Of a stretch of 64,000 nucleotides of DNA, positions 1-64,000 are shown one piece after another. This stretch comes from Siphonodentalium dalli (lineage: Eukaryota > Mollusca > Scaphopoda > Gadilida > Siphonodentaliidae). The first letter of the stretch is position 1; the number at the start of each line of letters is the position of its first letter. The position numbers were made by a program, and so were the translations under genes. The notes beneath the pieces are model-generated. The model saw nothing but the letters and a program-made list of their open reading frames with translations. It was not told the DNA's origin and ran no database searches. The DNA lies in contig CP136065.1 of assembly GCA_032622095.1 (NCBI GenBank), forward strand, positions 247,315,474 through 247,379,473. Direction: 5' to 3'.

Positions 1-263
1 TCCAAATTTCTAAGCACAAAATACATATGCTACTGCTAGTTTTAACTTTTAATAAATGCATGCCCTTCAGTCGGCATACTGGATGCGGAACAATAGTTGC
101 AGCTGTGTAAAAAGAAAGTTCATATTGGTATTGCTCAAATAGTCTGATATAGTAGTTGATATAGTTAGTCTTTATTGAGCATGCCAATGAATATACATGT
201 ATGCTGTCGAAAAGGAAGTTATTGGTTGAATAATGTGGAAACGAAAGAGACTCCAAGAAAGCT
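1..263. other. Non-coding flank, nothing recognised
   Basis: This stretch is AT-rich, with no open frame of useful length and no clear repeat structure. It ends at the terminal inverted repeat of the piggyBac-like element that follows. Confidence 0.6.
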
Positions 264-665
264 TTAACCCTTTACCCAACAAACCGGCCAAAACCGGCCA
301 AATAAAGCTTCAACAGCCTAAAATATCTTCGGTCTGTCTCAATAGAACCATACAAATATGGATATCATTGGAACCGGTTCCTTGACCACATTGTGATAGT
401 TACAGTTATGCCCTGTGCCAATGCATTCTCTTATATATGCGAGTCGACCATAGGTCGCCTCGCATATATATAAGAGAATGCATTGGCCTAAAAAAAAAAA
501 AAAATTAACACTTTTTACCATTTTTTCTTACATTCTTTAACAATTTTATAATTTTTAATGTGTTAAGCCAATGCATTCTCTTATATATGCGAGGCGACCT
601 ATGGTCGACTCGCATATATAAGAGAATGCATTGGCACAGGGCCCTTCTGTTGGGTAAAGGGTTAA
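264..665. mobile_element. piggyBac-like palindromic MITE
   Basis: The ends are exact inverted repeats: TTAACCCTTTACCCAAC at 264-280 and its complement at 649-665. Both are bounded by TTAA, the target duplicated by piggyBac-superfamily transposons, and the element proper begins CCC as is usual there. Inside lie two ~75-bp hairpins (about 411-487 and 567-642). Each folds on itself around a ~25-bp stem starting CCAATGCATTCTC, and the right hairpin is the reverse complement of the left apart from one extra TA. A poly-A tract sits between them. There is no transposase, so the element is non-autonomous. Short open frames here come from the palindromes and are not genes. Confidence 0.8.
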
Positions 666-1382
666 ACAGCTGACCTCATAACTTAGTTTCATATTGAGAG
701 CATGCCATAAGACGTCACATACTGTGTCAAGGCTTTGATAAATACTTCTACACAATGAATTAGTATAAAGTTAGCAAGACTATACCATGGGAGTGATGAT
801 GCATTGACGTTACCGTAGATAGTACTAGATACTTTGTAAACCATACGCATGTCTTGATGTCGGTTCTGTCCGTAGTGGGACGAAGAAAACTGCGTGTTAC
901 AGGTAATTGTTATGTAGTTTCGTAATGCAGGATACAAAGTTATGTTACTAGTTAGTTCGTTGACAATATGAAGTGGCCAGGTCCTGAGGCTGAACCCAAA
1001 TCACTGCAATTATGTGGCCTATGAAAACTACAGAAAAATGTTGGCATTCACTCCCATTGTAGATGGTTTGGTTTATATCTGTTCTTGCGCTTCAATACAT
1101 CTACATGTATCTCACACGCCGGCTCACACACATTACGGAGAGCCTGGAATCGAGTAGATCCATATTTTGAATTTGTCCATTTTCATTAAATATTTTTATT
1201 TTTCTATATTTTTAACAATACATGTATAATACTTGATATGAGCCCACATTATAGACTTCTTAGTCTCAAGGTGGTCAACCCATGGGATATAGAAACAAGA
1301 AACTCAGATTCAAAGTTACAGATGATATATATTTCTTTCTTCATAAGATTATCAAATGTATTCCGCTGTGTGGTGATTTACA
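666..1382. other. Non-coding, nothing recognised
   Basis: No coding frame, RNA gene or repeat boundary could be supported between the two flanking miniature elements. Confidence 0.5.
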
Positions 1383-1731
1383 TACCGCTATATTTAAAGT
1401 AATTGACCACCAGTAACGTGGTGTCACCCCCGTTAATATGGCGGTACTATACCGCGGTATCCTCCAATACCGCGGTACTGATACTGCTTGTTAATGCGAA
1501 CAAGTATGTGTGAGTAAATACCTCCCCTCAAAGAGTTCCATGAAAATCACCGCGGTATTCAACAAAATTAATGCGGTGCCCGCTAAAAGACCGCGGTATC
1601 ATTATCGCCCAATACCGTAACTCCACCGCCATGACCGTCTCGATTCCGCTACCGTTTATTACCGGTATCACCGCGGTCATGACCGGGGTATCACCCCGTT
1701 TTTCTGGTCAATTACTTTGAGAATAGCGGTA
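1383..1731. mobile_element. TA-flanked MITE, family 'TACCGC', copy 1
   Basis: Inverted termini read TACCGCTAT...AAAGTAATTGACCA on the left, with a matching complement ending ATAGCGGTA on the right (~27 bp, two or three mismatches). The interior is rich in CCGCGGTA palindromes. A second copy lies at 7319-7718. Comparison of that copy with an uninterrupted paralogous arm shows TA is the duplicated target, which fits Tc1/mariner-like or another TA-targeting superfamily. It has no coding capacity. Confidence 0.8.
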
Positions 1732-2311
1732 GTATCATGTTCGATCTGTTGTTCCATGATCTCTCTATCACCGCAAACAAACTCGATATGGTTTATGTTG
1801 AATGCTGACAACTCCTTAACTTTCATTTCAACGTTTATGTGAACGGTGCTGACTCAGCCGATGTACAGCACCTCACTTTAACCTTACTGAAGTCAGTCCT
1901 ATCCAGGTGGATTAAAAAGGAGAGTTCTTCAATTTTGGCTTCATTGTCTATCAATCTGATCTCTTTTTTGATTCTGCACGAATGTGTCCACTGCGTGCAG
2001 CGGACACCTTCGTCCAGATGTATAGCCACAACAACGTGCTGGCCTACGGAGGTACCGTAGCCATTGTTGCAGTTGTTGTGGTGTAAATTCTGTTTACTTT
2101 CCAAAGCACCGGCTGTTTTCAATGGGAGATACGTATCTATTTATAGTATGTGGGTATTTCTACCGGAAGCTACCGCCGTGCTTTTATCTCTGTTAAATGC
2201 GTGAAACATTTTAAAAGTCAGTTTAATCGATCGCAATTAAAAGTTTAGACTAGGCACTTTTAAATAGGGTCGGTCGGGTTAGCGGAAACAAACGTCTTTT
2301 TTTTAGGCCTA
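1732..2311. other. Non-coding; overlapping short open frames on both strands, unsupported
   Basis: Overlapping frames of 73 codons (+, 1839-2060) and 95 codons (-, 1835-2122) occupy the same bases. Neither product resembles a family I recognise and neither has convincing splice or start context. I see no gene here that can be supported. Confidence 0.4.
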
Positions 2312-2672
2312 GGGGTCGTTGTCATAACGTTTTATACATAAATGCACACCAGTCTCTGTCGGCACAAGATTGAAATGTTACCGTAAATATTGCATCTGCT
2401 TCAATTCATAACTATTTTTCTTCCGAAGTTCTGCAATAAAATTTGTCATGGTCGCATAATTGTTCTTAGTATTAAACAGAACTGTATGGTTGTTTGATCG
2501 ATGAACGGAAGAAAATGAACTTTAAAAAAATATCAACACGTGTGCATTCATGTAGAAAACATTACAATGACCCCTGTCAGATGACACTACACGAGACTGG
2601 TGTGCATTTATGTATACAGAAATGCATACGTGCGGTGTGCATCTATGTATAAAACATTATGACAACGACCCC
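2312..2672. mobile_element. MITE with GGGGTCGTTGTCATAA terminal inverted repeats
   Basis: The left end, GGGGTCGTTGTCATAA followed by GTTTTATACATA and ATGCACAC, is mirrored at the right end (2636-2672) with few mismatches over ~38 bp. A second internal inverted copy of the left end lies at about 2539-2573, and a third partial one at 2592-2614, so the right half carries a duplicated or nested terminus. No clear target duplication was found. Non-coding. Confidence 0.65.
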
Positions 2673-2842
2673 ATTAGCGACACTGTGAGTCTGTGACTGT
2701 CAGTGAAACGGAGGTACGAAATTCACACAGTACATTTTTCAACTTGTCTCGGAGATTCTTTTTCTATCATTTTCAGAGCACTGATCATGGCACCGATGGT
2801 CAGCTAGATGGTGAAACTAAGTCTGACCGATACCATGTCAGG

Positions 2843-2920
2843 GAAGTCAGTAGCCGAGAGGTAGCATACTGGTCTCTCGTGCTAGCAGACCGGGGATTGA
2901 TACCTGTTCAGGTTATTCTG
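2843..2920 (+). repeat. tRNA-derived SINE head (candidate)
   Basis: An A-box-like TAGCCGAGAGG at 2851-2861 is followed 43 bp later by a degenerate B-box-like GGATTGATACC at 2894-2904. The sequence between can fold as an anticodon arm (GGTCT...AGACC). The spacing matches a tRNA-type internal pol III promoter, but the sequence is too degenerate to be a working tRNA. The body is cut short at 2942 by the next element. It could also be a lone tRNA pseudogene. Confidence 0.45.
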
Positions 2921-2942
2921 ACAAAAATCAGAACTCGGTCAG

Positions 2943-3859
2943 TTGGGCCCGACGAAGCTTCGAGATTCGATTCTATTTCGAATCTTAAGTTCCGATTCGA
3001 AAGCGGTCGGGTGATTAGAGATATTTTGAATCGTTATATACAAGTCCTTATCACCAGGAATAGACTGCATTATCTATAAAAATTATGACACTCTTACCAG
3101 AAAAGCCTATATTGCGTTACTCATGCAGCTCAATAAAATAATATATATTTTTTTTAATTTCAAATTTAAAACGATATAAATATATTAAATAAACATTTTG
3201 GGCTCCATCATGTCGTCTCCAAATCCGACCAACATCTTTAAACAGCATACCGGGTACATGTGTATATGTTATCCGGGAAATGGAATATTGTTGATCATTC
3301 AACTTTCCGATGGACAGGCCCAAGTTGGGATACTAATAGTTCCTGTGGGAACGGGAAGATTCGGTCGCAGGATGATTCACAGACCCGTTCCTGTAATCCT
3401 GTTTGCGTATGCGCTATTCCCAAGTCACGATGCGCAATTTTTATATTGCACGTGCCTGCTGTGGACGACAGGGTGAAGCGCAGAAGAGTTTCCGTTTGCA
3501 ATGACTTGAATCAGACTCCATTGACTCCAAAGTTCCAAACTGCTTACTTTTCACGAACTTCACACATAGTGGCACAAAATATGAAATGATGTCGTGCCAT
3601 TCTCATATATTAAACTGTTTTAAACTGTGTTAAATATTGTTCATATCATGTGACAGAAATCTGAGTTATCTCAGTGACGTTCTAAAATAATCGGACATTT
3701 GCAACCATTTTTGCTCGTACCTCCCACTGATCGGTACCGCAAATCTAAGTGTTTGAAAAAGATTCGTTTCGAGATTCGACTCGATTTTTGAATCATCATC
3801 ATGTCAGATTCGATTCGAGATTCGATTCGATGTTGAAATTGCCGATTCGTCCGGCCCTA
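2943..3859. mobile_element. hAT-like element, 917 bp, near-perfect 8-bp TSD
   Basis: The ends are inverted: TTGGGCCCGACGAA on the left, and TAGGGCCGGACGAA when the right end is read on the minus strand. They are flanked by the 8-bp direct repeats TCGGTCAG (2935-2942) and TCAGTCAG (3860-3867), 7 of 8 identical. The subterminal regions are packed with GATTCGATTCGA motifs, as in hAT elements where such motifs bind transposase. No transposase domain is visible in the short open frames at 3198-3589, so it is non-autonomous. Confidence 0.7.
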
Positions 3860-3938
3860 TCAGTCAGATTACCAAGTTTGTCAGGCTGAAAAGTCTCATT
3901 CGAAATCATTGAATAAAGATCTGAATGCAAAATGCTGA

Positions 3939-3955
3939 CCCCCCCCCCCCCCCCC
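3939..3955. repeat. Poly-C tract (17 C)
   Basis: An uninterrupted run of 17 cytosines, which may be an assembly-length uncertainty. Confidence 0.9.
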
Positions 3956-5739
3956 ATTTGTCGAGGTATGTTTTCATGGGTACAGTACGCTGTCCCGACA
4001 TAATTTCATAAATGACTTACCCGCGTAAGAACGCCTCGGTGTGTGCTTGTTAAAGGAATACGGTCCTGAAAAAACAATATTATTTTCTTTCAATATACCG
4101 ATAATATATATATAAAATGTCCATTGGGCGCATATAATCTAATATTCGGCCGCCAATCGTTATTTTTATAACGATTAAAACAAAATTCCGAAGTTAGCCG
4201 AAGATTTTGTTGTAGACGAAGTCACGTGATCATCAGCCCGATCACGTGATTGTCACATGTAAACAGAAGCATAGCACGTGATCGATCACGTGGTAAACTC
4301 ATTGACAACGCATAGATACGCAACGGCAGTATTTTAAGTTTGCATGTAGTCGGATCGCGGCCTTTGAAGATTGTCGGCGTTATCACACTGCTCAGAATGC
4401 AAACGTCGCCGAAAACATCGCCTTTCTCGTAATTAAATGTCTTTATCGTGTTATTATTACTATTATTATATGTATCGCGATGTGTTGTTACTATAAAGCC
4501 ATGCTCCGTATATTATTCAGTTTTTGCGCGCATTTTCTATATAAACGGGTGCTCGTGTTTATATATATTTTTTTCGTTACCGGAATAGTTTATATATGGC
4601 ATATCAAGATTGCATATATACGCGAAGACTTGCACAGTTATTAGGCAATTATTATCTTGTAAACATTCCCAATTTCCAGATGCCATTAGTCGTGTGTCAA
4701 TAAAGAGCGTTTCGTTTTAATTTATCGTAACGCGGTTAAAAACGCTTTATTAAACTCTTTTTATTCGTACTCATATTAGGAAAACTCTTAACGTGGAACG
4801 CTCTTTATTGAGCCAGGGTGAAGGAAATGGGGACTCTGACTTAGAATAGTTTGTCATCGTGAATTATTCATCAACATACTCCCCCACTTTAACTGCAGAT
4901 TGTATGTATTCGTAACCATGACTGACTCGTCAAATTAAACGCTCTTTATTTGGTATATGTAATCGGTTTTCTGATTTTGCGCAACGGGTTTCCCACAGAA
5001 ATCCCGCCAAATATCACGTAAACGAACATCGTTTGGAAATGAATACAGCATATGCCTAACTGAGAGTCACTAGAATGAATGAATGATTGTAAATACGGGA
5101 CACTCGGGCATATATACGGAAAATTAAAACAACATCGCGAACACGCAACCGAATTAAAGTTCACATGCACGGCTCGTGTTTTTATAAGCTTTATACGAAA
5201 GTGTTATCTACCGCCGCTCAATCGTCCCTCTATATTTTTTGTCAAAAACAATACCGTAACTTTCCAAACAGCACTTAAGACAAATCACAAGTGAAGATAA
5301 CTCACCGCGCGATGACAATTCACCATGTGTACACAATGCTATTGATATGCCCCGCAGTAATTCCATTACACTCACGCGCTGATGTCGATTCCGGATTTTC
5401 CATCGCCATATAGGTAGACATAATTAATCCTCCGACCTCCGATTCCCTGTTTTTAATTAGTTTACCTCGCTTGACGTCATGCGAGGTTTTACGACGGAGA
5501 TACGCCGACAACCGGTGGTGGTATTATTTATTACGCGATTTTTATGGGACTTGGATCATTGTGATCACAATAGGGGTGGCTTTCCGATCGAGTTTTGTTG
5601 TTTCATGAGGATAGTAATCCTTTAAAGAACACTATTGGAGTCACCACAAGGTTGAGGGTTATAAAGTTACTAGACTGTGGTAGCTACCAGGACCTCTGCA
5701 TAATCTTAGGTAAATTGAAGGGCATCGGAGTAATATCAC
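3956..5739. other. Non-coding; CACGTG cluster and repeated AATAAAGAGCG motif
   Basis: No gene is supported. Two local patterns are annotated separately: four CACGTG hexamers at 4223-4292 and three copies of an AATAAAGAGCG(T/A)T motif at about 4698, 4797 and 4935, the latter two inverted. The sequence TTAAAGGAATACGGTCCTG near 4051 resembles the start of a TTAA-flanked element, but no partner end was found. Confidence 0.5.
4223..4292. promoter_or_regulatory. Cluster of four CACGTG (E-box) palindromes
   Basis: CACGTG occurs at 4223, 4243, 4275 and 4287 within 70 bp. The last two form the perfect 18-bp palindrome CACGTGATCGATCACGTG (4275-4292). CACGTG is the canonical binding site of bHLH/bHLH-ZIP factors in animals. 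No adjacent gene was recognised, so a regulatory role is speculation; the cluster could instead be a terminus of an unrecognised palindromic element. Confidence 0.35.
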
Positions 5740-6227
5740 TGGGGGGAAACTGTTTCACAAGAATCGATTCTATCGCCTATCGGGTTCCGTCTCTATCAAA
5801 TTAAGTCCCGTCTCTTTCGCAATTTGAAACAAATGTTTTCAAAGTTTTGACCTCCATTTATACACTAAATGTTAAAACAGAACGTATTTTACAAAAACTA
5901 TCGCTAGATTGTGTCTTTGTGCGTAATTATTGGTGATAATAATGCGAAGTCGGCTATTTTTTGCACACTTAGAAGAGTAATGTGTTTGTGTGCATTTCCT
6001 TTGTAAATTAAGCAGCATTTTGATGCTCCTTTTATCGGCCTTTTTTACCTTTTAATTAGACTGAAATATGTCTTCTTGTATGATCGAAAACACCAGGGAC
6101 AACGATTACAGAGCACAGCTTTCGATGGCTCCTCACAATAAAAAGAACCCTCAAATTAATCCATCAAAAGAAGCAACGCAATGTTCCGATTCTAACGTGA
6201 TTTTTATGTTCACGATCGGTTCTTTCG

Positions 6228-6264
6228 CCCCCCCCCCCCCCCCCCCCCCCCCGCCCCCCCCCCC
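6228..6264. repeat. Poly-C tract (36 C with one G)
   Basis: Low-complexity cytosine run in the left arm of the palindrome and absent from the right arm. It makes a short spurious open frame appear proline-rich. Confidence 0.9.
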
Positions 6265-6440
6265 GTTTAATGCAATATTATATTCGACCTAGACAGTTCA
6301 TTTGTGTTTCTAGTTGCCATATTACCATATATGGTTTTAAACTATAGTCACAGCAACACCAATATGAGTTGTTCAGGTAGTCCCAAAGCATCATAGGTTG
6401 GATATTAAAGATTATCGGTCGATCATCTTTAATATCTGAC

Positions 6441-6921
6441 CAGCCCCTGGGAATTAAGGAAAATTTGCCAAGGCAATATTTTTTCCTAGGTGAAAGAAAT
6501 CGGCCTAGGCAAAGAAACAGATTTTTACCTAGGCAAGTTTTGCAACAATATTGCCATCTCAAAATCAATATGATTCAATAATAAACCTGAAAATGCTTAG
6601 TTATTTTTGGAGAACATTTCCACGCCACTACTCATCATATATTATACATTCCACAAATCATCTCCAAAACTAGTGCCCTTATGGGTAGCTAGTTAATGGC
6701 CCAGTGCCATGGTAACAATTTTAGGACAATATATGTAAAGAGTGATTTAAGGAAGTCATTTTGGCTAAAGAGGTTCTATTTCTGATAGACACAAATCAAA
6801 TTTTGGTAATCCAATGAACTTGTTTTTACCTAGGAAATATAATTGCCTAGGCAAACTGATTTTTGCCTTCTGCTTTTTACCTAGTGCATTGCCTATTGCC
6901 TAGGCTAATTCCCCAGGGCTG
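6441..6921. mobile_element. hAT-like MITE nested in palindrome centre
   Basis: The left end CAGCCCCTGGGAATTA and the right end, read on the minus strand as CAGCCCTGGGGAATTA, form inverted termini. TCTGAC is repeated directly on both sides (7 or 8 bp if one mismatch or a one-base shift of the ends is allowed). The subterminal regions contain many CCTAGG and TTTTTACCTAGG motifs, a hAT-style arrangement. It lies just beyond the central hairpin of the surrounding palindrome, so it is younger than the palindrome. Confidence 0.65.
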
Positions 6922-7318
6922 TCTGACCTATGATCGTTTGGGACCACTAAAGACTCATCTATTGATTTACTATGGCTACATTTTTAAACCATATATGACC
7001 ATGGATTGTCATTGGGCAACTATAGATGTACAATCAAATAATCTGATCGAATATGAATGTACTGTAAACAGGAACGAAAGAACCGATCGTGAACATAAAC
7101 ATCACAATAGAATCGGAACCTTTTTGTTGCTTTTTGAGGCAATAATTTGAAGGAATTGTACGACGAGGAAACCGTCGGGAGGTAATTTGTATTATAATTA
7201 TCTAATGTTCAACTCATAAAACTTGACAAGTTTCAGTCCAATTTAAAGTAGACAAGAGCCGATAATCTGAGCATCAAAGTGCTGCTTAATTTTCATGGGA
7301 AATGCACCCAAAACGCAC

Positions 7319-7718
7319 TACCGCTATACTTAAAGTAATTGGACCACCAATAACGTGGTGTCACCCTGTTAATACCCGCGGTACTATACCGCAGTATCCT
7401 CCAATACCGCGGTACTGATACCGGCTTGTTAATGCGAACAAGTATGTGGGAGTAAATACCTCCCCTCAAAGAGTTCCATGAAAATCACCGCGGTATTCGC
7501 AAAAAAATTAATGCGGTGCCCGCTAAAAGACCGCGGTATTCAAAAAAATTAATGCGGTGCCCGCTAAAAGACTGCGGTATCATTATCGCCCAATACCGTA
7601 ACTCCACCCGCCGTGACCATCTCGATACCGCTACCGTTTATTACCGGTAATCCACCCGCGGTCATGACCCGGGGGTATCACCCCGTTTTTCTGGTCAATT
7701 ACTTTGAGAATAGCGGTA
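7319..7718. mobile_element. TA-flanked MITE, family 'TACCGC', copy 2
   Basis: Same family as 1383-1731, with matching termini and interior. It contains an internal ~48-bp tandem duplication around AATTAATGCGGTGCCCGCTA that copy 1 lacks. The opposite palindrome arm preserves the uninterrupted site, a single TA at 5978-5979, so TA is the target duplication. Confidence 0.85.
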
Positions 7719-7957
7719 CGTCTCTAACTGTGCACAACATGCAGCCGATTTTGCTTTACTGTCATCAATAAAACACGTATAAAGACATAATCTGTCGATT
7801 GTTATTGGAGAATACATTCTGTTTTGACATTCAGCTCTATAAACAACGGTCAAAACTTTGAAAACATGTTTTAGAAATCGCGAAAGAGTCGAAAACTTAA
7901 TGCAATAGACGGAACCGGAAGGGCGATAGAATCGATTCTGGTTGAAACAGTTCCCCC

Positions 7958-8273
7958 CCCCAGTGAATATGTAGATGTCAGATTCAAACCATCTCCCACC
8001 CCCCCCACGTCGAAGGAGCAGCTACTGAGCTAGGACTTGGAAGTTGGCCCACTTAAGTGACTAATCACCTGAATTACACACTCCTTTATTAAAGTAAACA
8101 AGTGCAGATCGCGTCTGTCACTCTGTGTTGTCTCGACTCTTATTGAAAAGTTAACTTGACAAGAATGAGGAGAAGATACCACAAATCCACTGAATGAATA
8201 TAATATATATAATATTGCATTGACTATAATTTGATCAGATCTTGAATTGAATCAAAATTTTTAATTTCAAAAC
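7958..8273. other. Non-coding up to assembly gap
   Basis: No gene or repeat boundary recognised. A short C run is at about 8000. Confidence 0.4.
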
Positions 8274-8373
8274 NNNNNNNNNNNNNNNNNNNNNNNNNNN
8301 NNNNNNNNNNNNNNNNNNNNNNNNNNNNNNNNNNNNNNNNNNNNNNNNNNNNNNNNNNNNNNNNNNNNNNNNN
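8274..8373. other. Assembly gap (100 N)
   Basis: Exactly 100 N, the usual placeholder for a gap of unknown size. The order and distance of flanking sequence are therefore uncertain. Confidence 0.99.
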
Positions 8374-8999
8374 CATCTGTATCTTCATGGAGATATGATA
8401 ACCAGGTGTCCTCAAAATCTTTGTCAAACCAATTAGATTGATTGATACATCTCTATGTAAAACCCAATTGTCGTCTTTTATTTTTGCGAACTATTGTGTT
8501 TATGATGTTCATATTATAACGTCTGAAGTATACGCAGTTGTAAATAAATAAATAAATAGTTCTGTATTGGTGGGACGGATAATCGCGATAAACAAAATGA
8601 CAATCGCTCCGATCCAACAAGGTGTGCTACTACTTATATTCCGTGTGTAAGAATCGTATTTTGTGATGCTATTTGGATATATAATTTATGAGAATATGTG
8701 TAATGCTTTGAAAAAGAGTATCCTCTATTCCCATCATATATCCACAATATATGCAGAGGGTTTTCACATCACTTTAACCTGGGCAATGCCGGGTAATCCT
8801 GCTAGTATAGTAATATACACATTAAATTACTAATAAATAAGAGTTTACAGAGATAATATATAATGTGGTATATGTGGTATGCTAATATAATTATTCAAAC
8901 TATCCCTTAAACTGTTTCGCTGTTGCACTTTTGATGCCTCATTAATATGAACTCCTCTGAGCTCTTAAACCATAAAGCTCTTAAACACCCTATCATTGG
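8374..8999. other. Non-coding; possible Helitron 3' end at 8778-8805
   Basis: The sequence CCTGGGCAATGCCGGG can form a weak hairpin. It is followed after ~8 bases by CTAG and then T, as at a Helitron 3' terminus (hairpin, CTRR, insertion before T). The matching 5' TC end was not found and the hairpin is imperfect. A (AAAT)n microsatellite lies at about 8542. Confidence 0.35.
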
Positions 9000-9885
9000 T
9001 CTTGCTGTCTGTGGGTCCATTAATAATTTCCATTAGCACACTCTACAGGTCACATCTCTCATCCGATCATCACCAGACTTCATATGGATCTTCAGGGTGA
9101 CCTAATTTTTTTTTTAAACATTGCCGCCAGCAACCGTCTTGGATTTCAAAATTGAATTCATCGGCACACCCTGCAGCCTGCATTTATGAGAGAATTGTTT
9201 GGAAAATTTACAGGCATGTTTTGGATAGTATCTAGATGGGAGCTATCGAATTTGAAACATTTTTGATGAAAAACATGGCTGCAGGCAGCCATCTTGGATT
9301 TTACTCTTTGCATGACTAAATACTTTGGCACACCCTACAGACCACATCCCTGATCTTATCATCACCAAACTTCATATGGATCTTCGGGTGACCTCTAGGT
9401 GGGAGCCATTAATTCTTTTACAACTTTCATTGAAAACCATGATTGCCAGTGGCCATCTTTGATTTTACTCTTTGTATCTTGGGAGTGACCTCTGGATGGG
9501 AGGCAATAATTTTTGTCCAAAATTTGCTAAAAAACATGACTGACAGCAGCCATCTTGTATTTAAAATTTGAAACCATTGGTACACCCTGCAGCTCGCATT
9601 TATTGGAGATCACCTCTAGATGAGAGCTATCAAATTCCATGAAAAACATGGCCTCCAACAGCCATATTGGATTTTACTCTTTGCATGACTAAATTCTTTG
9701 GCACACACTACAAACCGCATCCCTTATCCAATCATCACCAAACTTTATATTGATCTTTGGGGTGGCCTCTAGATTATTTCCGAATGTCATTGAAAAACAT
9801 GTCCACCGTGGCCATCTTGGATTTTACTCTTTGCATGACTAAATCCTTCGGCACACCCTGCAGACGACATCCCTCATTTGGTCAC
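9000..9885. repeat. Diverged ~160-bp tandem repeats, truncated block 1
   Basis: Several degenerate copies of a unit containing GCCATCTTGGATTTTACTCT, GCACACCCTACAGACCACAT and CATCACCAAACTTCATATGG. It is the same family as the blocks at 12592-13733 and 14791-16982, but neither terminal hairpin is present here. Non-coding; open frames within shift between units. Confidence 0.7.
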
Positions 9886-9914
9886 CGACAGCGCGAACAC
9901 TGGTTATCCCATAT

Positions 9915-10060
9915 GTTGCTTCGGTCATGGCATGGGTTGCGGCCATTTTGACAGCCATTTCATATCCGTGATTGTATTATTTTCCATCCGTGTTACTCTA
10001 TTCCCTTTCTACTCTAATTTCACACATGCTAGCATATATGCGTAACTCCTATGCCACAAT
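9915..10060. repeat. Dispersed repeat, split by hAT insertion
   Basis: GGTTGCGGCCATTTTGACAG and the following ~120 bp match 27990-28100 with moderate divergence. The hAT element at 10061-11253 is inserted at its right side. Confidence 0.55.
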
Positions 10061-11253
10061 TAGGGATCTGCTAATCGGGGATTTTGCATCGAATCGAATC
10101 TCGATATCGAATCTCCTTCCTGATATCGTCATCGAATCGAATCTCGAATCGAATCAGCTAGTGGTTTGAATTGTTTACCAGTTTTGATTTCGGTGTCTCA
10201 TGACAAACAAAACTACATCAGCAACGTTAATCTACTTAAATATCCGCTGAAATTTGTGTGTTTTTTTTTTATTGGAAAATCATGACATAGGAAAGTCAGT
10301 CTCACGAGGGTTTGGAATACGTTTCATTTAATTTCTATCTAGCTGTGTAATTGCGAACATGATACAAGAAGTGACCATAAGGCACATAAAGCCAGTCCAA
10401 TCAATGTATCACAAACCCCATGACTCAGAAGTAACTTTTCTACATTATTTATTAAAGATAATCTAGATTTGATAAACTTATATCACCTATATAATTGTTG
10501 TAGTTTTAGTCCATACCAATGGTAGTTATGATAAGTTATCGCTTAAACTTTTCACCCCATGGTAGATCAAACACATACGTCACATATTCAGAGTAGTTGT
10601 CTTTGCAGTTGGGGTCCCAGAAAACAGACATAAATTACAATTGTTCAATGTTATCAATAATATTCATCGGATCGAAACTTGATGCATCCGCTCGATTTCC
10701 CAGGAAACAGAAACTTAATTGTAGGAAATTTCAAGGAATTCTACCCACAGTGTCGCAGATAATTGGTCTAAGATAATGACGCCTATTTAATAACGTAATC
10801 AGCTGATTGTTCTAAGGTTTCTGTTCATTCCAATATATGTTTTGTCGCACATAACGGCGGCTGAATTTTATTCCTATAATCTGAATTGGATATCTGAAGT
10901 TTTAAACATAAAATATTCAATTGAGTTCCGCATCTAGCGATCACGCAAAATTTATATTGTGTCGATACAGTTTACAAATGTATGAGGCGATTGATAACCG
11001 TCACGGGTTTCAACTGAAGCACTTATTTTTCATAATGCACGTCTATTTAAAATTACCTACGTTGGCAACTTTGTCCTTCAATTTTTGTGGCTTCAAGTAA
11101 TTTGGCATGTGTCATCTAGACACAAAAAATGTGACGACACCAAAGTAACATCGATTCGAAAATATCCGAATCGGCGGACCGATTCGGTGTCGATCTCGAA
11201 TTGGGTGCCCGATATCGACATCGAATCGAATCTCGAATATTCACAGGTCCCTA
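10061..11253. mobile_element. hAT element, 1193 bp, perfect 8-bp TSD
   Basis: The element starts TAGGGATCTG and ends CAGGTCCCTA. It is flanked on both sides by the identical 8-mer GCCACAAT (10053-10060 and 11254-11261), the hAT-type target duplication. Both subterminal regions carry clusters of ATCGAATCGAATCTCGA. The second copy at 18200-19410 is homologous over its whole interior. There is no transposase open frame, so it is a non-autonomous (or fully decayed) element. Confidence 0.85.
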
Positions 11254-11544
11254 GCCACAATGTATTGTATTATGACTTATTTTGATAACTGATGCCATAT
11301 TGACAACCATGTTGGACGCCATATTGGATAACAAAGTTTCCCCAAAGCAGATTTTAGATATATTTACCGAGGACTCTCCTGCGTCTATTGACACCAAAAT
11401 CGCTTCTTTACCAATTTGATCCGGGTTAACCTATCATTTTGCATATCACAACCATACTACTGTAATGCCCTAAATAAACAGCTCTTTAACCACAGCAGAA
11501 TTATGGGTAACCATTATCTGGATACACATGTAAAAAGCTTCATC

Positions 11545-12360
11545 TAGAGGTAAAGTGTTATTGACACTTTCATAATACCACCACTTTCGAAGAAAATGGG
11601 GGGTATACTGGATTGACCTGGTCCGTCCATCCTGACTTTTATCCGACTGTATCCGTCCACCTGTCTGTCCGGATTAATAACTCGAACAAATGTGAACCGA
11701 TTTCAATTATTTTTCTCAAATTAGTGCGAATCAGGTTCTGTCGAATATTTTTTCTAGAGTTATGGTCCCTTTTCGACTTAAAAAATTTAGGGTTTTTTGT
11801 TTCTGGATGATAACTCCAGTTAGGATGACATGATCACCACCTAAAATTTTTTACAACTGAATTGGCTCAAAATACTGATATATGTAAAGTGCGAATCAGG
11901 ATTCGTTTCCATAATTTTTTCCACATATATCTGCATATATGGGCCTTTTTGGAAAATCCATTTAACATAACTCCTGTTGGTGTTGCTTTATCACACCCAA
12001 ACTTGCTTTGTGACTGAACTGTATGGAGGGCAATTAGGGTAATAAAGAGCTAACTTGTATATTGTAGAATAAGATAAGCTATTTTCAATTTTTAAATCCC
12101 AGAATGTATTATATTGCACTCAAAATTGATGTATAATTTATGGTCACAATTCCAGGTGCTAACTTAAATATTGTAGAATGTGAAAACAAAATTTCAATTG
12201 TAAAATCTCTGAAATTATTAGATAACTTATTGATCCAAATTTATAGTATAGTATATAGAAGGTTAAACAGCTGTTTTCGATTGATAAAAATCATACTTAA
12301 TTTTATTAATTTATTAATTTGATAAAATTCACTCTTAGAACTTTATATTTTTTCTTCTAA
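11545..12360. repeat. Dispersed repeat, 'ACTTTCGAAGAAAATGGGG' family
   Basis: The sequence CACTTTCGAAGAAAATGGGG and TACTGGATTGAC at 11582-11617 recur at about 12409-12445, marking two copies of one dispersed family. Just before the first copy sits ATTGACACTTTCATA, the 3'-terminal signature shared with three other repeats in this window. Low-complexity AT-rich tail. Non-coding. Confidence 0.55.
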
Positions 12361-12398
12361 GATGATAAGAATTAAGATTTATATTGCAACTTCAAATA

Positions 12399-12591
12399 AT
12401 TATACCCTCACTTTCGAAGAAAATGGGGGGTGTACTGGATTGACTGCGTCTGTCCGTCACACTTTCTCCCTCCGTGTGTCGAGCCCTCATAACTCAAACT
12501 GTTTAACTATTAACCGATTTCAATATTTTTTTGTATTCAATCTCCTTAGGACCGCATGATGCTAATTGCGGTGCGGTCCGACTTTCTTTTT
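12399..12591. repeat. Partial second copy of the same dispersed family
   Basis: It begins CCTCACTTTCGAAGAAAATGG and is interrupted or truncated where the next hairpin-ended element begins at 12592. Confidence 0.5.
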
Positions 12592-13733
12592 TAGCTCAAC
12601 TTTACTTTGTAAAGTTTGAGCTATTGCCATGGCTTTGTCGTCCGTCATCCGTGTGTGTGTGTGTACGTAAGGCGTCAACAATGCAGGCTACAGGTCGTAC
12701 CTTTGGTCGGATCATTATTAAATTTGTCATAGCTGTTGACATCAACATTTAGACCAGAATTATTAATTTTGGGGTCATTCGGAAAAAAAACATGGCCGCC
12801 AGTGGCCATCTTGGATTTCAAAATTCAATCCATTAGCACGGGCTACAGGCCGTACTGTTTGTCTGATCATCATGAAATTTGTAATGCATGTTAATATTGA
12901 CATGTAGATAGGAACGAGTAATTTTGGGGTCATTCGGCCCAAAAACATGGCCACCAGCAGCCATCTTGGATTTTACTCTTTGTATGACTAAATTCTTTAG
13001 CACGGGCTACAGGTCGTACTATTAGTCTGATCAATTATAAAATTTGTCAAGAATGTTAATAATGACATGTAGATGGGAACGAGTCATTTTGGGTCATTCG
13101 GCCAAAAAACATGGTCGCCAGCAGCCATCTTGGATTTTACTCTTTGTATGACTAAATCCTTTAGCACGGGCTACAGGTCGTACCTTTAGTCTGATCATCA
13201 TAAAATTTGTCATGGCTGTTGAAATTGGAATGTAGATGGGAACGAGTCATTTTGGGGTCATTCGGACAAAAAACATGGCCACCAGTGGCCATCTTTGATT
13301 TCAAAATTTAATCCACAGGTCGTACTGTTCGTCTGATCATCATGAAATTTGTCATGGATGATAATATTGACATGTAGATGGGAACGAGTAATTTTGGGGT
13401 CATTCGGCCAAAAAACATGGCCGCCAGCAGCCATCTTGGATTTTACTCTTTGTATGACTAAATTCTTTAGCATGGGTTACAGGTCGTACCTCTTTAGTCT
13501 GATCGTCATAAAATTTGTCATGGATGTTAACGATGACATGTAGATGGGATACAATCATTTTGGGGTCATTCGGCCGAAAACATGGCCGCCAGCAGCCATC
13601 TTGGATTTTACTTTTCTCTTCATGTCTATAAACTAGTATTAGACATTCAACTTTCCACATTCCTAATCGCTCCATTGACTGTAATACATTAAATTATTCC
13701 AAGTTGAGCTACAGTGTCATTGACACTTTCATT
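12592..13733 (+). mobile_element. Hairpin-ended element with ~160-bp tandem core (pearl/Helentron-like), block 2
   Basis: The 5' end is a hairpin (TAGCTCAACTTTAC / GTAAAGTTTGAGCTA), followed by a GTCCGT-rich leader and a GT microsatellite. Next come six tandem copies of a 142-165-bp unit, counted by CATGG(C/T)C starts at 12791, 12946, 13110, 13274, 13416 and 13581. The 3' end contains GTTGAGCTAC and the palindrome AGTGTCATTGACACT. A short 5' core, ~160-bp tandem units and a 3' hairpin match the layout described for bivalve 'pearl' elements, which are attributed to Helentrons. That assignment is an inference; no Rep/helicase is encoded. Confidence 0.65.
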
Positions 13734-14327
13734 ATTTATGTAATCATAGGACAATTCAATGTCAATTATCATTCATACATTTGGTGGTATGGTATGATAT
13801 AAGTGACTATTTTGAGTTCACTCCCTTGCAGTGACTTTCCGATAATTGTATACTGTATTAAAGCATTCGTTCCCTGTATGTGAACAATATTCAACCTGCT
13901 AAAAGTTTCCCCAACCGTCCACAGTTCTTACAAAAGCTGAATTTTGGAATCCATACTAGTGTTACACCTTTTAGTGCCTACCTATCACTCAAATCTAACT
14001 ACAGGATATAGAATGAAACAATCACATGTCATATATGATATACATGAATGTACAAACTCATTTAAATTGTATTAACAAACATCCCCTTCACATATCAAAT
14101 AGAGTAAACGTATATATATGGGCTCAAACATGGACCGTATGCCTAAAAGACTTTGTTTTATACTTGTTAAATGTTCCCTTGTAGTCTGTTAATTTTATAT
14201 GTCAATGCACCATTGTTGATGTTTGTTGCCCATTGACTCTGGTTTGATGCATTTTGTGAGCGTAATGTTCACACTTAATTAGTATAATGACTCATTGAAT
14301 TAAATTAAAAACTTCATCTAATAGAAA
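13734..14327. other. Non-coding, unique-looking sequence
   Basis: No repeat or gene recognised between two tandem-repeat elements. Confidence 0.45.
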
Positions 14328-14498
14328 ATGGAAGATGATTCTGCATATTTTGGATCGGACATTCTGTCCGACAGATACAAAAGTGCACCTGGCATAGACC
14401 ATTTTTTGCCGGACATTGACCGTGACTGGCCACTTATTTTGAGCCTTGATCAACTAATCGGTATTGTGATGCCGTTTTATTTTCTGATTGCAGATTAA
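14328..14498 (+). CDS. Possible 56-residue small ORF or exon, unknown
   Basis: An ATG-initiated frame of 56 codons with a protein-like acidic composition (begins MEDDSAYFGSDILSD; later DIDRDWPLILSLDQL) and a hydrophobic end. The context GAAAATGG (A at -3, G at +4) is favourable for a metazoan start. It lies in the only repeat-free stretch of this sub-region. A possible donor (CG|GTATTG) lies at 14459-14461, and an acceptor-like TTTTATTTTCTGATTGCAG just before the stop, so it may be part of a spliced gene. I recognise no family. It may equally be chance. Confidence 0.25.
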   Translation: MEDDSAYFGSDILSDRYKSAPGIDHFLPDIDRDWPLILSLDQLIGIVMPFYFLIAD

Positions 14499-14790
14499 CA
14501 TGCATTGGTCCTTGGCATAAATAAACAGTATTTTCATTCATTTTTGTGATCGAATCAAGGCATGTCAGACTTAAACCTGGCTGTAATCAAAAGGTTAGCA
14601 CTTTGAACTTGAATCAAAGCATTTTCGACCAATGTTCGATGACTCAATGTCACAAAAGCATGTAGGTTTATTTTGGTTCCTTTGATTGGGCCAAGTCGTT
14701 ACAAGTAGCACCAATAGAGAGCCATATGGCAGTGTCATGTTTGTTCTGCTCGCTTGCAGTACATAGGTATATATCAATTTCAGTTATTAT
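14499..14790. other. Non-coding spacer
   Basis: Nothing recognised before the terminal hairpin of the next tandem-core element. Confidence 0.4.
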
Positions 14791-16982
14791 TAGCTCAACT
14801 TACTTTGTAAGTTTGAGCTATTGCCATGGGTTGGCGTCCATCGTCCGTGTGTGCGTCCGTCAACAATTTCCTTTGGCGCGGGCTACAGGTCGTATCTTTG
14901 GTCTGATCTTTATGAAATTTGTCTTGAATGTTGACATTGACATGTAGATGGGAACGAGACATTTTGGGGTCATTCGGCCAAAAAAAATGGCCGCTGGTGG
15001 CCATCTTTGATTTCAAAATTAAATCCATTGGCGCGGACTACCGGCTGTACTGTTTGTGTGATTATCATAAAATTTGTCATGAATGTTAACATTTACATGT
15101 AGATGGGAACGAGTCATTTTAGGATCATTCGGCCAAAAAATATGGCCGCTGGTGGCCATCTCGGATTTTACTCTTTGCATCACTAAATCATTTGACACAT
15201 TCTACAGACCACATCTTTGATCCGATCATCACCAAAATTCATATGGATCATCGGGACGACCTCTAGATGGGAACGAGTCATTTTGGGGTCACTTGGCCAA
15301 AAGACATGGCCGCCGTCAACCATCTTGGATTTTAATCTTTGCATCACTAAATACTTTCGCGTGGGCTACAGGTCATATCTTTGGTCGGATCTTTATGAAA
15401 ATTGTCATGAATGTTGACATTGACATGTAAATGAGAACGAGTCATTTTGGGGTCATTCGGCCAAAAAACATGGCCGCTGGTGGTCATCTTGGATTTTACT
15501 CTTTGCATCACTAAATCCTTTGACACATCCTACAGACCACATCTCTGATCCGATCATCACCAAACTTCATATGGATCATCGGGGTGACCTCTAGATGGGA
15601 ACGAGACATTTTGGGGTCATTTGGCCAAAAAACATGGCCGCTGTCAGCCATCTTGGATTTTACTCTTTGCATCACTAAATACTTTCACACACCCTACAGA
15701 CCACAACCCTGATCCGATCATCACCAAACTTCATATTCATCATTGGGGTGGCCCCTAGTTGGGCATGAATCATTTTGGGGTAATTCGGCCAAAAAACATG
15801 GCCACTGGTGGCCATCTTGGATTTCAAAATTGAATCCATTGGCGCATTCTACAGGACGTACTGTTTGTCTGATCATCATAAAATTTGTCATGAATGTTGA
15901 CATTTACATGTAGATGGGAACGAGTCATTTTAGGATCAATCGGCCAAAAAACATGGCCACTGGTGGCCATCTTGGATTTTACTCTTTGCATCACTAAATT
16001 CTTTGACACACCCTACATACCACATCCCTGATCTGATCATCACCAAACTTCATATGGATCATCGGGGTGACCTCTTCATAGGCAACGAGTCATTTTGGGG
16101 TAATTCGTCCAAAAAATATGGCCATTTTGGATTTTACTCTTTGTATGACTAAATATTTCTATAAAATCCATTAGCATGGGTTATAGACCGATCTGTTTGT
16201 TTGATCTTCATGAAATTTGTCATGGATGTTGACATTGCCATGTAGATGGGAACGAGTCATTTTGGGGTCATTCGGCAAAAAAACATGGCCGCCAGTGGCC
16301 ATTTTAGAATTTACTCTTTGCATCACTAAATCCTTTGGCACACCCTACAGACTACATCCCTGATCCGATCATTATGAAACTTGTCATGAATGTTGATATT
16401 CACATGTAGATGGGAACGAGTCATTTTGGGGGTCATTCAGCCAAAAAACATGGCGGCTGGCAGCCATCTCGGTTTTCAAAATTTAATCCGTTGATGCGTG
16501 CTACAGGCCGTACTGTTTGTCTGATCTTCATAAAAATTATCATGGATGTTGACACTGAGATGAAGATGGGAACGAGTCATTTTAGGGTCGTTCGGCCAAA
16601 AATGCGTTCTACTCTTAGGATCACTAAATCCTTTGACACACCCTACAGACCATATCCCTGATCTGATCATCACCAAACTTCATATTGATTATCGGGGTGA
16701 CCTAGATGGGGAACGTGTCATTTTGGGGTCATTCGGCAAAAAAATATGGCCGCCAATGGCCAGTTTGGTTTACTATCTAGTTAACATTGTTCATTCATAC
16801 ACTGGTACATTGTCATTCCATTTCTACTTCCACCAATATTTATTTGTTGGTCTCTCTTCACATTTACATCTTGTCTTACTTAGACATTTCAATTAGCACC
16901 TTTCCTAATTCCTCCATTTACTGTCAACCATTAAATTATTCCCCTACCTAAGTTGAGCTACAGTGTCATTGACACTTTCATT
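14791..16982 (+). mobile_element. Hairpin-ended element with tandem core, block 3 (longest copy)
   Basis: Same family and orientation as 12592-13733: the 5' hairpin is TAGCTCAACTTAC / GTAAGTTTGAGCTA, and the 3' end carries AAGTTGAGCTACAG and the AGTGTCATTGACACT palindrome. The core holds about a dozen degenerate units containing GGGAACGAGTCATTTTGGGG and GGCCATCTTGGATTTTACTC. Copy-number difference between blocks (six versus about a dozen) shows expansion of the internal repeats. Non-coding. Confidence 0.7.
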
Positions 16983-17100
16983 TATTATATGACTACTACT
17001 ATTCTCACTATTGTACTGGACAATAATCTTGATTATGAGATCACATTGTCGGATCACACCCTGCCTTGTTTTGGCTATACGTGGATACGCCCCTTAGGGG

Positions 17101-17632
17101 AGGAATTTAGAACTCCGCACTAAACCAAAGATTCCGGACAAATAGAGAGGTATGTGCATCTGTTTTAGGTTTGCCCAGGAATATGGTTGTTTTATAGTAT
17201 GGTGTGAGTGGTGGAAAGACAGAGAAAATGATATATATTGTTGGAGTTGTGTCAGAAAATGGTCACTCATGACAAAAATACCGGCACTATTGACAAAACA
17301 TCCATTATTTTGCACGGAAAAATACACTACTTGCTATTTACAACTAAATGTACTTGAAACCAAATATTACCCTAAGCCGCCCAAGAAATTTTAGACCAAC
17401 ATTCCCCAGAATAAGAATCCGACAGAGGTAAACAGGAAAGGTAGTGTGTCTAAGATTTGCCAACGAGGCTGAACAGTGATAGTCAACGAGGGCCCTATGA
17501 GTGACTATACACAGGAGTACGATTATCAAAATGGATTTTTACGTTTTGGTATATAAAATGGCGCTGCTTTAGTCTGAGTTTCTCTGACTCGCAAATGCTA
17601 TACTTCTTGGTGATGGAACTGCACTGTGATGA
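17101..17632. repeat. Left arm of a 3.1-kb inverted repeat
   Basis: It begins AGGAATTTAGAAC. Over ~530 bp it is the diverged reverse complement of 19725-20230; shared anchors are CTGTTTTAGGTTTGCCCAG, TTGCACGGAAAAATAC and TTTTGGTATATAAAATGGC. The arms flank a ~2.1-kb centre that holds a hAT copy. The arms could be the long terminal inverted repeats of an old foldback or DNA transposon; no transposase is visible. Confidence 0.7.
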
Positions 17633-17696
17633 CTTAAAATTGGCATGCATGGACCCTGCAATAATGAATGTTTACTGATTTACAGTCTGTTGCTAA

Positions 17697-18060
17697 GATT
17701 CCAATAGAATAGAATAGATTAGAACATTTATTGCAATACACCAATTATATAGGCAGTTGAAATTTACATAATGATTAAACATGTAAATCACAAAATGATA
17801 TACATTGCGTTTAATAAATGTTATATTCGAAGCATCATCATTCAACCACTGTGTCAGGTTTTTCTCTGCAAATTTTCTCAGTTGCCAAAGATCCCCTTCT
17901 GAGAAGGAACAACTGGATCATGTTGCAAATGGTATTTATATCTTTATATCATCATTTCTCATTATCTTTTGAAAAATTTCCCTGTCACTCATTTTCGAAA
18001 ATCCATAGTCATAATCTTCAATATCTCGATAGTATTTGCCTTATAGATCGGATTATTCAC
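17697..18060 (-). mobile_element. Possible 3' end of a LINE on the minus strand
   Basis: Read on the minus strand, the end is CAATAAATGTTCTAATCTAT followed by a (TCTAT)n pentanucleotide tail (17701-17720). This resembles the short-repeat 3' tails of CR1/L2-type LINEs. Upstream on that strand are protein-like segments (for example KMSDREIFQKIMRNDDIK) interrupted by stops. No definite reverse-transcriptase motif was seen, so this is tentative. Confidence 0.35.
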
Positions 18061-18199
18061 TACATGTAATAACAAAATGCATATCAGTTTCCACGCATGT
18101 TAATCGAACATTGTGAGTATGTGAAAAATACTATGGGATAACCATTGTGGGGCCAATTTAAAGATATTCTGAACTAACGAGTCATATTAATATATACTT

Positions 18200-19410
18200 T
18201 AGGGATCTGCGAATCAGGGATTTTGCATCGAATCGAATCTCGATATTGAATATTCTTCCTGATATCGACATCGAATCGAATCGAATCAGCTAGTGATTGA
18301 CATTGTGTATTTCAGTGTCTCATTACAAAAAAACTTCAAAATTCACTAGATACTATATAACAATAATATTAGTCTCCTTAAACAACCGTTGGACCTTTTT
18401 TTAGGAAAATCATGATGTAGGCAAGTCACTCTCAATGTCATGGAGGGTTTTGGATATGTTGCATTGAATTTCTATATGACAAAATGAATGTAATGGCGAA
18501 CATGACACCAGAAGTGACTGTAAGACACTTAAAGACAGTTCAATCAACGTATCACAAACCCCATGGAATGGAAGTCACTTGTCTACATTATTTAATAAAG
18601 TAGACAAAGATTTGACACAAGTGGACATGTGTATACCGTTCAGCTATATAATTGTTGTAGTCTGATACCAATGGTAGCTATCTGTTAAACTGTTCACCCC
18701 ACAATAGATCAAACACCTACATCACATATTCACAGTAGTTGTCTTCATGGAGTGGGTCCCAGAAAATAGACACAAGTTACAAGTGTTATCAACAAGATTC
18801 AACGGATTGAAACTTGGTGCATCGCGCTCGATTTCTCGGGAAACAGAAACTGAAAGTAGGAAATTTATAGGAATTCTGCCGGCAGTGTCGCAGATAACTG
18901 GTCGCACATGATGACGTCTATTTAAGAATGTAATAGACTGATTGTTCTAAGGTTTCTCACCGTTTCTGTTCATTCCAATCTATGTTTTGTCGCTCATAAC
19001 GGTGGCTGACATTGAATTTTATTCGTATAATCTGAATTGGATATATGAAGTTCTAAACACAAGGTAATCAATTTAGTTCCACATCTAGTAATCACGACCC
19101 ATGTAGACAATTTACATACTGCCCATACAGATTACAAATATATGTGGCGATTGATCACCGTCACAGGTTGCAATCGAAGCACATAATTTGCATAATGCAG
19201 TCTATTCTGAACGACATACATTCAAAATTATCTATGTTGGCTAATTTGGCAACCTTGTGCTTCAATTTTTGTGAGTTCAGTTCATTGGGCATGCATTCTT
19301 TACACCCAAAAAACGAGACTACACCAAAGTAACACCGATTAAAAAAAATATCCGAATCAGCGGACCGATTCGGTGTTGATCTCGAAACGTGTGCCCGATA
19401 TCGACATCGA
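18200..19410. mobile_element. hAT element, second copy, right end lost
   Basis: It starts TAGGGATCTGCGAATC and is homologous across its interior to 10061-11253, including subterminal ATCGAATCGAATC motifs and CGGACCGATTCGGTG near the right end. The terminal ~40 bp on the right are missing, so no target duplication can be read. It lies between the arms of the 17.1-20.2-kb inverted repeat. Confidence 0.75.
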
Positions 19411-19724
19411 AAAGTGGAAATAAACCATTCCAATCATAAAAAGTTAAATGTGGAGTAGCATGGGAATTTCGTCTTGGCTCGTCTGTATCTGGAATACCTT
19501 GCCTATATATGGACATCATCATCCTCTTTCTTTGGTCGAATCTGTTTCTTCCCCCTTTTCTGAAAATTAGGACATAATGGTCCTGATGATTATTTATTTG
19601 TAATATGTACATATTGGTATGTCTAATGGTAAGTTCAGTATATCTTTGGATGGGCAATCGCTATCCCATGGAACCGACCGTAGATCGTAAACATTCATCG
19701 TTGGGTCCATACCTATTTTGAGTT

Positions 19725-20230
19725 ATATCACAGTGCAGTTGGAGTGATGTAACATCAATTTCGAGTCAGAGAAACCCAGACTAAAGTAGTGCCATTTTAT
19801 ATACCAAAACTTAAAACTCCATTTTGATAATCATACTCCTGGATAGTCACTCGGAGGGGCCTCGTTGACTATCGCCATAGCCTCATTGGCAAATCATTGC
19901 CACACCACCCTTCACATTTTCTTCCATCGAACGCTTATTTTGGGCTAAAATTTCTGGGGCGGTTTGGGGTAATATTTTACTTCCAAAACATTCAATTGTA
20001 AATAGCGAGTAGCGTATTTTTCCGTGCAAAATAATTTATGTTTTGTCAACAGTGTCGTCATGGGTGACCATTATCTGACACACCTACAGAATTATATATA
20101 ATTTTCTCTGTCGTTCCAGCACTCACTGCATGCTGGGCAAATATCATATTACTGGGCAAACCTAAAACAGATAATACATACCTATCCATTTGTCCTGAAT
20201 CAATGTTTCAGTGTGGAGTTCTAAATTCCT
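19725..20230. repeat. Right arm of the 3.1-kb inverted repeat
   Basis: Diverged reverse complement of 17101-17632, starting near ATATCACAGTGCAGTT and ending GTTCTAAATTCCT. Divergence with small indels indicates an old structure. Confidence 0.7.
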
Positions 20231-20448
20231 GTCTCCAAAAATGACTCAAAAACTCTGAGTGCCTCGTTGGCTGCTCGGAGCAGCATCTGATTGCTTGGAG
20301 CGGCCTTCGATTGATTCCCCCGTGTGAGAAGGGCCTGGTTGAATTTGCAGTGGTATGATGAATCACTTTCATCCTCAAGCAACTTAATGTATGCCATTCA
20401 ATGACATATTTTCTAATGTGAAGGGGTACTCTCAGGTACCTAATAATA

Positions 20449-20640
20449 ATTTTTCCGCCAAGGAGAAGCCCTCAACTGAACTATATGGATTACGTCTCCG
20501 GCCTTGTGTCAATCAGGAGGGTTAAAATTTTATTGCTGTGCCGACCCCACTCACATCCGTGTCCAGATTAGTCTCGCATGAATACACCCGCATTCTATCT
20601 ATTGTCTAGTCAGTTTTTATTCCTCCTCGCCAGGACAGGA
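20449..20640. repeat. Half copy of the 25186-25514 element, opposite orientation
   Basis: It starts TTTTTCCGCCAAGGAGAAGC and runs through ACTGAACTATATGGATTACG and CATCCGTGTCCAGATTAGTC. From the ACTGAACTAT anchor onward it is nearly identical to the complement of 25330-25460. Its outer end is a diverged version of the terminal repeat, and the other half of the element is absent. Confidence 0.65.
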
Positions 20641-22130
20641 TCGTTTCTATTTTCTCAAGGTTGTATCTTTCTGTGTTGCGAGTTTATCGACTCAATATTT
20701 ATTGTTGATATTACAAACTTGCAATTTATTGTACCCGATAGTTAATTAATATTTCTCACATCCGAAACGGGAACTTTTTTCGTTTCACTGTATCCGTAAT
20801 TTGTTTCCGTGTTTTCTGTTTTCCTCAAGACGGCTTTATCTTCCAACAATTGGAATTAAGATGGCCATCTTGACAATGACTAAAGAAGCACATAGCTTAC
20901 TTGTGGCAAAACCACATAGTGCATATTGTGCCACACATACGGCGTGATGACTATCATGACTTACAATTGAGGACGCAATGTAGTACGGTATGCGATGTCT
21001 CCTAATTTCGTGCTACACGTGTTTCACTTTACATAAGTTTCCGTCGACTCGCTTCGGTTATTTCGTAAGTTCCGTTGCTTGTATCCTAATGTATACTGCC
21101 AAATCATACATGGCACTGCTCTGTTAATTCGCAGAAAGTTGCACAGGACAGCCATATCCTCCTTTGTAATAATTTACATGAATAAATACGAAGATAGTAC
21201 TTGTTATCACTAATCAGATGACAATTCACATTTCTTTCGACTGAGCGATCTGTAATATTGTTTTAACGATCAATACCTGCGAATCTACGCCCGCCAGTAT
21301 GTATGAGCGCGTGGTCTTGTTAGACACATGACAAATGTAATAACACATTACATCGATTTCAAGGTATTTAGAAAATTCTACCTTGTCTATCACGATTAAA
21401 TATCATATAACTCATTGTATCATCAGTACAATAGTTACTAACACTCCGTAACAGGGGGATGGTATTCGTTATCACATATATAACCACACTTCGAATTGAT
21501 GTGTTGTCTGACGTTCTAAATATTGTGTTGCATTCTTTACATCCATGTATGTACAGTTTGGGTTCCTACGAATTATTGTTCACCAACTGCAATGAAGTGA
21601 AAACTTTGTGGCCTGACACTAAGCCATCTTACCGTAGGCTCTAATATGCCTCGGCGTGGGCGAGCTTGCAATGATGTATTGCACGCCGTAATAGTTCCAT
21701 ACATTGTACATGACAATCATATCATATCAGGGCCTCATGTATGCTGTCAGGACTGACTACTAGTATGCTTACATATGGTGCACAGTTTTCATCCCAATAC
21801 TGACATACTTTGCAGTTTCATCAGTGAATGATAACGGCAAACAGCGAAATAGAAAGAATACATATTGTCACGTGCTCCAGATTCACTGCCAATAGTCTTT
21901 CCAGTAGAGACCATCACTTGGCTCACTAACTTCTATTTCCACATATATCAAAACGATATTCTGCCACATAGCTTTCACTCGTGTATGATGCGCAGTTACA
22001 TGCAACACATTTATATTGCGCAGAATATCAGAAAGGACTGCATTTGTATTGTTACATGTCTAAAGCGAGCTTACATGCGCAGCGTTTATATTGCGCACAT
22101 CTACTGCCAATATTTTTCCGAAACCGGCCA
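20641..22130. other. Non-coding, mostly unique sequence
   Basis: No gene is supported. Near 21990-22095 the motif TTATATTGCGCA recurs twice in a short direct repeat. Confidence 0.4.
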
Positions 22131-22137
22131 TGACATG

Positions 22138-22345
22138 GCTCTTCGTCTATGGCGGCTGTTCTGGGTGGGGAAGACTCGTTGTCACGTGACGCTCTTGCTC
22201 TCATAGACATAGCGCACCAGCCAAATGGCCTTCTGACTCTTCCCCATGGTGCAGTGGCCCACATCATTACAAGATGGGGTCCAGTCGATCCCCTGGAATA
22301 GTAATACCTTCGGGATACATCCGGGCCTGCTCCTCCGCAGTCATG
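22138..22345. repeat. Exon-like module, copy 1
   Basis: A ~200-bp GC-richer segment that recurs near-identically at 23103-23330 and, more diverged, three times at 23766-24318. Anchors are TGGGTGGGGAAGACTCGTTG, CAGTGGCCCACATC and AATACCTTCGGGATAC. The minus strand stays open over much of each copy (e.g. MYPEGITIPGDRLDPIL), but the frames of successive units do not agree. I recognise no protein family. Confidence 0.55.
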
Positions 22346-22532
22346 TGATCATAGTGGTATATCATCGACATATCCACTGATTATGTGACAAAACGATTCG
22401 ATACAATCATGACGAAAATACAGGCATTCGTATCTTCACGTCCGCTGTAAGCGCACTTTTCTAACGGAAACCGCCTAGTTCTTGCCTATGTGCATTCGGA
22501 ACTCATCGTCCTCATATACGAGAAAAGACAGT

Positions 22533-22558
22533 ATCTTACCTGTCATAGCAGGTAAGAT
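22533..22558. other. Short perfect hairpin ATCTTACCTG / CAGGTAAGAT
   Basis: Ten-base arms with a six-base loop. Each arm presents a consensus splice-donor-like CAGGTAAG on one of the two strands; probably a coincidence of the palindrome. Confidence 0.4.
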
Positions 22559-22559
22559 C

Positions 22560-23102
22560 ACGTGGCCAGGGGTATAACGTGATTTTATATTAACCTTACT
22601 TTATACTCACTAACCTAGGTTGTATTGTGTTATGTATATTAACCTTGCTTTGTTATAACTAACAGCATGTCTTGCAGTCGAACATGATTCGAATTTGATG
22701 GCCACACACCGTGCAGGTTGCTCATTCACGGGTGTATTACTTGTTATAGTTGGGTAAGGGCATATTAGTCAATGATTACCTACTTTGAGCAACCGTACCA
22801 GTCTTTACCTCGGGCAGGACCAGTTCTGGCCCCCCAGGTCCTGCTACGGCAGTTGAACCAATGGTAGGCGGGTGCTGCAAGTGGTTGATTCGGGAAACCA
22901 ATCTTCACGGGCGATTGCTCCGGCACCTTTCTCTCAGGTGCCTAATGGTAGTGGCAATACGATTATTAAATTTCGAAAAATTCACATCGCTATACTATTA
23001 TTCCACATAGAGTGAAATTTCCATCAGTATTTTGATTTCGGCCTGGATTCCTGCCACGAAGATCTGTTTATAGGCCACCACAATTATTGGGCACCTGGGA
23101 GA
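22560..23102. other. Non-coding spacer between module copies
   Basis: Contains a short imperfect repeat of TATTAACCTT(A/G)CTTT (about 22590 and 22638). No gene recognised. Confidence 0.4.
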
Positions 23103-23330
23103 AGCCTTGGCGGCTGTTCTGGGTGGGGAAGACTCGTTGTCACGTGACGCTCTTGCTCTCACAGACATAGCGCACCAGCCAAATGGCCTTCTGACTCTTC
23201 CCCATGGTGCAGTGGCCCACATCATTACAAGATGGGGTCCAGTCGATCCCCTGGAATCGTAATACCTTCGGGATACATCCGGGCCTGCTCCTCCGCCGTC
23301 ATGCGATCATAGTGGTATGTCATCGACATT
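23103..23330. repeat. Exon-like module, copy 2
   Basis: Nearly identical to 22138-22345 over its full length, so the pair is recent. The right flank differs immediately after ATCATAGTGGTAT(G/A)TCATCGACAT. Confidence 0.65.
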
Positions 23331-23636
23331 TATTCCAGTTTGGTCAGGACCACCTGCATTTGGGGGATTCCATGGAAGGGGCTTCCTCTGATCAAAATGG
23401 CTCATCAGAACTTATTCCCTCTGGCCTTGGGGGCGCAGCTTGATGATGCCCCAGAATTTGAGGGGGTGACCTTGGACGGGACATAGCTACTTATCCCAAA
23501 TGCAAGAGCATTTGTCTTGCGTCGAACCATTTCAGAGTAGGCCTCTTCCACAGTCTGGTATCCCAACCTGATGCAGCCAATTCTGTTGGCTGGCGTCGAT
23601 CTTAACATGCTTCTCTGCTTCGCGTGGCGTCGGCAG

Positions 23637-23718
23637 GTTTGACGACGATGAGCAAGAATCGCGGGTCGACAGTGGGTCACCAGGCACACTGTCGGACGAG
23701 GATTCTGATGTTCCGCTG
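23637..23718 (+). other. Exon-like acidic segment
   Basis: An 82-bp stretch preceded by CGGCAG and followed by GTAAGT, a strong donor consensus. Its open frame is acidic (FDDDEQESRVDSGSPGTLSD...). The frame continues past the donor through QDEEERKRRKE, so splicing is not required. Acidic serine/aspartate-rich N-termini occur in several transposases and nuclear proteins; assignment is not possible. Confidence 0.25.
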
Positions 23719-23765
23719 GTAAGTGATTTTGTACAGGATGAGGAAGAAAGAAAAAGAAGAAAAGA

Positions 23766-24318
23766 ATGTTCTGGGTGGGGAAGACTCGTTGTCACGTGAC
23801 GCTCTTGCTCTCATAGTCTAGACATAGCGCACCAGCCAAATGGCCTTCTGACTCTTCCCCATGGTGCAGTGGCCCACATCATTACAAGATGGGGTCCAGT
23901 CGATCCCCTGGAATCGTAATACCTTCGGGATACATCCAGGCCACTCCTTCACCGGTAGGAAAGAAAGGCTGAATGATCTGGGTGGGGAAGACTTGTTGTT
24001 GCGTGCCTCCAAGTGCTGCACCAACCAACCTTCTAACTCTTCCCCATGGTGCAGGGGCCCACATCTCCACAAGATGGGGTCCAATCCCCTGGAATCGTAA
24101 TTCCTTAGGGATACCTCCAGGCCACTCCTTCACCGGTAGGAAAGAAAGGCTGAATGATCTGGGTGGGGAAGTCTTGTTGCGTGCCTCCAAGAGCTGCACC
24201 AACCAGCCTTCTATCTCTTCCCCACGGTGCAGTGGCCCACATCTCCACACGATGGGGTCCAATCTCCTGGAATCGTAATACCTTCGGGATACCTCCAGGC
24301 CACTCCTTCACCGGTCAT
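23766..24318. repeat. Three tandem copies of the exon-like module
   Basis: Copies begin with TGGGTGGGGAAG at about 23774, 23979 and 24160, so the spacings are ~207 and ~181 bp. The last two share GGCCACTCCTTCACCGGTAG and are closer to each other than to the first. All lie in the same orientation as the copies at 22138 and 23103. Confidence 0.65.
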
Positions 24319-24599
24319 TTTGCAATTTTGATCATTCTGCTACATTTGATAATTTCGAAATGTACCCGACACTCGTTATGTGCGCCATCATAGATCACTG
24401 CTGCTTCTATGCTTGTTCATCAAGTCCGCAGTGGTGTTCTCTAATCCCATATATACTGGTATGCAATGATACCTTGGATCATGATGGCGTTCCCTGCTCT
24501 CTACATTATACGAGGCTGGAGTACAGATGTGTGGCATGATATAATGAAACCTCATACCTCGCTATGATATCTGCAGCATATCATTTTTATATCTGGTTT
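24319..24599. other. Non-coding spacer
   Basis: Nothing recognised. Confidence 0.4.
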
Positions 24600-24607
24600 G
24601 TGTATCA

Positions 24608-24772
24608 CAGGGAGCAATTTACTTTCGATATCTGATTAGCAAATAATCTCACATTGACATGATTAGATAGCATTTTTATAACATCATACATGTATAAAGA
24701 AATTCCTCGCTATTACCGGTATCCACATTTCAGTGGCAAATCGCGATGCGATTCCAGTTAATTTGCTCCCTG
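24608..24772. mobile_element. 165-bp hAT MITE with perfect 8-bp TSD
   Basis: The left end CAGGGAGCAATTTACT and the right end, read on the minus strand as CAGGGAGCAAATTAACT, are inverted. GTGTATCA is repeated exactly on both sides (24600-24607 and 24773-24780). CAGGG termini and 8-bp duplications are diagnostic of hAT elements. Far too short to encode a transposase. Confidence 0.85.
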
Positions 24773-24780
24773 GTGTATCA

Positions 24781-25150
24781 TAAGCATTCTGTTATCTTAT
24801 GGCCTACACAATGGCTGCATGTGACATCAGTTCATAATGTGAACTGTCGAGAGAGCGAAGAAGATAACACAGAGAATAGGATGCAGCAAAGTTATACTTG
24901 CTCGGTTGTCTCGCTAGCATGAATTATATGGCACTACCTGGGATGTTTATTCCAAAAACAAGGGGGGCGGGCGGTACACATTTGAGCAATGTCGTAATCT
25001 GAATTGGGAGCTCTTTCACGTAACATAATCATATCTGATTCATGACTAAATCACATTTACATGAATCATGTTTCGGAAGAGTACATTCCCATCGAATTTG
25101 GATATTAATTAACTTTATTGCTCGTGCCTCCTCCTGGGCTTGCATTCTAA
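24781..25150. other. Non-coding spacer
   Basis: No gene recognised. A short G-rich tract lies at 24962-24973. Confidence 0.4.
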
Positions 25151-25185
25151 TCCATATAGTTCAGTTGAGGGCTTCTCCTTGGCGG

Positions 25186-25514
25186 AAAAATATAATATTT
25201 ATAAATAATATTACTTTTTCCTTAAGGGAAGCCCGAAACTGAACTATCATAGATCCCTCCCATGGTGGTGCCATTCCCAACCCCGCGACTCGCAAATCTC
25301 ATGATTAAGTCGGAAATAAAAAACTGACTAGACAATAGATAGAATGCGGGTGTATTCATGCGAGACTAATCTGGACACGGATGTGAGTGGGGTCGGCACA
25401 GCAATAAAATTTTAACCCTCCTGATTGACACAAGGCCGGAGACGTAATCCATATAGTTCAGTTTCGGGCTTCCCTTAAGGAAAAAGTAATATTATTTATA
25501 AATATTATATTTTT
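25186..25514. mobile_element. MITE with perfect ~60-bp terminal inverted repeats
   Basis: The left (25186-25247) and right (25453-25514) ends are exact or nearly exact reverse complements over ~60 bp, including CTTAAGGGAAGCCCGAAACT and an AT-rich outer segment. The central ~205 bp matches the half copy at 20449-20640. Immediately outside the left end (25157-25185) is a diverged copy of the same terminus (AGTTCAGTTGAGGGCTTCTC) facing the other way, so two related ends abut. Non-coding. Confidence 0.75.
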
Positions 25515-25589
25515 ATACTAGAATTTATAGTAAAATTCACATAATTAATGCTATTAAAGTAGAACCTGAAAAAATAATATTGAGGAATT

Positions 25590-25745
25590 TTTACATATAG
25601 GAAAAGTTGAAATGTTTCATAGATTTTATCTCTTCAGGTATCTTTACTTCTAAGATTTATTATTTTTGTTTATAAATCAATCAAACAACCAAAGAGCTTA
25701 TGGTCTTGAAGCTAACGTAAGCATGGACCCCCCTCCCTTCATGAT
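25590..25745. repeat. Dispersed repeat, inverted relative to 32180-32310
   Basis: AGAGCTTATGGTCTTGAAGC and flanking sequence match the complement of 32202-32310 with moderate divergence. Type unknown. Confidence 0.5.
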
Positions 25746-25989
25746 AAAATTTTAAAGAACAAGATTAAACTTCTACTAAATCTCACATCACTAATAAATA
25801 AAATAAAAGTTCTATCTGGTTCTAAATAAGTGTTTGTGGTCATACACACAATGTCATGCAAAAGATTCTTGGCATTTCATGGTTGATTTTAACACTTTTG
25901 TGATGGGAGCTGTGCTGGTGCAGCATTAAGGTCCTGTGCCTGGGGACTCAAATAAACAAGAGAATGAACTGGCTTACAAGATCAAGGTA

Positions 25990-26105
25990 AATATTGTTAT
26001 TCTCTTATATATGCGAGGCTCGGTATGGGAGACTTGCATAAGAGAATGCATTAGGGCAGGGTTTTCCAAAATTTCAGGATACTACAGTCATGGAAGGGTT
26101 AAAGG
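25990..26105. mobile_element. Decayed relic of the piggyBac-like palindromic MITE
   Basis: It contains ATTCTCTTATATATGCGAGG and AAGAGAATGCATTAGGGCAGG followed by GGAAGGGTTAAAGG. This corresponds to one hairpin and the right end of the 264-665 element, with mutations that open the stem. Confidence 0.6.
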
Positions 26106-26139
26106 AAAATCACTTCTTATGATTTATAACTTTCCCACA

Positions 26140-28697
26140 TAGTCCAGGCACATAAGGTTTCACTAGTGTAAAAAATCGGGGAAAACTGATTTTTTCAGGG
26201 ATCAATAAGAACATGTTTATGAACAACGTGGCAAAAGTCCCCTAAAATCCGAGTTGAGCTTTTTGAGATATCTTGATTTTTCGGAATGGTTCAAATTCTG
26301 AAGCATCTCCATCAGGCCATATGGGAATGCAGTCATGTGTAGATCAATTAATTCCAAATTCATAATACATTGACATACATACAAACAATGCTTAGCCGTG
26401 AACCATATAAGTTGAATTGAAGTCCCAAAATGGCCAAAATAGAATGAAATTTACATTTTATGCATAATTGAATAGCTAGTCCCATAAGAGTGACAACACG
26501 CTCGAAATATGTGAGGAAGAATGATTGCAGAGAATAAGAGAAACATTTTATCGGGTATGTGCGAATTATCTCTAATATATATCGCGAGAGATATAGCGAA
26601 AAGCAAGGTCTCATAAAATGGTTAAATCTGGACTTTTTGAACGCAAAGAAACGGGAGAATAAGGCAAATTTTTCTGCACTATTTATCTTGAATCGTGTGA
26701 TATATATGTACACTACACTGTAAAATGAAATTTAATAGCGAAGAATTGATTCTGTGACCTTTCATAGAAGCCGAAATATATGTGCTCATAGCAGTATCAC
26801 TAATGTGACCGGTCATCGTTTCTTTTGATATATACACCATCAAACCTTTCAAAATACACTGCTATAGAGCAGTATGAGAGATATTCATAGAGTAATGGGT
26901 GAATTGTGTAGATTATATTCTCCGTGTCTTAAAATATTAGTAATTTTTGCCTAAGAATAAGTAATAAAACACGAATATTTCGCTGTTATCACAAGAATGC
27001 ATGGTGGTATACTATGAAAGCAATTTATCAAAACACAAAGGAGTACCATATACTTTCTTTAAAAAAATCTAAACTTGACCAAAATTGCCTACATACTCTG
27101 TGACAGAGACTGTCTTTATACCTGGAAATAATATTTGGTTATATTCACCAAGGTCACATATACGCGAAGGGTACTATGTTTTCTGCAACCGCATTACCGT
27201 GTGTATCCCTTCTCCCTAATGTTACACATATCTGCTGAACTAACAACCATAACTAGCAACATTGAGTCAATGTTCAACGCTGAAATAACAGCTTTAAACG
27301 ATGATCACCTGATATTTTGCACAAGTTCATGGGTGGTTTTGGCAAGATATTTTCAAACAACAAAATACGGAAAACTAATATTGTACATTGCGTAATAGCA
27401 TATTCCAGTTGTAAGTTGCCGACTGAAGTAAGTTGAACAAATTGTTTACTAAGAGACCGGTTTGGAAGCAGCACGAAAATTAGTCGTATATCAAATGTAC
27501 GATGTGCTGTCTATTTGATCTGGTGTGATGCAGTGCTAATCTTTTGAAGAGGTGGCGGTTTCTTTGCAATATAATAAGAATTGCAACATACGTGTGTGGT
27601 TTATTATCATGTACAGTGATGAACAATCCGGAAATGTAACTACTATTTATACCGCAAGGATATGCACTTAAGTTTCTGCGTTCCATTCAATAATTTATCA
27701 TCACGCCGAATGAAACTACCATACACTGTGTGGCGAAACATTACTTCGTATGTTGCATGCCCGAAATTATTATTTTTGGCCCCGACTGTAAACAGAAAAC
27801 CCGAAATTTTAAAGACGTAATTTATTGGGTTTGACCTGCGTTGCAATGGCCGATAAATCCTCCACATGGGCCTGTTTTAATGAACTGTGTACCTTTAAAG
27901 ATATTTAACAACAGACTTGTATATTGTTAATACGTATTTTACCTACTAGGTGGTTATATAATAAGTTGCCATCATTTCGGCTTAGCTTGGTGGTTGCGGC
28001 CATTTTGACAGCCATTTCATGACCGCGTTTGTAGTATTCTGATCGTGTCACTATATTCGCTCTCGTACTCATATTTCACATATACTGGTATAACTTAGTA
28101 ATGCATATGACTAGCTTAGACAAAATAGAATATCAAAATACGACCAGATCGTTGACAACCAGTTTCGGGGGTAGGGTTATGTTTTTACAAGTTTTGACAA
28201 CTTATGATGTGCGTACTCGCTAGTTCTGCCTATTATAGCGACGGGGTGGTGTCTGTGCAGTTTTTAAAATAGATAGCTTGCGCCTATGTTTTGAGAAGCC
28301 TGAGAAATCCGACATCGAATACATCATTTTGTCTTCAAAATCGTCAGTATTTTGGCTCAGTGTTTTATTTCATATCTATATATGCGAAATTCATTTGATA
28401 TTTCCCTTTGAATGGGTGTCGTTGGTTCGAGAATTGTATATCGAACAATATTGAGTGCTTTTTGTATACGTTTCGGCTGAAAAATTGTTACAACATCCAA
28501 TTATTTCCATCATTGTGAAAAATATTGTTTTGTTTAATTATATGGAAAAAATTATGTAACTCAGAAAGCTCAAATCGGATTTTAGGGGACTTTTCGTGAC
28601 GCGTCCGCGATGTTATGGCCAAAATAATATAAAAAAATCAGCTTTCCCCGATTTATTTCCTTACTTTTCCACTTCCATGTCTAATGTGCCTGGACTA
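26140..28697. mobile_element. TA-flanked element with ~140-bp terminal inverted repeats
   Basis: The left end TAGTCCAGGCACATAAGG and the right end, read on the minus strand as TAGTCCAGGCACATTAG, are inverted. Homology continues ~140 bp inward through AAATCGGGGAAA and AAAGTCCCCTAAAATCCGA, with indels. TA lies at both outer ends, consistent with a TA target duplication. The interior (~2.3 kb) shows no transposase motifs in its short open frames and includes another dispersed repeat at 27990-28100. It may be a decayed or captured element. Confidence 0.65.
27965..28100. repeat. Dispersed repeat, partner of 9915-10060
   Basis: Shares GGTTGCGGCCATTTTGACAG and about 100 bp downstream with the copy at 9915. 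Confidence 0.55.
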
Positions 28698-29881
28698 ACA
28701 TTCTATGCCCCCAGTGGACAGGTTACCTACCTTAGTGGGTTTCCAGATTTGGTCTGCGGAGATTATGTTATTTATACATGATGAGCAAATTGATTACTTC
28801 TGATATACACTCTAATACACTATAGATACAAGGATAAGTTTCTGTCTGTTTATGTTGCCATGTTGGCTTATTTCTCTCACCGGTTGATCAAAAATTGGAA
28901 AAACCACCCCTAATTCCTAATTCTCTGCAACCATATACTCTGAATTCATGTTTCTACCATACAGTTTAGCATGGACAACCCTAGTGATTAAAAGTATATT
29001 CCTTTCTCCTGTTGGGGGAGCTTCCATTACTCCCATGCTATTTACTAAATGTAATGACTAATGGGTGGTCCCAGTTAAAATACTTGAACATTATCAAGTA
29101 TGAATTTATCCCACTATAATTATGCCTTCCATATACTCAGGTTCATTATGAAAAATCTTAATACTGCCTATCTTGAACATTGATTTGATTTATGTTGAAA
29201 AAGAATTTATATGGTAGAGTTTATTTATATTATAACCTTCTCGATGATCAAGACGGAAGGTCTCAAGCCCTTGCGAAAGCAGAGGGAGATTTTTTAATTA
29301 TTAAAATCGCTTTTACTGGAATATTTAAGTATTTTTGGTTCAGAGTGTTAAACATCATATTGGTATCTTACCACACAGATGAATTCATTTCAATACAGTG
29401 ACATTAACTAATACCAGGGTGGGAGTAGTAGAATTTGCGTTGTATAAACTATGTTGCACATAGTGCCAGCTATTAAATTATTGTGTTGTGAGCATACAGA
29501 GCTATCTATGTATGTTAACCCTTTATTCACTAAAAATTGATCGATGAGTATATTTCTCTTAGGAAATGTTTACATAATACCGGTAAGTCCAACAAATGGT
29601 CATAAGCGGTTTCTTTAACTTATTATCTGAACATTTGCAGTCAATGAATAGGAATTCATCTGCATTTGTATTATCTTGTTATCTGCCTGTCATCTGATTA
29701 TATTTCATGGACATCCTGTGAAATGAATGATAGAACATTCCAATATAATTACTTTAAAAATCTGATGGGATAATTGATTTAGTAATGAAAGATGGTTGAG
29801 GTTAAGATGAAAGCATTTGATCTGGAGATTTTTAGTGTTTAATAATGCATTATTGAACATTGTTATTTGTATGTGTCCCCA
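28698..29881. other. Non-coding; GGTCTCAAGCCCTTG motif at ~29260
   Basis: No gene supported. The ~28-bp motif around GGTCTCAAGCCCTTG and AAGCAGAGG at 29258-29282 recurs inverted at about 32810-32836. The two could be ends of a ~3.6-kb element, but nothing else links them. Confidence 0.35.
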
Positions 29882-30383
29882 CACCATAGTATGGTACACA
29901 TAGTGTCGACATCCGGATTGACCACTCGTTGTCTGTCTGTGACTGTCCGTCTGTCAGTCCGTAGACATTTACGCATAATGTGATAACTGAAACAGTTTCT
30001 ATCTGATCGGAACCAAATTTGGTATGTGAGTTCTCAGCCCAAACTACAGATCGAGTTCGAATATGGGTTTGATCCGAGTAGAGTTATGGCCCTTTTTCGA
30101 CTTCACGGATGCTACAATAACTAAAAAATAATTTATCTCATCAGAACCAAATTTGGTATGTGAGTTTCTCAGCCCAAAATAAAGATCAAGTTCGAATATG
30201 GGTTTGATTCGATTTATTTTAAAGGAGTTATGACCCTTTTTTCGAAGAAAAAAAGAATAAATTTATACTTTTTTTAGATCGAACTTCTAACAAAAAAATA
30301 TTATAAAAAAAAAATATATATATATTTTATAATAAAAAAAAATTGAATAATAATAAAACAAATGTTCATTGACACTTTCATTT
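29882..30383 (+). mobile_element. Dispersed element with two internal ~130-bp repeats
   Basis: It begins at the palindrome ACCATAGTATGGT, then a GTCTGTCTGTGACTGTCCGT-type leader. Next come two tandem copies containing GAACCAAATTTGGTATGTGA and GTTCGAATATGGGTTTGAT. It ends TGTTCATTGACACTTTCATTT. The 3' signature is shared with the 12592-13733 and 14791-16982 elements despite unrelated interiors. Confidence 0.6.
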
Positions 30384-33300
30384 GTTTCAGTTTCATACCA
30401 TTAATTAGGTGTGATGTCCTGTTTTGAAAGTATGAAGATTTTATTGCAATTTTTACATGTAATATAATGATATCAATAAATTACCATGTGAACATCCAAT
30501 ATCCAGAGTATAGTATATGAGAGTACATTTTATAGATGGTGTCATTCCAAGTGAAATCTTGTTATTAATTGAGTTATGACATATGGTACAGAGCTGTGGG
30601 GTTTGGATGAAATCATAAGATAAACAATAATTGTGACTGGCTAATTGTTTATTAAATCTGTCAAATTTGATTATTTGATTAATGGCAGCATGATCCTCTT
30701 GTTTCTCCTTTTTTTGAAATTTCATTACAGGGTGTGATATGGGACCATCACCTATATCATTGTCTTCTATATTCCATCAATCTGCTTAGAAAATAATTAA
30801 CCCTTTCCAAGCTTCCCATAGACACATGCTATTATGTACATGGACTCTTCCTCATATCTCTTATCTATGGTTATCTTTGCACATTATTCACTTCTATCAA
30901 TTTTGATATTAGCTGAGATTAATTGATTTTTGAAAAACATTGTTAGTTAATATTTCCAGGAACCTTATTTTCCCCTTTTGTTCATATTGTGATGGTTGAT
31001 TGAATTTTAGGGGCCACAGAGAGCTTAGAAGATTAACATTGATGGTTATGGATTGTAGTGTCCAAGCTATTTGTAAAGCATTGTAATGTGTGAAACCATT
31101 TTATCGAGGGCTACTTACTTTCTTTTATATGAACTATGGTAATCTGTTTCGATTTAGGGGTCAGCATCCTCATCATATTATGTCTGTATAACATTATATA
31201 GATAACACTTTCGTATTGTATAAACTACATATATTTTTGAAAACCATACACCCCTGTTATGAAACACTTAATCTTGCATGTACCTGACAATATAAGCATT
31301 TCTTATTAAATACACAGGTCAGATCTGATCTTATCTGTCCATGTTTGATAAACAAATAACAACTGGGGAGAATGCGGGGTGTAATTAAAGTACAATTTAA
31401 ATATGACATGGAATCCCATATATGTATGTTGTTTTAAGCAGTATGGCTTTATGACTTTTGCTTCCAATGAGTTAACTTAAACTCCTAAACATATCCTCCG
31501 AAATCACTAAACCTTTAGATCTCACAGTGAGAGGTTCTTGGGTGAATAGGGACATCGTTATGAGATTTTAAACTACTCATCCCCCACCCCAAATACTTTA
31601 ACCCCTTCTTAAGACAAAATATATGAGCTTTTGATTTCAAGTTGGGTACTGATATATGGCTTCCTGTGATCATATCTTTGACAAATTATCAGTTATAGCA
31701 AATCGCTATCACCAAGGTATGGGTTAAACATCTGCCAATCCTGATCGACCTCTCATTCAATGATGGTTTCCTTTACTAGCTGGAAACCCATACAGAATTG
31801 ATTTTATATATTGTATTGATGGTGGTATAATAATATAGATGTGATCAACAATTTGGTGCAGACTGAAGTCCCTGGTATACTAAAGATGAGGTGAGGGTTG
31901 GGTTGGGTGAATTATGGTCTGAACAGTTGGAAATGTAATTCCTGATCTAGTAACTGTTGGAAATAGGTTGAGTTTGTTCATATAGTTTCATTTTCCAAGC
32001 AATATTTAGTGTAAATCATTTTGTTTTAGACCAAAAATAAAAAATCTTCCTACTTTCAATCAATTGGTTTATACTGAAATGGCGAACAGTTGGGATTTTT
32101 CCAATCCTAATGGTGGTGTTGAGTTGGCATTTTATAAAAGTTGGAAAGTATCAGTTGGAAAATGCCAATTGAAGGTAGTTAAAGGTGCATGCTTTTTTTA
32201 GTCTCAAGACCATAAGCCCTCTGATTGTTTTATTTTAAAAACTAATCTTGGAGTCATAGGTACCTTAAGAGAACAAAACATATCAAACAGTTAATCTTCT
32301 CCATATCTATTAAAGGTACTAAATCCGATTCGATGTTCCCCATATCATCAGATTCTAACAACAACACTATTTTTTTTTCAGTTATCAGAATCGATTAATT
32401 CCCCAAAAATAAATCTAACCACAGTCATTTATAGTATAAAATTGCCCAAAAACATACTATATATCAACATTTTGTTCAACAAAATTTGGCCGGGTTGTCA
32501 AATATCTAACACCCATACCCACTTTATTTTAGAGTTATTCATCTTCATCCGCAATTTGGTTCGAGACCGCCGGCTTGACGAATATTTGCCAGGCCTCCAA
32601 AAATTACAGATCTCGGGGAAATAACAAAATTAAAAAAAAGCAGCATCTGATCAGTCTGAGCTTCGACTAGAATCATATATTTTTACCACTGAAGCCAAAG
32701 GGGTAGTAATTTGGGAGCGCTAATTCAGATTGTGCATCTTTAATATTCAATTTGAATCTTCCTCAAATTAAATTTTCAGTTTCTATTTGGCTTGCAGATG
32801 ATCACATGTCTCTGCTTCTACAAGGGCTTGAGGCCTTTCTGTTTCAGATACTGATGAGGACTGCAACCCTGGTTATGTGGTCCTGCTAGTTTGCTATAAT
32901 GCAGGTGGATCCTGCTGAATTGCTATGATGCTGGTACATCAACTGATGCAGTTGAAAAATGTATAAATATTATTTCTAAAGTCACTACTAAAGTTGCCAT
33001 TGTTATGGCCTTTGTCTGATTTGAGAAAATGGAGGAAAGACCATTATGCTTGTAAAACATTCAAAATCATGTATATTGTAGAATATTTAAAAAGTGACAC
33101 TTTTGGTTGTTGCAAACTGACCATAATCAAAATGGCTATTCATTTTATTTTGCTAACACCTTAGTAGTCATGACTAAAATATTTTTAAATATAAATTTTC
33201 ATGAATGTTTCATGCAAATATTATCTTTTTATCAAATCACTTGTATTGGCCAAACACCGAAAAATTACAACTTGAGAAAAATTAAATTTGTTTTTTTTTA

Positions 33301-33460
33301 ACAGTATCCTTTACTTACCAACGTCATAGCACACAGATCCACCAGCATCATAGCAAATTAGCAGTACCTGATGCACTTAACCAGGGGTGGAAACTAAAGC
33401 CAATATAGAATTCAGTGTATTGTTCACTCGCCTAATATCAAAGTCAGCCAGCATTAAAAT
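30384..33460. other. Long non-coding stretch
   Basis: AT-rich, with no long open frame and no RNA gene recognised. The only repeat signals are 32180-32310 (inverted partner of 25590-25745) and the motif near 32810. Confidence 0.45.
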
Positions 33461-34828
33461 TTAAGTTTGGTTAGTCATGTTTTACTCCCTGTGATTGACA
33501 AATTTTCTGTTACCAAACTTTTTTCTAGACCTCTGTGTATTATATATATTTACTTGATAAGATTCCCCACGATTATCTTCCCCATGGGAAAATATATTGC
33601 AGGGGGTTGCTCCTTGTTATTGACTATATTGCATATTTTGTGGCAGGGCTGGCGTGGGGTTAGGTCAGGAGAAACTTGGTCTCCTTGGATTTATTCACCC
33701 TGAATGTGACTGAACGCTTTCAGGTAACTGTCTGAGATATGGTCCTTATGAATATGAAAGAATTAACTCCATAGCACATCATCTCTCATAATATAGATCT
33801 ACACCTATGAAAATACCAAAATCTATGCAAATTCATGCTTTCAGCCCACTGATATCATATATCAATCTCCTGCCCCCTGTTTGATTTTAATTATTGTATC
33901 TCATGACCAGAAATGCATATTTTGAGGTAGGGCAGGTGTGGGGTTAGGCATGGGAAACTTGGTATCCTGGCCTTAGTCACTCTGTGTGGCTCAAAACTCA
34001 ATTCTTTCTGAGTTGTGATTCTAAGGGAATCTGAAATGACTGGGTCCATAAATTGTTTTGTGTTATCTGCATGGCTCTTAATGTAAAAGGTAAGGCAGGT
34101 CTTGGCTCCCAAATCTCCCAAAGTTTGGCCTCTATTCTCAGAAATTTATGATCAGAAAAGCATATTTTGAGGTAGGACAGGTGTGGGGTAAGGCAGGAGA
34201 AACTTGACCTCCTTTTCTCTATATGTGGCTCAATACTTCTAAAGAAATTATTTTATAATTTAGCCATAGCCTATGGCCCTTAATGTGAAAGGTAGGGCAA
34301 ATCTCGGCTCCCAAATTTATGTTTTCAGCTCTCAAATAAGAAATTATCAGTCTCCAAACCCCTGTTTTGATTGTATTCAGTGTATCTCGTCATATTGAAT
34401 TAACTTTGACTACAATTGACCAAGGTAGACTTCTTTGTCTATTCTCAGAAATTGATGTCCAGAAATGCATATTTTGAGGTACATGTGCAGGTGTTGGGTA
34501 AGGCATGAGAAACTTGGTCTCCTTGCCTTTAGTCACACTGTATGTGGCTCAAAATTTCTAAAGAACTGTCTGAGATGTGGTTCCAGCCTTCGAATAAGAA
34601 TTTATCACTTTCCAAAGCTCTGTTGTTGGTGTTAATATTCATTGTATCTCATCATATTGAATTAAGTTTGGCCACATTTTACCAAGGTAGAGACCATCCG
34701 CAGAAATTAATAACCTGAAATGCATAGTTTGAGGTATAGGGCATGTGTGGGGGTAAGGCAGGAGCAACTAGGTCTTCTTGCCTTTAGTCACTCTGTATGT
34801 GGCTAAAAATTTCTAAAGGACTGTCTTA

Positions 34829-35772
34829 ATCCGGTTTGTTCTGAGCTTGAATTGATATTCAAATATAGGTTATAAAGAGTTTAAATCCATTAAATGGCTT
34901 CCGGTTGAATACAGAGTGTCCCAAAGAAAACTGACTATCATGAAAAATATTACAGATGGGAAAGCTCCTAACTACCTAAGAGATGGATTCCTAGTTTCGA
35001 ACACACATTGCAAATATAATCTCCGGTCTGGTATTTTTAGAATATCTGTGCCTCATGTTAGAGTATTTGGATACAACAGGGATCACTTTGTCGAATAATT
35101 ATGTGAAATATATTGAACCTAACTGCAATTTGGCCACTTGGAATCACTTAATAAAACATGAATTATTTGATCAAATTTTAGGTACTGTGGAATCTGACTT
35201 TGTATATTATTAATAGTATGACCTCATGAGAACTTGTGTTGTGGCCTGGTCAGTCATGTGGTCGGTTACCATTAAGGACCACAGTGGAAATAAGCGAACT
35301 TTGACTTACTTCTATGTGCACTCCTTGATGGCAATCGATGGCATGACTTGTCAGACCATGCTTATTCATGTGTATATTTCTCATTTACTTCTCTATCTTT
35401 CTACCTCCATATCTATCTTTTAATGTCTTACTTATCTCCAGTTATCTTACTAGTATCTCCTAAGCAACATGGCAGTCCTGTTGGGGGGAGGTGGGTGGGA
35501 TAGCACGGGTTGATTATTATGTTTGTATATATATAAAGGTATGAGTATCTATTTAGTAGTTATTACTAAGCTAGGTTTATTCACTATCTTGTCTCTCTGC
35601 AGAACTGTCAAGCTGCATTCTTGTTATATTTATATAATCTATAATTTTTATATATTTATACTACCGGTATATGAATGTCACACTCTGTATTGCTCTTTTA
35701 TATGTGTCCTTATGCTCAATTGTCTACATGTTTTGCATCTATTAGCCATTAAAAAATTATCTATCTATCTAT
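34829..35772 (+). mobile_element. 5'-truncated CR1/L2-type LINE with 3' tail
   Basis: The C-terminal end of a non-LTR reverse transcriptase ORF is readable from 34856 to 35213 with one frameshift near 35091. It includes KWLPVEYRVSQRKLTIM, DGKAPNYLRD, and in the shifted frame NYVKYIEPNCNLATW, ending at TAA 35211-35213. The WLPVE / KAPNYL segment is characteristic of this clade's ORF2 terminus. A ~550-bp 3' UTR ends in (CTAT)n. The insertion splits the older tandem repeat, with CTGTCT(T)A on the left (34821) and CTGTCTAA on the right (35773) as a probable target duplication. Confidence 0.8.
34856..35213 (+). pseudogene. LINE ORF2 C-terminal fragment, frameshifted
   Basis: About 80 codons run in one frame to GTCGAATAA, and the remaining ~40 codons continue in another frame from 35091. 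Only the terminal region past the RT catalytic core remains, so it is inactive. Confidence 0.75.
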
Positions 35773-37289
35773 CTGTCTAAGATGTGATTATGTAGTATTA
35801 TTAAAATATTATTTCCATAGCCCTTTAATGTTTTCAGGCTCCTGATAAGAATTAATCAGTTTCCAAACATCATTTTTGATTTTATTCAATGTATCTTATG
35901 ATATTGAATTAAGTTTGGCCACATTTGACGAAGGTAGAGAACCTTCTCAGAAATTAACGACCAGAAATGCATAGTTTGAGATATAGGGCAGGTGTGGGGT
36001 AAGGCAGGAGAAACTGTATGTGACTGAAAACTTATAAACAACAGTTTTCTGTCTGAGATGAGGTTCTAAAGGAATCTGAAATGTCTGGGTCCATTAATTA
36101 TTTTACATCATTGCCATAGCCCTTAACGTAAAAAGTAGGGCAAGTCTCGGCTCCCAAATCTGTGAAAATCATGTTTCAGCCTTGAGATACAAAATTATCA
36201 GTCTCCAAACTCTTGTTTTGATTGTATTCATTGTATCTCATCATCTTGAATTAAGTTTGACTACAATTGACCAAGGTAGATTCCTATGTCTATTCTCTGA
36301 AATTGATAACCAGAAATGCATATTTTGAGGTACATATGCAAGTGTGTAGTAAGACAGGAGAAACTTGGTCTTCTTCCTTAAGTCACACTGTATGCTGCTC
36401 AAAACTTCTAAAGAACTATCTGAGATATGGTTCCAAAAGACTATGGGAAGACTGGGTCCACAAATGGTTTTATATTATTGCCATGGTTCTCAATATAAAA
36501 GGTAGGGCAGCATGTTTTCAGTCTCTTAATAAGAATTCATCAGTTTCCAAACCTCTGTTTTGATTTTATTCATTGTATCTCATCATATATAATTAAGTTT
36601 GATCACAATTGACAAAGGGAGAGACCATTCTCAGAAATTGATTACCAAATATGCATATGTTGAGGTACAGCATGTGTGGGGTACGGCAGGAGAAACTTGG
36701 TCTCCTTGCCTCCAGTCACTCCGTATAAGGCTACAAACTTCTAAAGAACTGTCTCATATGTGATTCTAAAGTATTATTAAAAGTTTAATTCTGTTAATGA
36801 TTTTATGTTATTCCCATAGCCCTTTAATGTTTCCAGGCTTCTGCTCAGCATTTAACAGTTTCCAAACATATGTTTTGATATTATTCATTGTATCTCATGA
36901 TATTGAATTAAGTTTGACCACATTTGACCAAGGTAGAGACCATTCCCATAAATTAATGACAAGAATTGCATAGTTTGAGGTATAGGGCTGGTGTGGGATA
37001 AGTTAGGGGAAACAGTAGGGCATCCCAAATCTGAAAATTCATGTTATCAGCCCCAGATAATAATTTATCAGTCTCCACTCTCCAAACCTCAATTTTGATT
37101 TTATTCATTGTATTGTATCTCATCATATTGAAATAAATTTGGTCATGATTGAACAGGACCACCGACAGAAATTATTGACCAGAAATCCATATTTTGAGCT
37201 AGGGCAGGTGTGGGGTAAAGCAGACCGGGAGGGCCTGGTCGCCTTGATTTTAATCACTATATTTGTGTCTAAATACTTCTGATACTTCC

Positions 37290-37718
37290 TTACATATATT
37301 CTCACGTTACTGGTCCATTTGAACTTATAGAGCCTTCTGAAGAAGTATTTTATTTGCATGTGTCTTAGCTTCGTGGATTTTAAGGTACAAAGTCACGAAG
37401 CTGATGCACATTTGTTTATTGGCGGGGATGGGTTAATTATTTCACGTAATATGGGAAGGAAACATCTTTGGATAGTCTTAACTGATATATATGTACAATG
37501 AAACCTCTAGTTGGGGTGGCCAAATACTTCAACTTTGGCTGCAGAGCATGTCACGAAGCTGCGGCACATCCCGTTGACGGCCTATTGTGGGTTAATGTGT
37601 CCATATGATATGGCAAAGACGTGATTTCTGATAGCTCGTTATATGTCTTTCAACGTTGCTGGTCAAATTAAGCTTTTATTTTCCATGTAGAGGCTGAAAA
37701 GGAATGATTTGATAGGTG
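37290..37718. repeat. Left edge of satellite array, diverged unit
   Basis: One diverged 380-type unit. It carries TAGCTTCGTGGATTTTAAGG in place of the standard hairpin loop and lacks the 20-bp local duplication of CACGAAGCTAAAGCACATGC present in the regular units. Edge units of tandem arrays commonly diverge. Confidence 0.75.
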
Positions 37719-37770
37719 TGTGCTTTAGCTTCGTGCCTTTTAAGGTACAAAGCCACGAAGCTAAAGCACA
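37719..37770. repeat. Per-unit hairpin of the satellite (example in first unit)
   Basis: TGTGCTTTAGCTTCGTG and its exact complement CACGAAGCTAAAGCACA are separated by 18 bases that include the palindrome CCTTTTAAGG. It is present in essentially every unit. Two further CACGAAGCT(AAA/GCG)GCACA motifs lie ~160-180 bp downstream in each 380-bp unit. Confidence 0.9.
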
Positions 37771-40700
37771 TTTGGTTATAACCGGGAATGGGTTAATTAT
37801 TTCACGTAATATGGGAAGGAAACATCTTTGGGTAGTCTTAACTGATATATATGTACAATGAAACCTCCAGTTAGGGTGGCCAAATACTTCAACTTTGGCT
37901 GCAGAGCATGTCACGAAGCTAAAGCACATGCCACGAAGCTGCGGCACATCCCGTTGACGGCCTGTTGTGGGTTAATGTGTCCACATGATATGGCAAAGAC
38001 GTGATTTCTGATAGCTCGTTATATGTCTTTCAACGTTGCTGGTCAAATTAAGCTTTTATTTTCCATGTAGAGGCTGAAAAGGAATGATTTGATAGGTGTG
38101 TGCTTTAGCTTCGTGCCTTTTAAGGTACAAAGCCACGAAGCTAAAGCACATTTGGTTATAACCGGGAATGGGTTAATTATTTCACGTAATATGGGAAGGA
38201 AACATCTTTGGGTAGTCTTAACTGATATATATGTACAATGAAACCTCCAGTTAGGGTGGCCAAATACTTCAACTTTGGCTGCAGAGCATGTCACGAAGCT
38301 AAAGCACATGCCACGAAGCTGCGGCACATCCCGTTGACGGCCTGTTGTGGGTTAATGTGTCCACATGATATGGCAAAGACGTGATTTCTGATAGCTCGTT
38401 ATATGTCTTTCAACGTTGCTGGTCAAATTAAGCTTTTATTTTCCATGTAGAGGCTGAAAAGGAATGATTTGATAGGTGTGTGCTTTAGCTTCGTGCCTTT
38501 TAAGGTACAAAGCCACGAAGCTAAAGCACATTTGGTTATAACCGGGGATGGGTTAATTATTTCACGTAATATGGGAAGGAAACATCTTTGGGTAGTCTTA
38601 ACTGATATATATGTACAATGAAACCTCCAGTTAGGGTGGCCAAATACTTCAACTTTGGCTGCAGAGCATGCCACGAAGCTAAAGCACATGCCACGAAGCT
38701 GCGGCACATCCCGTTGACGGCCTGTTGTGGGTTAATGTGTCCACATGATATGGCAAAGACGTGATTTCTGATAGCTCGTTATATGTCTTTCAACGTTGCT
38801 GGTCAAATTAAGCTTTTATTTTCCATGTAGAGGCTGAAAAGGAATGATTTGATAGGTGTGTGCTTTAGCTTCGTGCCTTTTAAGGTACAAAGCCACGAAG
38901 CTAAAGCACATTTGGTTATAACCGGGGATGGGTTAATTATTTCACGTAATATGGGAAGGAAACATCTTTGGATAGTCTTAACAGATATATATGTACAATG
39001 AAACCTCCAGTTAGGGTGGCCAAATACTTCAACTTTGGCTGCAGAGCATGTCACGAAGCTAAAGCACATGCCACGAAGCTGCGGCACATCCCGTTGTCGG
39101 CCTGTTGTGGGTTAATGTGTCCATATCATATGGCAAGGACGTGATTTCTGATAGCTCGTTATATGTCTTTCAACGTTGCTGGTCAAATTAAGCTTTTATT
39201 TTCCATGTAGAGGCTGAAAAGGAATGATTTGATAGGTGTGTGCTTTAGCTTCGTGCCTTTTAAGGTACAAAGCCACGAAGCTAAAGCACATTTGGTTATA
39301 ACCGGGGATGGGTTAATTATTTCACGTAATATGGGAAGGAAACATCTTTGGGTAGTCTTAACTGATATATATGTACAATGAAACCTCCAGTTAGGGTGGC
39401 CAAATACTTCAACTTTGGCTGCAGAGCATGCCACGAAGCTAAAGCACATGCCACGAAGCTGCGGCACATCCCGTTGACGGCCTGTTGTGGGTTAATGTGT
39501 CCACATGATATGGCAAAGACGTGATTTCTGATAGCTCGTTATATGTCTTTCAACGTTGCTGGTCAAATTAAGCTTTTATTTTCCATGTAGAGGCTGAAAA
39601 GGAATGATTTGATAGGTGTGTGCTTTAGCTTCGTGCCTTTTAAGGTACAAAGCCACGAAGCTAAAGCACATTTGGTTATAACCGGGGATGGGTTAATTAT
39701 TTCACGTAATATGGGAAGGAAACATCTTTGGATAGTCTTAACAGATATATATGTACAATGAAACCTCCAGTTAGGGTGGCCAAATACTTCAACTTTGGCT
39801 GCAGAGCATGCCACGAAGCTAAAGCACATGCCACGAAGCTGCGGCACATCCCGTTGACGGCCTGTTGTGGGTTAATGTGTCCACATGATATGGCAAAGAC
39901 GTGATTTCTGATAGCTCGTTATATGTCTTTCAACGTTGCTGGTCAAATTAAGCTTTTATTTTCCATGTAGAGGCTGAAAAGGAATGATTTGATAGGTGTG
40001 TGCTTTAGCTTCGTGCCTTTTAAGGTACAAAGCCACGAAGCTAAAGCACATTTGGTTATAACCGGGAATGGGTTAATTATTTCACGTAATATGGGAAGGA
40101 AACATCTTTGGGTAGTCTTAACTGATATATATGTACAATGAAACCTCCAGTTAGGGTGGCCAAATACTTCAACTTTGGCTGCAGAGCATGTCACGAAGCT
40201 AAAGCACATGCCACGAAGCTGCGGCACATCCCGTTGTCGGCCTGTTGTGGGTTAATGTGTCCATATGATATGGCAAAGACGTGATTTCTGATAGCTCGTT
40301 ATATGTCTTTCAACGTTGCTGGTCAAATTAAGCTTTTATTTTCCATGTAGAGGCTGAAAAGGAATGATTTGATAGGTGTGTGCTTTAGCTTCGTGCCTTT
40401 TAAGGTACAAAGCCACGAAGCTAAAGCACATTTGGTTATAACCGGGAATAGGTTAATTATTTCACGTAATATGGGAAGGAAACATCTTTGGGTAGTCTTA
40501 ACTGATATATATGTACAATGAAACCTCCAGTTAGGGTGGCCAAATACTTCAACTTTGGCTGCAGAGCATGTCACGAAGCTAAAGCACATGCCACGAAGCT
40601 GCGGCACATCCCGTTGACGGCCTGTTGTGGGTTAATGTGTCCACATGATATGGCAAAGACGTGATTTCTGATAGCTCGTTATATGTCTTTCAACGTTGCT

Positions 40701-42252
40701 GGTCAAATTAAGCTTTTATTTTCCATGTAGAGGCTGAAAAGGAATGATTTGATAGGTGTGTGCTTTAGCTTCGTGCCTTTTAAGGTACAAAGCCACGAAG
40801 CTAAAGCACATTTGGTTATAACCGGGGATGGGTTAATTATTTGACGTAGTTTGGGAAGGAAATATCATTGGATAGTCTTAATTGATATGTATCTATAATA
40901 AAAAGTCAAGTTGTAGTCACTAAATACTTGAAATATGGTTATAAAGCAATATGTGCTTGAGCTTCGTGCCTTTTAAGGTACAAAGCCACGAAGCTAAAGC
41001 ACATTTGGTTATAACCGGGAATAGGTTAATTATTTCACGTAATATGGGAAGGAAACATCTTTGGATAGTCTTAACTGATATATATGTACAAAGAAACCTC
41101 TAGTTGGGGTGGCCAAATACTTCAAATTTGGCTGCAGAGCATATCACGAAGCTAAAGCACATGCCACGAAGCTGCGGCACATCCCGTTGTCGGCCTGTTG
41201 TGGGTTAATGTGTCCATATGATATGGCAAAGACGTGATTTCTGATAGCTCGTTATATGTCTTTCAACGTTGCTGGTCAAATTAAGCTTTTATTTTCCATG
41301 TAGAGGCTGAAAAGGAATGATTTGATAGGTGTGTGCTTTAGCTTCGTGCCTTTTAAGGTACAAAGCCACGAAGCTAAAGCACATTTGGTTATAACCGGGA
41401 ATGGGTTAATTATTTCACGTAATATGGGAAGGAAACATCTTTGGGTAGTCTTAACTGATATATATGTACAATGAAACCTCCAGTTAGGGTGGCCAAATAC
41501 TTCAACTTTGGCTGCAGAGCATGTCACGAAGCTAAAGCACATGCCACGAAGCTGCGGCACATCCCGTTGACGGCCTGTTGTGGGTTAATGTGTCCACATG
41601 ATATGGCAAAGACGTGATTTCTGATAGCTCGTTATATGTCTTTCAACGTTGCTGGTCAAATTAAGCTTTTATTTTCCATGTAGAGGCTGAAAAGGAATGA
41701 TTTGATAGGTGTGTGCTTTAGCTTCGTGCCTTTTAAGGTACAAAGCCACGAAGCTAAAGCACATTTGGTTATAACCGGGGATGGGTTAATTATTTCACGT
41801 AATATGGGAAGGAAACATCTTTGGGTAGTCTTAACTGATATATATGTACAATGAAACCTCCAGTTAGGGTGGCCAAATACTTCAACTTTGGCTGCAGAGC
41901 ATGCCACGAAGCTAAAGCACATGCCACGAAGCTGCGGCACATCCCGTTGACGGCCTGTTGTGGGTTAATGTGTCCACATGATATGGCAAAGACGTGATTT
42001 TTTATAGCTCGTTATATGTCTTTCAACGTTGCTGGTCAAATTAAGCTTTTATTTTCCATGTAGAGGCTGAAAAGGAATGATTTGATAGGTGTGTGCTTTA
42101 GCTTCGTGCCTTTTAAGGTACAAAGCCACGAAGCTAAAGCACATTTGGTTATAACCGGGGATGGGTTAATTATTTGACGTAGTTTGGGAAGGAAATATCA
42201 TTGGATAGTCTTAATTGATATGTATCTATAATAAAAAGTCAAGTTGTAGTCA

Positions 42253-45200
42253 CTAAATACTTGAAATATGGTTATAAAGCAATATGTGCTTGAGCTTCGT
42301 GCCTTTTAAGGTACAAAGCCACGAAGCTAAAGCACATTTGGTTATAACCGGGGATGGGTTAATTATTTCACGTAATATGGGAAGGAAACATCTTTGGGTA
42401 GTCTTAACTGATATATATGTACAATGAAACCTCCAGTTAGGGTGGCCAAATACTTCAACTTTGGCTGCAGAGCATGTCACGAAGCTAAAGCACATGCCAC
42501 GAAGCTGCGGCACATCCCGTTGACGGCCTGTTGTGGGTTAATGTGTCCACATGATATGGCAAAGACGTGATTTCTGATAGCTCGTTATATGTCTTTCAAC
42601 GTTGCTGGTCAAATTAAGCTTTTATGTTCCATGTAGAGGCTGAAAAGGAATGATTTGATAGGTGTGTGCTTTAGCTTCGTGCCTTTTAAGGTACAAAGCC
42701 ACGAAGCTAAAGCACATTTGGTTATAACCGGGGATGGGTTAATTATTTCACGTAATATGGGAAGGAAACATTTTTGGATAGTATTAACAGATATATATGT
42801 ACAATGAAACCTCCAGTTAGGGTGGCCAAATACTTCAACTTTGGCTGCAGAGCATGTCACGAAGCTAAAGCACATGCCACGAAGCTGCGGCACATCCCGT
42901 TGTCGGCCTGTTGTGGGTTAATGTGTCCATATGATATGGCAAAGACGTGATTCCTGATAGCTCGTTATATGTCTTTCAACGTTGCTGGTCAAATTAAGCT
43001 TTTATTTTCCATGTAGAGGCTGAAAAGGAATGATTTGATAGGTGTGTGCTTTAGCTTCGTGCCTTTTAAGGTACAAAGCCACGAAGCTAAAGCACATTTG
43101 GTTATAACCGGGAATAGGTTAATTATTTCACGTAATATGGGAAGGAAACATCTTTAGATAGTCTTAACAGATATATATGTACAATGAAACCTCAAGTTAG
43201 GGTGGCCAAATACTTCAACTTTGGCTGCAGAGCATGTCACGAAGCTAAAGCACATGCCACGAAGCTGCGGCACATCCCGTTGTCGGCCTGTTGTGGGTTA
43301 ATGTGTCCACATGATATGGCAAAGACGTGATTTCTGATAGCTCGTTATATGTCTTTCAACGTTGCTGGTCAAATTAAGCTTTTATTTTCCATGTAGAGGC
43401 TGAAAAGGAATGATTTGATAGGTGTGTGCTTTAGCTTCGTGCCTTTTAAGGTACAAAGCCACGAAGCTAAAGCACATTTGGTTATAACCGGGAATGGGTT
43501 AATTATTTCACGTAATATGGGAAGGAAACATCTTTGGGTAGTCTTAACTGATATATATGTACAATGAAACCTCCAGTTAGGGTGGCCAAATACTTCAACT
43601 TTGGCTGCAGAGCATGTCACGAAGCTAAAGCACATGCCACGAAGCTGCGGCACATCCCGTTGTCGGCCTGTTGTGGGTTAATGTGTCCATATGATATGGC
43701 AAAGACGTGATTCCTGATAGCTCGTTATATGTCTTTCAACGTTGCTGGTCAAATTAAGCTTTTATTTTCCATGTAGAGGCTGAAAAGGAATGATTTGATA
43801 GGTGTGTGCTTTAGCTTCGTGCCTTTTAAGGTACAAAGCCACGAAGCTAAAGCACATTTGGTTATAACCGGGAATAGGTTAATTATTTCACGTAATATGG
43901 GAAGGAAACATCTTTAGATAGTCTTAACAGATATATATGTACAATGAAACCTCAAGTTAGGGTGGCCAAATACTTCAACTTTGGCTGCAGAGCATGTCAC
44001 GAAGCTAAAGCACATGCCACGAAGCTGCGGCACATCCCGTTGTCGGCCTGTTGTGGGTTAATGTGTCCACATGATATGGCAAAGACGTGATTTCTGATAG
44101 CTCGTTATATGTCTTTCAACGTTGCTGGTCAAATTAAGCTTTTATTTTCCATGTAGAGGCTGAAAAGGAATGATTTGATAGGTGTGTGCTTTAGCTTCGT
44201 GCCTTTTAAGGTACAAAGCCACGAAGCTAAAGCACATTTGGTTATAACCGGGAATGGGTTAATTATTTCACGTAATATGGGAAGGAAACATCTTTGGGTA
44301 GTCTTAACTGATATATATGTACAATGAAACCTCCAGTTAGGGTGGCCAAATACTTCAACTTTGGCTGCAGAGCATGTCACGAAGCTAAAGCACATGCCAC
44401 GAAGCTGCGGCACATCCCGTTGACGGCCTGTTGTGGGTTAATGTGTCCACATGATATGGCAAAGACGTGATTTCTGATAGCTCGTTATATGTCTTTCAAC
44501 GTTGCTGGTCAAATTAAGCTTTTATTTTCCATGTAGAGGCTGAAAAGGAATGATTTGATAGGTGTGTGCTTTAGCTTCGTGCCTTTTAAGGTACAAAGCC
44601 ACGAAGCTAAAGCACATTTGGTTATAACCGGGGATGGGTTAATTATTTCACGTAATATGGGAAGGAAACATCTTTGGGTAGTCTTAACTGATATATATGT
44701 ACAATGAAACCTCCAGTTAGGGTGGCCAAATACTTCAACTTTGGCTGCAGAGCATGCCACGAAGCTAAAGCACATGCCACGAAGCTGCGGCACATCCCGT
44801 TGACGGCCTGTTGTGGGTTAATGTGTCCACATGATATGGCAAAGACGTGATTTCTGATAGCTCGTTATATGTCTTTCAACGTTGCTGGTCAAATTAAGCT
44901 TTTATTTTCCATGTAGAGGCTGAAAAGGAATGATTTGATAGGTGTGTGCTTTAGCTTCGTGCCTTTTAAGGTACAAAGCCACGAAGCTAAAGCACATTTG
45001 GTTATAACCGGGGATGGGTTAATTATTTGACGTAGTTTGGGAAGGAAATATTATTGGATAGTCTTAATTGATATGTATCTATAATAAAAAGTCAAGTTGT
45101 AGTCACTAAATACTTGAAATATGGTTATAAAGCAATATGTGCTTGAGCTTCGTGCCTTTTAAGGTACAAAGCCACGAAGCTAAAGCACATTTGGTTATAA

Positions 45201-48200
45201 CCGGGGATGGGTTAATTATTTCACGTAATATGGGAAGGAAACATCTTTGGGTAGTCTTAACTGATATATATGTACAATGAAACCTCCAGTTAGGGTGGCC
45301 AAATACTTCAACTTTGGCTGCAGAGCATGTCACGAAGCTAAAGCACATGCCACGAAGCTGCGGCACATCCCGTTGACGGCCTGTTGTGGGTTAATGTGTC
45401 CACATGATATGGCAAAGACGTGATTTCTGATAGCTCGTTATATGTCTTTCAACGTTGCTGGTCAAATTAAGCTTTTATTTTCCATGTAGAGGCTGAAAAG
45501 GAATGATTTGATAGGTGTGTGCTTTAGCTTCGTGCCTTTTAAGGTACAAAGCCACGAAGCTAAAGCACATTTGGTTATAACCGGGGATGGGTTAATTATT
45601 TGACGTAGTTTGGGAAGGAAATATCATTGGATAGTCTTAATTGATATGTATCTATAATAAAAAGTCAAGTTGTAGTCACTAAATACTTGAAATATGGTTA
45701 TAAAGCAATATGTGCTTGAGCTTCGTGCCTTTTAAGGTACAAAGCCACGAAGCTAAAGCACATTTGGTTATAACCGGGGATGGGTTAATTATTTCACGTA
45801 ATATGGGAAGGAAACATCTTTGGGTAGTCTTAACTGATATATATGTACAATGAAACCTCCAGTTAGGGTGGCCAAATACTTCAACTTTGGCTGCAGAGCA
45901 TGTCACGAAGCTAAAGCACATGCCACGAAGCTGCGGCACATCCCGTTGACGGCCTGTTGTGGGTTAATGTGTCCACATGATATGGCAAAGACGTGATTTC
46001 TGATAGCTCGTTATATGTCTTTCAACGTTGCTGGTCAAATTAAGCTTTTATGTTCCATGTAGAGGCTGAAAAGGAATGATTTGATAGGTGTGTGCTTTAG
46101 CTTCGTGCCTTTTAAGGTACAAAGCCACGAAGCTAAAGCACATTTGGTTATAACCGGGGATGGGTTAATTATTTCACGTAATATGGGAAGGAAACATTTT
46201 TGGATAGTATTAACAGATATATATGTACAATGAAACCTCCAGTTAGGGTGGCCAAATACTTCAACTTTGGCTGCAGAGCATGTCACGAAGCTAAAGCACA
46301 TGCCACGAAGCTGCGGCACATCCCGTTGTCGGCCTGTTGTGGGTTAATGTGTCCATATGATATGGCAAAGACGTGATTCCTGATAGCTCGTTATATGTCT
46401 TTCAACGTTGCTGGTCAAATTAAGCTTTTATTTTCCATGTAGAGGCTGAAAAGGAATGATTTGATAGGTGTGTGCTTTAGCTTCGTGCCTTTTAAGGTAC
46501 AAAGCCACGAAGCTAAAGCACATTTGGTTATAACCGGGAATAGGTTAATTATTTCACGTAATATGGGAAGGAAACATCTTTAGATAGTCTTAACAGATAT
46601 ATATGTACAATGAAACCTCAAGTTAGGGTGGCCAAATACTTCAACTTTGGCTGCAGAGCATGTCACGAAGCTAAAGCACATGCCACGAAGCTGCGGCACA
46701 TCCCGTTGTCGGCCTGTTGTGGGTTAATGTGTCCACATGATATGGCAAAGACGTGATTTCTGATAGCTCGTTATATGTCTTTCAACGTTGCTGGTCAAAT
46801 TAAGCTTTTATTTTCCATGTAGAGGCTGAAAAGGAATGATTTGATAGGTGTGTGCTTTAGCTTCGTGCCTTTTAAGGTACAAAGCCACGAAGCTAAAGCA
46901 CATTTGGTTATAACCGGGAATGGGTTAATTATTTCACGTAATATGGGAAGGAAACATCTTTGGGTAGTCTTAACTGATATATATGTACAATGAAACCTCC
47001 AGTTAGGGTGGCCAAATACTTCAACTTTGGCTGCAGAGCATGTCACGAAGCTAAAGCACATGCCACGAAGCTGCGGCACATCCCGTTGTCGGCCTGTTGT
47101 GGGTTAATGTGTCCATATGATATGGCAAAGACGTGATTCCTGATAGCTCGTTATATGTCTTTCAACGTTGCTGGTCAAATTAAGCTTTTATTTTCCATGT
47201 AGAGGCTGAAAAGGAATGATTTGATAGGTGTGTGCTTTAGCTTCGTGCCTTTTAAGGTACAAAGCCACGAAGCTAAAGCACATTTGGTTATAACCGGGAA
47301 TAGGTTAATTATTTCACGTAATATGGGAAGGAAACATCTTTAGATAGTCTTAACAGATATATATGTACAATGAAACCTCAAGTTAGGGTGGCCAAATACT
47401 TCAACTTTGGCTGCAGAGCATGTCACGAAGCTAAAGCACATGCCACGAAGCTGCGGCACATCCCGTTGTCGGCCTGTTGTGGGTTAATGTGTCCACATGA
47501 TATGGCAAAGACGTGATTTCTGATAGCTCGTTATATGTCTTTCAACGTTGCTGGTCAAATTAAGCTTTTATTTTCCATGTAGAGGCTGAAAAGGAATGAT
47601 TTGATAGGTGTGTGCTTTAGCTTCGTGCCTTTTAAGGTACAAAGCCACGAAGCTAAAGCACATTTGGTTATAACCGGGAATGGGTTAATTATTTCACGTA
47701 ATATGGGAAGGAAACATCTTTGGGTAGTCTTAACTGATATATATGTACAATGAAACCTCCAGTTAGGGTGGCCAAATACTTCAACTTTGGCTGCAGAGCA
47801 TGTCACGAAGCTAAAGCACATGCCACGAAGCTGCGGCACATCCCGTTGACGGCCTGTTGTGGGTTAATGTGTCCACATGATATGGCAAAGACGTGATTTC
47901 TGATAGCTCGTTATATGTCTTTCAACGTTGCTGGTCAAATTAAGCTTTTATTTTCCATGTAGAGGCTGAAAAGGAATGATTTGATAGGTGTGTGCTTTAG
48001 CTTCGTGCCTTTTAAGGTACAAAGCCACGAAGCTAAAGCACATTTGGTTATAACCGGGGATGGGTTAATTATTTCACGTAATATGGGAAGGAAACATCTT
48101 TGGGTAGTCTTAACTGATATATATGTACAATGAAACCTCCAGTTAGGGTGGCCAAATACTTCAACTTTGGCTGCAGAGCATGCCACGAAGCTAAAGCACA

Positions 48201-49104
48201 TGCCACGAAGCTGCGGCACATCCCGTTGACGGCCTGTTGTGGGTTAATGTGTCCACATGATATGGCAAAGACGTGATTTCTGATAGCTCGTTATATGTCT
48301 TTCAACGTTGCTGGTCAAATTAAGCTTTTATTTTCCATGTAGAGGCTGAAAAGGAATGATTTGATAGGTGTGTGCTTTAGCTTCGTGCCTTTTAAGGTAC
48401 AAAGCCACGAAGCTAAAGCACATTTGGTTATAACCGGGGATGGGTTAATTATTTGACGTAGTTTGGGAAGGAAATATTATTGGATAGTCTTAATTGATAT
48501 GTATCTATAATAAAAAGTCAAGTTGTAGTCACTAAATACTTGAAATATGGTTATAAAGCAATATGTGCTTGAGCTTCGTGCCTTTTAAGGTACAAAGCCA
48601 CGAAGCTAAAGCACATTTGGTTATAACCGGGGATGGGTTAATTATTTCACGTAATATGGGAAGGAAACATCTTTGGGTAGTCTTAACTGATATATATGTA
48701 CAATGAAACCTCCAGTTAGGGTGGCCAAATACTTCAACTTTGGCTGCAGAGCATGTCACGAAGCTAAAGCACATGCCACGAAGCTGCGGCACATCCCGTT
48801 GACGGCCTGTTGTGGGTTAATGTGTCCACATGATATGGCAAAGACGTGATTTCTGATAGCTCGTTATATGTCTTTCAACGTTGCTGGTCAAATTAAGCTT
48901 TTATGTTCCATGTAGAGGCTGAAAAGGAATGATTTGATAGGTGTGTGCTTTAGCTTCGTGCCTTTTAAGGTACAAAGCCACGAAGCTAAAGCACATTTGG
49001 TTATAACCGGGGATGGGTTAATTATTTCACGTAATATGGGAAGGAAACATCTTTGGATAGTATTAACAGATATATATGTACAATGAAACCTCCAGTTAGG
49101 GTGG
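42253..49104. repeat. Higher-order repeat, two copies of 3426 bp
   Basis: The order of unit variants at 42253-45678 (193-bp unit, NTIQ-type unit, a unit with a stop, and so on) repeats with a 3426-bp shift at 45679-49104. The only differences seen are a few substitutions. 3426 equals eight 380-bp units plus two 193-bp units. Confidence 0.75.
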
Positions 49105-52100
49105 CCAAATACTTCAACTTTGGCTGCAGAGCATGTCACGAAGCTAAAGCACATGCCACGAAGCTGCGGCACATCCCGTTGTCGGCCTGTTGTGGGTTAA
49201 TGTGTCCATATGATATGGCAAAGACGTGATTCCTGATAGCTCGTTATATGTCTTTCAACGTTGCTGGTCAAATTAAGCTTTTATTTTCCATGTAGAGGCT
49301 GAAAAGGAATGATTTGATAGGTGTGTGCTTTAGCTTCGTGCCTTTTAAGGTACAAAGCCACGAAGCTAAAGCACATTTGGTTATAACCGGGAATAGGTTA
49401 ATTATTTCACGTAATATGGGAAGGAAACATCTTTAGATAGTCTTAACAGATATATATGTACAATGAAACCTCAAGTTAGGGTGGCCAAATACTTCAACTT
49501 TGGCTGCAGAGCATGTCACGAAGCTAAAGCACATGCCACGAAGCTGCGGCACATCCCGTTGTCGGCCTGTTGTGGGTTAATGTGTCCACATGATATGGCA
49601 AAGACGTGATTTCTGATAGCTCGTTATATGTCTTTCAACGTTGCTGGTCAAATTAAGCTTTTATTTTCCATGTAGAGGCTGAAAAGGAATGATTTGATAG
49701 GTGTGTGCTTTAGCTTCGTGCCTTTTAAGGTACAAAGCCACGAAGCTAAAGCACATTTGGTTATAACCGGGGATGGGTTAATTATTTCACGTAATATGGG
49801 AAGGAAACATCTTTGGATAGTATTAACAGATATATATGTACAATGAAACCTCCAGTTAGGGTGGCCAAATACTTCAACTTTGGCTGCAGAGCATGTCACG
49901 AAGCTAAAGCACATGCCACGAAGCTGCGGCACACCCCGTTGTCGGCCTGTTGTGGGTTAATGTGTCCATATGATATGGCAAAGACATGATTCCTGATAGC
50001 TCGTTATATGTCTTTCAACGTTGCTGGTCAAATTAAGCTTTTATTTTCCATGTAGAGGCTGAAAATGAATGATTTGATAGGTGTGTGCTTTAGCTTCGTG
50101 CCTTTTAAGGTACAAAGCCACGAAGCTAAAGCACATTTGGTTATAACCGGGAATAGGTTAATTATTTCACGTAATATGGGAAGGAAACATCTTTGGGTAG
50201 TCTTAACTGATATATATGTACAATGAAACCTCCAGTTAGGGTGGCCAAATACTTCAACTTTGGCTGCAGAGCATGCCACGAAGCTAAAGCACATGCCACG
50301 AAGCTGCGGCACATCCCGTTGACGGCCTGTTGTGGGTTAATGTGTCCACATGATATGGCAAAGACGTGATTTCTGATAGCTCGTTATATGTCTTTCAACG
50401 TTGCTGGTCAAATTAAGCTTTTATTTTCCATGTAGAGGCTGAAAAGGAATGATTTGATAGGTGTGTGCTTTAGCTTCGTGCCTTTTAAGGTACAAAGCCA
50501 CGAAGCTAAAGCACATTTGGTTATAACCGGGGATGGGTTAATTATTTGACATAGTTTGGGAAGGAAATATCATTGGATAGTCTTAATTGATATGTATCTA
50601 TAATAAAAAGTCAAGTTGTAGTCACTAAATACTTGAAATATGGTTATAAAGCAATATGTGCTTGAGCTTCGTGCCTTTTAAGGTACAAAGCCACGAAGCT
50701 AAAGCACATTTGGTTATAACCGGGGATGGGTTAATTATTTCACGTAATATGGGAAGGAAACATCTTTGGGTAGTCTTAACTGATATATATGTACAATGAA
50801 ACCTCCAGTTAGGGTGGCCAAATACTTCAACTTTGGCTGCAGAGCATGTCACGAAGCTAAAGCACATGCCACGAAGCTGCGGCACATCCCGTTGACGGCC
50901 TGTTGTGGGTTAATGTGTCCACATGATATGGCAAAGACGTGATTTCTGATAGCTCGTTATATGTCTTTCAACGTTGCTGGTCAAATTAAGCTTTTATGTT
51001 CCATGTAGAGGCTGAAAAGGAATGATTTGATAGGTGTGTGCTTTAGCTTCGTGCCTTTTAAGGTACAAAGCCACGAAGCTAAAGCACATTTGGTTATAAC
51101 CGGGGATGGGTTAATTATTTCACGTAATATAGGAAGGAAACATCTTTGGATAGTATTAACAGATATATATGTACAATGAAACCTCCAGTTAGGGTGGCCA
51201 AATACTTCAACTTTGGCTGCAGAGCATGTCACGAAGCTAAAGCACATGCCACGAAGCTGCGGCACATCCCGTTGTCGGCCTGTTGTGGGTTAATGTGTCC
51301 ACATGATATGGCAAAGACGTGATTTCTGATAGCTCGTTATATGTCTTTCAACGTTGCTGGTCAAATTAAGCTTTTATTTTCCATGTAGAGGCTGAAAAGG
51401 AATGATTTGATAGGTGTGTGCTTTAGCTTCGTGCCTTTTAAGGTACAAAGCCACGAAGCTAAAGCACATTTGGTTATAACCGGGAATGGGTTAATTATTT
51501 CACGTAATATGGGAAGGAAACATCTTTGGGTAGTCTTAACTGATATATATGTACAATGAAACCTCCAGTTAGGGTGGCCAAATACTTCAACTTTGGCTGC
51601 AGAGCATGTCACGAAGCTAAAGCACATGCCACGAAGCTGCGGCACATCCCGTTGACGGCCTGTTGTGGGTTAATGTGTCCACATGATATGGCAAAGACGT
51701 GATTTCTGATAGCTCGTTATATGTCTTTCAACGTTGCTGGTCAAATTAAGCTTTTATTTTCCATGTAGAGGCTGAAAAGGAATGATTTGATAGGTGTGTG
51801 CTTTAGCTTCGTGCCTTTTAAGGTACAAAGCCACGAAGCTAAAGCACATTTGGTTATAACCGGGGATGGGTTAATTATTTCACGTAATATGGGAAGGAAA
51901 CATCTTTGGGTAGTCTTAACTGATATATATGTACAATGAAACCTCCAGTTAGGGTGGCCAAATACTTCAACTTTGGCTGCAGAGCATGCCACGAAGCTAA
52001 AGCACATGCCACGAAGCTGCGGCACATCCCGTTGACGGCCTGTTGTGGGTTAATGTGTCCACATGATATGGCAAAGACGTGATTTCTGATAGCTCGTTAT

Positions 52101-55100
52101 ATGTCTTTCAACGTTGCTGGTCAAATTAAGCTTTTATTTTCCATGTAGAGGCTGAAAAGGAATGATTTGATAGGTGTGTGCTTTAGCTTCGTGCCTTTTA
52201 AGGTACAAAGCCACGAAGCTAAAGCACATTTGGTTATAACCGGGGATGGGTTAATTATTTGACGTAGTTTGGGAAGGAAATATCATTGGATAGTCTTAAT
52301 TGATATGTATCTATAATAAAAAGTCAAGTTGTAGTCACTAAATACTTGAAATATGGTTATAAAGCAATATGTGCTTGAGCTTCGTGCCTTTTAAGGTACA
52401 AAGCCACGAAGCTAAAGCACATTTGGTTATAACCGGGTATGGGTTAATTATTTCACGTAATATGGGAAGGAAACATCTTTGGGTAGTCTTAACTGATATA
52501 TATGTACAATGAAACCTCCAGTTAGGGTGGCCAAATACTTCAACTTTGGCTGCAGAGCATGTCACGAAGCTAAAGCACATGCCACGAAGCTGCGGCACAT
52601 CCCGTTGACGGCCTGTTGTGGGTTAATGTGTCCACATGATATGGCAAAGACGTGATTTCTGATAGCTCGTTATATGTCTTTCAACGTTGCTGGTCAAATT
52701 AAGCTTTTATGTTCCATGTAGAGGCTGAAAAGGAATGATTTGATAGGTGTGTGCTTTAGCTTCGTGCCTTTTAAGGTACAAAGCCACGAAGCTAAAGCAC
52801 ATTTGGTTATAACCGGGGATGGGTTAATTATTTCACGTAATATGGGAAGGAAACATCTTTGGATAGTATTAACAGATATATATGTACAATGAAACCTCCA
52901 GTTAGGGTGGCCAAATACTTCAACTTTGGCTGCAGAGCATGTCACGAAGCTAAAGCACATGCCACGAAGCTGCGGCACATCCCGTTGTCGGCCTGTTGTG
53001 GGTTAATGTGTCCATATGATATGGCAAAGACGTGATTCCTGATAGCTCGTTATATGTCTTTCAACGTTGCTGGTCAAATTAAGCTTTTATTTTCCATGTA
53101 GAGGCTGAAAAGGAATGATTTGATAGGTGTGTGCTTTAGCTTCGTGCCTTTTAAGGTACAAAGCCACGAAGCTAAAGCACATTTGGTTATAACCGGGAAT
53201 AGGTTAATTATTTCACGTAATATGGGAAGGAAACATCTTTAGATAGTCTTAACAGATATATATGTACAATGAAACCTCAAGTTAGGGTGGCCAAATACTT
53301 CAACTTTGGCTGCAGAGCATGTCACGAAGCTAAAGCACATGCCACGAAGCTGCGGCACATCCCGTTGTCGGCCTGTTGTGGGTTAATGTGTCCACATGAT
53401 ATGGCAAAGACGTGATTTCTGATAGCTCGTTATATGTCTTTCAACGTTGCTGGTCAAATTAAGCTTTTATTTTCCATGTAGAGGCTGAAAAGGAATGATT
53501 TGATAGGTGTGTGCTTTAGCTTCGTGCCTTTTAAGGTACAAAGCCACGAAGCTAAAGCACATTTGGTTATAACCGGGGATGGGTTAATTATTTCACGTAA
53601 TATGGGAAGGAAACATCTTTGGATAGTATTAACAGATATATATGTACAATGAAACCTCCAGTTAGGGTGGCCAAATACTTCAACTTTGGCTGCAGAGCAT
53701 GTCACGAAGCTAAAGCACATGCCACGAAGCTGCGGCACACCCCGTTGTCGGCCTGTTGTGGGTTAATGTGTCCATATGATATGGCAAAGACATGATTCCT
53801 GATAGCTCGTTATATGTCTTTCAACGTTGCTGGTCAAATTAAGCTTTTATTTTCCATGTAGAGGCTGAAAATGAATGATTTGATAGGTGTGTGCTTTAGC
53901 TTCGTGCCTTTTAAGGTACAAAGCCACGAAGCTAAAGCACATTTGGTTATAACCGGGAATAGGTTAATTATTTCACGTAATATGGGAAGGAAACATCTTT
54001 GGGTAGTCTTAACTGATATATATGTACAATGAAACCTCCAGTTAGGGTGGCCAAATACTTCAACTTTGGCTGCAGAGCATGCCACGAAGCTAAAGCACAT
54101 GCCACGAAGCTGCGGCACATCCCGTTGACGGCCTGTTGTGGGTTAATGTGTCCACATGATATGGCAAAGACGTGATTTCTGATAGCTCGTTATATGTCTT
54201 TCAACGTTGCTGGTCAAATTAAGCTTTTATTTTCCATGTAGAGGCTGAAAAGGAATGATTTGATAGGTGTGTGCTTTAGCTTCGTGCCTTTTAAGGTACA
54301 AAGCCACGAAGCTAAAGCACATTTGGTTATAACCGGGGATGGGTTAATTATTTGACATAGTTTGGGAAGGAAATATCATTGGATAGTCTTAATTGATATG
54401 TATCTATAATAAAAAGTCAAGTTGTAGTCACTAAATACTTGAAATATGGTTATAAAGCAATATGTGCTTGAGCTTCGTGCCTTTTAAGGTACAAAGCCAC
54501 GAAGCTAAAGCACATTTGGTTATAACCGGGGATGGGTTAATTATTTCACGTAATATGGGAAGGAAACATCTTTGGGTAGTCTTAACTGATATATATGTAC
54601 AATGAAACCTCCAGTTAGGGTGGCCAAATACTTCAACTTTGGCTGCAGAGCATGTCACGAAGCTAAAGCACATGCCACGAAGCTGCGGCACATCCCGTTG
54701 ACGGCCTGTTGTGGGTTAATGTGTCCACATGATATGGCAAAGACGTGATTTCTGATAGCTCGTTATATGTCTTTCAACGTTGCTGGTCAAATTAAGCTTT
54801 TATGTTCCATGTAGAGGCTGAAAAGGAATGATTTGATAGGTGTGTGCTTTAGCTTCGTGCCTTTTAAGGTACAAAGCCACGAAGCTAAAGCACATTTGGT
54901 TATAACCGGGGATGGGTTAATTATTTCACGTAATATAGGAAGGAAACATCTTTGGATAGTATTAACAGATATATATGTACAATGAAACCTCCAGTTAGGG
55001 TGGCCAAATACTTCAACTTTGGCTGCAGAGCATGTCACGAAGCTAAAGCACATGCCACGAAGCTGCGGCACATCCCGTTGTCGGCCTGTTGTGGGTTAAT

Positions 55101-55160
55101 GTGTCCATATGATATGGCAAAGACGTGATTCCTGATAGCTCGTTATATGTCTTTCAACGT
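48532..55160. repeat. Higher-order repeat with 3806-bp period, ~1.75 copies
   Basis: Variants at 48532-52337 recur 3806 bp later, including two rare marks: GAAAATGAATGATT at ~50061 and ~53867, and GACATAGTTTGGG at ~50548 and ~54354. The match stops after about 55160. 3806 equals nine 380-bp units plus two 193-bp units. Confidence 0.75.
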
Positions 55161-58100
55161 TGCTGGTCAAATTAAGCTTTTATTTTCCATGTAGAGGCTG
55201 AAAAGGAATGATTTGATAGGTGTGTGCTTTAGCTTCGTGCCTTTTAAGGTACAAAGCCACGAAGCTAAAGCACATTTGGTTATAACCGGGAATAGGTTAA
55301 TTATTTCACGTAATATGGGAAGGAAACATCTTTGGATAGTCTTAACAGATATATATGTACAATGAAACCTCCAGTTAGGGTGGCCAAATACTTCAACTTT
55401 GGCTGCAGAGCATGTCACGAAGCTAAAGCACATGCCACGAAGCTGCGGCACATCCCGTTGTCGGCCTGTTGTGGGTTAATGTGTCCACATGATATGGCAA
55501 AGACGTGATTTCTGATAGCTCGTTATATGTCTTTCAACGTTGCTGGTCAAATTAAGCTTTTATTTTCCATGTAGAGGCTGAAAAGGAATGATTTGATAGG
55601 TGTGTGCTTTAGCTTCGTGCCTTTTAAGGTACAAAGCCACGAAGCTAAAGCACATTTGGTTATAACCGGGGATGGGTTAATTATTTCACGTAATATGGGA
55701 AGGAAACATCTTTGGATAGTATTAACAGATATATATGTACAATGAAACCTCCAGTTAGGGTGGCCAAATATTTCAACTTTGGCTGCAGAGCATGTCACGA
55801 AGCTAAAGCACATGCCACGAAGCTGCGGCACACCCCGTTGTCGGCCTGTTGTGGGTTAATGTGTCCATATGATATGGCAAAGACGTGATTCCTGATAGCT
55901 CGTTATATGTCTTTCAACGTTGCTGGTCAAATTAAGCTTTTATTTTCCATGTAGAGGCTGAAAAGGAATGATTTGATAGGTGTGTGCTTTAGCTTCGTGC
56001 CTTTTAAGGTACAAAGCCACGAAGCTAAAGCACATTTGGTTATAACCGGGAATAGGCTAATTATTTCACGTAATATGGGAAGGAAACATCTTTGGATAGT
56101 CTTAACAGATATATATGTACAATGAAACCTCCAGTTAGGGTGGCCAAATACTTCAACTTTGGCTGCAGAGCATGTCACGAAGCTAAAGCACAAGCCACGA
56201 AGCTGCGGCACATCCCGTTGTCGGCCTGTTGTGGGTTAATGTGTCCACATGATATGGCAAAGACGTGATTTCTGATAGCTCGTTATATGTCTTTCAACGT
56301 TGCTGGTCAAATTAAGCTTTTATTTTCCATGTAGAGGCTGAAAAGGAATGATTTGATAGGTGTGTGCTTTAGCTTCGTGCCTTTTAAGGTACAAAGCCAC
56401 GAAGCTAAAGCACATTTGGTTATAACCGGGAATAGGTTAATTATTTCACGTAATATGGGAAGGAAACATCTTTGGGTAGTCTTAACTGATATATATGTAC
56501 AATGAAACCTCCAGTTAGGGTGGCCAAATACTTCAACTTTGGCTGCAGAGCATGTCACGAAGCTAAAGCACATGCCACGAAGCTGCGGCACATCCCGTTG
56601 ACGGCCTGTTGTGGGTTAATGTGTCCACATGATATGGCAAAGACGTGATTTCTGATAGCTCGTTATATGTCTTTCAACGTTGCTGGTCAAATTAAGCTTT
56701 TATTTTCCATGTAGAGGCTGAAAAGGAATGATTTGATAGGTGTGTGCTTTAGCTTCGTGCCTTTTAAGGTACAAAGCCACGAAGCTAAAGCACATTTGGT
56801 TATAACCGGGAATAGGTTAATTATTTCACGTAATATGGGAAGGAAACATCTTTGGGTAGTCTTAACTGATATATATGTACAATGAAACCTCCAGTTAGGG
56901 TGGCCAAATACTTCAACTTTGGCTGCAGAGCATGTCACGAAGCTAAAGCACATGCCACGAAGCTGCGGCACATCCCGTTGACGGCCTGTTGTGGGTTAAT
57001 GTGTCCACATGATATGGCAAAGACGTGATTTCTGATAGCTCGTTATATGTCTTTCAACGTTGCTGGTCAAATTAAGCTTTTATGTTCCATGTAGAGGCTG
57101 AAAAGGAATGATTTGATAGGTGTGTGCTTTAGCTTCGTGCCTTTTAAGGTACAAAGCCACGAAGCTAAAGCACATTTGGTTATAACCGGGGATGGGTTAA
57201 TTATTTCACGTAATATGGGAAGGAAACATCTTTGGATAGTATTAACAGATATATATGTACAATGAAACCTCCAGTTAGGGTGGCCAAATACTTCAACTTT
57301 GGCTGCAGAGCATGTCACGAAGCTAAAGCACATGCCACGAAGCTGCGGCACATCCCGTTGTCGGCCTGTTGTGGGTTAATGTGTCCACATGATATGGCAA
57401 AGACGTGATTTCTGATAGCTCGTTATATGTCTTTCAACGTTGCTGGTCAAATTAAGCTTTTATTTTCCATGTAGAGGCTGAAAATGAATGATTTGATAGG
57501 TCTGTGCTTTAGCTTCGTGCCTTTTAAGGTACAAAGCCACGAAGCTAAAGCACATTTGGTTATAACCGGGAATAGGTTAATTATTTCACGTAATATGGGA
57601 AGGAAACATCTTTGGGTAGTCTTAACTGATATATATGTACAATGAAACCTCCAGTTAGGGTGGCCAAATACTTCAACTTTGGCTGCAGAGCATGTCACGA
57701 AGCTAAAGCACATGCCACGAAGCTGCGGCACATCCCGTTGACGGCCTGTTGTGGGTTAATGTGTCCACATGATATGGCAAAGACGTGATTTCTGATAGCT
57801 CGTTATATGTCTTTCAACGTTGCTGGTCAAATTAAGCTTTTATTTTCCATGTAGAGGCTGAAAAGGAATGATTTGATAGGTGTGTGCTTTAGCTTCGTGC
57901 CTTTTAAGGTACAAAGCCACGAAGCTAAAGCACATTTGGTTATAACCGGGGATGGGTTAATTATTTCACGTAATATGGGAAGGAAACATCTTTGGATAGT
58001 CTTAACTGATATATATGTACAATGAAACCTCCAGTTAGGGTGGCCAAATACTTCAACTTTGGCTGCAGAGCATGTCACGAAGCTAAAGCACATGCCACGA

Positions 58101-58262
58101 AGCTGCGGCACATCCCGTTGTCGGCCTGTTGTGGGTTAATGTGTCCATATGATATGGCAAAGACGTGATTTCTGATAGCTCGTTATATGTCTTTCAACGT
58201 TGCTGGTCAAATTAAGCCTTTATTTTCCATGTAGAGGCTGAAAATGAATGATTTGATAGGTA

Positions 58263-58394
58263 TGTGCTTTAGCTTCGTGCCTTTTAAGGTACAAAGCCAC
58301 GAAGCTAAAGCACATTTGGTTATAACCGGGGATGGGTTAATTATTTGACGTAGTTTGGGAAGGAAACATCGTTGGATAGTCTTAACTGTTGTCG
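58263..58394. repeat. Truncated last satellite unit
   Basis: Starts with the standard hairpin, then matches the 193-bp variant (GACGTAGTTTGGG), and breaks off after ATAGTCTTAACTG. Confidence 0.8.
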
Positions 58395-58738
58395 GTAGCT
58401 GTGTGCATTTGTCTGGAATTAGAACACTAGTTGTTTGGGGGGGGGGGGGGCAATTGTCAGGTTAAAATATCTTAATGTTCTCATTCTGGGAAAATAGAAG
58501 CATGGCTTATGAATAGATAGGAAATTAGGCCTGAGCATGAGGTACAAGGGGGGAGGGGTGCAAATGGAATTATGCAAAAAGTTGTGTCGGTGTGATTCCG
58601 ACTCAAGGGGGGGGGGGGGGTGCAAAAAGTTGTGTTGGTGTGATTGCGACTCAAGGGGGGGGGGGTGCAGTTGGAAATTCCTAAGGTGGACACCCCCCCC
58701 CCCCAGCGGAGACCCTCTAGCCACATCCCTGCATGTGC
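58395..58738. repeat. G-tract insert splitting the satellite edge
   Basis: Non-satellite sequence with G runs at 58437-58450, 58607-58620 and 58655-58665 and a C run at 58693-58704. A ~48-bp unit (TGCAAAAAGTTGTGT...GACTCAA plus G-run) is repeated at 58573 and 58621. The runs could form G-quadruplexes. Proline- and glycine-rich open frames here are by-products of the homopolymers. Confidence 0.7.
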
Positions 58739-59090
58739 CTTAGCTTCGTGGCTTATAAGGTACAGATTTGTACATTAAAAGCTACGAAGCTAAAGCACAT
58801 TTGGTTATAACCGGGGATGGGTTAATTATATGACGTAGTTTGGGAATGAAACATCTTTGGATAGTCTTAACTGATACGTATCTATAATAAAACGTGTTGT
58901 TACGGTCCTCAAAAACTTGAAATACGCCCGTAAAGCATACATGTGCCTTAGCTTCGTGGTTTATAAGGTACAAAGCCACGAAGCTAAAGCCCATTTCAGT
59001 TTGTTTCTATCTGGACTGTACCACCATATCTTATTAGCATATTTTATATTGTGATTACTAATTAATGTGCCGCAGCTTCGTATCTTTTAG
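58739..59090. repeat. Decayed satellite units adjoining the synthetase gene
   Basis: Two diverged hairpins (TTAGCTTCGTGGCTTATAAGG at ~58740 and TTAGCTTCGTGGTTTATAAGG at ~58947) frame a 193-type body. A last isolated inverted motif, TGTGCCGCAGCTTCGT, is at 59066-59081. The decay gradient fits an old array edge. Confidence 0.8.
59080..59090 (+). promoter_or_regulatory. Candidate 3' splice site before the leader
   Basis: GTATCTTTTAG immediately before 59091 fits a splice acceptor, and the in-frame stop TAG at 59088-59090 forms its AG. If used, the upstream satellite edge would lie in a 5' intron. Not supported by anything beyond sequence. Confidence 0.25.
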
Positions 59091-59097
59091 CGATTAC

Positions 59098-59150
59098 CAA
59101 CGTGGTTAGTCGCTAATGAAATTAATCAACGTGGCCAGTCGCTGATGAAA
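59098..59150 (+). repeat. 29-bp tandem duplication carrying both upstream ATGs
   Basis: CAACGTGG(TT/CC)AGTCGCT(A/G)ATGAAA occurs at 59098 and 59127, an offset of 29 bp. The first copy supplies the ATG of a short upstream ORF, the second supplies the long-form start of the synthetase. Confidence 0.85.
59116..59145 (+). CDS. Upstream ORF, 9 codons, stop overlaps synthetase start
   Basis: The frame ATG AAA ... CGC TGA encodes nine residues. Its TGA shares the final A with the synthetase ATG (TGATG at 59143-59147), a layout suited to termination-reinitiation. Both ATGs have a weak context (C at -3). The uORF matters only if transcription begins upstream of 59116, which is not known. Leader control of the mitochondrial versus cytosolic form is documented for human GARS1; a parallel here is an inference. 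Confidence 0.4.
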
Positions 59151-61346
59151 GAGTTTGCAAGAGTTGTTTTCAAACATACCTGTATTATTTTGAAAGTCAA
59201 CCTATTTATCAAAAGATCGTTCTCATTTACCGCGACTAGACGAATAAAAACAAGAACAGAAGGCTGGGGCACGAAAAAAGCCAGAGAAAAACGAAGAATA
59301 CAACTGTTCCAAATGGCTGACCAGGATATGGAAGCAATATTGGAGCCCTTTAGGAAATCTGTGAAAGAGCAGGGTGATATTGTGAAATGCCTAAAAGCTG
59401 ACAAGGCTCCTGAGGTTGATGTGAAGAAAGCAGTTGCAGAACTCAAACACCGAAAGAAGAAACTTGAAGATAGGGAGCTGCAGCTTGCACCAACAGACGA
59501 TTTTGATCGATCGAAGCTGGAAGATCTTCTCAAGCAAAGGTTCTTCTATGACCAATCATTTGCTATATATGGAGGGGTAAACGGACTCTATGATTTTGGT
59601 CCAATGGGATGTGCTGTTAAGGCTAATATGCTGCAGGCTTGGCGTAGCTTCTTCATATTAGAGGAGAACATGCTGGAGATAGACAGTGCTATTCTAACGC
59701 CAGAAACTGTTCTCAAAGTATCAGGTCACACAGAGAGGTTTCAGGATTGGATGGTAAAAGATTTGAAGAATGGAGAATGCTTTAGGGCTGACCACCTGGT
59801 TGCAGGTTACTTCGAAAAATTGTTGGTTGATAAAAAAGCCAGTGATGAAAAGAAAGGAGAAGCCAGAATACTCATTCCTATCATTGATAACATGAACAAA
59901 GAAGATCTTGGTGAAGTAATAAAGAAATTTGGAATGAAATCACCAGTCAGTGGCAATGACATATCTGAACCTATAGAATTCAATCTCATGTTTGGTACAT
60001 CAATAGGTCCCACAGGACAACTCAAAGGATTTTTACGACCAGAAACTGCCCAGGGCATCTTCGTAAATTTCAAGAGACTTCTTGACTTCAATCAAGGAAA
60101 ATTACCTTTTGCGTGTGCACAGATAGGCAGCGCCTTTAGAAACGAGATTTCTCCTCGATCCGGTCTCCTCAGAGTCAGGGAGTTCACTATGGCTGAAATT
60201 GAGCACTTTTGTGATCCATTAAACAAGGACCATCCCAAATTTATATCAATTGCTGATATAGAGGTCAATTTGTATTCTGCTTCTAACCAAATGGAAGGAA
60301 GATGTCCTCAGAAGCTGAAAATAGGAGAGGCTGTGAAAGAGAAACTCATCGCTAATGAAACTCTTGGATATTACATGGGCCGAATACACATATTTCTAGT
60401 CAAAATTGGCATTGACCCAGATAAATTACGTTTTCGACAACATATGTCAAATGAAATGGCTCACTACGCATGTGACTGCTGGGATGCGGAGTGCAAAACA
60501 TCTTACGGATGGATTGAGTGTATTGGCTGTGCTGATAGATCTGCTTATGATTTGACACAGCATTCTAAAGCCACCGGGGCTCGCCTTGTTGCAGAAAGAA
60601 AACTTCCTCAACCTATTACAGTAGATGTTGTAGAATGTGTTCCACAGATGAAACTTCTTGGAAAAGCATTTAAAAAAGAAGCACAGTCAATAAATTCACA
60701 CTTGAATCATTTGTCCTCAGAAGAAATGGCTAATCTCGAGAAATCCATCTCAGAAACAGGATCTGTTGAAGTCTCAGTTAATGACAAAACATATGAGCTC
60801 AAGTCTGACATGGTACAGATTAAACGATATCAGAGAACTGACTATGTTGAAGAATATACTCCATCTGTGATTGAGCCTTCATTTGGTGTTGGCCGGATCA
60901 TGTACTCATTGTTTGAACATAACTACAGAATACGTGAAGGTGATGAACAGCGCACGTATCTTTCACTGCCAGCTATTGTAGCTCCATATAAGTGCTCTCT
61001 TCTACCACTGAGCAATAATCCAGACTTCCAGCCTCATATAAAGTCTCTGTCTGAAGGTCTACGAATGTTAGACATCTCACATAAGATTGATGACAGTAGT
61101 GGATCAATTGGTCGGCGGTACGCCAGAACAGACCAGATTGCCATACCATATGGAATTACTGTTGACTTTGATACACTTAAGGGACCACACACAGCAACAT
61201 TGAGAGAGAGGGATACCTTCAAACAAGTTCGTGTACTGGTTGATGAACTGCCAGCAATAGTTCGAGATCTGGCTGTTGGAAAGAGGACATGGGAAGATGT
61301 AGTAAACAATTACCCTGTGTTTGAACGACAGGAAGCTACTAAATAA
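59145..61346 (+). CDS. GARS: Glycyl-tRNA synthetase, dual-form, single exon
   Basis: Class II synthetase (homodimer in known relatives) that charges tRNA-Gly with glycine. It has 733 residues, close to the human length. Residues 1-56 are basic with a single acidic residue in the first 35, like a mitochondrial targeting leader; M57 (59313, [10 protein letters not shown]) matches the cytosolic start used in animals. The WHEP domain spans ~57-115. The catalytic core follows, with [20 protein letters not shown] and the motif 1 region (~132-170), the [15 protein letters not shown] glycine-site segment (295-309), motif 2 [17 protein letters not shown] (331-347), a cysteine-containing insert (CDCWDAEC...CIGCADRS, 443-466) and motif 3 [16 protein letters not shown] (577-592). 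The anticodon-binding domain is ~605-715. All key motifs are intact and there are no frameshifts. The first in-frame stop upstream is at 59088, so the long start is plausible. The lack of introns is odd, because human GARS1 has many; retrocopy or intron loss are both possible. Confidence 0.97.
59313..59315 (+). other. Internal start codon for the cytosolic form
   Basis: The ATG of [10 protein letters not shown] has G at +4 and C at -3. It aligns with the established downstream initiation site of animal GlyRS, which omits the mitochondrial leader. Both weak upstream ATGs would permit leaky scanning to this codon. Confidence 0.7.
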
Positions 61347-61997
61347 CTAAAAAAAATTAATTGGGCCTCATGACATGACATTTGCATTGATGATTCTTTC
61401 ACAATACTTTCTTAATACAGCATTTGCATTGATGATTCTTTCATATAGTCTGATTCAAACTCCCATGAGGCTGTCTGCAACTTGCTGGTCATATGCATTA
61501 ATTGAAACTGATCATTTATAGGTATAGATGGGGTATTAGTAATTGCCACAAGGGCCGATCACATTTGTAGTCAGCTTGTCAGACAGGTCATAAGTGTGGT
61601 TAGCATCACTTTCATGGTCACTTTCATTTAATATCAGGTTTTCAAAACCACTAAATGTCGATGCTATTGAAAAAAGGTGCAAAATGGTGTTACTTGGGTT
61701 GACATGAACACATGTCAGTTAGGCTGAGTTAGCACACTAATAACCTGGAATAATTGTATTTATTTGTGATGGTGGTATCATCGGGAGTTTATACTTAAAA
61801 TTGTTATAAGTGAACTTATTAAGATTCCAAATTTATTCCAAGCTCAGTATTAGAGCCACATAGGCACATACCAGTTTTATTGATGTTACTGGTCATACCA
61901 ACCTAATTTCATGAGAAATTCTCAAGATAAATATATAGCAAATGATAGGTATTTATTATTTTTATTTATCACAAAAGTCTGCTCTTTGTGAAATAAA
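61347..61997 (+). other. Probable 3' UTR of the synthetase
   Basis: Non-coding. CATTTGCATTGATGATTCTT is directly repeated at 61379 and 61421 (42-bp period). The first canonical AATAAA downstream of the stop on this strand is at 61992-61997, the likely polyadenylation signal. Only a short A-run (61350-61357) follows the stop, so there is no retrocopy-type poly-A tail. Confidence 0.5.
61992..61997 (+). terminator. Candidate polyadenylation signal AATAAA
   Basis: Canonical hexamer ~650 nt after the synthetase stop. The actual cleavage site is not visible from sequence alone. Confidence 0.4.
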
Positions 61998-62203
61998 TCA
62001 CAAAAACATGTGGCAAGACAGCTGGGCAGGACATCATATTTCAGATTTTTACTTGTTTTGCCTGGTTTTGCACCATTACTGATTTCTGTGTCATTGGTGT
62101 TACCATATTGACAATCCTCCTTAATATTAAAGATGATAAGAATCAGTCTAGGATAAGATAACACCACTGGTTGGTAGAATATTTAAGGTAATTGCTTGGA
62201 AAG
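61998..62203. other. Non-coding; first copy of ATTGGTGTTACC
   Basis: The 12-mer ATTGGTGTTACC occurs at 62093. No gene is supported. Confidence 0.4.
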
Positions 62204-62842
62204 TTAAAGGGGTACTGTACGCCAATTTCAATAAATTCCCGGTAACAGTTGCGATCTAATATCAATATTATATTTTAAAATAACGTATTTGAGTCGACGA
62301 TGTCTACTGAAAACGTTCCGGTTAACAGGCTATCATAAAAGTCAAATTGAATTATTTAATATAAATGAATTTATGGCTGGAGTCATAAAATGGCGAATAA
62401 TGCCATTACGAGTTACCGTTCTTGAAATCTCAGATGTTGGGTGTCTTTTATCGACGGCAGTTTACGACGAACATTATTGAGTTGCGAACAAAACATGTTA
62501 CATGCAAAAGGAAGTCCCGCTATAACCAATTTGGAAAAAAAGAGAAGAAACAAGATTCATAAAGCGTCAAGTATTTTTATAGGGGGTGAGATTGTTCGAT
62601 GGAAGAGATTGCAGGCATCAATTGAACTTCGGTTCATCCTGCAACCTGCGTCTTCTCCGGTGAAGGTCAAAAACATGACGCGTAGTTTGAAATCGTAATA
62701 TTTTTATTTTCAAGATCAATATTTTCGTCGCTAAATTAGGTTTATACGAAACTCATATAACACGAACACAATCTAACTTGAAAGTTATGTCAATGGGAGT
62801 GAATGAAAAAATTGCCTATCTCTGTGTACAGTACCCCTTTAA
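62204..62842. mobile_element. TTAA-flanked MITE, 639 bp
   Basis: The ends are exact 17-bp inverted repeats TTAAAGGGGTACTGTAC / GTACAGTACCCCTTTAA. Looser similarity continues ~20 bp further in (GCCAATTTC...CCC versus GGCAATTTT...CCC on the complement). TTAA at both ends suggests the piggyBac superfamily, although the AGGGG start differs from the CCC start of the element at 264-665. Two open frames of 63 and 85 codons inside have no recognisable transposase motif. Confidence 0.7.
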
Positions 62843-64000
62843 AGTGGTGGCATCAACTGTTTGTTTTTAAAAAAATTTATTACAGATTTTCAAAATGTCC
62901 TTGAGTATGTTAATTGCTTGTCATTGGTGTTACCGCAATATTGTAAAAATTCTGTTATAGAACAAAACAGATTTATATGCATTTTATACATTAAATGATT
63001 CTTAGAAAAGAAATTGACAAATGGCAAACAAAATTCCTTGACTTCTATCTGAAAATTTCATTTTACCTAAAAAATGTTATTGGTGTTACCGTCATTGGTG
63101 TTACCACAAAACGTAACACCAATTACATTATAAATAGAAATCATAATTTGTTCTTAAGTTGCCAATGAAATAGACTCGAAGATATTTTCAGGGTTTTGGA
63201 CCTCTATATACAAAACAAATCAGTTTTGTTAAAAATTGAAGAAGTGTAAAATTAAAATTATAAATTAACAAGACAATTAGTGTGTTAATGTCCGCCTGGA
63301 CGTGGCTTAATCTCTGTTAGGGAGGGGTGTTCACCTTGGAATTTCCCCCACCCCATTGAATTAAAACCAAACTCACAAGTTTGTGTAGTTTCGTTTGCAT
63401 TTGTACCCTCTCCCCACTTGGGTTCTTTGATTTCCCCCAACTGTTAACTCACAAGCCTGGACAGTAGCATATTCTAAATGGATCAGTAGTCTTGTGGACA
63501 TTAGTCAGGGGAGGAACATAATCCACTGGGCTACCGGTAGTATGAGACAATTTTGAGATCTGATCTAGGAAATTGCTAAATCATAACATAAAGTGGTCTA
63601 ACGGCAGGTGAATTCATGTACACCCCAATTTGTTTTTCTTAAATTAATTAGAAGTTGTTCACTGGCCACATGGTAGGGAGCAGGAGATACTCCGGGCCAT
63701 GGGTTGACCGGTGGGAGAAAATATTGAAATCTGAACATGATGGAAATTGCAAAATCCTAGTATATAATATATAGGACTGTCATCAATCTTTCCATTCTTT
63801 GAAATTTCCAACCTGACACCGCCCCTGATGTTGGAAAATTCCAACCGATGGCTATGTCAGTCCAAAATTTTGAGGAAAAATATGCAAAGTTTGGTTTAAA
63901 TACAGCTAATTCCCCACTAATAAACACTAATAAATTGTTAGAAAATCAAACTCTGAGTACAATTTAAACATATTGTTGGTGTGAAATTTCCAGGGGTAAT
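62843..64000. other. Non-coding right flank with dispersed 12-mer
   Basis: ATTGGTGTTACC recurs at about 62923, 63079 and 63094, with an inverted partial copy (GTAACACCAAT) at 63113. The rest shows no gene, RNA or repeat boundary that I can support. Confidence 0.45.

Follow-up and report, generated by a model that had tools for sequence, protein, structure and literature searches.

The window analyzed here is a 64,000-bp stretch of the genome of the scaphopod Siphonodentalium dalli (GenBank assembly GCA_032622095.1, contig CP136065.1, positions 247,315,474 to 247,379,473). It contains a satellite array of 50 A (178 bp), 51 B (202 bp), and 8 C (193 bp) monomers plus one 158-bp A monomer at the edge, counted by cutting at motif anchors, all arranged head to tail. 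The array lies within a transposon that ends close to an intact gene (Table 1).

Table 1. Features of the analyzed window
Feature	Position	Strand	Comment
Assembly gap within the element	8274-8373		100 N
Right ~50.7 kb of giant terminal inverted repeat (TIR) DNA transposon	8374-59098	+	
Satellite array (A178-B202)n with C193 units	37359-58388	+	380-bp dimers
Left-edge A monomer, 158 bp	37394-37551	+	Without the 20-bp duplicated boundary
Hairpin, 52 nt (example)	37719-37770		17-bp outer arms; repeated at the ends of B and C units
First of eight C monomers	40794-40986	+	Other starts: 42127, 44980, 45553, 48406, 50499, 52212, 54305
Higher-order block (AB)7C, 2,853 bp	42320-45172	+	100% identical to 45746-48598
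Higher-order block (AB)7C, second copy	45746-48598	+	
Higher-order block (AB)5C, 2,093 bp	48599-50691	+	99.95% identical to 52405-54497
Higher-order block (AB)5C, second copy	52405-54497	+	
Diverged right-edge monomers	58734-59000	+	
Terminal 17-mer ACGAAGCTGCGGCACAT	59065-59081	-	48 exact array repeats on the opposite strand
Right TIR, GGTAATCGCTAAAAGATACGAAG read inward	59076-59098	-	Transposon end
Expected 10-bp target site	59099-59108	+	Predicted from other copies; left partner outside the window
Putative glycyl-tRNA synthetase gene, intact, single exon	59313-61346	+	Outside the element

The 380-bp tandem repeat reported at ~37.4 to 58.4 kb in the initial annotation was confirmed with TRF (rows at 37547 to 48515 and 45711 to 58388) and by the motif-anchor cutting, which left a step of 485 bp at the array's right edge. 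G-rich sequence at ~58389 to 58733 precedes the diverged right-edge monomers, and right edges of this kind also occur at the C1, C7, C9, and C2 loci. The structure ends at 59098, beyond the 58262 given previously. The 52-nt hairpin folds as DNA at -20.5 kcal/mol (z, -7.15), and none of 200 shuffles was equally stable. Its 23-mer has 490 matches in 2.23 Gb with up to two mismatches (reversed control, 0); the 100 of these that were listed all lie in three transposon copies.

The eight C units differ by 0 to 2 bases, and units identical to those of the window occur at C1:112M (two) and C7:128M (one). Alignment of C with the A half scored 175, which none of 1,000 dinucleotide shuffles equaled, bearing out the match to the first half of the dimer noted earlier; judged by sequence, C is related to A but has diverged from it. 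The view that the single half persists, with C units as ancestral relics, was rejected, since C is an integral part of multi-kilobase higher-order blocks and has been duplicated within them. The 100% identical block duplications could in part be an assembly error.

The proposal that the dimer is ancient and has two alignable halves was upheld in part. Both A and B have the motif GGGTTAAT at a nearly equal offset, and the 32-bp match TGGGTTAAT...ATATGG.AA.GA is present. The two consensus sequences align over only these 32 bp, and shuffles did as well in 11 of 1,000 cases for full units and 10 of 1,000 for cores. With monomers from other loci, 8 of 15 B representatives exceeded the best of 3,000 shuffles (4.2 bits) against an A profile: six, all from L014 to L016, scored 14.3 to 20.7 bits in one register over ~46 bp, and the other two scored 6.7 and 4.7 bits. 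The reverse test placed only 3 of 18 A representatives above the best of 3,600 shuffles (9.4 bits). Four of the 22 A representatives were left out, namely, two A-like chimeras running on into B sequence (scores of 22.0 and 22.8 on the B profile) and two run-off representatives. In superseded runs, 6 of 15 B representatives exceeded the best of 3,000 shuffles (5.5 bits) with the chimeras in the A profile, and 9 of 20 A representatives exceeded the best of 4,400 (4.9 bits) with only the two chimeras removed; omission of all four weakened the reverse test. The shared region spans ~68 bp, including a common 18-bp boundary, and no alignment reached further. A and B appear to have at most their first ~68 bp in common, mainly by way of older-type monomers of other loci, and to be only partly and distantly homologous. 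In a 1,556-bp element on C4, A-like and B-like monomers alternate at ~72 to 75% identity (by inspection of the sequence), and the diverged copies L014 and L016 contain an A-B junction. On these comparisons the A-B pairing is old.

Comparison with the C1 copy indicates that the window copy lacks the left ~9.6 kb and the left end, which are missing at the assembly gap; megablast found no match between the C1 copy and the sequence left of the gap (1 to 8273). AACGTGGTTA would be expected just before the missing left end. The C1:112M copy matches the window at 8374 to 12514, 12598 to 20450, and 25508 to 37300 with 98.7 to 99.6% identity and again at the right end, and positions 9600 to 12000 are common to eight loci, including the window, at 96 to 100% identity. 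Identity with eight other loci ends sharply at 59098, where the flanks begin to differ. The left end reads CGAAAACGCTAAAAGATACGAAG, and the TIRs consist of a perfect core of 17 bp set in an imperfect alignment of ~60 columns. The ends resemble CGCTAAAAGATACGAAG, and the outermost bases are asymmetric between left and right. Both ends were read in eight copies, six of which carry perfect 10-bp target duplications (C1:112M, C9:144M, C1:99M, C7:66M, C2:149M, and C7:128M), one an 8-bp duplication (C3:149M), and one, the C4 mini element, none. An empty site, which bears out one of these duplications, was found at C9:43.756M, where 300 bp of the C1 left flank match at 100% and the first 240 of 400 bp of the right flank at 99%, the two matches overlapping by exactly 10 bp. 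By their end coordinates, the five largest copies measure 56.3, 56.6, 58.6, 64.0, and 73.4 kb; shorter forms of 22.5 kb, 6.3 kb, and 1,556 bp (C4) also occur, and the copies are scattered through the genome.

The neighboring gene encodes the Pfam domains HGTP_anticodon, WHEP-TRS, and tRNA-synt_2b and is named a probable glycyl-tRNA synthetase from these domains and its length. It was rejected as transposon cargo because its ATG lies 214 bp beyond the element end and a GARS paralogue that lacks the element can be aligned from 59099 onward.

The TIRs and the target duplications (10 bp in 6/8, 8 bp in 1/8, none in 1/8) agree with Mutator-like elements (MULEs), for which duplications of 8 to 11 bp are expected. 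Ten open frames in the C1 copy yielded only reverse transcriptase pieces and no transposase or transposase remnant, a search that would miss shorter exons. Among 150 scored MULE-domain matches (of 813 candidates), none was seen by inspection inside a copy or within tens of kilobases of a match to the TIR core, and no autonomous partner was found at the 9 of 42 TIR-core matches examined (L040 to L043 and L054 to L058). With no scored MULE-domain match in any copy, the superfamily assignment is based on target-duplication length and architecture, and the transposon is apparently non-autonomous.

The array adjoins the right end in all nine large or mid-size copies with a right end read, including the window. 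In the C1 copy, neither the array nor any monomer occurs in the left 9.6 kb, and 9 of 10 other left ends continue as the C1 nonsatellite sequence over the 60 to 150 nt examined; the exception is the C4 element, in which satellite-like sequence starts ~37 nt from the left end. The array units carry the 17-bp terminal motif in the orientation opposite to that at the element end. Exact copies of this 17-mer number 321 genome-wide, 48 of them in the window array (reversed control, 0). Diverged copies match less well between end and array: C5:129M has one mismatch, C3:149M matches poorly, and at its right end the C4 mini element shows no match; a further right end at C6:39.9M (L041) gave a 131-bp match only, with no array beside it. 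A sister family, whose TIR core is nearly identical, repeats its own terminal 17-mer, ACGAAGCTTCGGTACAT, in 353-bp units that outside the 17-mer cannot be aligned with those of the window. A third TIR relative (L043) has no satellite of this kind. In seven young copies, dimers diverge by 1.5 to 1.8% within and 1.5 to 2.0% between copies, which fits arrays traveling with the element, and for 43 of the 50 window dimers the closest dimer is another one of the window, in keeping with local homogenization at a later stage.

Taken together, the array is very probably a structural part of a giant TIR DNA transposon that is apparently non-autonomous and makes 10-bp target duplications. The initial annotation had instead read the array as recording how a satellite was born from a short unit, with unit sizes of ~190 and 380 bp that fit nucleosome repeats, as in centromeric satellites. 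The unit sizes (178 to 207 and 380 bp) and the higher-order blocks, which occur also in alpha satellite, would suit this origin, but the nucleosome scale is suggestive only, as the weak ~10-bp AA/TT/TA periodicity of one dimer was reached by 32 of 1,000 shuffles. Against it, the array sits inside a transposon that has defined ends and target duplications and for which an empty site is known, the copies are scattered, and that of the window adjoins an intact gene. Very long arrays at the centromeres of most chromosomes were not found, and the hairpin motif has only the 490 matches, those listed lying in element copies, in an assembly that may lack true centromeres. An ordinary centromeric or heterochromatic satellite is thus very improbable. 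Segmental duplication of a satellite-bearing region would account for stretches of kilobases to tens of kilobases with 96 to 99% identity on several chromosomes, but hardly for identical termini at nine loci, TIRs, and 10-bp duplications; it was rejected on the empty site with its exact 10-bp overlap and is barely plausible.

Other element classes were also weighed. A FoldBack element with long tandem-repeat TIRs, its left array since lost, shares with our copies a Tetris-like monomer length, target-duplication size, and end-repeat sharing, as well as outermost bases that are asymmetric as in Tm1, and the satellite-like sequence near the left end of the C4 element points the same way. The C1 copy, whose left 9.6 kb hold no monomer, and the nonsatellite left ends elsewhere make it improbable, and in the strict sense it was rejected, because the TIR alignment covers ~60 columns and long tandem-repeat TIRs are not present at both ends. 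Size would fit a Helitron, a Polinton/Maverick, or another giant class, and Helitron-like elements commonly hold internal tandem repeats. Helitrons, however, are not known to make target duplications and have a 3' hairpin and a CTRR end, and were rejected on the 10-bp duplications and the end ...GATTACC; Polintons/Mavericks have ~6-bp duplications and coding genes, at odds with the 10-bp duplications and with the ten frames, which yielded only reverse transcriptase pieces. Against the group as a whole stand the 10-bp duplications, the TIRs, and the failure to find, in those frames, any coding capacity belonging to the element. This group has next to no chance of being correct.

For the transposon that we favor, a Mutator-type transposase supplied in trans may move the element. 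The array could have arisen in a short element, through duplication of a subterminal stretch bearing the end motif, and have been enlarged afterwards by unequal exchange; each insertion would bring a ready-made array, which may afterwards expand, shrink, and homogenize locally. The repeated terminal motif may provide additional transposase-binding sites, an idea that predicts that each family's array repeats its own terminal 17-mer. In a bolder version, which we consider doubtful, the satellite would act as a landing array of terminal motifs that is functional and renews itself. Selection or conversion would keep its motifs matched to the element end in each family (ACGAAGCTGCGGCACAT or ACGAAGCTTCGGTACAT), and the array would let a trans-acting transposase move an unusually large noncoding cargo of 56 to 73 kb. 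The two families offer a test: their layout is shared, their repeat bodies cannot be aligned, and in each of them the array repeats the family's own 17-mer. The locus suggests a testable route by which satellites originate and spread, ready-made inside a TIR transposon and insertion by insertion, in place of a centromere-style account. It also provides an example of an apparently non-autonomous 56- to 73-kb TIR transposon with target duplications and an empty site, and the 1.6-, 6.3-, 22-, and 56- to 73-kb forms look like a series of growth or shrinkage within one genome.

Among the literature matches listed, none came closer to a satellite-bearing giant TIR transposon than Tetris, Tm1, Galileo, and Rehavkus, and the closest known systems are Tetris, Tm1, and Rehavkus. 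Tetris/TIR-220 of Drosophila virilis resembles our element in monomer length, target-duplication size, and end-repeat sharing (PMC4079207). Its repeats lie inside long TIRs of up to 1.7 kb, whereas ours form a one-sided array beside a 17-bp TIR core, with large copies of 56 to 73 kb, a 380-bp dimer, multi-kilobase blocks, and a 17-bp exact common motif (PMC4079207). The Tm1 Mutator/Foldback elements of root-knot nematodes likewise have asymmetric outermost terminal motifs with TIRs inside, target duplications of mostly 8 to 10 bp, and MITE-like members; unlike ours, they have composite TIRs of 13- to 15-bp repeats at both ends and known transposase-bearing members, and the excerpted account describes no comparable ~190-bp satellite (PMC3169594). 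Rehavkus-1_TC of Tribolium also carries a satellite (164-bp TCsat23) in DNA transposon ends but is 9.5 kb long, with repeats in inverted termini and at most nine monomers per run (PMC10218199). Pack-MULEs and giant transposons are also non-autonomous TIR elements with other DNA aboard (PMC6431247); ours is ~8 times as long, and its two ends and its target duplications were observed. What is unusual in our element is its giant size, its one-sided array, and the family-specific matching of end and array.

The satellite array lies inside a giant DNA transposon with terminal inverted repeats (TIRs). The window (C5:247315474-247379473) belongs to a 2.23-Gb genome assembly of nine contigs, here C1 to C9. 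In loci found with the right edge (58700-59100), identity to the window ends at 59098/59099, where ...CTTTTAGCGATTACC is followed by unrelated flanks at eight other loci. Leftward, the copy near 112 Mb of contig C1 (C1:112M) matches the window in three stretches at 98.7 to 99.6% as far as the 100-N gap (8274-8373), and window 9600-12000 is common to eight loci, window included, with 96 to 100% identity. The left end, CGAAAACGCTAAAAGATACGAAG, was first seen on C1 and C9 and then on further copies. Its core matches the inverted right end in an alignment of about 60 imperfect columns, and the TIR core has 42 genome matches with at most one mismatch, versus 5 for the reversed control. Target duplications were tallied in all eight copies with both ends read; none was found at the ends of the eighth, a mini element on C4. 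At C9:43.756M, the C1 target has a paralogue without the insertion. It matches 300 bp of the left flank at 100% and, on the right, the first 240 of 400 flank bp at 99%, and the two matches overlap by exactly 10 bp. The second locus of a probable glycyl-tRNA synthetase gene (C5:247.069M) aligns with the window from 59098 on (428 bp at 99.1%, reaching the end of the fetched piece) and differs from it upstream. We infer the transposon superfamily from the target-duplication length and the architecture.

Higher-order satellite blocks and transposon copies with target duplications. Copy sizes are computed from end coordinates, most copies having been read only in part.
Feature	Location	Size (kb)	Target duplication	Identity
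(AB)7C block	42320-45172			100% to 45746-48598
(AB)7C block, second copy	45746-48598			100% to 42320-45172
(AB)5C block	48599-50691			99.95% to 52405-54497
(AB)5C block, second copy	52405-54497			99.95% to 48599-50691
Element copy	C1:112M	56.3	ACATTGCGCC, perfect 10 bp	
Element copy	C9:144M	64.0	ATCACTCGAT, perfect 10 bp	
Element copy	C1:99M	56.6	GTAGAAGGAC, perfect 10 bp	
Element copy	C7:66M	58.6	TGCATGGGTG, perfect 10 bp	
Element copy	C2:149M	73.4	GTGTATAGCC, perfect 10 bp	
Element copy	C7:128M	22.5	CATCAAGAAC, perfect 10 bp	
Element copy	C3:149M	6.3	CTAATCCG, 8 bp	

The left 40.6 kb of the C1 copy contain no stop-to-stop frame longer than 144 aa, and a domain scan of ten frames of this copy returned reverse transcriptase pieces only, probably derived from a LINE. 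Among 150 scored MULE hits, read by eye, none fell inside an element copy. Window 20450-25508 differs in sequence from the C1 copy, in which a remnant of a reverse transcriptase lies within or next to this stretch. The right end at C6:39.9M (L041) aligns for just 131 bp, with no array adjoining it, and the stretch L043 (C9:69.27 Mb) has, from 1947, a matching TIR core but, in place of the satellite, carries AT-rich, ~22-bp TGATATCA-type repeats. The 8.3 kb left of the gap match neither the C1 copy nor the synthetase-paralogue flank, so the join at 8274-8373 may be erroneous or a large amount of sequence may be absent. The synthetase gene is present in two intact single-exon copies (window 59313-61346 and C5:247069188-247071218) that lie ~305 kb apart with 99% identity, two partial copies lie within 0.5 Mb, and the element adjoins one intact gene, 214 bp upstream.

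Cut at motif anchors, the array comprises A units of 178 bp (n = 50), B units of 202 bp (n = 51), and C units of 193 bp (n = 8), with one 158-bp A at its left edge and one 485-bp step at its right; the AB dimer is 380 bp long. By sequence comparison, A resembles C except that a hairpin's left arm and loop (35 bp) are absent, and its 178-bp form includes a further 20-bp copy of the boundary. B terminates in TGTGCTTTAGCTTCGTG and C in TGTGCTTGAGCTTCGTG, each with an 18-nt spacer, and CACGAAGCTAAAGCACA comes next. The B form folds into a hairpin at -20.5 kcal/mol (z -7.15), and a 207-bp form at some loci has a longer one at -30.1 kcal/mol (z -12.8); 0 of 200 shuffles were as stable in either case. 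Between the array and diverged edge copies, window 58418-58710 contains homopolymer runs of G and of C as well as a 48-bp duplication. Other tandem arrays within the element (12686-13615 and 15100-16751) have a ~164-bp unit with ...CAGCAGCCATCTTGGATTTTACTC..., and related repeats occur upstream of the second synthetase locus (L053:1-974).

The initial annotation described the dimer as two alignable halves, the 193-bp type as a match to the first half, and this single half as persisting. The match is confirmed, since consensus A aligns with C over 145 bp and 0 of 1000 shuffles did as well. Alignability of the halves extends to at most ~68 bp at the start, best seen with monomers of the diverged copies L014-L016, whereas consensus A and B have 32 bp in common, a score equalled by 11 of 1000 shuffles. 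A profile of 18 cleaned A representatives, including monomers from other loci and leaving out chimeric rows of an earlier run, scored 8 of 15 B representatives above 4.2 bits, the top score among 3000 shuffles: six at 14.3 to 20.7 bits, all from L014-L016, another from L014 at 6.7, and a young one at 4.7; the other seven reached at most 3.0. In the reverse test, just 3 of 18 A representatives exceeded 9.4 bits, the top score among 3600 shuffles. All six high-scoring B representatives carry GTTAYARCCGG, as in A, so conversion from A may account for them. A-B homology is judged likely, within the first ~68 bp only. The pairing itself probably predates the giant forms, because both ends and alternating A- and B-like monomers (~72 to 75% identity, other sequence between some) are present in a 1,556-bp relative on C4. 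At C3:60M, C7:19M, and C1:167M, a few A/C-like monomers are followed by B-like ones alone at ~201- to 211-bp steps. As for the persisting single half, 14 columns of the 50 AB dimers have a minor allele at least three times, and haplotypes repeat in order. The eight C units differ by 0 to 2 bases, and the first has exact matches elsewhere, two at C1:112M and one at C7:128M. Given these near-identical units and the duplicated blocks, the C units multiplied as block parts, which rules them out as independent survivors of an ancestral monomer.

Dimers of the seven low-divergence (young) copies differ by 1.5 to 1.8% within and 1.5 to 2.0% between copies, by 3.9 to 4.0% from those of C5:129M, and by ~13.6% from those of C3:149M; the three C3:149M dimers, possibly misaligned, differ among themselves by 22%. 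The right-end sequence of six young copies is 99.2 to 99.7% identical to the window. Among 155 dimers sampled, the nearest relative came from the same copy in 43 of 50 cases (window), 20 of 24 (C9), 13 of 21 (C7:66M), 13 of 21 (C2), 5 of 19 (C1:99M), 8 of 8 (C5:129M), 0 of 5 (C1:112M), 0 of 4 (C7:128M), and 0 of 3 (C3:149M). Together, these values fit arrays that arrive with the element and are partly homogenised afterwards. Array length is ~2.5 kb at C7:128M, 21 kb in the window, and at least 20 kb in C2, and the C1:112M array is broken by a ~7.4-kb interruption. Several satellite blocks span 60 kb at C5:129.135-129.196 Mb (L003, L005-L007, L011, and L012), where AB dimers that are ~4% from the young copies are interspersed with monomers of 193 and 207 bp. 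The suggested centromeric role found no support here, although centromeres can be missing from assemblies.

Read inward, the right end is GGTAATCGCTAAAAGATACGAAGCTGCGGCACAT. Its terminal 17-mer, ACGAAGCTGCGGCACAT, has 48 exact copies in the window array, every one on the strand opposite to the end, and 321 genome-wide (reversed control, 0), the 100 matches listed falling in three element copies. The right end has one mismatch to this motif at C5:129M, matches poorly at C3:149M, and lacks it in the C4 mini element. One-mismatch TIR-core matches revealed a sister family with the terminus GGTTACCGCTAATAGATACGAAGCTTCGGTACAT; four stretches were fetched of 17 such matches, and arrays were sought in three. 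A 353-bp unit near the sister end has 16.1 copies in L055 and 5.0 in L054, and was not found in L057. Its L055 consensus holds two direct copies of the family's own 17-mer, ACGAAGCTTCGGTACAT, and two GGTTAAT boxes, and its best local alignment to the AB dimer covers a 43-bp motif region only. ACGAAGCTTCGGTACAT is absent from the window, and ACGAAGCTGCGGCACAT from the four 6-kb sister stretches. Genome-wide, ACGAAGCTTCGGTACAT occurs 2,593 times (reversed control, 0); the 100 matches listed, all on C1, often form groups of two or three within ~1 kb, like a short dispersed element, and include a long array near C1:182.68M (C1:182.67-182.68 Mb).

Because no array occurs on the left side of the C1 copy, the element falls outside FoldBack elements in the strict sense. 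It works in the manner of Tetris, in which a subterminal repeat with sequence in common with the end grows into a satellite, and added transposase-binding sites are proposed for the repeats (PMC4079207). As in Tetris, the array of the window element shares sequence with the element end.
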